In this document: piece by piece, positions 1 to 33,150 of the stretch
Numbering within the stretch: position 1 is the stretch's first letter
How the letters are laid out: each line of letters begins with the position of its first letter
Virus record (IMG/VR): IMGVR_UViG_3300030202_001140
Location: 1,550-34,699 of that record
From: a virus
Length of the DNA: 33,150 nt
Direction: 5' to 3' (one strand)
Position numbers and translations under genes: made by a program
The notes under the pieces: model-generated
Database searches by the model: none
Told to the model about the DNA's origin: nothing
What the model saw: only the letters and a program-made list of their open reading frames with translations

Positions 1-1
1 A

Positions 2-535
2 GGTGCTGGTATAGTTGCTATGGGTGATGCTACAACTAATATAACAGTGCATCCTAGCTCTGGACTATTAACATTAAACGGTAATGTTGTAGGAACAGCT
101 AACATTAATAGTCAAGCTGTAACTAGAAGTACTCAAGCAGAGTTAAGTTCTGCAGAAGAATACGGTCAAACAGAAGAAACAGTACTTACTGTAGCAATGG
201 CTAATAGTACTAATCCAAGTACTTTTATGGGTAGCTTTGTTGTTTATTTTCAAACAGGATCTCAAGCAGCTCAAGGTAATCCTGCTAATACAACTAATGT
301 TAAAGTAAAACTTAATGGTACTGTTATTGATTCTTTAGATCAAACGCATACTGGAAGTAGTAGTTCACTACAATCATGGGTTTGGAGAGGTAATATATTT
401 GAAGCTAATACATCAACGGGAACTAACACATTTACTATTACAGTAGGAGCCGCTAATAACTTTGGAGGTGGTGGAGATACAACACCTGAAGTTCAAGTAG
501 GAACTAACTTAGTTGTACAGGAGTTTAAACGATGA
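2..535 (+). CDS. C-terminal part of a tail fibre / tail-associated protein (5' truncated)
   Basis: The reading frame is open to the left edge, so the real start lies outside the window; the internal Met at base 20 has no clear ribosome site. The visible 178 residues are rich in Thr, Asn, Gly, Ser and Val with almost no charged clusters, which is typical of beta-structured tail fibre or tail-tip tails, and end in VVQEFKR. The stop overlaps the next start (ATGA at 532-535), so it is translationally coupled to a tail-assembly-chaperone-like gene. That neighbour and the following virion genes support a tail role. No enzymatic motif is visible. An alternative is a head decoration protein, which I consider less likely from position. 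Confidence 0.5.
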   Translation, partial: GAGIVAMGDATTNITVHPSSGLLTLNGNVVGTANINSQAVTRSTQAELSSAEEYGQTEETVLTVAMANSTNPSTFMGSFVVYFQTGSQAAQGNPANTTNVKVKLNGTVIDSLDQTHTGSSSSLQSWVWRGNIFEANTSTGTNTFTITVGAANNFGGGGDTTPEVQVGTNLVVQEFKR

Positions 536-924
536 AGACCTATACAATATATAAAAATAGTGATGGTTCAATTCTTAGATGTATTACAACAATAGCTGAT
601 AACATAGCTGCAAATGTACCGTCAGGATATAGCTATATAGAAGGATCTAGCCATCCAAAGAAACAAGTTGTTACTAGTGGATCTATAGTTAATAAATCTG
701 ATTCTGATATTACTGCTTATGATACTTTACAATCAAGCAATGAAATAAGAGAAGAAAGAGATAAACGTTTAAAGCTATATATAGACACATTGAATCCTAT
801 TAGATGGAACGCTTTGTCTTCTACTAAACAGACAGAGTGGGCAACTTACAGACAAGCATTATTAGATATACCTGATCAAGCAGGATTTCCTAATAGTGTA
901 ACATGGCCTACAAAGCCAACATAA
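532..924 (+). CDS. Tail-assembly-chaperone-like protein
   Basis: 130 residues. The C-terminal third has the layout R-D-K-R-L ... W-A-T-Y-R-Q-A-L-L-D-I-P ... A-G-F-P-N-S-V-T-W-P-T-K-P, which is the pattern I know from phage tail assembly chaperone proteins (Phage_tail_APC-like) that sit next to fibre genes. The N-terminal half looks like a small variable domain that opens with Tyr-Ile-Tyr-Lys strands. The start overlaps the stop of the tail gene by four bases. Proteins of this family act during fibre or tail assembly and may or may not remain in the virion. The family call is from motif memory only; the fine role is inferred. Confidence 0.6.
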   Translation: MKTYTIYKNSDGSILRCITTIADNIAANVPSGYSYIEGSSHPKKQVVTSGSIVNKSDSDITAYDTLQSSNEIREERDKRLKLYIDTLNPIRWNALSSTKQTEWATYRQALLDIPDQAGFPNSVTWPTKPT

Positions 925-934
925 GGAATACATA

Positions 935-1336
935 ATGAGGATGTTAGGACACGAGGAGTTAACCCTTAGATGGGGAGAGATAGCTCCTGAAGTAGAGAAA
1001 TCATTAGTGCATGGACTAGGAGATATAACTTCCTATGACTTGTTCATTGAAAATCTCAAGGGAATCTCACAGTGTTGGGTTCTCGAAGAAGAGGGCAAAC
1101 TAAAAGCAGTTGCTATGACAAGAATACTTACGTACACTAAGTACAAAGAGTTTGTTATAGTTACTACAACTGGTAAGGGTTGGTTCAAGTATGGACCACC
1201 TATACTAGAAAAGTTTGAAGAATTTGCAAAACAGATGGGATGTAAGTATGCATCTGTCTATGGCAGGAAAGGTTGGGCAAGAGCCTTGCCAAAAGAATAT
1301 AAACAACCTTTTACGGTTTTAATGAAGGAGTTATAA
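935..1336 (+). CDS. GNAT-fold-like virion protein, T7 gp13 position
   Basis: 133 residues. The segment CWVLEEEGKLKAVAMTRI, followed by a beta-rich stretch and then LEKFEEFAKQMGCKYASVYG, has the strand-helix order of an acetyltransferase (GNAT) fold, and small GNAT-like proteins at this place in podovirus genomes are usually grouped with T7 gp13. I do not see a convincing acetyl-CoA-binding R/Q-x-x-G-x-G/A loop, so enzymatic activity is doubtful. It lies immediately before the gp14-like gene (one base between stop and next start), which matches the T7 order gp13-gp14-gp15-gp16. Its role is probably in assembly of the internal core or ejection apparatus. Confidence 0.5.
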   Translation: MRMLGHEELTLRWGEIAPEVEKSLVHGLGDITSYDLFIENLKGISQCWVLEEEGKLKAVAMTRILTYTKYKEFVIVTTTGKGWFKYGPPILEKFEEFAKQMGCKYASVYGRKGWARALPKEYKQPFTVLMKEL

Positions 1337-1337
1337 T

Positions 1338-2030
1338 ATGGGTGGAAGTCCAGCGCAAACGGTAGTAAGTAATACAGGTGTTCCTGATTGGTTACGTCCT
1401 CAAGTAGAAGCAGCAACACAAGCCGCAACAAATCTATATGATAAGGGTGCACTTAGTAATGTTGAAGGTTTAACCCAAGCACAACAAGATGCTTATAAAA
1501 GAAAACTAGAATTAGGTCAACGTGGTGGTATGTTAGATCAGCTAGGCGTTGATTCGTATCAAGCAGCTGGTGCATACCGAGACGCAGCTCAAGGTAAGGG
1601 CTTGTTTGGATCTGGTGCATTAGGTGATCAAATTACTGCAATGAAAGATACTATTGGTGATGCACAAATGGCTCAATTAGGCCAACTTCAAGGTGCTGCA
1701 TCAATGGGTGGAAACTTAGGCGGTGCAAGATCACAAGCTATGAATGCTGCGGCTTTATCTAAGACCGCTGGTGATATGGCTTCTGATGAATTAGCTAAGA
1801 GACGAGCAGCTACTTTATCAGGCGCTCAAGGCGTTATCGGATCTGGTAACACTATCGGTAATCAATTTGGACAAGGTATTGCAGCAACAGAGGGTGTTGG
1901 CTCTGCACTACAACAACAGAAACAGAATGAAGCTGATGCAGCTTATCAAGGTATATCAAGATTATTTGGTCTGTATGGAGCTCCTGCTGTAGGATCAAAG
2001 ACAGAAAAAGTCTCGTCAGGAGGTAAGTAA
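1338..2030 (+). CDS. T7 gp14-like internal virion protein
   Basis: 230 residues, very rich in Ala, Gly and Gln, with long predicted helices (for example around GYRDAAQ-type and ELAKRRAATLSGAQ segments) and the typical N-terminus in which a few residues are followed by VPDWLRPQVE. Proteins of this composition and length precede the giant ejection proteins in T7-like phages and are thought to form a channel in the outer membrane during DNA ejection. It begins one base after the gp13-like gene and overlaps the next gene (TAATG at 2028-2032). The assignment rests on composition, length and order, not on a diagnostic motif. Confidence 0.55.
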   Translation: MGGSPAQTVVSNTGVPDWLRPQVEAATQAATNLYDKGALSNVEGLTQAQQDAYKRKLELGQRGGMLDQLGVDSYQAAGAYRDAAQGKGLFGSGALGDQITAMKDTIGDAQMAQLGQLQGAASMGGNLGGARSQAMNAAALSKTAGDMASDELAKRRAATLSGAQGVIGSGNTIGNQFGQGIAATEGVGSALQQQKQNEADAAYQGISRLFGLYGAPAVGSKTEKVSSGGK

Positions 2031-2266
2031 TGGGTCAAGGAACGACTGGCGCAATGCCAACCCCTGCTGTTATGCCGCCTCAACAAATGCAACCTTTTGT
2101 TGGACGAGGTGGTCCTAATGCTTTTGGTTTACAACAAGAACAAGTAAGTATGCAAGGGATGCCTATTCAACAAGCTCCTTTAGCTACTGCTCCTCCTGTA
2201 GATATGCAAGCTAATAATTATACAACAAATATGAATCAACTTAAACCTGCTGGAGGTGCAAAATAA
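2030..2266 (+). CDS. Small Pro/Gln/Met-rich virion-cluster protein
   Basis: 78 residues of low complexity, rich in Pro, Gln, Met and Ala (MPPQQMQPFVGRGGPNAFG and similar stretches). No domain is recognisable. It overlaps both neighbours by one base (TAATG junctions), so it is certainly inside the virion operon and is probably translated by coupling. It may be a short linker or structural component. It could also be the detached N-terminal part of the following Gly-rich protein, since the two have similar composition. Confidence 0.6.
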   Translation: MGQGTTGAMPTPAVMPPQQMQPFVGRGGPNAFGLQQEQVSMQGMPIQQAPLATAPPVDMQANNYTTNMNQLKPAGGAK

Positions 2267-3759
2267 TGGCACAGATATTACAAGGTGCTGGTGGAACTCC
2301 AGTGTTAGATGAAGATATGTTAGAAAAGATGAGAGCTTCAGGTAAAGCTTACGCTGTAGAAGGTGAAGATCCTCGTATAATACAAGCAGGATCTGTTGGC
2401 AATGCAACAATACCAATGGCACAATACGTAACTGGCACAGGTGCGCCTGTTGACTTAGACTATACGTATAATCCATATATACCTGAAGATAAAATTGGCG
2501 ATATTATGGCTAAACAAAAAGAAGAAGCTGAAGGTGATGACAGCTCAAATGGATCAGGTTCTGATGGTCCACCTGAACCAGGAGAACCTGGATACGAAGA
2601 GTACATGATGTATAATGCTGGACCAGATAGTCAAGCATCAGATGGTTTAGGTGGTGTAGGTTACACAGGTCTTGCTGACACAATCGATGGTGGAGGTATG
2701 GGTGCTATTGGTAATACATTTCAAGGCGGTACATACTCAGGTGCTCTTAACGCTCTGGGTGTAACTCCTTACGGTTGGAATCAACCGATGTATGAAGGTG
2801 GCTCTACATTTCAAGATCTTGAAGGTTCTGGTAGTTTATCTGCATTTACTGATGGTGAAGGTAATATATCTATTCCCAACGTAGGACCTGTAGGCGGCGC
2901 AGGAATAGGTGTAGATGTTGGTGGAACTGGTGGTAGCTCAAGTAATAATGCTCCTAGTATAGGTTTTTCACCAGGTCCTGCATTCAACTACGGCGGTAAA
3001 GTTAATAAGTACGGCTACGGTGGACCAGTAGCAGAACAAGAAGATCCATATGCAGTTATGCCAGTGGCTAAGCCTGCACCAATAGCTCCTCTACAAGGCG
3101 CACTCGCAGCTAATCAAGTTAATAGTCAATATCAAAAGCCTTGGTACCAACAGATGGGACAAGATGCAGGAACTTCTGTTATGTCTAACATACTTATGAA
3201 AGGTGCATCTATGTTAATTCCAGGACTTGGTTTAAATAAAGGCGGAGTGGTTTGTCCTTGTGGTACACCTGGATGTCCTGGTTGTGGTAAAGGGTATAAT
3301 GATGGCGGTCCAACTCCTAGTATTTTGCGTAGTGAGTATTTTGGACTAGATTCTGTACCTATTAGATCAGGCTATAGGACTTCTAAGTATATGCCAGCTG
3401 AGCTTCAAGAACCAGTAGGAGATCCTACAAAGCACTTTTCCTCCGACCGTGTTGATAGAGAACATTTCGCTAGAGCTGATGCAAACCCTAGTATGTGGAA
3501 GACTGAGCCTGGTCTTGACCATCGCGGTTCGCAAGGCCCAATTGTAGTAAGGATTCCATCAGGCAACAGGACTTCTAGTAAAATGCCAGCTGAGCTTCAA
3601 TCTCCAGTAGGAGAAGGAGTTCTAAAACAAACTGGTCCGTTAAGTATTAAAAATCAGATCGCTATTAAAGAATCTGAAGCTAAAATTAAAAGAGAAGATA
3701 TGAAAGCTTACGCTGATGTCTATAAGAAAATGAAAGGACCTTTGCAACAAGGAGAGTAG
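2266..3759 (+). CDS. Gly-rich virion structural protein with a cysteine knuckle and an internal duplication
   Basis: 497 residues. The first half is Gly/Asp/Ser-rich low-complexity sequence. From about residue 245 it contains YGGKVNKYGYGGPV and, near residue 325, NKGGVVCPCGTPGCPGCGKG, followed by DGG; GG-K/V-DGG spacers of this kind are common in structural proteins of aquatic phages. The four closely spaced cysteines could bind a metal. Two copies of a 19-residue unit with the core RTSxxMPAELQxPVG lie near residues 367-385 and 431-449. No catalytic motif is seen. The gene ends three bases before the SleB-domain gene, whose N-terminus DTEPAMLTEGEFVS is, in other phages, often fused to this kind of Gly-rich region, so the pair may be a split version of one ancestral protein. 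Confidence 0.6.
   Translation: MAQILQGAGGTPVLDEDMLEKMRASGKAYAVEGEDPRIIQAGSVGNATIPMAQYVTGTGAPVDLDYTYNPYIPEDKIGDIMAKQKEEAEGDDSSNGSGSDGPPEPGEPGYEEYMMYNAGPDSQASDGLGGVGYTGLADTIDGGGMGAIGNTFQGGTYSGALNALGVTPYGWNQPMYEGGSTFQDLEGSGSLSAFTDGEGNISIPNVGPVGGAGIGVDVGGTGGSSSNNAPSIGFSPGPAFNYGGKVNKYGYGGPVAEQEDPYAVMPVAKPAPIAPLQGALAANQVNSQYQKPWYQQMGQDAGTSVMSNILMKGASMLIPGLGLNKGGVVCPCGTPGCPGCGKGYNDGGPTPSILRSEYFGLDSVPIRSGYRTSKYMPAELQEPVGDPTKHFSSDRVDREHFARADANPSMWKTEPGLDHRGSQGPIVVRIPSGNRTSSKMPAELQSPVGEGVLKQTGPLSIKNQIAIKESEAKIKREDMKAYADVYKKMKGPLQQGE
3366..3422 (+). repeat. Intragenic direct repeat, copy 1
   Basis: A 57-base unit, most of which recurs at 3558-3614 with scattered substitutions. Both copies share the core GCCAGCTGAGCTTCAA and end in CCAGTAGGAGA. 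They encode the RTSxxMPAELQxPVG units. Confidence 0.8.
3558..3614 (+). repeat. Intragenic direct repeat, copy 2
   Basis: Second copy of the 57-base unit at 3366-3422, same frame and same spacing to the shared GCCAGCTGAGCTTCAA core. The intervening 135 bases are not repeated, so this is a dispersed duplication within the gene. Confidence 0.8.
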
Positions 3760-3762
3760 CAG

Positions 3763-6700
3763 ATGAAAAGTTTAACAGACCCTACAAATAGGGATACTGA
3801 ACCGGCTATGCTGACTGAAGGCGAATTTGTTTCTACAAAGGAAACTATGGAGATCTATGGTCCGACATTAGTAGCACAAAATAACCATGGGCTTGCTCTT
3901 AGAGCAGCTCGTAATAAAGCTTTCTTAGAAGGCAAACCTATACCTAAGTTGGTACCTCCTCCTGAAATGATGAACTCAGGTGGTATAGTATTATCAGATG
4001 AAGATAAAGATCTATTAATTAGAATGACTGCTGCAGAAGCTAGAGGTGAAGACCCTACATCACAAGCTGGTGTTATGTATGTTGCTTTAAATAGACAAAA
4101 GGCAAATAGAAAAGAGCATGGTGGTAATAAACTACATGATATAATAAAGAAAAAGCATGCGTTTACTTCTACACTAGATCCTACAAATAGCTACTGGTAC
4201 GATAAGAAGAATACTGATATAAAAACGTCTGCAGAATATAAGAAAGCTGCAAGTATTCTCGAAGGTATCTTAAGTGGTGAGATAAAAGATCCTACTAATG
4301 GAGCTGAATTCTTTTTAAATGAAGAGCTTACTAGACAGCAACGTAAAGATGGTAAATTACCTGGGTGGTATGACAATGTGAAAGCTAAGAAGCGTCTCGG
4401 TAAACATACATTTGCTCAGCATCCTGATTATGTAGAAAAGGTAACTAAATCTATTGTACCTCCAGTACGTGGAGCTTCAAATCCTATTCCTATGAACTAT
4501 AAAGAATACTTTGTAGATAGTTTTAAAGACCGTGTTGCTCAAGAGAAAGATGATTTTAAAACGCACTATATAGATAGTTTTAAAGATCGTGTTGCTAAAG
4601 AAAAAGATGAATTTGAAAGGTACTACATAGATAGTTTTAAAGAAGACTTTATACCAGGTTTAAAAGACCGTATTGAAGTAGAAAAAGAAGGCTGGAAAAA
4701 TTACTTTTATCCTACACATATTGCGCCTAAGTTAGAAGCGTTCGGTAAAGGAATGATGTTAAAAGGAGCAGGTATACCAGGATACAATAATGGAGGTATG
4801 CCTATGGAAGATGATGATAATATAATGAACTTCATCATGAACTATCAAGGTAAGTTAGGTGACGTTAATCCTGAAGACGTAGCAGCTGGTATAATATCAG
4901 ATGAGGATCTACTACAGAACTCGTCAGATGCAGGAGCTAATAGCTTTATGGAAGCTAATGATATGCAGTATGGAGATCCGAGACAATCTATACCTATGCC
5001 TGGCGCATTCATGGGGAATATAACAGATGCTCAATCATTACGTGCTGGTGTAGTTAGACCTGACATGATGCCTCCTGGATATGTGCCGACTGCTCCAGAA
5101 GTAATGCCGCGTAGTACATCGCCTCAAGGTGGTGCAGATAGGATTGCTCTTAATAACATAACCTCTAATTTAGATTTACAAGTTCCTCGCAGTGGTGGGC
5201 TGATGAATGCTATTGTACCTCCTGCTTATGCTGGAGAAGATCCTTCTCAAATGTTAAGTCAATACTTAGCTATGAGAAACAATCCTGAGATGTTTAATAG
5301 AATGAACAGTAGCGAGCAGCAGCGTCTTATAACAAGGATAGATGAGCTACAAAGTCAAGTAAACGCTGATAATAAACAACCTTTCTTTGATCTATCCTCA
5401 GCTTACGACGCGGATGGCAACGAGATTATGGAAGATGGTGAAAATGTTCCACCTACTATCAACAAGTTTGCAAGACAGAATATAGAAGCTCAGATTACTT
5501 TAGCAGAGAAATCAAGGCAGGAAGGAGAGAGAATACTTAAACTTGCTTCTTCAGAAAAAGACAGATTAAAGGCTATAGCTATAATTGAAAAAGCTAATTC
5601 TGATATAGAAAGATATAATGCAATACTAAATAAAGATAACGAAAGCTATAAGACAATTGGTAATATAATAGATAAAAATTCTTTACGTAACTCAGAGTTA
5701 GAACTAGCTAAGTTAAGAAAAGAATTAAATAATGCTGGTAATCCATTACATATAGCGCAGTTAAATGAGTTGATACCAGAGTTAGAAACATCAATTGATG
5801 AGCAAAAGAAAGCATTAAATGATGATAAGACTACAGATGATAAAAAGGTAGAAGAAACTACAAAAGTATTAACATCAAAAGTTCCTATCGGTAGAAAACT
5901 AGAAGAAGCTATTAAATCTGGTGCGGTAGAAAAAGCTGGTAGTAAAGTAAAACAAGGTAGTCCTCAGTGGGAAGGCGCAAAGAGCTTCTTAAAAGATATA
6001 TTTGGAGACATCTTTAATAAGAAAGATTTAGTAAGAGCTATAACAATTTACTTAGGCGCTAGGATATTTGGAGCCTCAGGTAATCAAGCAGGTGCTATGG
6101 CGGGTAAGTATTACTTAGGTAAACAAGATCAGCATGAAGCAACTGTTGCAGCCTACATGAAGGCTGGTAAACATAAGCCTTCTTCTATTGCTAAGTACGC
6201 TAAGACTAGGAATTTAAATGATTTAGAACTTATTGGTACATCAGTTACTCCTACTAATACATATGAAACTTTTTACAAACGCCTTCCTGGTGGTAAAGAA
6301 CTTAAAGTAATGGCTAGAAAGTATAAGATAGGTGAGGATGGTTCTGGTTGGAAGATTCAAATAGCTGATCCTGATAATCCAGGAAAACGTATATGGGTAG
6401 CCTTCGATCCTACTCAAGGCTTTACTACTGATGGTAGTAGGTTTAGGTCTGGTGGTGATAAGTATACTAAGGAAGTAGCTAGACTACAAGAGTTAGGTGC
6501 AAAATTAGTTAAGCCAGAGTTATCAGTTGTAGATGACGATGGTGTTGAGAAGAGAATCTTTGAAAACTTTAATGAACAGAAGGCTGGTCTTCAATGGGGA
6601 AATTGGACTATAGATAATGACATTCCTGCAGACACCTCGGCTGACATGCTTAACATGGCTGTTCAGATGATGAAGCAAGAAAAGAAAAAGGATCCAGATA

Positions 6701-7107
6701 AGAAAGCTGGTTATGGTTCTATAAAACCTTACTTAGATCAGACATACGTTACAGTTGTTACTGAAGGTACTGGAGTTAGCGGTGTAGCATTTAAGAACGC
6801 TGAAGGTGACTACATTCCTACGGGTGATTTAAAGATAGCTATTTCTAATGTACGTCAGACAGCTATAAAAGCTAATCCTGATTTAGCAAATTATAATTCA
6901 GTTATGATGGATACAATGATTGTAGCTAACGCTAATAAGAACTATCAAATATATCTAGATAGAATATTATTAAATAAACCAGATGATATGAGTGAATTAG
7001 ATTTTCTTAATAAGAACGATAAGTTTAGAATATCAGCTCAGTCAATGAAACCTCAGACTACTCCTTTATACGAGTTCATGAGAGCAGGTGGTATTAACGC
7101 TACATAG
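3763..7107 (+). CDS. Internal virion protein with SleB-like cell-wall hydrolase domain
   Basis: 1114 residues. Residues about 78-225 match the SleB cell-wall hydrolase pattern: LLIRMTAAEARGE carries the key Glu, followed by QAGVMYVALNRQ, then LHDIIKKKHAFTS, and later NGAEFFLNEEL. Such domains cleave peptidoglycan, and in virions they open the cell wall during DNA entry, the job done in T7 by the transglycosylase domain of gp16. The N-terminus (DTEPAMLTEGEFVSTKE) is a common start in phage structural proteins. Residues about 246-310 hold tandem IDSFKDRVAxEKDxF repeats, then a Gly/Met-rich linker, a long charged coiled-coil region (about 580-710) and a globular C-terminus. The start has a good GGAG site (3750-3754). 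The protein is likely ejected or held in the core. Confidence 0.7.
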   Translation: MKSLTDPTNRDTEPAMLTEGEFVSTKETMEIYGPTLVAQNNHGLALRAARNKAFLEGKPIPKLVPPPEMMNSGGIVLSDEDKDLLIRMTAAEARGEDPTSQAGVMYVALNRQKANRKEHGGNKLHDIIKKKHAFTSTLDPTNSYWYDKKNTDIKTSAEYKKAASILEGILSGEIKDPTNGAEFFLNEELTRQQRKDGKLPGWYDNVKAKKRLGKHTFAQHPDYVEKVTKSIVPPVRGASNPIPMNYKEYFVDSFKDRVAQEKDDFKTHYIDSFKDRVAKEKDEFERYYIDSFKEDFIPGLKDRIEVEKEGWKNYFYPTHIAPKLEAFGKGMMLKGAGIPGYNNGGMPMEDDDNIMNFIMNYQGKLGDVNPEDVAAGIISDEDLLQNSSDAGANSFMEANDMQYGDPRQSIPMPGAFMGNITDAQSLRAGVVRPDMMPPGYVPTAPEVMPRSTSPQGGADRIALNNITSNLDLQVPRSGGLMNAIVPPAYAGEDPSQMLSQYLAMRNNPEMFNRMNSSEQQRLITRIDELQSQVNADNKQPFFDLSSAYDADGNEIMEDGENVPPTINKFARQNIEAQITLAEKSRQEGERILKLASSEKDRLKAIAIIEKANSDIERYNAILNKDNESYKTIGNIIDKNSLRNSELELAKLRKELNNAGNPLHIAQLNELIPELETSIDEQKKALNDDKTTDDKKVEETTKVLTSKVPIGRKLEEAIKSGAVEKAGSKVKQGSPQWEGAKSFLKDIFGDIFNKKDLVRAITIYLGARIFGASGNQAGAMAGKYYLGKQDQHEATVAAYMKAGKHKPSSIAKYAKTRNLNDLELIGTSVTPTNTYETFYKRLPGGKELKVMARKYKIGEDGSGWKIQIADPDNPGKRIWVAFDPTQGFTTDGSRFRSGGDKYTKEVARLQELGAKLVKPELSVVDDDGVEKRIFENFNEQKAGLQWGNWTIDNDIPADTSADMLNMAVQMMKQEKKKDPDKKAGYGSIKPYLDQTYVTVVTEGTGVSGVAFKNAEGDYIPTGDLKIAISNVRQTAIKANPDLANYNSVMMDTMIVANANKNYQIYLDRILLNKPDDMSELDFLNKNDKFRISAQSMKPQTTPLYEFMRAGGINAT
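4497..4690 (+). repeat. Tandem coding repeat (IDSFKDRVAxEKDxF units)
   Basis: Three successive units of about 22 codons, the third degenerate, each with a GATAGTTTTAAAG core (first around 4513, second around 4573, third around 4630). They encode an amphipathic charged helix repeated in phase, immediately after the SleB domain, perhaps a spacer or oligomerisation rod. Confidence 0.75.
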
Positions 7108-7120
7108 AATGGAGTCATAA

Positions 7121-10100
7121 ATGGCAGAAATAGAAGTACAAAACTTCCTACAATCTATAATTGATTACACTCCTAATAAGATTGGAGTTATGGAAGCTGT
7201 TGATGGTGATACCGTTATTCACCCTGACATAGATAAACCTATTAGACTTGAAGGCTATGATACACAAGAAGTACCTAAGTGGATTGAAGGTGAATATAAA
7301 GCTGGTACTGCAGGCGGTGAAACAGAAGCAAATGTATTAACTCGTCTTGCAAATGAGATGGGTTATACTGAACTTAGGTTACGCCGTGATAGTAGCGGTA
7401 GACCGATAATAGATAATACTAAGAATAGATACTTAGGAGATCTATATAACGATCAAGGTCAATCATGGAAACGTAAGTTACTTAGTGAAGGTATACAGAA
7501 TCCTACTAAATATACATCTCAAGAGAACAGAATATTCTTTGAGTTAGAACAACAAAGAAGACAAGAAGAATTTACATCAGGTGTATACGAAGAAGATGAG
7601 TGGTCTCGTGCAAGAGATGAAATACTAACTGCATTAGACAAAGAAGGATATAGGAAAGCAGGTATAAAACTTATAGCTCAAGATGAAAGAGAGCTAAAGT
7701 ATATGCGAGATATGGGTCTAGGTAATTACTTTACTGATGCTGAAGTTGTATCTAGAAGTAGTGATAGAACTCTTCTTAATAAAGCTTTAAATCCTATGAG
7801 TGATACTTGGAGTAAGACTTGGGTTGGTGTAAGAGAAGCATCGTTCGGTGCACTACTAGCTGCCGGTGATTTAACAAATATAGAAGCTATCTCTCATATA
7901 GGTGAGATGGGAGTTGAAAGAGCACGTAGGCAAATTGAACCTTACGCTGATTCTATACAGTCTTATAAAGATGTAGATGGTTTCTACAGTGGTTTAGAAT
8001 ACTTTACTAATATGATAGCTATGTCTGTACCTTACATGGGTATAACAGCAGCTGCTTACTTTGCTGCTCCTGCTACTATGGGAGCATCTCTAGCAGTACC
8101 GTCATCTCTATACGCTGGTCAAACGTATAACGAGATGGACGATAAGAATAAGAACGTTGGTGTTGCAGCTATATCTGGTGTAACACAAATGGCATTAGAT
8201 CTACTAGGTCTTAGGTATATTATGAAGTCACCTATAGCTAGTAAAGATTTATTTCAAAAAGCTTATAAAGAGTTAGTTAATAAAGGTATGAGTGGGGCTC
8301 AAGCTAGACAAGAGATAGGTAGAGCAACAAGACTATCTTTAGCTAAGTTTGCAGGTGATGCAGCGAATGAAGCATCTAAACAGTTAGCTGCTAAACAAGT
8401 GTTCTTAGACTTAATTAAAAGACAAGCTAAAGCAGGTACTGTGGAAAGTGTTACAGAGGGTCTACAAGAAGCTACAGCTTATCTATCAGCGCACCACATG
8501 GACATAGGCCACGGCGTAATAAATATGGAAGAGCTAGTATCTCGTACCACAGAAGGTATGGTTGCAGGCGCAATGTTAGGTGGTGGTATAGCAACTTTAG
8601 GTTCTGTACAAAACTATGCTGGCTGGACTGATGTTAAGTATAGGTTAGCACCTGCTCATGAGAAAGATTTATCTGTTGCTTCTATGCTGTCAGAGTTAGA
8701 AGCGAATTCTAAAGAAGGAATGAAGTCTAACGAAGAGAATGCTGCTGATGCAGCTGTAAGGCATGATAAGTATAAGAGAGGTAAAGGATCTAAGAGTTTA
8801 AATAGTGAACCTGAACATATCATGATTAGATATGATGAAGAAATAGATCGTCGTAAGAAACAAGGTATTGTTGATGAGAGTAAAGAGCGGCTTATGAATC
8901 CTCTAGGGTTATTCCAAGGTTCTGTTCCTAATGCTATAAGCAATGCCGATGCTACAATGTATAGATCATTAAGAAGGTTAAGAGACTTACTTGGTGGTGT
9001 GTTGCAAAGAGTATATGATGGTGAAAACTTCATGTCAACTAAGCATCATCGTGTTGCTATCTATAAGAATATGGTTAAACCAGATAAAATGTTCTTTAAA
9101 GAAATGGGAGAAGCTGGTAGACTTAATATTAAAGCAAGAGAAAGAGCTAGTCATACACTATTAAATTTTGTTAATAAGTATTCTAGAAAGAATAAGTTTG
9201 ATGAAAACCTTGTACCTAAAGACTTACCTAATAGACAGAACTTAGTAGATAACGCTAAGCTTATAGAACTACTCTCTAATAAATTACATAGAGATCAGGT
9301 AAACGCTGGTGCTAAGATGGGATTTATTCCTAACTACTTGTTTAGATTTAAAGGTATAAATAAGCGTAGTGTATATAAAAATAAAGCAGAGTTTCAGAAG
9401 TTACTTCAAGAAGAATATAACTATACTCCTGATAAAGCTAAGAAAAGTACTGATGAGTTAATAGATAACAACGAAGTATATGATTTAGAATCTGCGGAGT
9501 TTAGTGTTACTAACCAAGGTATTATACCTTCTGCTCATAGAAAGAGATCATTAAACCTAGCTGAGAATCCTAAGTTTGCTAAGTTTATGGAGCAAGACCT
9601 ATATAATAATATTAGTCAAGCGTCTAAACAAGCTGCTAGATTTATAGGACATCGTAAGTTTATAGGTGAGAACTCTAAAATTATAAATACTTTACTTCAT
9701 GAAGCTGAATACTTAGATGGTGCTCCTAGAGAGAAAGTAAATAAGATTGCTCGACTAGTTAAAGACGTACTTGATTCAGACTCTGGTAACTATAATAGAC
9801 CTACCACAGAGATGGGTAAGAAACTACAAAGGTTGCAAAGAAACTTCTTAACATTAAGTACATTTGCATCGTTACCTCTAGCTGCAATATCATCTACAGT
9901 TGAGTTAGGTCTTGTAACTAAAGGCTTAACAGCTGAAGAAATATTCAGTACTAAGAAAGGTAAAGATGGTCAACATACTGGATTAAAAGGTATAGGCAGA
10001 GAGCTAGGTAAAGCGATATGGGATGGAACTAAAGAGGTAGCAGACTTAGGTACCCAAAGATCCTCTAACGATATATTCTCTTGGGGCCAGCAAAGACTTA

Positions 10101-11161
10101 GAGAATTAGGTCTATATGACTGGTCAGTAGGCGCAGCTACAGTTACAGGTGTTACTGAAACTAATGCAGCACAGCAGATGTACTTTGAAGCTTTCTTTAA
10201 ATGGAATGGTTTAACCGGTATTACTAACTTACCTAGAGCTATGAGAGCTTCTTTGTTTGGAGACTTCTTATATAATAGAGTAGAAGAAATACATTTACAT
10301 CGTCAAAGTGGAGATCCTAAGACAAGATCTGTGCAAGAAGCTGAGCAACAATTACGTGATTTAGGTGTTCGTATAAACGGACCTAACAATATTGTTGACC
10401 TAATGTTTGATTCAGACTTAATAGCTACTGGTAAAGACTTAACAGCACTTAATCCTACTGGCGAAATAACTGTAAGCAATAAGTCTGCTCAAAAAGTATT
10501 TACTGATGTTAAGTTTAAAGAAGAAATGCTAGGTAAGCAAATACAAGAAGCTACCTTTAATTTTATTAGAGATGCCGTTGCATTACCTGATGCTGCTAAC
10601 AGACCGTTGTTCTATCAAGATCCACGGTTTGCTTTATTCTTTCAATTTCAAGGGTTTATAGCTACTTTTACAGCTAACCATATACCTAAGTTATGGGGTG
10701 AGTATATCAAACGAGGTACTCCAGCATTAAAGTATAATGCGTTTGCTACTATGGCGACAATGATTATGCTTAGCTTTGCTTCACAGTATCTTAAGGATTT
10801 ACTTAAGTATGGAGAGTCTACTCCTTACTTAGATGAAGCTGAGTATTACCAAAGAGGTGTAAGATCTTCTGGATTATTAGGTACAAGTGAAAGGATTATA
10901 GATCAGTTCATGCCTTTGTACGATTATAGATCTGGATCAGGTCCTACTGCGTGGGTGTTTGACACTACTGCAAGTGAAGCTCCTGCTATAGGCTATGGTA
11001 AAAGAGTATTAGGTGCTATGCGTAAATTCTCTGAAGGTGATGTAGGAGAATCTGTAAGACTAGGTACTAAGTTACTTCCTGTTGTTGCACCATTTAATCA
11101 AGTGGGTACTCAATGGGGAAAATTTGCAGACAGATGGAACTTTAAAGGTGGAATAGAATAA
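7121..11161 (+). CDS. gp16-like ejection protein with N-terminal staphylococcal-nuclease-like domain
   Basis: 1346 residues. Residues about 18-130 read as an SNase/thermonuclease-like fold: MEAVDGDTVIHPDIDKPIRL, then EGYDTQEVP (the DTPE-type loop), and later YLGDLYNDQGQSWKRKLLSEG. The middle holds a hydrophobic block at about 295-335 (MIAMSVPYMGITAAAYFAAP) and another near 485, compatible with membrane insertion during ejection. The C-terminus, with a hydrophobic segment near 1205 and then LLKYGESTPYLDEAEYY and RSSGLLGTSERIIDQFMPLYD, is the pattern I know from the end of T7 gp16-like internal proteins. It begins 13 bases after the SleB gene and overlaps the next gene by one base (TAATG). A nuclease domain in an ejection protein is odd; it might act on host DNA, or be a non-catalytic DNA-binding remnant. 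Confidence 0.7.
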   Translation: MAEIEVQNFLQSIIDYTPNKIGVMEAVDGDTVIHPDIDKPIRLEGYDTQEVPKWIEGEYKAGTAGGETEANVLTRLANEMGYTELRLRRDSSGRPIIDNTKNRYLGDLYNDQGQSWKRKLLSEGIQNPTKYTSQENRIFFELEQQRRQEEFTSGVYEEDEWSRARDEILTALDKEGYRKAGIKLIAQDERELKYMRDMGLGNYFTDAEVVSRSSDRTLLNKALNPMSDTWSKTWVGVREASFGALLAAGDLTNIEAISHIGEMGVERARRQIEPYADSIQSYKDVDGFYSGLEYFTNMIAMSVPYMGITAAAYFAAPATMGASLAVPSSLYAGQTYNEMDDKNKNVGVAAISGVTQMALDLLGLRYIMKSPIASKDLFQKAYKELVNKGMSGAQARQEIGRATRLSLAKFAGDAANEASKQLAAKQVFLDLIKRQAKAGTVESVTEGLQEATAYLSAHHMDIGHGVINMEELVSRTTEGMVAGAMLGGGIATLGSVQNYAGWTDVKYRLAPAHEKDLSVASMLSELEANSKEGMKSNEENAADAAVRHDKYKRGKGSKSLNSEPEHIMIRYDEEIDRRKKQGIVDESKERLMNPLGLFQGSVPNAISNADATMYRSLRRLRDLLGGVLQRVYDGENFMSTKHHRVAIYKNMVKPDKMFFKEMGEAGRLNIKARERASHTLLNFVNKYSRKNKFDENLVPKDLPNRQNLVDNAKLIELLSNKLHRDQVNAGAKMGFIPNYLFRFKGINKRSVYKNKAEFQKLLQEEYNYTPDKAKKSTDELIDNNEVYDLESAEFSVTNQGIIPSAHRKRSLNLAENPKFAKFMEQDLYNNISQASKQAARFIGHRKFIGENSKIINTLLHEAEYLDGAPREKVNKIARLVKDVLDSDSGNYNRPTTEMGKKLQRLQRNFLTLSTFASLPLAAISSTVELGLVTKGLTAEEIFSTKKGKDGQHTGLKGIGRELGKAIWDGTKEVADLGTQRSSNDIFSWGQQRLRELGLYDWSVGAATVTGVTETNAAQQMYFEAFFKWNGLTGITNLPRAMRASLFGDFLYNRVEEIHLHRQSGDPKTRSVQEAEQQLRDLGVRINGPNNIVDLMFDSDLIATGKDLTALNPTGEITVSNKSAQKVFTDVKFKEEMLGKQIQEATFNFIRDAVALPDAANRPLFYQDPRFALFFQFQGFIATFTANHIPKLWGEYIKRGTPALKYNAFATMATMIMLSFASQYLKDLLKYGESTPYLDEAEYYQRGVRSSGLLGTSERIIDQFMPLYDYRSGSGPTAWVFDTTASEAPAIGYGKRVLGAMRKFSEGDVGESVRLGTKLLPVVAPFNQVGTQWGKFADRWNFKGGIE

Positions 11162-14100
11162 TGGCAAAGATTAATGTATCGACCCGTGTCCAACCAATAG
11201 TGGGCGGAGGAGATGCTGAACAAGCATTAAAACAAAAAGCAGCAAGAGCATTTGCAGGTCAGCAATTAACTGGACAAGAGCCAGAGGTAAAGGCTTTTCT
11301 TGATAGCGTAATAAACATAACTCCTGCAGAAATAGAGCAAGCTAAAGCAGAAGGTGCAAACATAGATAAGAACCTTAGAGGAGACACTTTAATTAGTACT
11401 CCTGATGTAAGGTACACTGACGAGGATATGCGTGAAGGTGTAGTTCCAGATGAACTATACAGATCAAATCTAAGAGAACGTCGAGCAGCCCAAAGAGCTG
11501 GAGAGCGGCGCAGTTACGATTTTATAGCTAAAGAAGAACAGCCTACTAAGAGTACTTTCTTTGGTGGCCAAGAATTTAAAAGTGATTCAACGGATGATGG
11601 TGGTTTAACAGAACGTCTTAAGAAAGGATTAATTAATATACATACTAATGGACTGTTTAGACTAGGTACTAATCCGGTAGGTCAGACATATCCTGATGCA
11701 GCAAAAGTTGGTAAAGGCACTAACGTTGACGGTGTGTATACTCCACCACCACAGCAGTCAGTTGATGTTGCAACACAACAAGCGTCAGTCGCACAACAAA
11801 CTCAATTTAATGATAAGACTGGAGAGCCATATGATCTTAAGTTAACTAGAGCTATCATGAAAGGTGGAGGTCTAGCTTACAATAAAGATATAGATGAAGG
11901 ATCTCATATGCCTTCACAAGACTATGATAGAGTAGCTTTACTTACAACTGAAAATGCTATCGCTGATAGAACATATTTAGCTGTAGATGATTTTGAAGTT
12001 GATCCTATTACTGGTCAGAAAGTAACTGATGAAACCAGAGAAAAAATGCTGGCGGAAGAGCAAGTTGCTGCAGAGCGTAAGCGTCTAACAGCAGGTGTTA
12101 AAGTAACTATGGCTGCAGGTAATGGAGCTTTAGGTAATCAGATACACCAAGAGTGGTTACGTCTTAATCCTGATATTGAACAGACTAAACTAACTAGAGA
12201 AGAAGCAGAGACATTAGGTTCAGCTTATAAAGAACTGTATGCTAATATTAATCCTGATATACTACAACGCGTTGAGACTAAGTTTAAACAAACAGAGTTT
12301 AGACTACTCGATGATGCTGTACCTAAGCTTTTAGCTGGACAAGCTTTACGTCAGGCGTTGTTTCCTAAGCAGATTATAAAACCACTATCAGCTCCTATGT
12401 TGTCTGGTACTATTAGTGAAGGAGATATGGCTAACTTTACTAAGACAGTGTTAGGTCCTGTAGGTGAGAAGCAAGTAAAAGAAATACTTACAGCATTTAG
12501 AAACTTAGGATCTGTTGGCCATGTAGTTGATAAACGTAGAAATAAAATACTTCTTGCAACATTACTTAGACACTTAAATACTAATGATGTTATGTCTTGG
12601 GAAGCTGAAATACACGGTATGGGTGAGACTAAAAGTAAAGAATACTCTGCTAAAGAAAAGTTTCAAATCAATGAGATGCTTAAAGAAGGTTATGTATATA
12701 ACGATGAGATAGGTTATTACACTCATCCTGCTGAGGGTAAACCTGATATACATGTAAGTTATCTTTACAATGCTAAAGAAGTTATGGATAGTGGTATGGA
12801 TAGCTATGCTCAGCAAGTTCATGCTATTCAAGCAGCAAGGAATCAAATAAGTTTCTTAACATTCGCTAGTTTAGGGTATAACCAACGTATTATACCTCAG
12901 CAAACTTACTTTAATCCTGTTACGTCTAAGGTAACTAGGTTTGTAACTAGATCTGCTAGACCTGATGTAATAAAACCTGCATCTATACAAGAGAAGAACT
13001 TACGAGAAATGTATTCATCTATATTAGTTGATGGTACATCTAAGAAGATGCCTAAGGTAAGAGAAGAGATGTTAAGAGCAGCAACTCCACAACTAAGAGA
13101 GTGGGGTAATATACTAAGAGAACTACAGAATGTAAGTGATAGCGACTACGAAATAGTTGCTGATGCTATAGCTAATAAGATACCTATTAATGATCCTGCA
13201 TGGCCTACCGACGCAGCTAACAGAGTTGCAGGTAATCTTCAGTTAGATCCACAACAACATGGTGGACTTATGGCTGCTATTAAAGATAAAGGTGGCTTTG
13301 AAGGTTTAGTATACATAGATGGTTTAATAGACTTTGCTAACTACATGGACGCAAGAACAGCTGGTAAAAACTTTACTACATTCTTTAATGCTTATCCTGA
13401 TGGTATTACTAATGGTATTGCGTCTAACGCTGTACAAATGGGTCATCAACAGACAGCTAAGCGTACCGGCGTTATAAGAGAAAACGATGTAGGTGATTTG
13501 CTTGATGATGGTGATGTTAGAGATGTTGTTGCTAGATCTGCTCTTGCATCTTTAGGAGACGGCTGGAATAATGTTTCACAAGATACCGATAAAGGTATTG
13601 ATATGACTACACACTTAAATGTACTAGCTACTGAACTATACTCTGAGAAAGCTATAAACAAAAGTACTACTATGGTTTACGGTTATGGTATGGAGTTGCA
13701 GAGTTTCTGGATTAAGTTTAGAGATGGTCTTAATTTAAAGTTAGAGTATGATAATCCTAAGTTATTAAATGCATATAATTATCTAATGAGTCAAGCAGCT
13801 TTTGATAATGATTTAGAAGCGTTATCTAGAGTTATAAACGAAAAGTATTCTACTTCACTTGAAGATACTATGTCCACTGATGCTATACAATCAAGACGAT
13901 TAGTACGCGCAGCCGCCGGTATTCATGCAGCAATGGATGAAAACTTTAGTATTGAATTACCAATAGGCAGAGGTGCTTATGGTAGATATGTATCTGAAGG
14001 TCAAGCTACTGCTGATGTAACTACCTTTAATATATATGAACCAGAAGGTTATGACGCTGAAGGTAAATTTCTTGTTGATCCAGATACTAAGAAGCCTTTA

Positions 14101-15003
14101 CTTAGGAAGCAAGCTAGAAAAGCTGTACATTATAAGAGACGTATGACTGCGTCTGCCGCAGCGACAGTACCAGGCGGACAGCAGTTTGGTAGGTTTGCTT
14201 ATGGTGGTTCTTTACCTGGACCTATACAGGCGCTTGATGCTGTTACAATCGTAAAGACTGCAACAGGTAAATCATGGAATGATATATCGAATGCAAGTGG
14301 TGGTCAGCCATATATGTTTAGTATATATGATGCTGTTAAAGTAACTGCAGGTAATATGCACGTAGTATTAGATGAGATAAATAATAATTGGTTTAACGAG
14401 TCTATGAAGTACTCTTATCTACAAGCTATGAGAGATTCTACTGTAGCTAGTATGAAGAAATTTAGAAAGAACAAAGCTAAAGTTCTTGAAGAGATGGGTG
14501 ACTCACCTATACCTTTAATTAAAGCTGGGTACATGCATCAGGTACTATCACCAACAGAGTTTATTAAGCAGAAGGATGGTACAGAAAAACCTAACTTTGC
14601 TAAGTCACCATTAACTAAACAGTTAAGTAAGATGGCTGCTAAACCTGAAGGTAAGGTAGATAATAATGGAAGACCTATAACTACGGATAGTCAAGAATTC
14701 TTTAATCAAGCAGAAGAGTTTGCTAGAGGAATGTATAGAGCTATGAATAAAGCTGGATTTAAGTACAACATTCATAAAAAAGACTATGATCTTCCTCCAT
14801 TAGAACAGTTTGCAAGTGAAACAACTTACAGACAATACTATGCTTTCGTTGAAGAATTTTACAGACTACTAGACTTTGAGAATCGTATGAATAGAATGAT
14901 AAGCAAGACTAACGCTAACAAGAAGAAGTTAGCTGAAGCCTTAAAGAAAAACGGTTTTAAATCTAGAAGCGGACGTATGATACCTAGACAATACGACCTA
15001 TAA
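11161..15003 (+). CDS. Diverged single-subunit RNA polymerase in the virion gene cluster (candidate virion RNA polymerase)
   Basis: 1280 residues. All T7-type polymerase motifs can be placed in order. GYNQRIIPQQTYFNP (572-586) matches the DWRGRVYAVSMFNP block of T7 RNAP. YPDGITNGI (D747) matches motif A, DGxxxGI. KAINKSTTMVYGYG (K830, K834, M838, Y842) matches motif B with the same K-x3-M-x3-Y-G spacing as T7 K631/M635/Y639. PGPIQALDAVTIVKT followed by FSIYDAVKV (D1057) matches the PNFIHSQDGSHLRKT to LIHDSF region of motif C. R627 of T7 is replaced by Lys and H811 by Tyr. The N-terminal part before the first motif is about 150 residues longer than in T7. As the last gene of the ejection-protein operon it is probably packaged and injected, as in phage N4, though N4's enzyme is far larger. 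The polymerase fold is well supported; packaging is inference. Confidence 0.8.
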   Translation: MAKINVSTRVQPIVGGGDAEQALKQKAARAFAGQQLTGQEPEVKAFLDSVINITPAEIEQAKAEGANIDKNLRGDTLISTPDVRYTDEDMREGVVPDELYRSNLRERRAAQRAGERRSYDFIAKEEQPTKSTFFGGQEFKSDSTDDGGLTERLKKGLINIHTNGLFRLGTNPVGQTYPDAAKVGKGTNVDGVYTPPPQQSVDVATQQASVAQQTQFNDKTGEPYDLKLTRAIMKGGGLAYNKDIDEGSHMPSQDYDRVALLTTENAIADRTYLAVDDFEVDPITGQKVTDETREKMLAEEQVAAERKRLTAGVKVTMAAGNGALGNQIHQEWLRLNPDIEQTKLTREEAETLGSAYKELYANINPDILQRVETKFKQTEFRLLDDAVPKLLAGQALRQALFPKQIIKPLSAPMLSGTISEGDMANFTKTVLGPVGEKQVKEILTAFRNLGSVGHVVDKRRNKILLATLLRHLNTNDVMSWEAEIHGMGETKSKEYSAKEKFQINEMLKEGYVYNDEIGYYTHPAEGKPDIHVSYLYNAKEVMDSGMDSYAQQVHAIQAARNQISFLTFASLGYNQRIIPQQTYFNPVTSKVTRFVTRSARPDVIKPASIQEKNLREMYSSILVDGTSKKMPKVREEMLRAATPQLREWGNILRELQNVSDSDYEIVADAIANKIPINDPAWPTDAANRVAGNLQLDPQQHGGLMAAIKDKGGFEGLVYIDGLIDFANYMDARTAGKNFTTFFNAYPDGITNGIASNAVQMGHQQTAKRTGVIRENDVGDLLDDGDVRDVVARSALASLGDGWNNVSQDTDKGIDMTTHLNVLATELYSEKAINKSTTMVYGYGMELQSFWIKFRDGLNLKLEYDNPKLLNAYNYLMSQAAFDNDLEALSRVINEKYSTSLEDTMSTDAIQSRRLVRAAAGIHAAMDENFSIELPIGRGAYGRYVSEGQATADVTTFNIYEPEGYDAEGKFLVDPDTKKPLLRKQARKAVHYKRRMTASAAATVPGGQQFGRFAYGGSLPGPIQALDAVTIVKTATGKSWNDISNASGGQPYMFSIYDAVKVTAGNMHVVLDEINNNWFNESMKYSYLQAMRDSTVASMKKFRKNKAKVLEEMGDSPIPLIKAGYMHQVLSPTEFIKQKDGTEKPNFAKSPLTKQLSKMAAKPEGKVDNNGRPITTDSQEFFNQAEEFARGMYRAMNKAGFKYNIHKKDYDLPPLEQFASETTYRQYYAFVEEFYRLLDFENRMNRMISKTNANKKKLAEALKKNGFKSRSGRMIPRQYDL

Positions 15004-15010
15004 AAAAAAT

Positions 15011-15050
15011 AACCCCGATAGAAATCCACATGGAAATCTATTGGGGTTTT
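15011..15050. terminator. Bidirectional intrinsic terminator between convergent RNA polymerase operons
   Basis: Inverted repeat AACCCCGATAGA / TCTATTGGGGTT (12 pairs, one G-T), flanked by TTTTTT on the right for rightward transcripts and by an A-run at 15002-15009 for leftward ones. It lies between the stop of the late operon at 15003 and the stop of the leftward operon at 15055. Confidence 0.9.
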
Positions 15051-15054
15051 TTAT

Positions 15055-15315
15055 TTAAAGTAATCCGTTCTTAGCGTATAGTTCTTTTATACCTCTTTCA
15101 GCTTCTTTCTTTTTCACAGTCGCATCTTCTTCTGATACACCTGCTTCTAGGTTTAGCTTATATGTTATGTCTAACATTATATCATTAATTCTAGGTGTAT
15201 ACAACGCATCGTCTGGTATCTGAGGATACTCCTCTTGTAGTTCTACATCATCTACGTCTACTCCGCGTAACGCTAAGTAGTTATGATTTATTTTTACTCC
15301 TTCTTTTATGGCCAT
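15055..15315 (-). CDS. Small acidic protein of unknown function, last gene of the leftward operon
   Basis: 86 residues, acidic, no motif that I recognise. A strong AAAGGAGG site lies 7-8 bases before the ATG at 15315, and the gene follows the RNA polymerase stop by 12 bases, so it is certainly expressed. The middle contains EEYPQIPDDALYTPRIND and the C-terminus is a charged helix. Its place directly after the phage RNA polymerase could suggest a partner or regulator of that enzyme, but nothing in the sequence proves it. Confidence 0.75.
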   Translation of the reverse strand: MAIKEGVKINHNYLALRGVDVDDVELQEEYPQIPDDALYTPRINDIMLDITYKLNLEAGVSEEDATVKKKEAERGIKELYAKNGLL

Positions 15316-15327
15316 GTTAACCTCCTT

Positions 15328-17625
15328 TTATGCGAAGAAATAATCAGAATCTTCTATGCCATTTATACTTAGGCTGCCTAACTCTGGTTGTTCAACGTCT
15401 ATTTCTTCTTTATCTGTTATTATCTGTTCTTCTATGTAGTTGTAGAAGTTATCTACATCGTACATATCTATGAACTTACGTTTAGTGTGAGCAAGTAATA
15501 GCTCTACATCACAAGCATGTGTTGAAAAACTATCGTGCACAGCGCCAAACTCTCCATTCCAATCGTCTATTACGAGTGCCATATGACTAGCGTCCATAGA
15601 GTGAACAAAGTTAGGTGATATTCCTGTCATAAATCCTCTTATACTAGGAAGTTTAGTTGCTACTTGGGCACAGTGTTGTACAACGCCACGTTTATTGTAC
15701 GTAGTGTATCCACTTATAGTACCTTTAGCTTTACGCTTTTGCATTTGAAAATTAGTATACTCTACTGGAAACCCTGATGGGGTTGTCCAGCATAGTTTAT
15801 CTTTACCATTACCGTATACTAATCTAGATTCATATGAGTTTATAAATTGAACTAGCTTACTCAACTCTTCTAGTTCCTCATCTGTCTTATCTTTCTTTAT
15901 ATAAAGTTCTTTCTGTCTGGCGATAACATCTGAATATTCTTTACCTGCTATCTCTCCTTCTGGAGAAAACTTTACATACTTTCCTATCTCAAATAGAGCT
16001 AGCTGCTGTAAGTATGACATAGTACTTAGTGGTCCTGGACATACTTTGTCTATTGCTTTGATTAGAATCTTAGCAAACTTGTTACAGTCATCTTGTGTGA
16101 TACCATATATAGTATGGTAGTCTTCTACTTTAGAATCAAAGAACATGTTCTCTGCAATCTTACTAGCACCTGCAGAATAAGCTCTTGTCATTGATCCGCG
16201 TTTAGTTATACCCTTACGTATATGTTTCATAGGCATAGAGTTTAGTATGCTTTTTAATCTATCATCTTCAGTAAGCTTAATTAACTCTTTAGCTGCCTGC
16301 ACGTAGAAATCTTTTTGTATTACAGTAGGTATTAACCCAACAAGATCGCCTGTCTGAGTATCCTTAGACATAGATCCTAAGTGCTGCCAACCGTTGTTGC
16401 TGCCGTCGATAGGTATAGGTAAATGTGACATGTGTAGTCTATGATCTTTCTTAGCTTCATGGTAGTCGTACCATTCCACACAACACGCTAAGAATGATAC
16501 AGTCTTCTCGCATGGTACAAAAGAAGTAGTACGTCCTAATTCAACTATCCAATCCATGTTATTGTTTACCCAGTTAACTCTATCTTCTAAAGTCATTTTA
16601 TCTACAGATATATCTTCTAGTCCTTCTGATTTAAGATAACCTTTATAGTCTTGCTCAGTCCACTCAGGTATCTCGTCTATCTTGTAGCTTTCGTTATAGC
16701 TGACAGCTGTATGCACTGCTAACCAGAATAAACCACTGTCTGTCATTGGCTTACCTCTAGCAAACTTCAACATACCCCTAGATAAATCAGATCCTTGAAA
16801 GTTTAAGAAGGGTTCTATGTAATAGATTCTACCACGATAATCTGCATCTACGTATTGGTAAAACACATCATGATCCTTTAGTAGCTTAGCCTTAGATGTA
16901 ATGAACTTCCATTCCATAACTTTACTACGTCGTTTCATTTCTTTTACATCGTTATTCTCATAAGGTTCTTCGCGTAAGAACGTACTCTTGCTATTAAGTA
17001 ATGCGTCATATACTTTTCTATTTATACGCCAGCCAGTTTTCTGTAGCTTATTCATAGCATTTATATATGGTTGCTTTAGATCTAAGTGATCGTCCTTTAA
17101 CTTATTCTTAATAACTAAGTGTCTATCGTTTTGTACCATAGAAGTTATAGACTTAGGTATTGTAGTCCTAGTAGCAGTTAGATTTATTCTTGTAGTTGCT
17201 TCATGTAGATCAGCAAGCTCTATCCACTTAGGTGTAGCAGATATTATATGGCTGCTATCCCTTATTCTTGGATAGTACAGGTCTATAAAACCACAGTTAT
17301 AAAATCCTTCTACAAATAAATCACCTAGTCTTAACTCCATAGACCAAGGTAACTTATCTCGTTTTAGTAGTCTATGTATGTGTTGACCTATTTTAAATGA
17401 TGTATTAGTTAACTGTGCTGTACCTGCAGGGCTATCACTTGTATCTTTAGTAAATAATATTTGTATAGTCTGCAGTGCGGAGTTAACAAATATATCCATG
17501 TCTTCTTTATAATTTTTATGTAACTTTAATAATACCCCACCAGAGTTAGCTTTAGGATTGTTTATATTTATCCCATCCACTTTCTCTAAGAGGTAGTTGG
17601 TTACCTGATCTATAGGTTTTGACAT
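15328..17625 (-). CDS. T7-like single-subunit DNA-directed RNA polymerase
   Basis: 765 residues from the ATG at 17625 (a TTG three bases upstream would add one Met; GAGG lies 9-12 bases before the ATG). Motifs: DADYRGRIYYIEPFLNFQG (262-266 is the DxxGR box), motif A IDGSNNGWQH (D407), motif B ITKRGSMTRAYSAG (K475, Y483), SPNFVHSMDASHM, and motif C AVHDSFSTH (D698). These are the full catalytic set of the T7 family, so the enzyme should transcribe phage genes from its own promoters. The part before DxxGR is about 160 residues shorter than in T7 (883 residues in total), meaning a reduced N-terminal promoter-recognition domain. The start overlaps the end of the dCMP deaminase gene by 74 bases. 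Candidate promoters are the CTAWAAGGAGAGTATAC sites. Confidence 0.95.
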   Translation of the reverse strand: MSKPIDQVTNYLLEKVDGININNPKANSGGVLLKLHKNYKEDMDIFVNSALQTIQILFTKDTSDSPAGTAQLTNTSFKIGQHIHRLLKRDKLPWSMELRLGDLFVEGFYNCGFIDLYYPRIRDSSHIISATPKWIELADLHEATTRINLTATRTTIPKSITSMVQNDRHLVIKNKLKDDHLDLKQPYINAMNKLQKTGWRINRKVYDALLNSKSTFLREEPYENNDVKEMKRRSKVMEWKFITSKAKLLKDHDVFYQYVDADYRGRIYYIEPFLNFQGSDLSRGMLKFARGKPMTDSGLFWLAVHTAVSYNESYKIDEIPEWTEQDYKGYLKSEGLEDISVDKMTLEDRVNWVNNNMDWIVELGRTTSFVPCEKTVSFLACCVEWYDYHEAKKDHRLHMSHLPIPIDGSNNGWQHLGSMSKDTQTGDLVGLIPTVIQKDFYVQAAKELIKLTEDDRLKSILNSMPMKHIRKGITKRGSMTRAYSAGASKIAENMFFDSKVEDYHTIYGITQDDCNKFAKILIKAIDKVCPGPLSTMSYLQQLALFEIGKYVKFSPEGEIAGKEYSDVIARQKELYIKKDKTDEELEELSKLVQFINSYESRLVYGNGKDKLCWTTPSGFPVEYTNFQMQKRKAKGTISGYTTYNKRGVVQHCAQVATKLPSIRGFMTGISPNFVHSMDASHMALVIDDWNGEFGAVHDSFSTHACDVELLLAHTKRKFIDMYDVDNFYNYIEEQIITDKEEIDVEQPELGSLSINGIEDSDYFFA

Positions 17626-18025
17626 CAAGTCCTCTTTCTTTTAAAAATTGTAGCGCGTAGCTATCATACGTCTCGTCGTATACTACTCTAATAATCCCTG
17701 CTTGTAGTATAAGTTTAGCACACTCAATGCAAGGCGAGTGTGTAGTATATATTGTAGCTCCTTCAGAGCTGCCACCTGTTTTAGCTAACTTCATAAGTGC
17801 ATTAGCTTCTGAGTGGATAACCTCAGGCCTAGTCATACCATCAGAGTGTCTTGTGTGATTACACATACCTGTTGGCATACCGTTAAACCCTTGTGAAAGC
17901 ACCTGCCCATTACGGACTATGATGCTTCCAACTTTTATATCATCATCGAACGATAGCTGACTAAACACGTGAGCTACCGTTAAATATATTTTATCATAAC
18001 GCTCCTGTTTGGAATTCGAATTCAT
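17552..18025 (-). CDS. Deoxycytidylate (dCMP) deaminase
   Basis: 157 residues, the usual length. Zinc and catalytic motifs are complete: HSEANALMK (the HAE-type box, with catalytic Glu) and SPCIECAKLI (PCxxC box). The enzyme converts dCMP to dUMP, feeding thymidylate synthesis. There is no thymidylate synthase proper in the window, since the ThyA-like protein upstream looks like a dCMP hydroxymethylase, so dUMP would have to go to a host or out-of-window enzyme. It overlaps the primase-helicase gene by 32 bases and the RNA polymerase gene by 74 bases. An AAGG site lies 6 bases before the ATG. Confidence 0.92.
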   Translation of the reverse strand: MNSNSKQERYDKIYLTVAHVFSQLSFDDDIKVGSIIVRNGQVLSQGFNGMPTGMCNHTRHSDGMTRPEVIHSEANALMKLAKTGGSSEGATIYTTHSPCIECAKLILQAGIIRVVYDETYDSYALQFLKERGLDVKTYRSGNQLPLRESGWDKYKQS

Positions 18026-19622
18026 CTTTCACCTTACTTAATCTAGTTGTATTTATATTGTACACTGCAGCACCTGCATTACCAGTCAGTCCTGTAAATC
18101 TAGATTTCAGTACTCTAAACCGTATGGTGTTACGGTCTGTAGGATCATCAGCTACTAAGTTTCTAGCAAAACTAATTATATCAAATGATATTTGTTTGAT
18201 AGAACCTGAACCTTTAATGTCATCGATAGAAGCAAACTTACCTTCTTCGAATGATGAAGCTCCTGATTGAGATTTACGTAGGTGAGATATTAATCCAAGC
18301 CATACATTATGTTTCTTTACTATCTTAAGTAAGTCAGACATCATTTTATCTATAGCTTCGTTACCTGATAAACCTTCTGTACCTTCTGATACAGCAATAG
18401 TAATATGATCTAGCACTAGATACTTACATCCCATCAGAGCCATATACTCTATCTTATCAGTAAGACTTGAATCACCTACAGATCCTTGATGATCTAACAA
18501 TACGAGTCTATCATCACCAAACACAGCATCGAATCCGATTCTTAGCTGGTGGTCAGTAAGAGGAGGTGGATCCATTACAGGTCTTTGCAGCTGCATTGAT
18601 ATAAACTTCTCTGCTGTATCACCTACTGATTCTTCGAGAGATATAAGACCTATCTTATCGTCAGTCTTTTCTAGTAAATCAAGTACAATCTCTTTAATTA
18701 CAGTTGATTTACCTGAGCCTGTACCTGAGGTGAACAAAGTAATCTCACCTTGTCTAATACCTTTAACTTTATCGTTAATTCCATCTAAACAATTAGGATA
18801 CGGTATAGATTCGGTAGCTTGCCTTGCTTTAAACTCAGCCCATATATCATCACCTACCATTATACCTGCAGGAGACCATGTCTGTGCATCCCAGATGGCC
18901 TGTAGTATGGCTTGATGCCCGTACTTACGTAGTGATTCACAAGGATCTTTACCTCTAAGAGAGGCTATCTTAACCTTCCCAGCACCGATAATTTTAGCAC
19001 ATGATTCAAGTGATTTCTTACCAGCTTCATCGTTGTCTAGCATAAGTATTACGCTCTCAAATCCATTAACCCAGTCACGTTGATCTAGTAATGCGCGTGT
19101 ACCTGTTGCAGATGGTAATGAAACCACAGGAAATATCTTACCTTTATATTGTTTTGAAAACGCTTCTGCTACAGCCATACAATCTAGCTCGCCTTCAGTT
19201 ATAACGAGTGTTTTACTACCTATAGCTTGTGACTGTCCGAATAGTTCTGTCTTCTTAAAATCTCCATGAGTTCTAAAGTCTTTAGGGAGTATTCTTTCTT
19301 TATAAGCTACTACAGCTCCGTTCTTAGTATAAGGGTAGAAATGTGAAGCGGGTTTACCATTACAATCCACAGACATCTTTACATTAAAGTAGTCTACAAC
19401 TTCTTTTGATATACCTCTAGAAGATATAGGATAGCTTTTGTAACTATCTATATTCTCTATAAACGTAAACCCTGAATCATTATCTTCCTCTATTATATCC
19501 TTCATATTACCTTCTTTCTTTTTAGTTGAGTATTGGCATGAGAAGCAATAAGCTCCGTCATCATATATAGTGTACGCGTCCGATGAGTTGCAGTGCGGAC
19601 ATGCTGTTTGTACATAAGCCAT
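17994..19622 (-). CDS. T7 gp4-like bifunctional primase-helicase
   Basis: 542 residues (T7 gp4: 566). The N-terminal zinc ribbon has C8-P-H-C11 and C26-F-S-C29. The Toprim primase core has LVITEGELDCMAVAEAF and VILMLDNDEAGKKS. The helicase half has the Walker A loop FTSGTGSGKSTVIKE and the Walker B strand YLVLDHI, followed by the LISHLRKS and DDIKGSGSIKQ blocks typical of DnaB/Twinkle-type ring helicases. It unwinds the fork and primes lagging-strand synthesis for the phage DNA polymerase. It follows the small basic gene without a gap. Confidence 0.95.
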   Translation of the reverse strand: MAYVQTACPHCNSSDAYTIYDDGAYCFSCQYSTKKKEGNMKDIIEEDNDSGFTFIENIDSYKSYPISSRGISKEVVDYFNVKMSVDCNGKPASHFYPYTKNGAVVAYKERILPKDFRTHGDFKKTELFGQSQAIGSKTLVITEGELDCMAVAEAFSKQYKGKIFPVVSLPSATGTRALLDQRDWVNGFESVILMLDNDEAGKKSLESCAKIIGAGKVKIASLRGKDPCESLRKYGHQAILQAIWDAQTWSPAGIMVGDDIWAEFKARQATESIPYPNCLDGINDKVKGIRQGEITLFTSGTGSGKSTVIKEIVLDLLEKTDDKIGLISLEESVGDTAEKFISMQLQRPVMDPPPLTDHQLRIGFDAVFGDDRLVLLDHQGSVGDSSLTDKIEYMALMGCKYLVLDHITIAVSEGTEGLSGNEAIDKMMSDLLKIVKKHNVWLGLISHLRKSQSGASSFEEGKFASIDDIKGSGSIKQISFDIISFARNLVADDPTDRNTIRFRVLKSRFTGLTGNAGAAVYNINTTRLSKVKDEFEFQTGAL

Positions 19623-19811
19623 TTAATTCCATCTTTCTTCTCTGTGTAATCTTCTTACTCGTCTTTCTTTAGACGCTTTAAGTTTATTACTAATCCTCTT
19701 TTGTTTCTTTGATTTAATATTATTATATTCTTCAAGCTCCGTTATGGGAGGTAACTCTAATCCTGAGAAACTCTTCTCCCTTGCTAACGATTTCTTTGTG
19801 TAGTTCGACAT
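19623..19811 (-). CDS. Small very basic protein between RusA and primase
   Basis: 62 residues from the ATG at 19811, chosen because AAGG lies 8 bases upstream; in-frame ATGs at 19829 and 19841 lack a site. The C-terminal half is a Lys/Arg helix (KSKKQKRISNKLKASKERR), so it may bind nucleic acid. It overlaps the C-terminus of the RusA-like gene by 80 bases in another frame and ends exactly where the primase-helicase gene begins. No family is recognised. It sits where some T7-like phages keep small replication accessory genes. Confidence 0.55.
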   Translation of the reverse strand: MSNYTKKSLAREKSFSGLELPPITELEEYNNIKSKKQKRISNKLKASKERRVRRLHREERWN

Positions 19812-20094
19812 AGTATACCTTGTTATCATTAAACTGTTCAAAGATACCTTGATACGTATCTAAGATAGGTTTTATTACGTTATCAATATCGGCTCCTCTA
19901 TTAGATAAGCCGGCGTTTACAATGAATGAGACCGGATCAGTCTTGAATGGCCAATCCGTTCCCATTAAGTCATCGCGTATCTCATTCTGATACGCAACAT
20001 ATTCAGGACTTTTGAATGTCCTCTTGCCCCTCGCTCCGAACATCTTGTTCGCAGACAGAGGCTTCGTCTTGAATCTGTTGTCTAATGTCGTCAT
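19732..20094 (-). CDS. RusA-like Holliday-junction resolvase
   Basis: 120 residues, the family length. The core NRGADIDNVIKPILDTYQGI carries the conserved D-x-D-N-x-x-K-x-x-x-D pattern of RusA catalytic residues, and FNDNKVYYVELHKEIV plus EEFLRIRV match the following strands. RusA dimers resolve four-way junctions; here it would clear branched replication or packaging intermediates, a job done in T7 by endonuclease I. The start has GGAAGG close upstream and lies inside the exonuclease gene (92-base overlap). Confidence 0.85.
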   Translation of the reverse strand: MTTLDNRFKTKPLSANKMFGARGKRTFKSPEYVAYQNEIRDDLMGTDWPFKTDPVSFIVNAGLSNRGADIDNVIKPILDTYQGIFEQFNDNKVYYVELHKEIVSKGEEFLRIRVTSHNGA

Positions 20095-20791
20095 ATTCCT
20101 TCCATGATTTTAGCATAGTTAATAGCCTTTTAGTTATACCTGGATCACCTGCTTTATGATCTAGCCACGCCTTTTCTACGTGCTTATAGCGATCTCCCAT
20201 AGGTATTCCATTAAGTATCTTAGTAGCTTTAACTTTACCTATACCTTTAATGCCAGGGATGTTATCACTTGTATCACCTATTAAGCATTGTATATGTAAG
20301 TTAAAGTCAGCTGCATCATCATCAACAAAGCTATGTTCTTTCTTGTTAAAGTTATAGTGGTTACCTGGTATTTGAAGCAGGTCTTTATCTATGCCTACTA
20401 TGAAGTAAGGTTTTTCTAGTTCTCTAGCTTCATAAGCCCATATAGCTACTAAGTCATCTGCTTCCATACCGTGAGCTTCAACAGCATCCCATTTAGAAGT
20501 CATATGTGCATGACCATATTTTAAGGCTTCTTTTAGATCTTCATCTAGTTCTTTACGATTAGCCTTATATTCTTTATATAAGTCTTTACGAAAGTTACCT
20601 TGACCTTTGACAGCTACACGAAGATCACCCATCATACAGGTAGCTTCTATTTCTGTCATTAACTTATCAATATTCTTTCGTATATCGTTCTTCTTCTTTG
20701 ACACACACGCAGATCTAAAGTATATAGAGTCTGCGTCGACTAAGACTATAGAGTCAGTCGAAATGTCGTCGTGTTTAGTGGATGTCTGCAT
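20003..20791 (-). CDS. 5'-3' exonuclease (FEN-like, T7 gp6 role)
   Basis: 262 residues. The metal-binding motifs are VLVDADSIYFRS at the N-terminus, AHGMEADDLVAIWA and GIDKDLLQIPG in the middle, and the helix-three-turn-helix CLIGDTSDNIPGIKGIGKVK. The enzyme removes RNA primers and recycles host DNA, next to the polymerase gene as in other T7-like phages. It is shorter than T7 gp6 (300 residues or more). It overlaps the end of the DNA polymerase gene by 17 bases with AAAGGA upstream of its ATG. Confidence 0.92.
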   Translation of the reverse strand: MQTSTKHDDISTDSIVLVDADSIYFRSACVSKKKNDIRKNIDKLMTEIEATCMMGDLRVAVKGQGNFRKDLYKEYKANRKELDEDLKEALKYGHAHMTSKWDAVEAHGMEADDLVAIWAYEARELEKPYFIVGIDKDLLQIPGNHYNFNKKEHSFVDDDAADFNLHIQCLIGDTSDNIPGIKGIGKVKATKILNGIPMGDRYKHVEKAWLDHKAGDPGITKRLLTMLKSWKEYDDIRQQIQDEASVCEQDVRSEGQEDIQKS

Positions 20792-22601
20792 AAGATTTTC
20801 CTTTCATATAATCACCACCGTTCATACAATTAATTCCAAACCATTTAGGTGCTTCAGTAAATGCATCTTGTAATATTTTACCTACCTTATCTGCATCATC
20901 AGGATGCGATGTAAATGCTAGCTCGTCATGATAGAATAGTCGGGGCTTAGCTCTTAATCCTTGCCTATCAACCTCACTCATAGCATAGGAAAGTGCAGCC
21001 TTACAACTTATACCTTCCATAGATTGTAATAAGTAGTTTAAAGTTTGATGTTCAGCTGGGCAGAATATAGGTCTACCATCTACAGCAGGGAAAGACCCTT
21101 CTCCTGTAGCGTGTTTGCTATTATGCCATGCATAACTTAGTTTACGCTTTAGTTCAGCTAGTCCTTTAATAGACTTAGCAAAGTCGTCACGAGCTTGTTT
21201 ACCTTTAGCTGCATTTAGTTTACCAGTTAAGCTTTGACCTAGCTTAGCATCGCCAGCACCAAACAAGTATGCATATAAGAAAGTTTTAGCTTTATTCCTA
21301 TCTGTTCTTAATACATCTGCATTTCGTTGATGCTGATCACCGTATATAACTTCCTTAGTAAACGTTGTATTGTTTACGTAATGGCATAAACCTCTTAGTT
21401 GATTGCCTGATGAGTCAGCACCTACTAAGACTTCTCCTTCGTCCGCTTTGAATACTTCTCGAAGCTCTTTGCCCCAAGCAGCAGATACCGCAGGTAGATT
21501 AACAATAACCTCATGCCTGGCTCGAAATGTCGGTGTACCAATAGTCCACATATTGCCATGCAACCGATTATTACGAACGCACTCAAGCCAAGTACTGAGT
21601 ACAGAACGACGGTTTCGTAATGTATAGTAATCATCTATCATTTCTCCTATTTTACCCATCTTATGTAAAGATGTAGATGTTAACTTAGGACCAGTCGTTA
21701 CCCACTGGAATCCTACTTTCTTCTTTTGATACTCATCTGGAACCCAGCCTTGTGTAATAAGCCAGTCTTTAACTAGATCCATAGATCCTAGTGTAACGTC
21801 CTCTACTCTAAATCTTTGGAATGTTTCTCCAGCTGGCATAAGATGTGTATCAGTAGCCATTACTTCTTTGTTGAAGTATTCACGTAACATTCTTATAGTA
21901 GTTGTAGTATACTCTCCGTTCTTCTTAAACTTAGGAGTTTTAGGTTCTTTATCTATGAATATCTTTCTAGTACCTAGTTGAGGTTCTATTTCGTATTCAA
22001 TCTCGTTCATACGAATAGTCATACGTTTTACAGAGCTTTTAGCTTTCTCTATATCAAAGTTCCAGCCATCTGTTCTGCAACGAGCGTTGAATTTAGCAGC
22101 ATCTAATTCTACTGATAAACCCTTTGCTATCAATGGGTTACGTTCATTAATTAATCTAAATTCTTCTAGTAATTTATCATAAACTTTAGCATTTAGTTCA
22201 ACATCTTGGACACAGTATCTCATCATTTCTTTAGAGTACTCTTCCCAATTATCGAAGTCTATTTTAGAATTATTAATGTGTTCACCCCAGCCCTTTAAAC
22301 CGTGCTTATGAGTACGTTTATATCGCAATGTCATACTCATTATCCATGTATCATGGCATCGCTTTGAGTTTAACTTTGTACCATACAGTTTATCTATTTG
22401 GACGTTGTCGAATCCGATGATGTTGTGCCCGACAAGTAGCGTGGCGTTTTCGAGGAGTCTGACTCCGTCAATGATGTTAGCATACCTGATACTTTCATCT
22501 GCAAATTTGTATATAGTACCCGTTTCAAGGTTCTTAGCGACAAGACAATGTATTTTTGTAGCATCGAGTCCATCCGTTTCTATGTCATAACATAACTTCA
22601 T
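20775..22601 (-). CDS. T7-like family A DNA polymerase with 3'-5' exonuclease
   Basis: 608 residues (T7 gp5: 704). The N-terminal DnaQ-type proofreading domain has YDIETDGL (D6, E8) and VGHNIIGFDNVQ, and later RYCVQDVELNAKVYD. Polymerase motif A is LVGADSSGNQLRGLCHYV (D396), motif B is TDRNKAKTFLYAYLFGAGD, and motif C is LFYHDELAFTSH (D559). It should be the replicative polymerase working with the gp4-like helicase and the gp2.5-like SSB. AAAGGA lies 6 bases before the ATG. Both active sites look intact. Confidence 0.95.
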   Translation of the reverse strand: MKLCYDIETDGLDATKIHCLVAKNLETGTIYKFADESIRYANIIDGVRLLENATLLVGHNIIGFDNVQIDKLYGTKLNSKRCHDTWIMSMTLRYKRTHKHGLKGWGEHINNSKIDFDNWEEYSKEMMRYCVQDVELNAKVYDKLLEEFRLINERNPLIAKGLSVELDAAKFNARCRTDGWNFDIEKAKSSVKRMTIRMNEIEYEIEPQLGTRKIFIDKEPKTPKFKKNGEYTTTTIRMLREYFNKEVMATDTHLMPAGETFQRFRVEDVTLGSMDLVKDWLITQGWVPDEYQKKKVGFQWVTTGPKLTSTSLHKMGKIGEMIDDYYTLRNRRSVLSTWLECVRNNRLHGNMWTIGTPTFRARHEVIVNLPAVSAAWGKELREVFKADEGEVLVGADSSGNQLRGLCHYVNNTTFTKEVIYGDQHQRNADVLRTDRNKAKTFLYAYLFGAGDAKLGQSLTGKLNAAKGKQARDDFAKSIKGLAELKRKLSYAWHNSKHATGEGSFPAVDGRPIFCPAEHQTLNYLLQSMEGISCKAALSYAMSEVDRQGLRAKPRLFYHDELAFTSHPDDADKVGKILQDAFTEAPKWFGINCMNGGDYMKGKSYADIH

Positions 22602-22613
22602 GCTATGTCCTTT

Positions 22614-22769
22614 CTATTTATCTTCTGTTTCTACTTTGTTGCTGCATATAGGACATATTCTTCTTTTGTCTATATACATACGGTTAAATTTCTTTTTACA
22701 CTTTATACAAGTATAAATTCTTTGTGGTTTATCTGTAATAAAATCATACGGCGCTTCTGACATCAGCAT
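22614..22769 (-). CDS. Small zinc-ribbon protein
   Basis: 51 residues from the ATG at 22769, chosen because GGGGAGG lies 5 bases upstream; a second ATG at 22763 is also possible. The longer open frame further upstream is only a shadow of the neighbouring gene. Two CxxC pairs (CIKCKKKF and CPICSNK) frame a basic stretch, the layout of a zinc ribbon. The gene overlaps the end of the 176-residue gene by 26 bases and stops 12 bases before the DNA polymerase start. It could bind DNA or another replication protein; the function is unknown. Confidence 0.7.
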   Translation of the reverse strand: MLMSEAPYDFITDKPQRIYTCIKCKKKFNRMYIDKRRICPICSNKVETEDK

Positions 22770-23274
22770 AGAATCCTCCCCATTTACCTCTTGAGACTTG
22801 TATAAGGTTTGCAAGATCTGTGTAGGATAACTGTCCGACAGGTCTGACTTCCACTGTATCTCCTTCTTGTAAGGGTCTGTCATATTCTTCAACCCACTCC
22901 ATGAAGATATATAAGTCAACGATGTTATGTTGTTTAACAAAGTTAAGCATCTTCGTGTTAGATATGTTGTACCATTTCTTAATAAACTTAACATCAACAT
23001 TGCACCACGCTGTAAAACTTCTAGATTTATCGTCATAACTATCATATAAATTTCTGCGAGTATACTCGTTGGTTGGATCATATACCTGAGCATCGACTCG
23101 CCAATCTTTATGTGGCTGCCACTCTCCATTATCAATCTTGTACCACTCGTATATTTCACAGTCGAGATCCATAAGAAATCTTTTATGATCTCTACCACGT
23201 TTATTATACATAGCTTCTTTCTCAGCTCTATGTTTTAGAAAATCACTTGTTACTTTTATTTGTGTTGTCAACAT
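22744..23274 (-). CDS. Conserved-looking hypothetical protein, 176 residues
   Basis: No recognised family. The sequence is Trp/Tyr/Asp-rich with KWYNISNTKMLNFVKQHNI and a C-terminal GKWGGFYADVR. The start at 23274 has AAAGGA 6 bases upstream, and the gene lies between the DUF1127 gene and the zinc-ribbon gene, overlapping both. The open frame on the same strand in another register over much of this stretch lacks a ribosome site and is taken as a shadow. Position upstream of the DNA polymerase suggests a replication or host-takeover role, but this is only context. Confidence 0.7.
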   Translation of the reverse strand: MLTTQIKVTSDFLKHRAEKEAMYNKRGRDHKRFLMDLDCEIYEWYKIDNGEWQPHKDWRVDAQVYDPTNEYTRRNLYDSYDDKSRSFTAWCNVDVKFIKKWYNISNTKMLNFVKQHNIVDLYIFMEWVEEYDRPLQEGDTVEVRPVGQLSYTDLANLIQVSRGKWGGFYADVRSAV

Positions 23275-23458
23275 CTGTTGTCCTTTCCGATGAATCTCTA
23301 ACTGTTCTATGTACGTCTATTACTGACCTGGCGATACTTTCTATATCACCTCTATGTAACCCAATATCTTGTAGATCTCTATCGCTTAGTCCTGATAAAG
23401 TTTTTATAGTGTTATTAAGATTACGTCTACGTCTTATCATTTCTCTTATGCTAAACAC
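23243..23458 (-). CDS. DUF1127 (YjiS-like) small protein
   Basis: 71 residues. The core LSGLSDRDLQDIGLHRGDIESIAR follows the DUF1127 consensus (LxxLxDxxLxDIGLxRxDI), preceded by the usual Arg-rich stretch (MIRRRRNLNNTIK). DUF1127 proteins are small bacterial proteins, especially numerous in alphaproteobacteria, some linked to RNA binding and phosphate or stress responses. A phage copy is unusual and points to an alphaproteobacterial host. The start is taken as GTG at 23458 because GGGAGG lies 9 bases upstream; the ATG at 23440 is an alternative. The gene overlaps the methyltransferase end by 8 bases. Confidence 0.75.
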   Translation of the reverse strand: MFSIREMIRRRRNLNNTIKTLSGLSDRDLQDIGLHRGDIESIARSVIDVHRTVRDSSERTTDVDNTNKSNK

Positions 23459-24290
23459 TGAGTAAATCCTCCCATTTCTCTGATGATCCGAGTCTATGAG
23501 TGTAGTTCTTCATTTCAGGAAATCGCGTAACTGTAGGTCCTATACTTTGAGGTACACACTTCCATATTACATTACGTGAATGTTCAGGATATAAGGGCGC
23601 AAATATAGTAGCAAGATAGTTTGTGTCATAATATTCTCTAAGGCTATCAAACATTACTTTTGTTGCTTCATCCATATGAGGTTTATAGTCTTTCATTGAA
23701 GCAAATGTACCATAGTGTTCTACAATATGATAACCTCTAGCTTCTAGTAAAGAACCCACAGCTTCATAAGTCATTTCGTTAACATGATTATCTGCATGAC
23801 CTACCTTTTCATCGTAACATGGTGTTGAAAAGTAGCATACACCTGATGGTCCTACAACTTCAGACATCTTATCTATTATAGCTATAGCTTTAAGTGGTTC
23901 AACATGTTCTAATACCTCTAAGCATACACCTACATTAAAGCTTTCATCTTCAAATTCTAGTTCTGTAAAGTCTACATCTTGTATTAACTTAGGTTTAAAG
24001 CTAGTATTGTCAAACATTGACGGCACGTCCATCTTATTCCATTCAATACCTGTGTAGGATCTAGGCGCCATACGACTAGTCATAAGTGTTCTAGCTAGTG
24101 GCATATCTTTACCACAACCTACGTCTATGATGTCAGATGTTCTATATGCAGCACCTTTATTCATATCTTTACAGATCTTAGTCCAACGTAAACAGTGTGC
24201 TATATAGTCTCTATGTAGAAAACCTCTTGCATTTGCTTGCTCTACACTTAAATGAGTACCATCTATTTCTTTTCCTCGGGCATTAGCCAT
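23451..24290 (-). CDS. Class I SAM-dependent methyltransferase
   Basis: 279 residues. Motif I is DIIDVGCGKDMPLAR, the acidic strand-2 end is YTGIEWNKMD, then FNVGVCLEVLEHVEPLKAI (motif IV and helix typical of Methyltransf_11/23 enzymes) and SGVCYFSTPCYD. The substrate is not evident: it lacks the DPPY/NPPY motif of DNA amino-methyltransferases and the PC motif context of cytosine-5 enzymes. Candidates are a small metabolite, a protein or a nucleotide. AAAGGA precedes the ATG. It starts one base after the 59-residue gene ends. Confidence 0.85.
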   Translation of the reverse strand: MANARGKEIDGTHLSVEQANARGFLHRDYIAHCLRWTKICKDMNKGAAYRTSDIIDVGCGKDMPLARTLMTSRMAPRSYTGIEWNKMDVPSMFDNTSFKPKLIQDVDFTELEFEDESFNVGVCLEVLEHVEPLKAIAIIDKMSEVVGPSGVCYFSTPCYDEKVGHADNHVNEMTYEAVGSLLEARGYHIVEHYGTFASMKDYKPHMDEATKVMFDSLREYYDTNYLATIFAPLYPEHSRNVIWKCVPQSIGPTVTRFPEMKNYTHRLGSSEKWEDLLSV

Positions 24291-24291
24291 A

Positions 24292-24471
24292 TTATTTTCC
24301 TTTCTCTTTATATTCTACTACTACACCTGTGTTCCATTTATCTGCTTCCATTTGAGCCATGTATTTGTTATTGAATAACATTGGCTCATCACCAGATAAC
24401 TGATAATCTTTCTTTGGTTTACATACATATTCAAGTCCATCAAATGGTTCAAACATTACTGCGTATTTCAT
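24292..24471 (-). CDS. Hypothetical protein, 59 residues
   Basis: Begins at the ATG at 24471 with GGAAAG about 5 bases upstream and ends one base before the methyltransferase start. The sequence starts MKYAVMFEPFDGLEYVC and ends VVVEYKEKGK, with a compact alpha/beta look, and resembles short phage proteins of unknown role. No motif is assigned. Tight packing and a good ribosome site make it credible. Confidence 0.65.
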   Translation of the reverse strand: MKYAVMFEPFDGLEYVCKPKKDYQLSGDEPMLFNNKYMAQMEADKWNTGVVVEYKEKGK

Positions 24472-24483
24472 TTACTTTCCTTT

Positions 24484-24675
24484 CTATCTAGGTCCTTGTG
24501 AACGCTTCAGTGCTGCTGCTGTAGGAGCACCCTTAGATCCAGGCTTTCTCATCTTTTCACCTGATCCTTTCTTTATTCTTTTACGTTTGGCATGTATATT
24601 ATCCCATAATCCTCTCTTTCCACCCTTAGCTCCTGATTTTTTAGGTCCTGCTTTTCTAGGTCCTGCTTTATCCAT
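24484..24675 (-). CDS. Very basic small protein with LWDNIHAKRKRIKKGSGE core
   Basis: 63 residues, over a third Lys/Arg/Gly. The core LWDNIHAKRKRIKKGSGEKM followed by RKPGSKGAPTAAAL is a pattern I recall from many marine phages, sometimes free-standing and sometimes at the end of a virion protein; its function is not known to me. The strong positive charge suggests nucleic-acid or surface binding. TGGAGA precedes the ATG at 24675, and it lies two bases after the MazG-like gene stop. Confidence 0.65.
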   Translation of the reverse strand: MDKAGPRKAGPKKSGAKGGKRGLWDNIHAKRKRIKKGSGEKMRKPGSKGAPTAAALKRSQGPR

Positions 24676-24677
24676 TG

Positions 24678-25091
24678 TTAATCTCCATTAAATAAATGTT
24701 TTAATCTACCGAAGTTATTTACATGTAACGGTTCTTCCCAATCGTAAGGTTTAACTAAGTCTGGTAAGCCTAGCTTGTTAGGTCTACCTTCTTTAATACC
24801 TACTTCTTTAGATTTATTTGCATGTAGTACTTCGTTCCATGCTTCTTGTGGATCAACTCCTGCAATCTGCATAGTACCAATAGCAATGACGCACAGATCT
24901 ACAAGACCGTCAACAAACTCTTGCTTGTCTTCTTGTAAATATGCATCCATTGTTTCTTGAAATTCTTCTAATAGCATACGCATACGAAGTTTTAGTAGTT
25001 CACTTTGTTTATGGAACGATGCTTCGTTAACCCACTTAGTTACACCAAATTTATTATGCATGTCTGCTATATCATTAGGCCATGAACTCAT
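24678..25091 (-). CDS. MazG-like NTP pyrophosphohydrolase (possible dCTPase)
   Basis: 137 residues. It has the all-alpha NTP-pyrophosphatase signature: LLEEFQETMDA (E42, E43, E46) and, after a spacer, KQEFVDGLVDLCVIAIGTM (E58, D61, D65), then AWNEVLHANKSK and the GRPNKLG end typical of phage MazG-like enzymes. The family hydrolyses (d)NTPs to (d)NMPs. Since it lies three genes downstream of a dCMP hydroxymethylase, dCTP is an attractive substrate (the T4 gp56 dCTPase role), but generic dNTP or ppGpp-related cleavage is possible. Its ATG overlaps the stop of the ArfA-like gene (TAATG at 25093-25089). Confidence 0.85.
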   Translation of the reverse strand: MSSWPNDIADMHNKFGVTKWVNEASFHKQSELLKLRMRMLLEEFQETMDAYLQEDKQEFVDGLVDLCVIAIGTMQIAGVDPQEAWNEVLHANKSKEVGIKEGRPNKLGLPDLVKPYDWEEPLHVNNFGRLKHLFNGD

Positions 25092-25219
25092 TATGAATCC
25101 TTTCTGTAATTCTTTTTATGTTTTCTTTTTCTAAATATCTTTTTAGTTTTGTCAGCAATAACCCTGAGCTTAAACCTAGGGTTATGTAAAGCTTTAGCTA
25201 CAGGGTTTTGCCGTTTCAT
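25091..25219 (-). CDS. ArfA-like small basic protein (possible ribosome-rescue factor)
   Basis: 42 residues. NPVAKALHNPRFKLRVIADK lines up with the central ArfA block of E. coli ([20 protein letters not shown]), followed by a Lys/Arg tail (KIFRKRKHKKNYRK) in place of the KGKGSYMRKGKH segment. ArfA rescues stalled ribosomes by recruiting release factor 2. The Gly-Ser part is not conserved, so the activity is uncertain. The start overlaps the previous stop (ATGA at 25219-25216) and the stop overlaps the MazG-like start, so it is translationally coupled on both sides. Confidence 0.5.
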   Translation of the reverse strand: MKRQNPVAKALHNPRFKLRVIADKTKKIFRKRKHKKNYRKDS

Positions 25220-25434
25220 TTTACTCTTCCGCTTCTGCGGGAGGCTCTTCTATAGTCGGCGCTACGAAGGGACTCGCTGCTTGCAGCATGAATATCACTA
25301 GTAGTACTTGAAATAGTGCCATCATATCTTTCTCCTTTTGTTTTAGGTATTTTATCTACGTGTTTAGACCAGTCGTCTGACGGGTCATCTGTAAGTTCAG
25401 GACCAGGTCCCATATCATCTTTGTTATCACTCAT
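25216..25434 (-). CDS. Small acidic protein, unknown function
   Basis: 72 residues. The N-terminal half is acidic and Pro-rich (DDMGPGPELTDDPSDDWSKH), the C-terminal 36 residues Ser/Arg-rich. TTGGAG lies about 8 bases before the ATG at 25434. The C-terminal half shares its DNA with a 34-residue ORF in another frame that has its own strong ribosome site, so the odd Ser/Arg composition there may be a side effect of dual coding. No family is recognised. Confidence 0.55.
   Translation of the reverse strand: MSDNKDDMGPGPELTDDPSDDWSKHVDKIPKTKGERYDGTISSTTSDIHAASSESLRSADYRRASRRSGRVK
25221..25325 (-). CDS. Nested 34-residue ORF encoding a hydrophobic-N-terminus peptide
   Basis: Starts at the ATG at 25325 (a second ATG follows directly) with AAGGAG 6 bases upstream. 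The peptide is MMALFQVLLVIFMLQAASP followed by a short acidic, Pro-rich tail ending in EAEE. It looks like a signal peptide or single membrane helix with an exported acidic tail. It lies wholly inside the 72-residue gene in another frame and ends one base before the ArfA-like start. No lipobox Cys is present, so it is not a standard Rz1 lipoprotein. Confidence 0.5.
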   Translation of the reverse strand: MMALFQVLLVIFMLQAASPFVAPTIEEPPAEAEE

Positions 25435-25458
25435 GTTTTACTCCAAGTGCCCTCAAAG

Positions 25459-26139
25459 TTAACTTACATAGTTTTCTGCATAATGTTGATGTCTAGGATA
25501 AACATGTAATGAACCTACTTGCATAGTTATAGGACCAAGAGATAATTCTTGTGCACCTATAAGTTTTCTCATGTCATTTATCTTATTTAACATCTTCATT
25601 TGTACATGTTTAAACCATGCTATGTCGTTGTTGTAGCCAAATACTGCATCTTGCGAACGCATCTGTACTACACATTCTAACTTATTATCTACAATAAAGA
25701 ACTGCTGCATGTTCGTACAAGTAAAGTCTTTACCTGCTATCAAATGCATGTCTGGATGTTGATAAATAAGTACTGCTTGACGTGTATACGGATCGTCTAT
25801 TAGATGACGATACGCATTTATAAACTGATTACCTCTTTCTTTAGAGTATATACACCAGCCATAGTTAGAGTTAACTTCACCGTACTCGTCTGCTACATTT
25901 TCCCAGATTTGTACTTTCTTACCGTATATATCAAATAACCTATATACAGATTTGTTTTCTGATTCGTACCACTGTATTTCTGCATCGATATATTCTTGAT
26001 TTGGTCTACCAAACATACATGGTTGATCAGCTATAAAGGTTGCACCTCTAATTTCTAACATACCGTGTCTAAGCTGGTCATTATCCATCATATGCTTAAA
26101 CTCAGTCTTTATATCTTCTACATAGTAGTTTCTATACAT
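25459..26139 (-). CDS. dCMP 5-hydroxymethylase (T4 gp42-like, ThyA superfamily)
   Basis: 226 residues, close to T4 gp42. Blocks IRGATFIADQPCMFG, EYIDAEIQWYES, VNSNYGWCIYS, FTCTNMQQF (catalytic C141), MRSQDAVFGYNNDIAWFKH and VGSLHVYPRHQHY follow T4 dCMP hydroxymethylase closely. Where thymidylate synthase has Asn (PFNIASY) this protein has Asp (D172), 31 residues after the Cys, the same spacing as C148-D179 in T4. This Asp selects dCMP over dUMP. The reaction would be dCMP plus methylene-THF to 5-hydroxymethyl-dCMP, a precursor of modified phage DNA. Its start overlaps the previous stop (TAATG), with only a weak ribosome site, so translation is probably coupled. A related phage thymidylate synthase is the alternative, made unlikely by D172. 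Confidence 0.85.
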   Translation of the reverse strand: MYRNYYVEDIKTEFKHMMDNDQLRHGMLEIRGATFIADQPCMFGRPNQEYIDAEIQWYESENKSVYRLFDIYGKKVQIWENVADEYGEVNSNYGWCIYSKERGNQFINAYRHLIDDPYTRQAVLIYQHPDMHLIAGKDFTCTNMQQFFIVDNKLECVVQMRSQDAVFGYNNDIAWFKHVQMKMLNKINDMRKLIGAQELSLGPITMQVGSLHVYPRHQHYAENYVS

Positions 26140-26324
26140 TAGTTGTTGTCCACTTCTGAATAAACGTTTTCTTTTACAAGATCTATTTTAGGATCATATC
26201 TGCCTTCAGCAAAATTATCTAGTGCATGATCTGCTGAGTCAGCTGCTATTCTATAAGTACGCTCGATAGTTACGTTAACATCGTAGTACTCTATAAAATC
26301 AGTACTTGATTCGTATTTAGCCAT
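26139..26324 (-). CDS. Hypothetical protein, 61 residues
   Basis: Start taken at 26324 (MAKYESSTDFIEYYDV), with GAGG about 12 bases upstream; the frame is open further, but that part overlaps the DUF1599-like gene. The sequence DVNVTIERTYRIAADSADHA suggests one beta hairpin and a helix, and the tail is acidic. No family is recognised. It overlaps the DUF1599-like gene by 8 bases and shares its stop with the start of the dCMP hydroxymethylase, so it belongs to the same coupled unit. Confidence 0.6.
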   Translation of the reverse strand: MAKYESSTDFIEYYDVNVTIERTYRIAADSADHALDNFAEGRYDPKIDLVKENVYSEVDNN

Positions 26325-26700
26325 CTTGACTATAACCTCGCGACTTCTCAAACTGCACAAAGTCTTCTTGGTCTTTCTTATCTCTTCTAATTTTAGCTGC
26401 ATACATACAACAGTATACTGCCATGTCTATAAGAGTATCATCAAGTGCTTCGAAGTTAGTTTTCTGTTCACCTTCTGCAATGTTACGCATACGTAAATAC
26501 TTAGTATGTATCATGTGTATGTAACTTTGTGCGCCAAATGGAAAGTAATCATCTTCCGACCATGTACTGCCTTGGTAGTCTTTAGACTTTAAGTCTTTTA
26601 AGTCTGCCGCTTCACGCAGTACATTAGAAGCTGTTATCTCCGATGCTCCTAGTATTGTTGATATACCTAGAGTATCTAAGTTTTTAGAGTTTGCCATCAT
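26317..26700 (-). CDS. DUF1599 / Nmad1-like protein (nucleotide-modification associated), first gene of the leftward operon
   Basis: 127 residues. KDYQGSTWSEDDYFPFGAQS, then IHTKYLRMRNIAEGEQ and NFEALDDTLIDMAVYCCMYA, follow the DUF1599 layout: K-D-Y-G near the start, a K-x-x-R-x-x-x helix, and E-x-x-x-D-T-L-x-D-x-x-x-Y at the end. This family has been named nucleotide modification associated domain 1 because of its genome context in phages. Its biochemical role is not known to me; the helical acidic pattern recalls MazG-type pyrophosphatases. It lies one short gene before the dCMP hydroxymethylase, which fits that theme. Start at 26700 or 26697 (two adjacent ATGs). Confidence 0.6.
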   Translation of the reverse strand: MMANSKNLDTLGISTILGASEITASNVLREAADLKDLKSKDYQGSTWSEDDYFPFGAQSYIHMIHTKYLRMRNIAEGEQKTNFEALDDTLIDMAVYCCMYAAKIRRDKKDQEDFVQFEKSRGYSQDG

Positions 26701-26720
26701 ATGTAGCCCTTTCTTTGTTT

Positions 26721-26736
26721 TATACTCCCCTTTTAG
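26721..26736 (-). promoter_or_regulatory. T7-type promoter candidate, leftward
   Basis: Minus-strand CTAAAAGGGGAGTATA, 21 bases before the first leftward ATG. It matches the other CTAWAAGGAGAGTATAC copies except for one base in the GGAG part and the last C. Confidence 0.6.
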
Positions 26737-26757
26737 AGAATATGATTAATAAAATTC

Positions 26758-26786
26758 TATAAAACAAAACACTCTTGGGTGTTTTG
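26758..26786 (-). promoter_or_regulatory. Hairpin promoter candidate 1 (leftward replication operon)
   Basis: 8-pair stem CAAAACAC/GTGTTTTG around loop TCTTGG (plus strand; CCAAGA on the minus strand), then, reading leftward, 3 bases and TATAG at 26761-26757. It lies 65-86 bases before the ATG at 26700. The loop is identical in three other sites whose stems differ. Confidence 0.6.
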
Positions 26787-26799
26787 ATCAATAGAGTTT

Positions 26800-26817
26800 C
26801 CTATAAGGAGAGTATAC
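26800..26817 (+). promoter_or_regulatory. T7-type promoter candidate, rightward, before the small terminase
   Basis: CCTATAAGGAGAGTATAC, sharing CTATAAGGAGAGTATAC exactly with the site at 30100. Its AAGGAG also sits 11 bases before the ATG at 26822 and could serve as the ribosome site, so the motif may do double duty. It resembles the CTATAGGGAGA half of the T7 promoter. Confidence 0.65.
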
Positions 26818-26821
26818 TAAT

Positions 26822-27220
26822 ATGAGTTCCCATCCAAATAGTTTAAAGAACTTAAAGCCATTCTTTGATACCCAGAAGGCTCAGGCTGCTCAGAGAAACT
26901 CTGTTATTGCTAGAAAAGCTAACAAAGCTGCAAGAGAAAAGCTTAGGATTTCTGTAGAAGATTGGCAGACGTTTAAGAAAGATGTTGTCGAAGATAACGA
27001 TATGACGTCTTTAGATGTTCTTAAGGTTCTTATGCATAAAGCGTTATCAGAGGACGACTTTGATACTGCTGCTGATTTAGCTAAAAGTTTAGCTGAGTTT
27101 GAGTCGCCTAAGTTAGCACGTATAGACCAGACTACTAAGGAGTTGTCGGTTGACGATATGTCAGACGATGAAATTAACGAGGCTCTGAAAGGTTTTGTAA
27201 ATGACACGGAAGATGCATAA
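26822..27220 (+). CDS. Terminase small subunit candidate
   Basis: 132 residues. It opens MSSHPNSLKNLKPF, a start pattern frequent in small terminases and related DNA-binding packaging proteins, then has a Lys/Arg-rich helix (RKANKAAREKLR), and ends with LAEFESPKLARIDQTTKEL and DDMSDDEI, where the PKLAR block is typical of small-terminase C-termini. Small terminases recognise the packaging site and recruit the large subunit. It is a single rightward gene between a promoter candidate and a strong terminator, about 4 kb away from terL, whereas these two genes are usually adjacent. The assignment comes from pattern and not from a diagnostic residue. Confidence 0.55.
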   Translation: MSSHPNSLKNLKPFFDTQKAQAAQRNSVIARKANKAAREKLRISVEDWQTFKKDVVEDNDMTSLDVLKVLMHKALSEDDFDTAADLAKSLAEFESPKLARIDQTTKELSVDDMSDDEINEALKGFVNDTEDA

Positions 27221-27233
27221 TTCTTTCTTTTTT

Positions 27234-27242
27234 TTGTCGGTC
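27234..27242 (+). repeat. TTGTCGGTC motif next to terminator, copy 1
   Basis: TTGTCGGTC followed by AGTCAAAAATAAAT and the hairpin at 27257. The same arrangement (TGTCGGTC, A-rich spacer, hairpin) recurs at 30127 and 30697. Confidence 0.55.
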
Positions 27243-27256
27243 AGTCAAAAATAAAT

Positions 27257-27291
27257 CCCCTAGATACCATTACGGTACCTAGGGGTTTTTT
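27257..27291. terminator. Bidirectional intrinsic terminator between terS and tRNA-Trp
   Basis: CCCCTAGATACC / GGTACCTAGGGG stem (one mismatch) with loop ATTAC, followed by TTTTTT on the right. Leftward transcripts read the hairpin and then ATTTATTTTT. It ends the small-terminase transcript and, from the other side, the leftward tRNA operon. Confidence 0.9.
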
Positions 27292-27299
27292 ATTAGTTC

Positions 27300-27373
27300 T
27301 GGCAGGAGCACTAGGAATTGAACCCAGTCCTACGGATTTGGAATCCGTCGTGCTGCCGTAACACTTTGCTCCT
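27300..27373 (-). tRNA. tRNA-Trp (anticodon CCA), CCA end encoded
   Basis: Full cloverleaf on the minus strand: acceptor AGGAGCA/TGCTCCT; D stem GTGT/GCAC with GG in the loop; anticodon stem ACGGA/TCCGT with loop TTCCAAA giving anticodon CCA; T stem CTGGG/CCTAG with loop TTCAATT; discriminator G and encoded CCA (27300-27302). A1-U72, the CCA anticodon and G73 are tryptophan identity elements. Position 8 appears to be A, not the usual U. It lies 5 bases after the preceding leftward gene and just before a terminator, so it is the last unit of that operon. Confidence 0.92.
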
Positions 27374-27378
27374 GAATA

Positions 27379-27591
27379 TCAGTACAGATCAAGCAGTAAA
27401 CCTTCAGTATCGATTTCTGCATTTATGTATTTTCTAAACCTACGCTCATCGAACCTAGGATTATCTTTTGCTAGTATTACATGTATAAGGTAATCTAATG
27501 CTTGTCCTTTACCATGTTTTTCTAGTGTATTAGGAATATCATGTATACGTAGCCATTGAGCTATTGCAACGTAGTGTTTCTTATGCATCAT
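27379..27591 (-). CDS. Hypothetical protein, 70 residues
   Basis: Start at 27591 (ATGATG), chosen because GGAG lies 6 bases upstream; an ATG at 27603 has no site. It contains YVAIAQWLRIHD and HGKGQALDYLIHVILAKDNPR, and looks like a compact all-helical protein. No family is recognised. It overlaps the preceding gene by 11 bases and ends next to the tRNA. Confidence 0.65.
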   Translation of the reverse strand: MMHKKHYVAIAQWLRIHDIPNTLEKHGKGQALDYLIHVILAKDNPRFDERRFRKYINAEIDTEGLLLDLY

Positions 27592-27898
27592 ATTCTTCTC
27601 CATCTTCTACCCAGCCATCATTACCTAGCTCGAGCTCTAAGTCAGGTGCTACCTCGTGATCATGAGGAGATACTTTGAATGCTGCACGAGCTAATATGTC
27701 TGCTATTGTGAAGTCATCTAGCTCATCACCTTCTGGTTGTGTAATGTTGAATTCATAACTATCATTCGATGGCTTATGGTATACGTTTAGTGTGAATTGC
27801 CAGTCTTTAAGTTCTCTATTTCTTCGAGAGCTGAATTCAATAACGTTATTATCTTGTTTATTTCCACTACCATTACGTTGTGCATCATCATTGTGCAT
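27581..27898 (-). CDS. Hypothetical acidic protein, 105 residues
   Basis: Start at 27898 with AGGAG 7 bases upstream. The N-terminus is polar (MHNDDAQRNGSGNKQDNN), then WQFTLNVYHKPSNDSYEFNI forms strands, and the C-terminus is very acidic (DLELELGNDGWVEDGEEYDA). No family is recognised. An unusually long overlap of 112 bases with the previous gene, in another frame, is notable; both starts have ribosome sites. Confidence 0.6.
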   Translation of the reverse strand: MHNDDAQRNGSGNKQDNNVIEFSSRRNRELKDWQFTLNVYHKPSNDSYEFNITQPEGDELDDFTIADILARAAFKVSPHDHEVAPDLELELGNDGWVEDGEEYDA

Positions 27899-28023
27899 GT
27901 AACTGCTCCTATATTTCCTGACTGTTGTTGTATCAATGGGTGAGCCATAAGATCTTTTAATGACTCAGGTGTTGCGAAGAGTTTTTGCTCTTCATATAAT
28001 TCTATAGGTTTACTCTGTTGCAT
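27787..28023 (-). CDS. Hypothetical protein, 78 residues
   Basis: Starts at 28023 and overlaps the previous gene by 14 bases; GAAAGGATTACAGA precedes the ATG. It contains EEQKLFATPESLKDLMAHPL and a C-terminal helix EINKIITLLNSALEEIENL with coiled-coil-like spacing. The last 112 bases are shared with the next gene. No family is recognised. Confidence 0.55.
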   Translation of the reverse strand: MQQSKPIELYEEQKLFATPESLKDLMAHPLIQQQSGNIGAVTCTMMMHNVMVVEINKIITLLNSALEEIENLKTGNSH

Positions 28024-28453
28024 TCTGTAATCCTTTCAATGCATCAATAGTGTTATCTAATTTATTAATCATGTCTTGTTTAGCTTTTGCCATACCATCG
28101 TTAAAGCCATTACTATAAGATGTCCATCTTGACCAGTCTTTTGTGTCGTATACGTATACATCATAATGAGTTCCATATTTCATTGGTAGATATGAATCGT
28201 AACTTCTGCGATTGCCGTAGTCTTTTAGTGAAGGACCTACACGAGAACCACGAGGCATTAGTCTTACCGTGATAACATCAGGGTCTGTGCCTTTTAACTT
28301 AGCATTTCTACGTCGTACTTCATTCCAGTATGCTGCATTCTTCCGTAAGTAAATTACGTGAGGATTGTTTTTATCTGACGTGCTAAACCTGTAGCCACTA
28401 TGTATGTCTCTATTTCTTGTAGTTATCCATGTATCTTTATTTACTAGTGTCAT
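28010..28453 (-). CDS. Hypothetical basic protein, 147 residues
   Basis: Rich in Arg, Lys, Tyr and Asp. The segment VITVRLMPRGSRVGPSLKDY suggests a beta-rich core with a nucleic-acid-binding look, and the C-terminus is a helix (MAKAKQDMINKLDNTIDALK). It overlaps the neighbours by 17 and 14 bases. No family is recognised; an early host-takeover role is possible only by position. Confidence 0.6.
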   Translation of the reverse strand: MTLVNKDTWITTRNRDIHSGYRFSTSDKNNPHVIYLRKNAAYWNEVRRRNAKLKGTDPDVITVRLMPRGSRVGPSLKDYGNRRSYDSYLPMKYGTHYDVYVYDTKDWSRWTSYSNGFNDGMAKAKQDMINKLDNTIDALKGLQNATE

Positions 28454-28661
28454 TTGTATTCCTTTCTATATCTTGAAGTATGTGACCTAGATCGACAAAT
28501 ACTTTAGCAGCTTCTTCTTTATCTAAGAGTAAGCCTCTGCCGTCGATTGAGATCACGATTGTTTGATCATTCGGATTGAATGAAACTTGTATTTGTTCTT
28601 CTATTGCCACATTGTTTAACCTTTCGTTTTCACGTGTATTAACATCTTTATGTTTTCCCAT
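28437..28661 (-). CDS. Hypothetical protein, 74 residues
   Basis: Starts MGKHKDVNTRENERLN, then a strand-turn-strand IQVSFNPNDQTIVISIDGRG and a helix KEEAAKVFVDLGHILQDIE. AAAGGA precedes the ATG at 28661. No family is recognised. It overlaps the next gene by 17 bases in the coupled operon. Confidence 0.6.
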   Translation of the reverse strand: MGKHKDVNTRENERLNNVAIEEQIQVSFNPNDQTIVISIDGRGLLLDKEEAAKVFVDLGHILQDIERNTNDTSK

Positions 28662-28671
28662 ATTATTTCCT

Positions 28672-28767
28672 TTATTTATCTTCAGGAGGGTTTGCTCTTA
28701 CTATATAATCTATTATGCCTACTGCTATAATGATTACTGCTGCATAGCTTACCGTAAGTCCTATCAT
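28672..28767 (-). CDS. Small single-pass membrane protein, 31 residues
   Basis: ATG at 28767 overlaps the TGA of the preceding gene (ATGA), so it is translationally coupled. The sequence starts MIGLTVSYAAVIIIAVGIID, a membrane helix, and ends with a short polar tail RANPPEDK. It stops 10 bases before the next gene. Tiny hydrophobic phage proteins include lysis factors and host membrane modifiers; the role here is unknown. Confidence 0.6.
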   Translation of the reverse strand: MIGLTVSYAAVIIIAVGIIDYIVRANPPEDK

Positions 28768-28955
28768 TTACTTACAGTTGCTATTTCTTCGAGCATTGAT
28801 CTACGTTGTAATTCCGTAATTAATCCTTTACAAACGTAGTATATGTGTAAGTCAGTGCTTTTAGTCTCCTCTTTCTGTTTTAAATATCTACGAAGTTTCT
28901 GTTTATACAACAATATAGTTGCCTGTGTATTCTCTATTTCTCCACATATTGACAT
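28764..28955 (-). CDS. Small helical protein, 63 residues
   Basis: Starts at 28955 with AAAGGA 5 bases upstream. It contains ATILLYKQKLRRYLKQKEET and LITELQRRSMLEEIATVSK, two charged amphipathic helices with possible coiled-coil pairing. No family is recognised. It is the first gene of a leftward operon that runs down to tRNA-Trp, immediately after the ssb terminator, so it probably relies on read-through from ssb. Confidence 0.6.
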   Translation of the reverse strand: MSICGEIENTQATILLYKQKLRRYLKQKEETKSTDLHIYYVCKGLITELQRRSMLEEIATVSK

Positions 28956-28972
28956 GCAAATCCTTTCATTAC

Positions 28973-29025
28973 AAAAAAAATGCTCTAACGATACACAAAA
29001 GGAACATAAAGTGTATCGTTAGAGC
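28973..29025 (-). terminator. Intrinsic terminator after ssb (leftward)
   Basis: Perfect 15-pair stem GCTCTAACGATACAC / GTGTATCGTTAGAGC with a 14-base loop, followed in the leftward direction by ATTTTTTTT. It lies about 105 bases after the ssb stop. It may attenuate and not fully stop the transcript, since the next genes have no promoter that I can see. Confidence 0.9.
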
Positions 29026-29129
29026 GGTCTCCTTGGGTTTAAGCAGTTTATTATACACGCCAGAGGTCGTAGTGAATCTACATAGACTTTGACAACGTGA
29101 GCTATCACATGCTTAGGTGCTTAGCATTC

Positions 29130-29666
29130 TTAGAAGCCTAGTTCATCTCCTTTTGCTAGTTCATCTGCAGTCTTAGTAGTCGCAGGCTGATGCTTGCTGA
29201 AATCAACTGAAGGATCTACAACAGTTTCTGGCTCCATTTCGAAATCAACATCGTTTGCACCTGTATATTCTACAAGATCTACGATTTGGATTTTTGTCAA
29301 TGACGTAGCGATACCTGATCTGCCCATTGCTTCGTAAGGATACTGCCATACAATAACGTTGCCAGTTGAGCCATTTCCTATTTTACGTACATCAATAACA
29401 TCAGATGCTTTTGTGCCGACAACTTCTACTTTGCCGTTATCTGAACCGTCTGCACGTTTGGCTTTACGCTTTAGAGATACAGTATATACACCTGGTTCTT
29501 TCTCTTTGACGTTTAGGTGATTAGCCTTAAGCTCTGCAGCTTTGTCTTTATCATTAGTCATGAGCTGAGCTTCATATTGCTCTGTGCCGAATGGGTTTAC
29601 AGGTTTGTCAAGACGGCACCAGTTTAAGAATACGCCTTGTATTAGGTAATTTCTAGGTTTTTCCAT
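29130..29666 (-). CDS. Single-stranded DNA-binding protein, T7 gp2.5-like
   Basis: 178 residues from the ATG at 29666, chosen because AAAGGA lies 7 bases upstream; the ATG at 29690 lacks a site. The OB-fold body includes FGTEQYEAQLMTNDKDKAAE, VRKIGNGSTGNVIVWQYPYE and IATSLTKIQIVDLVEYTG, the last two blocks being characteristic of phage gp2.5-type proteins. The C-terminus is acidic and ends DELAKGDELGF with a terminal Phe, as in T7 gp2.5, where that tail contacts polymerase and helicase. It has its own upstream hairpin promoter candidate and its own terminator, consistent with separate high expression. Confidence 0.82.
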   Translation of the reverse strand: MEKPRNYLIQGVFLNWCRLDKPVNPFGTEQYEAQLMTNDKDKAAELKANHLNVKEKEPGVYTVSLKRKAKRADGSDNGKVEVVGTKASDVIDVRKIGNGSTGNVIVWQYPYEAMGRSGIATSLTKIQIVDLVEYTGANDVDFEMEPETVVDPSVDFSKHQPATTKTADELAKGDELGF

Positions 29667-29717
29667 GATATAATCCTTTATGTTTGTCATGTTAATTTGA
29701 TTGCCATAGCATAATGC

Positions 29718-29748
29718 TATAGGTTAAAATTTACTCTTGGGTAAATTT
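29718..29748 (-). promoter_or_regulatory. Hairpin promoter candidate 2 (ssb)
   Basis: 8-pair stem AAATTTAC/GTAAATTT around loop TCTTGG (plus strand), then, reading leftward, 5 bases and TATAG at 29721-29717. A second palindrome (ATAGCAT-A-ATGCTAT, 29706-29720) overlaps the TATA. The ssb ATG is 61 bases beyond the hairpin. Confidence 0.6.
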
Positions 29749-29902
29749 ACTTTTTGTGTCTGAAGAGATCGCGTAGTTCGTGAAGATCTATATAGTCGAA
29801 CCATTGCTTTCTTTCCTGACCCATTTTTATTCTTCTTTCGCGAGAACTTATTCCTGTCAAAAGAAAAACAAAAATCATAAGAAATCCTATTGCTAAGAGC
29901 AT
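29747..29902 (-). CDS. Small membrane protein with basic cytoplasmic tail, 51 residues
   Basis: ATG at 29902 shares its A with the stop of the preceding ORF (TAATG). The N-terminal helix MLLAIGFLMIFVFLLTGI is clearly membrane-spanning, followed by a basic amphipathic region (SSRERRIKMGQERKQWFDYI). Its stop lies at the foot of hairpin promoter candidate 2. It could be a holin-like or host-membrane-acting protein; nothing decides this. Confidence 0.6.
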   Translation of the reverse strand: MLLAIGFLMIFVFLLTGISSRERRIKMGQERKQWFDYIDLHELRDLFRHKK

Positions 29903-30024
29903 TATAGGATTCCTTTATCTTCTTCTTCTATGTATTTCTTAAGATTATCCAGTTGTCTCTGTTTGTGATCATCTGGATTATCATCATTGTTGTGTTCATC
30001 TGATAGTGGTATTGTTGTATTCAT
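29902..30024 (-). CDS. Small acidic peptide, 40 residues
   Basis: Begins at 30024 after a strong AGGAGG 8 bases upstream. The sequence is polar and acidic (DEHNNDDNPDDHKQRQLDNL) with a charged helix at the end. It is coupled to the membrane-protein ORF by a TAATG junction. No family is recognised. Confidence 0.55.
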   Translation of the reverse strand: MNTTIPLSDEHNNDDNPDDHKQRQLDNLKKYIEEEDKGIL

Positions 30025-30060
30025 GTTGTGTCCTCCTATAGACGTTATGAATCTTTACTG

Positions 30061-30081
30061 ACTATAGAGTATATCTATAGT
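30061..30081. promoter_or_regulatory. Inverted repeat upstream of the two small leftward ORFs
   Basis: Perfect ACTATAGA / TCTATAGT 8-pair stem with 5-base spacer GTATA, 37 bases before the ATG at 30024. Stem length and position resemble the four hairpin promoter candidates, but the loop is different. It may be an operator or a fifth, diverged hairpin. Confidence 0.45.
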
Positions 30082-30099
30082 ATATTACGGACCCACACC

Positions 30100-30116
30100 C
30101 TATAAGGAGAGTATAC
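30100..30116 (+). promoter_or_regulatory. T7-type promoter candidate, rightward, intergenic
   Basis: CTATAAGGAGAGTATAC, identical over 17 bases to the site before the small-terminase candidate. No rightward gene follows until terL at 31201, so this copy cannot be explained as a ribosome site and supports the promoter reading. Confidence 0.65.
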
Positions 30117-30125
30117 CTTTGTCGG

Positions 30126-30134
30126 CTGTCGGTC
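30126..30134 (+). repeat. TGTCGGTC motif next to terminator, copy 2
   Basis: CTGTCGGTC followed by CGGTGAAAGA and the hairpin at 30145. The upstream GTCGGC at 30121-30126 is similar. See copies at 27234 and 30696. Confidence 0.55.
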
Positions 30135-30144
30135 CGGTGAAAGA

Positions 30145-30162
30145 ATAACCCTTACGGGTTAT
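30145..30162 (-). terminator. Leftward terminator overlapping the stop of the 107-residue gene
   Basis: Stem ATAACCC/GGGTTAT with loop TTAC, followed leftward by TCTTTC, a weak U-tract. The stop codon at 30159-30161 lies inside the stem. Confidence 0.6.
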
Positions 30163-30482
30163 CTTAATTTATCCCAGCTTTTATCATTTCCTAAATACGT
30201 TATAGTCCCATCGTCATTATGGATTTCTTTATTATATCCTCCATGATAACAACTAATAGTCCTATGCATACCTTTAGGATCTCCTTCTATTGCTACGCGT
30301 ACTTCTATGTAGTCAGCTCCGAATGCAGGAGATTTACTGAATGCTTTAAGCTGACGCTTAGTCATTCTAGAATTCCATGTAACCTTATTATTTCTACCAG
30401 TTACTAGAGTTGCTGAGGAGTTAGGATCCTGTTCGAATTCTAGGTAGCTGATAGTTATGTCTACTGCATATGATTTTTCCAT
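30159..30482 (-). CDS. Hypothetical protein, 107 residues, with its own hairpin promoter candidate
   Basis: Starts at 30482 with AAGGAAC 8 bases upstream. It contains YAVDITISYLEFEQDPNSSA, RMTKRQLKAFSKSPAFGADY and IEVRVAIEGDPKGMHRTI, suggesting a small alpha/beta protein. No family is recognised. It stands alone between a hairpin promoter candidate and a terminator, an arrangement expected for an early, independently dosed phage protein. Confidence 0.65.
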   Translation of the reverse strand: MEKSYAVDITISYLEFEQDPNSSATLVTGRNNKVTWNSRMTKRQLKAFSKSPAFGADYIEVRVAIEGDPKGMHRTISCYHGGYNKEIHNDDGTITYLGNDKSWDKLR

Positions 30483-30513
30483 GATGTGTTCCTTTATTAA
30501 AATGAATTAAATG

Positions 30514-30542
30514 TATATAAAAAATTGCTCTTGGGCAATTTT
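30514..30542 (-). promoter_or_regulatory. Hairpin promoter candidate 3
   Basis: 8-pair stem AAAATTGC/GCAATTTT around loop TCTTGG (plus strand), then, reading leftward, TTA and TATAC at 30517-30513. The following CATTTAATT is shared with candidate 4. It lies 39-60 bases before the ATG at 30482. Confidence 0.65.
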
Positions 30543-30646
30543 AGAGTTTAGAGAATGGTGTTTGTCCCTGCAGGACCACCGCGATTCTCCCCATTCCTAC
30601 CGTCTCCCAACCATCACTGCTAATACCTGCATCCAAAAGGACCCCA

Positions 30647-30690
30647 AAGGACACCCTCTGCCTCATCCTACGCGCTCTCAGGGTGTCCTT
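30647..30690. repeat. Inverted repeat, 11 perfect pairs
   Basis: Arms AAGGACACCCT (30647-30657) and AGGGTGTCCTT (30680-30690). No T-run follows on either side, so it is not an ordinary intrinsic terminator. Confidence 0.8.
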
Positions 30691-30695
30691 GTCTG

Positions 30696-30704
30696 TTGTC
30701 GGTC
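30696..30704 (+). repeat. TTGTCGGTC motif next to terminator, copy 3
   Basis: TTGTCGGTC followed by CTGTAAAAATAA and the hairpin at 30717. The spacer closely matches the AGTCAAAAATAA spacer of copy 1. Confidence 0.55.
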
Positions 30705-30716
30705 CTGTAAAAATAA

Positions 30717-30744
30717 AGAGGCCCGACACGGATGCCGGACCTCT
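30717..30744 (-). terminator. Leftward terminator after the 78-residue gene
   Basis: Stem AGAGGCCCG/CGGACCTCT (8 of 9 pairs) with a 10-base loop, followed leftward by TTATTTTTAC. It lies 15 bases after the stop at 30759. Confidence 0.75.
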
Positions 30745-30758
30745 GCGGGAGAACCTAC

Positions 30759-30995
30759 CTACTTCACCATCTTAAGCTTATCATTATAGTAGCATGGTGA
30801 AGCCTTAAGGCTTACTGTCTTACCATCCTGCAAGAGTTTGGTAAAATGAGGGAGTTGATACAAGCAGGCTATGAATTTGCCTTTATTTGTATCAATGCCT
30901 ACCATGTCTAGCTTCCACCTGGGAGTTATTTTGTTCCCAGGAAAGATGGTTAGCTTTTTAATTTTGCATTTAATAATTTCTTGTTGGTTATCCAT
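30759..30995 (-). CDS. Hypothetical basic protein, 78 residues, with its own hairpin promoter candidate
   Basis: Starts at 30995 with AAAGGA 6-8 bases upstream. It contains IIKCKIKKLTIFPGNKITPR and FIACLYQLPHFTKLLQDGKT, probably a small beta-barrel-like fold. No family is recognised. As with the 107-residue gene downstream, it is flanked by a hairpin promoter candidate and a terminator, so it is likely expressed early and alone. Confidence 0.65.
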   Translation of the reverse strand: MDNQQEIIKCKIKKLTIFPGNKITPRWKLDMVGIDTNKGKFIACLYQLPHFTKLLQDGKTVSLKASPCYYNDKLKMVK

Positions 30996-31039
30996 GTGAT
31001 GTTCCTTTCATTGGTTGGATAGTTGAAATTAAATTAATG

Positions 31040-31068
31040 TATATAAGAATTTGCTCTTGGGCAAATTC
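31040..31068 (-). promoter_or_regulatory. Hairpin promoter candidate 4
   Basis: 8-pair stem GAATTTGC/GCAAATTC around loop TCTTGG (plus strand), then, reading leftward, TTA and TATAC at 31043-31039, then ATTAATTT. It lies 52-73 bases before the ATG at 30995. Confidence 0.65.
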
Positions 31069-31155
31069 ATGTGTAAGCGGAATAGGGGGCTAAAAGTAAG
31101 AAGTGGTATACTGCCAATAATTATACTACCTTATTCAGTCTGTCTCAGCGTCACC

Positions 31156-31171
31156 CATACTCTCCTTTTAG
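31156..31171 (-). promoter_or_regulatory. T7-type promoter candidate, leftward, before terL
   Basis: Minus-strand CTAAAAGGAGAGTATG, 161 bases upstream of the leftward 78-residue gene and only 30 bases before the rightward terL start. It is on the strand opposite to terL. Confidence 0.55.
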
Positions 31172-31200
31172 ATATTCGAGGACAACAAGGGGTACTATAT

Positions 31201-32853
31201 ATGGATAAGCAGCGTATTTCAAAAATACTAAAAGAAAAACAAAAGCGTGGGGACCTAAATAAATATAAAAATGATTTTTCAAAGTTTGCAGAAGAGCAAA
31301 TTAAAATTATAACTAAAGATGCCACACAAGGCTTTGTTCCTTTTAAACTAAATGAGTGTCAGCATATAATAACAGAGAAACTAAATAAACAATTAAAAGA
31401 AACTGGAAAGGTTAGAGCTATTATACTCAAAGCTAGGCAGCAAGGTATATCAACGTACTGTGCTGGTAGGGTATTTTGGAAATCTTACTTTACTCCTTAT
31501 GCTAGATCAGTTGTTATGGCCCACGACTCTGCTACATCAGATGCTTTGTTTGCGTTGTCTAAGAATTTAATTAAACAAATGTCAGGGACATTATCCCCTA
31601 GTGAGGTACGATCAAATGCTAAAGAGATTATTATTAACAGTCCTGCAATGCCTGATAAGGACGCCACGTCATCCTATAGGTTATACACCGCCGGCTCGCC
31701 GGAAGCGGGAAGAGGGACAACACCTACCATAGCGCACCTTTCAGAGGTAGCTTTTTGGGGACACGATGAGAAGATCTTAGCTGGTTTGTTTCAAGGTATA
31801 TCTGCAGCTGATGGTACTGAAGTTATTCTTGAGTCAACAGCTAATGGTGCACAGGGAGAGTTCTATAGATTATGGAAAGGTGCACTAAATGGTGAGAACG
31901 AATATATGCCAATTTTTCTTCCTTGGTTTTTAACTACAGAGTATCAAAGGCAGGCCCCTGAAGATATGGAATTAACACTAGAAGAAGATAAATTAGTAGA
32001 AGAATATGGATTAAACAATGACCAACTATATTGGAGAAGACTTAAGATTGCCGAAGGCGGAGAACTTAAGTTTCAACAAGAATACCCAGCAACAGCTGAC
32101 GAAGCGTTTATTGTTAGCGGATCTAACGTGTTCAATCTGGAGCGCTTGGATGCCTTATTGCCCAGACCGCAGCAGCGAAGATCAGAATGGGACCCGCATA
32201 GCAAGATGTTTGACGAGCACAGAGAAGGAAACCTCTTCGTATATGACTTCCCTAAGTGGGAAGAGCCTTATGTTATAGGTGCAGACGTCTGTTTAGGTGT
32301 AGGTCAAGACTATTCTGCATGTGTTGTTATGAATAAGCAGCGAGAAGTGGTAGCAACCTACAGAAATAACCGTATTGACCCATCAATGTGGGGAGAATTA
32401 TTGTTTTACCTAGGTAGATACTACAATAATGCGCTATTAGCCGTAGAATCTAACTCTATGGGTATAGCAACTTTGCAAAAGTTGGAGTCGATGGACTATA
32501 TTAACCTATATAAGCAGACAAAGATAGCAAATGTAAGCAATGATGAAGGTATTAGACTAGGATTTAGGACTACATCAGGTACTAAACCAGCAATTATAGG
32601 AAATTTAAAGAATCTTATAGAAAATGAAGACATAATGATCCCATCAGCGCAACTAATACAAGAATTAAGAGAGTTTATATCAACAAGTACAGGTAAAACA
32701 GAGGCAGCACCCGGATGTTACGACGATTTAGTTATATCCTTAGCTATATGCGCTGAAGTTTTACGTACGCATTGGGATAGACTAACAACTAGAAACGTAA
32801 GCTTTAGCCAGAGGACAGCAGAATGGATACCAGACAACACCAAGTGGTTATAA
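31201..32853 (+). CDS. terL: Terminase large subunit
   Basis: 550 residues. The start at 31201 is chosen because AAGGGG lies 8 bases upstream; the frame is open for 150 more bases, but those contain a promoter-like site and no ribosome site. The ATPase half has the Walker A-like KARQQGISTYCAGR (residues 77-90), the Walker B region IAHLSEVAFWG and the motif-III-like ILESTANG. The nuclease half has VIGADVCLGVGQDYSACVV, LLAVESNSMG and CYDDLVISLAI, the three acidic sites of the RNase-H-like headful or end-cutting nuclease. It pumps DNA into the procapsid. The next ORF overlaps its end by 31 bases. Confidence 0.93.
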   Translation: MDKQRISKILKEKQKRGDLNKYKNDFSKFAEEQIKIITKDATQGFVPFKLNECQHIITEKLNKQLKETGKVRAIILKARQQGISTYCAGRVFWKSYFTPYARSVVMAHDSATSDALFALSKNLIKQMSGTLSPSEVRSNAKEIIINSPAMPDKDATSSYRLYTAGSPEAGRGTTPTIAHLSEVAFWGHDEKILAGLFQGISAADGTEVILESTANGAQGEFYRLWKGALNGENEYMPIFLPWFLTTEYQRQAPEDMELTLEEDKLVEEYGLNNDQLYWRRLKIAEGGELKFQQEYPATADEAFIVSGSNVFNLERLDALLPRPQQRRSEWDPHSKMFDEHREGNLFVYDFPKWEEPYVIGADVCLGVGQDYSACVVMNKQREVVATYRNNRIDPSMWGELLFYLGRYYNNALLAVESNSMGIATLQKLESMDYINLYKQTKIANVSNDEGIRLGFRTTSGTKPAIIGNLKNLIENEDIMIPSAQLIQELREFISTSTGKTEAAPGCYDDLVISLAICAEVLRTHWDRLTTRNVSFSQRTAEWIPDNTKWL

Positions 32854-32999
32854 CAAATAAAATAGTAGATCAAGAAGAGGAAATATCTAACACATTAATA
32901 GATTATTTCTTTGAAGGTAGAGTACCTTCTGAGTGCGTAGGTTTATCTGAAGATATATACGCTAACCCTATGTTTAGATTAAGTTGGTACGAATGTTAG
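32823..32999 (+). CDS. Hypothetical acidic protein, 58 residues, overlapping terL
   Basis: ATG at 32823 with AGAGGA 8 bases upstream, in a different frame from terL. The sequence contains TNKIVDQEEEISNTLIDYFF and ends RLSWYEC. Short acidic ORFs in this slot after terL are frequent in podoviruses, but I recognise no family. The stop overlaps the leftward promoter candidate at 32999. Confidence 0.6.
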   Translation: MDTRQHQVVITNKIVDQEEEISNTLIDYFFEGRVPSECVGLSEDIYANPMFRLSWYEC

Positions 33000-33015
33000 T
33001 ATACTCTCCTTTTAG
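32999..33015 (-). promoter_or_regulatory. T7-type promoter candidate, leftward, after terL
   Basis: Minus-strand CTAAAAGGAGAGTATAC, full match to the family. It would transcribe antisense through terL; no leftward gene is near. Confidence 0.55.
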
Positions 33016-33039
33016 AACTCAAAACGTAAGGAGCACAAC

Positions 33040-33150
33040 ATGTATTTTGTACTAGCATTATTGTGCACAGACTTGGATAGAAATTGTAGTGTGAGAGTAT
33101 ATCCAGACATACAGCCGAGCTACCAAGCTTGCTTTGAAACTAAGCAAGAG
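33040..33150 (+). CDS. Small protein with hydrophobic N-terminus, cut by the window edge
   Basis: TAAGGAG lies 7 bases before the ATG at 33040, and 37 codons are visible without a stop. It begins MYFVLALLCTDLDRNCSVRV and has three Cys in the visible part, compatible with an exported or disulphide-bearing small protein. No family is recognised. Incomplete. Confidence 0.55.
   Translation, partial: MYFVLALLCTDLDRNCSVRVYPDIQPSYQACFETKQE

Follow-up and report, generated by a model that had tools for sequence, protein, structure and literature searches.

Four hairpins lie upstream of leftward genes in the window analysed here, a 33,150-nucleotide stretch of viral DNA (IMG/VR record IMGVR_UViG_3300030202_001140, positions 1,550 to 34,699). 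They differ in stem sequence and share one loop, which raises the question of what reads them.

Hairpins upstream of leftward genes

On the minus strand, each site has a perfect 8-bp stem and a CCAAGA loop, followed by 4 nt and ATAC or ATAG (Table 1); at the ssb-like gene the ATAC is displaced by 2 nt. A sequence-only reading of this DNA had located the four hairpins correctly, with exactly 8 Watson-Crick pairs, an identical 6-nt loop and TATAG or TATAC 3 to 5 nt past each on the minus strand. Its hairpin-to-gene distance of 40 to 85 bases, however, was measured as 36 to 64 nt from stem to ATG. These four are the only CCAAGA/TCTTGG hairpins with at least four pairs within the window. First-order Markov simulation of the window (200 runs) gave a mean of 0.54 hairpins with at least 8 pairs and a 6-nt loop, and a loop common to two hairpins never occurred; the four hairpins are far beyond chance expectation. 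In the loop on the template (+) strand, TCTTGG, an additional T.G pair can form around CTTG, and the more stable hairpins are those on the template strand, in agreement with N4 (PMC4496689). Scans for the sigma-70 consensus were at chance level.

The genes downstream of the hairpins are presumed to be early genes. For one of them the earlier label of ssb retains a weak match to Pfam Enc34_ssDNA-bd, but this match falls below the Pfam cut-off, and the gene is called ssb-like here.

Table 1. Positions of hairpins, candidate promoters and associated genes in the window
Feature	Coordinates	Strand	Remarks
Virion protein with cell-wall hydrolase domain, probable ejection protein	3763..7107	+	1,114 aa, Cys-free
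Virion protein, probable ejection partner	7121..11161	+	1,346 aa, Cys-free; weak PHROG virion-protein match; homologous to CRP-7 gp34
Virion RNA polymerase candidate	11161..15003	+	1,280 aa, no Cys; N4-type single-subunit RNAP; virion cassette; previously unannotated
Intracellular T7-like RNA polymerase	15328..17628	-	766 aa; near end of leftward replication operon
MazG-like first gene of replication operon	26317..26700	-	Start 64 nt past hairpin 1 stem; putatively under hairpin 1
Candidate T7-like RNAP promoter, leftward	26720..26736	-	CTAAAAGGGGAGTATAA; between hairpin 1 and replication operon
Hairpin promoter 1 (putative)	26765..26786	-	CAAAACAC[CCAAGA]GTGTTTTG; precedes replication operon; predicted start near 26760 (A of ATAG), range 26757-26760
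Candidate T7-like RNAP promoter, rightward	26801..26817	+	CTATAAGGAGAGTATAC
ssb-like gene	29130..29690	-	ATG 36 nt past hairpin 2 stem; putatively under hairpin 2
Hairpin promoter 2 (putative)	29727..29748	-	AAATTTAC[CCAAGA]GTAAATTT; precedes ssb-like gene; predicted start near 29717-29722
Candidate T7-like RNAP promoter, rightward	30100..30116	+	CTATAAGGAGAGTATAC
107-aa gene, function unassigned, presumed early	30159..30482	-	Putatively under hairpin 3
Hairpin promoter 3 (putative)	30521..30542	-	AAAATTGC[CCAAGA]GCAATTTT; precedes 107-aa gene; predicted start near 30516
78-aa gene, function unassigned, presumed early	30759..30995	-	Putatively under hairpin 4
Hairpin promoter 4 (putative)	31047..31068	-	GAATTTGC[CCAAGA]GCAAATTC; precedes 78-aa gene; predicted start near 31042
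Candidate T7-like RNAP promoter, leftward	31155..31171	-	CTAAAAGGAGAGTATGG
Candidate T7-like RNAP promoter, leftward	32999..33015	-	CTAAAAGGAGAGTATAC

Conservation of structure and loop in relatives

A search for 8-pair stems in related contigs bore out the suggestion that structure and loop are kept while the stem sequence is free. Eight contigs (that of the window included, and one more diverged) carry stems of exactly 8 bp in ten different sequences and with no mismatch; among the 14 distinct hairpin contexts in these contigs, none has a ninth pair or a G.U pair. Compensatory changes affect six of the eight stem pairs, some of them at matched genes. At the ssb site, AAATTTAC of the window corresponds to AAAATTGC in L140, L141 and L142 (AAAATTGC[CCAAGA or C]GCAATTTT), and at the replication operon, in the position of hairpin 1, CAAAACAC corresponds to TAAATTAC in L227 (TAAATTAC[CCAAGA]GTAATTTA), a hairpin found with a search pattern that left the outer pairs and ATAC free. 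Stem pairing was 100% as observed; shuffling lowered it to 80%, and sliding to 49% or less. The downstream ATAC is AAAC in three relatives, and in bare 16-mer matches from IMG/VR outside the genus pairing mostly ends at 5 bp.

A compact N4-type RNA polymerase in the virion cassette

The 1,280-aa protein had no match in Pfam, NCBIfam, phmmer or profile searches against PDB sequences, and profile-profile and fold comparison were therefore needed. A profile of the candidate matched 11 N4-type virion RNA polymerases (vRNAPs) at 96.7% (E 4e-10, hhalign), with the GR element and motifs A, B and C in register with N4 vRNAP, while the reversed and T7-like family controls reached 0.1% and 1.5%, respectively. 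These motifs (GR; motif A, DGITNG; motif B, K...K...M...YG; motif C, IYDA) are kept in most of the 19 homologues, which are 1,116 to 1,385 aa long, and 11 of the 19 family members individually matched the PHROG RNA polymerase family. HAAMDENF, picked by eye as motif C, was dropped, since the homologues point to IYDA. An AlphaFold model of the candidate (pLDDT 77, pTM 0.69) had only single-subunit RNAPs as top Foldseek matches in the PDB, and VIA-align superposed 594 residues on 3c3l, the N4 mini-vRNAP with its P2 hairpin promoter (Z 22.7); the Z value with T7 RNAP was 23.2. The protein is a divergent N4-type RNA polymerase. Like N4 gp50, it contains no cysteine, as is also true of both neighbouring virion proteins, and the place of the gene and the absence of cysteine suggest that the polymerase is packaged and ejected. 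The vRNAP family had no match among 50,697 phage records, which included Schitoviridae. At the DNA level, named phages yielded no relative. Two matches in genome collections are MAG contigs and probably binning errors.

Hairpins in other clades and a second RNA polymerase

Distant relatives of the vRNAP have conserved-loop hairpins of their own before early genes (5 bp with ACAAG; 9 bp with ACRGG). Those of clade B have 5-bp stems (CGAGG, CGCAG or CTCAG) with the loop ACAAG, and its MazG hairpin is at the matching site, with flanking T7-like motifs, an arrangement shared with the window. A scan for recurrent hairpins, which recovers the known promoters of N4, found no recurrent perfect hairpins in CRP-7, G023, G030 and L016-L021, some of which lack an early region. 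In G020 a set with loop TTC comprises two sites, also seen in L201, and is suggestive but too small. The phage group is uncultivated and probably marine.

A T7-like RNAP was also present in all 12 tested contigs with this vRNAP. The window contains five copies, on both strands, of a second repeated motif with the T7-like core CTATAAGGAGAG, and this motif, exemplified by CTATAAGGAGAGTATAC, probably serves the T7-like RNAP. The layout of the copy at 26720..26736 recurs in clade B.

Proposed early transcription and alternative explanations

Together, the conservation of loop and structure, the N4-type RNAP candidate and the hairpins in its distant relatives best support a promoter function, and the four hairpins very probably serve a virion-carried RNA polymerase as early promoters; this polymerase would later hand over to the T7-like RNAP. 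Counting against this reading are stem and loop sizes unlike those of N4, the variation in the downstream ATAC, the failure to find a comparable hairpin set in CRP-7, G023, G030 and L016-L021, and the non-significant similarity of CRP-7 gp33. At infection, the Cys-free ejection proteins, including the 1,280-aa polymerase, would enter the cell alongside the DNA. The polymerase would recognize the extruded hairpin of the template (+) strand by its loop and closing pair and not by the stem sequence. Transcription would begin about 5 bases past the stem, at the A of ATAC or ATAG, and the leftward transcripts would cover the replication operon as well as the ssb-like gene and the small early genes. 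The T7-like RNAP, made from that operon, would follow at promoters of the form CTATAAGG(A)GAGTATA.

A conserved loop on a covarying stem 36 to 64 nt ahead of start codons would also be consistent with RNA elements in the 5' leaders of the leftward mRNAs, where a protein reading the CCAAGA loop would control stability, processing or translation, and another variable palindrome (29704-29723) lies farther downstream in the leader of the ssb-like gene. This is improbable: G.U pairs are absent, ATAC/ATAG is conserved outside the stem at a nearly fixed distance, there is no Rfam match, and an N4-type polymerase is encoded. Furthermore, the candidate T7-like promoter of the replication operon is downstream of hairpin 1, and transcripts from it would therefore lack the hairpin. 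It is quite unlikely that the hairpins are instead promoters of the intracellular 766-aa RNAP, even though TATAG is similar to the start region of T7 promoters and this RNAP was found in all relatives checked. The CTATAAGGAGAG motif is separate from the hairpins and repeated five times on both strands, and the known reader of hairpins is the N4-type vRNAP, a homologue of which is encoded here; moreover, the gene for the T7-like RNAP is inside a hairpin-controlled operon, so something else must act first.

Perfect inverted repeats ahead of genes might also be double-stranded operators for a dimeric regulator, but such a reader would keep the arms, whereas here the arms vary, their length differs among clades (5, 8 and 9 bp) and the non-palindromic loop is fixed, making this very unlikely indeed. 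That the hairpins are weak intrinsic terminators is barely credible; hairpin 1 scored as terminator-like in a simple scan, but only one of the four has a T-run, the stems are A+T-rich, no leftward gene directly upstream of hairpins 1 and 4 is there to be ended, and ordinary strong terminator-like hairpins are present elsewhere (27257-27285 and 30717-30744).

Implications of the proposed compact hairpin-reading system

The literature regards both hairpin promoters and RNA polymerases of the virion as peculiar to the N4 family (PMC12633501, PMC5512222), and an IMG/VR survey discarded every candidate below 2,500 aa (PMC10654107). No earlier report of such a system was found in the mainly open-access literature searched. 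On balance, the data favour a podovirus group with a CRP-7-like layout that has a compact N4-type virion RNAP and clade-specific hairpin promoters (5 bp/ACAAG, 8 bp/CCAAGA and 9 bp/ACRGG). If true, the presence of larger hairpins and a homologue of about 1,200 aa in a different phage lineage would mean that the strategy has greater age and flexibility, that hairpin-promoted transcription at injection is older and wider than Schitoviridae, and that stem length and loop evolved together with the polymerase. It would provide natural variation for learning how a polymerase reads a DNA hairpin, as well as an enzyme for single-stranded templates that is small and consists of one protein, and would account for the start of transcription in T7-like phages with the RNAP gene at the operon end.

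Comparison with known phages

The 766-aa RNAP is similar to T7 RNAP (Autographivirales), and the CTATAAGGAGAG motif to the core of the T7 promoter. T7 is not known to have a virion RNAP or hairpin promoters. Roseobacter phage CRP-7 (MK613349) has the same genome layout, a T7-like RNAP that is 35% identical, and large Cys-free virion proteins, among them gp33, which is at the vRNAP position and has motif-like IHDA and YGK; however, the similarity of gp33 to the vRNAP family is not significant (E 0.06), and no CCAAGA hairpins were found. Hairpins have been predicted before early genes of the N4-like Pseudomonas phages LUZ7, LIT1 and PEV2 (PMC3715699), but their stems are 4 to 5 nt and their loops 3 nt, and all three are Schitoviridae (PMC3715699).

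N4 itself differs in several respects. Its vRNAP is 3,500 aa compared with 1,280 aa here (about 14% identity in structural alignment), and the candidate falls outside the giant size of N4-type vRNAPs (~2,800-3,800 aa with extra N- and C-terminal domains). Stems of 8 bp with 6-nt loops (template TCTTGG) contrast with 5 to 7 bp and 3 nt in N4, and the 3-nt loop with a central purine on the template is not seen here. The window encodes one T7-like RNAP where N4 has the heterodimeric RNAPII, and neither its gene order nor its replication genes resemble those of N4. The phage does not fit Schitoviridae, which are marked by a giant vRNAP and N4-like core genes in a genome of ~60-80 kb; the vRNAP here is too short. 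The likenesses to N4 are a Cys-free single-subunit RNAP among virion genes with motif A DG.TNG, as in gp50; hairpins before early genes with a free stem sequence and a fixed loop and closing pair, as in P1-P3; a stem-to-start distance of ~4 nt, here predicted; and a second phage RNAP for later genes. N4 starts 5 nt past the stem, a position occupied here by ATAC/ATAG in most copies. The sequence-only reading had proposed an independent version of the N4 system, which is probably wrong; the polymerase is homologous to that of N4, which points to divergent descent of the system. The best reading is a compact virion RNAP with hairpin early promoters outside Schitoviridae, homologous to the system of N4.

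Hairpins with a conserved loop and covarying stems

The sequence-only reading of this window, which belongs to a 34.7-kb IMG/VR phage record, had claimed four hairpins, and on re-checking these are present exactly as described (table). They are the only sites in the window where a CCAAGA/TCTTGG loop is flanked by at least four pairs, and each has exactly eight. Across 200 first-order Markov versions of the window, hairpins of eight or more pairs with a 6-nt loop averaged 0.54 per simulated window, and the same loop never occurred twice. In most copies an ATAC or ATAG begins after a four-base gap from the stem; ssb copies deviate, with this motif displaced by two bases or replaced by AAAC.

The same element precedes the same kinds of genes in seven related contigs (G002, G008, G009, G010, G016, G017, and G018). 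The 29 instances listed, which include some contigs counted twice via two overlapping loci, represent 14 distinct contexts; all stems are 8 bp, with no mismatch, no G.U pair and never a ninth pair. In an alignment of 11 hairpins all cells are paired and 6 of 8 pairs show two-sided changes, while slid controls reduce pairing to 49% or less. At the matched ssb site, AAATTTAC becomes AAAATTGC in relatives, among which the loop also varies from CCAAGA to CCAAGC. A pattern scan that left the outer two pairs and the downstream bases unfixed recovered an additional, more diverged relative (L227), in which TAAATTAC and GTAATTTA enclose CCAAGA between the same two genes that flank hairpin 1; most other IMG/VR occurrences of the bare 16-mer do not pair beyond the five positions imposed by the pattern itself. 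These 8-bp stems with two-sided changes bear out the proposal that structure and loop are conserved and stem sequence is not, and the suggested search of related phages for 8-pair stems around CCAAGA found them in the seven contigs and L227.

Directly past hairpin 2, the ssb leader contains a second palindrome, which may be an mRNA structure because a different palindrome occupies the equivalent position in G008 and G016-G018.

Features of the window
Feature	Position	Strand	Remark
Three consecutive large virion proteins	3763-15003		all cysteine-free
Candidate virion RNA polymerase (vRNAP)	11161-15003	+	1,280 aa, structural cassette
T7-like RNA polymerase	15328-17628	-	766 aa
Hairpin 1	26765-26786	-	replication operon
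Hairpin 2	29727-29748	-	ssb-like gene
Hairpins 3 and 4	30521-30542, 31047-31068	-	orphan genes
CTATAAGGAGAGTATAC copies	26801-26817, 30100-30116	+	
CTATAAGGAGAGTATAC copies	26720-26736, 31155-31171, 32999-33015	-	
Palindrome	29704-29723		ssb leader
Perfect 8-bp hairpin	30061-30081		ACTATAGA, loop GTATA, TCTATAGT; near the 30100 motif; identical copy in relative L120
tRNA-Trp gene	27300-27373	-	between ssb operon and divergent gene at 26822

A compact candidate virion RNA polymerase

The 1,280-aa candidate has no match in family libraries. Its homologues share a GR motif, DGxTNG, R...K...M...YG and HTIYDAFK, with 30 residues invariant across 19 sequences, 11 of which individually match the PHROG RNA polymerase family. 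Aligned by hhalign with a profile built from the vRNAP core of N4 and ten similar cores of N4-like type, the family scores 96.7% (E 4e-10) with shared motifs in register, versus 0.1% for the reversed profile, 1.5% for the T7-like family and 0.1% for another window virion protein. With an AlphaFold model of residues 205-1280 (pLDDT 77, pTM 0.69), the top Foldseek matches are all single-subunit RNA polymerases; VIA-align gives Z 23.2 to T7 RNA polymerase and Z 22.7 (594 residues, 14% identity) to N4 mini-vRNAP with bound promoter P2.

Together, the candidate and two neighbouring proteins, one of 1,346 aa and one of 1,114 aa that carries a cell-wall hydrolase domain, amount to 3,740 cysteine-free residues, whereas the intracellular T7-like enzyme has nine cysteines. 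N4-like vRNAPs are known for lacking cysteine, a trait tied to their transit across tail and periplasm (PMC3715699, PMC10747016); N4 gp50 likewise has none in 3,500 residues, nor do gp33-35 of Roseobacter phage CRP-7 (MK613349).

The T7-like polymerase, also present in 12 of 12 other contigs tested that have this vRNAP, is encoded close to the end of the leftward operon and therefore cannot act first. A second motif, CTATAAGGAGAGTATAC, occurs five times against 0.23 expected and resembles the T7 promoter core; the five copies are probably promoters of this enzyme.

Hairpins in other clades

The intergenic hairpin scan applied to these phages also recovers two of N4's own promoters. In clade B (G015, G020, G025, G026, G029, and L166), a CGAGG or CGCAG stem around an ACAAG loop lies upstream of the MazG gene, the head of the replication operon, with additional copies in G020 and G026. 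Two divergent CTATAAGG-type motifs flank the MazG hairpin, as in the window, and the clade B version of the second motif is CTATAAGGGGTATAT. Clade C has a few sites with stem AATCCGACC and loop ACAGG or ACGGG, and a shifted GACCC/GGGTC stem around ACAGG near ssb. The scheme is therefore preserved across clades, and its position too in clade B, with stem length and loop changed; the clade C part of this comparison draws on few sites. Clade B also contains ATCCC/GTCCC hairpins with loop TTC followed by ACTT(A/T)AT (L189:204, L191:16222, L201:8524), possibly a further promoter class.

At the vRNAP position of CRP-7, gp33 (L115:17859-21566) has the motif-like LYGK and AIHDAL; its profile score against the vRNAP family is not significant. 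As CRP-7 is cultivated, the hairpin/vRNAP idea is open to test there.

Proposed mechanism and comparison with known systems

vRNAPs have been called unique to Schitoviridae (PMC12633501) and N4-like vRNAPs described in N4-like phages only (PMC5512222); one survey discarded IMG/VR candidates below 2,500 aa (PMC10654107). For phage StenR_269, a vRNAP was guessed in 2023 from size, helical make-up and absent cysteine (PMC10747016). Four family members gave no tblastn match in 50,697 phage records, and the literature searched, mostly outside subscription journals, yielded no earlier report of a compact vRNAP with hairpin promoters.

N4 vRNAP binds a template-strand hairpin, exposed by supercoiling and SSB, with its junction at -5/-4 and non-conserved stem bases free provided pairing holds (PMC4496689). 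In the window, the template (+) strand form is likewise the more stable, by 1.2-1.7 kcal/mol, and N4 geometry would predict starts at 26760, about 29722, 30516, and 31042. We infer that the candidate vRNAP would be packaged, ejected, bind these hairpins and initiate transcription. An early-to-late hand-over to the T7-like enzyme at the probable CTATAAGGAGAGTATAC promoters would then resemble that from vRNAP to RNAPII in N4.
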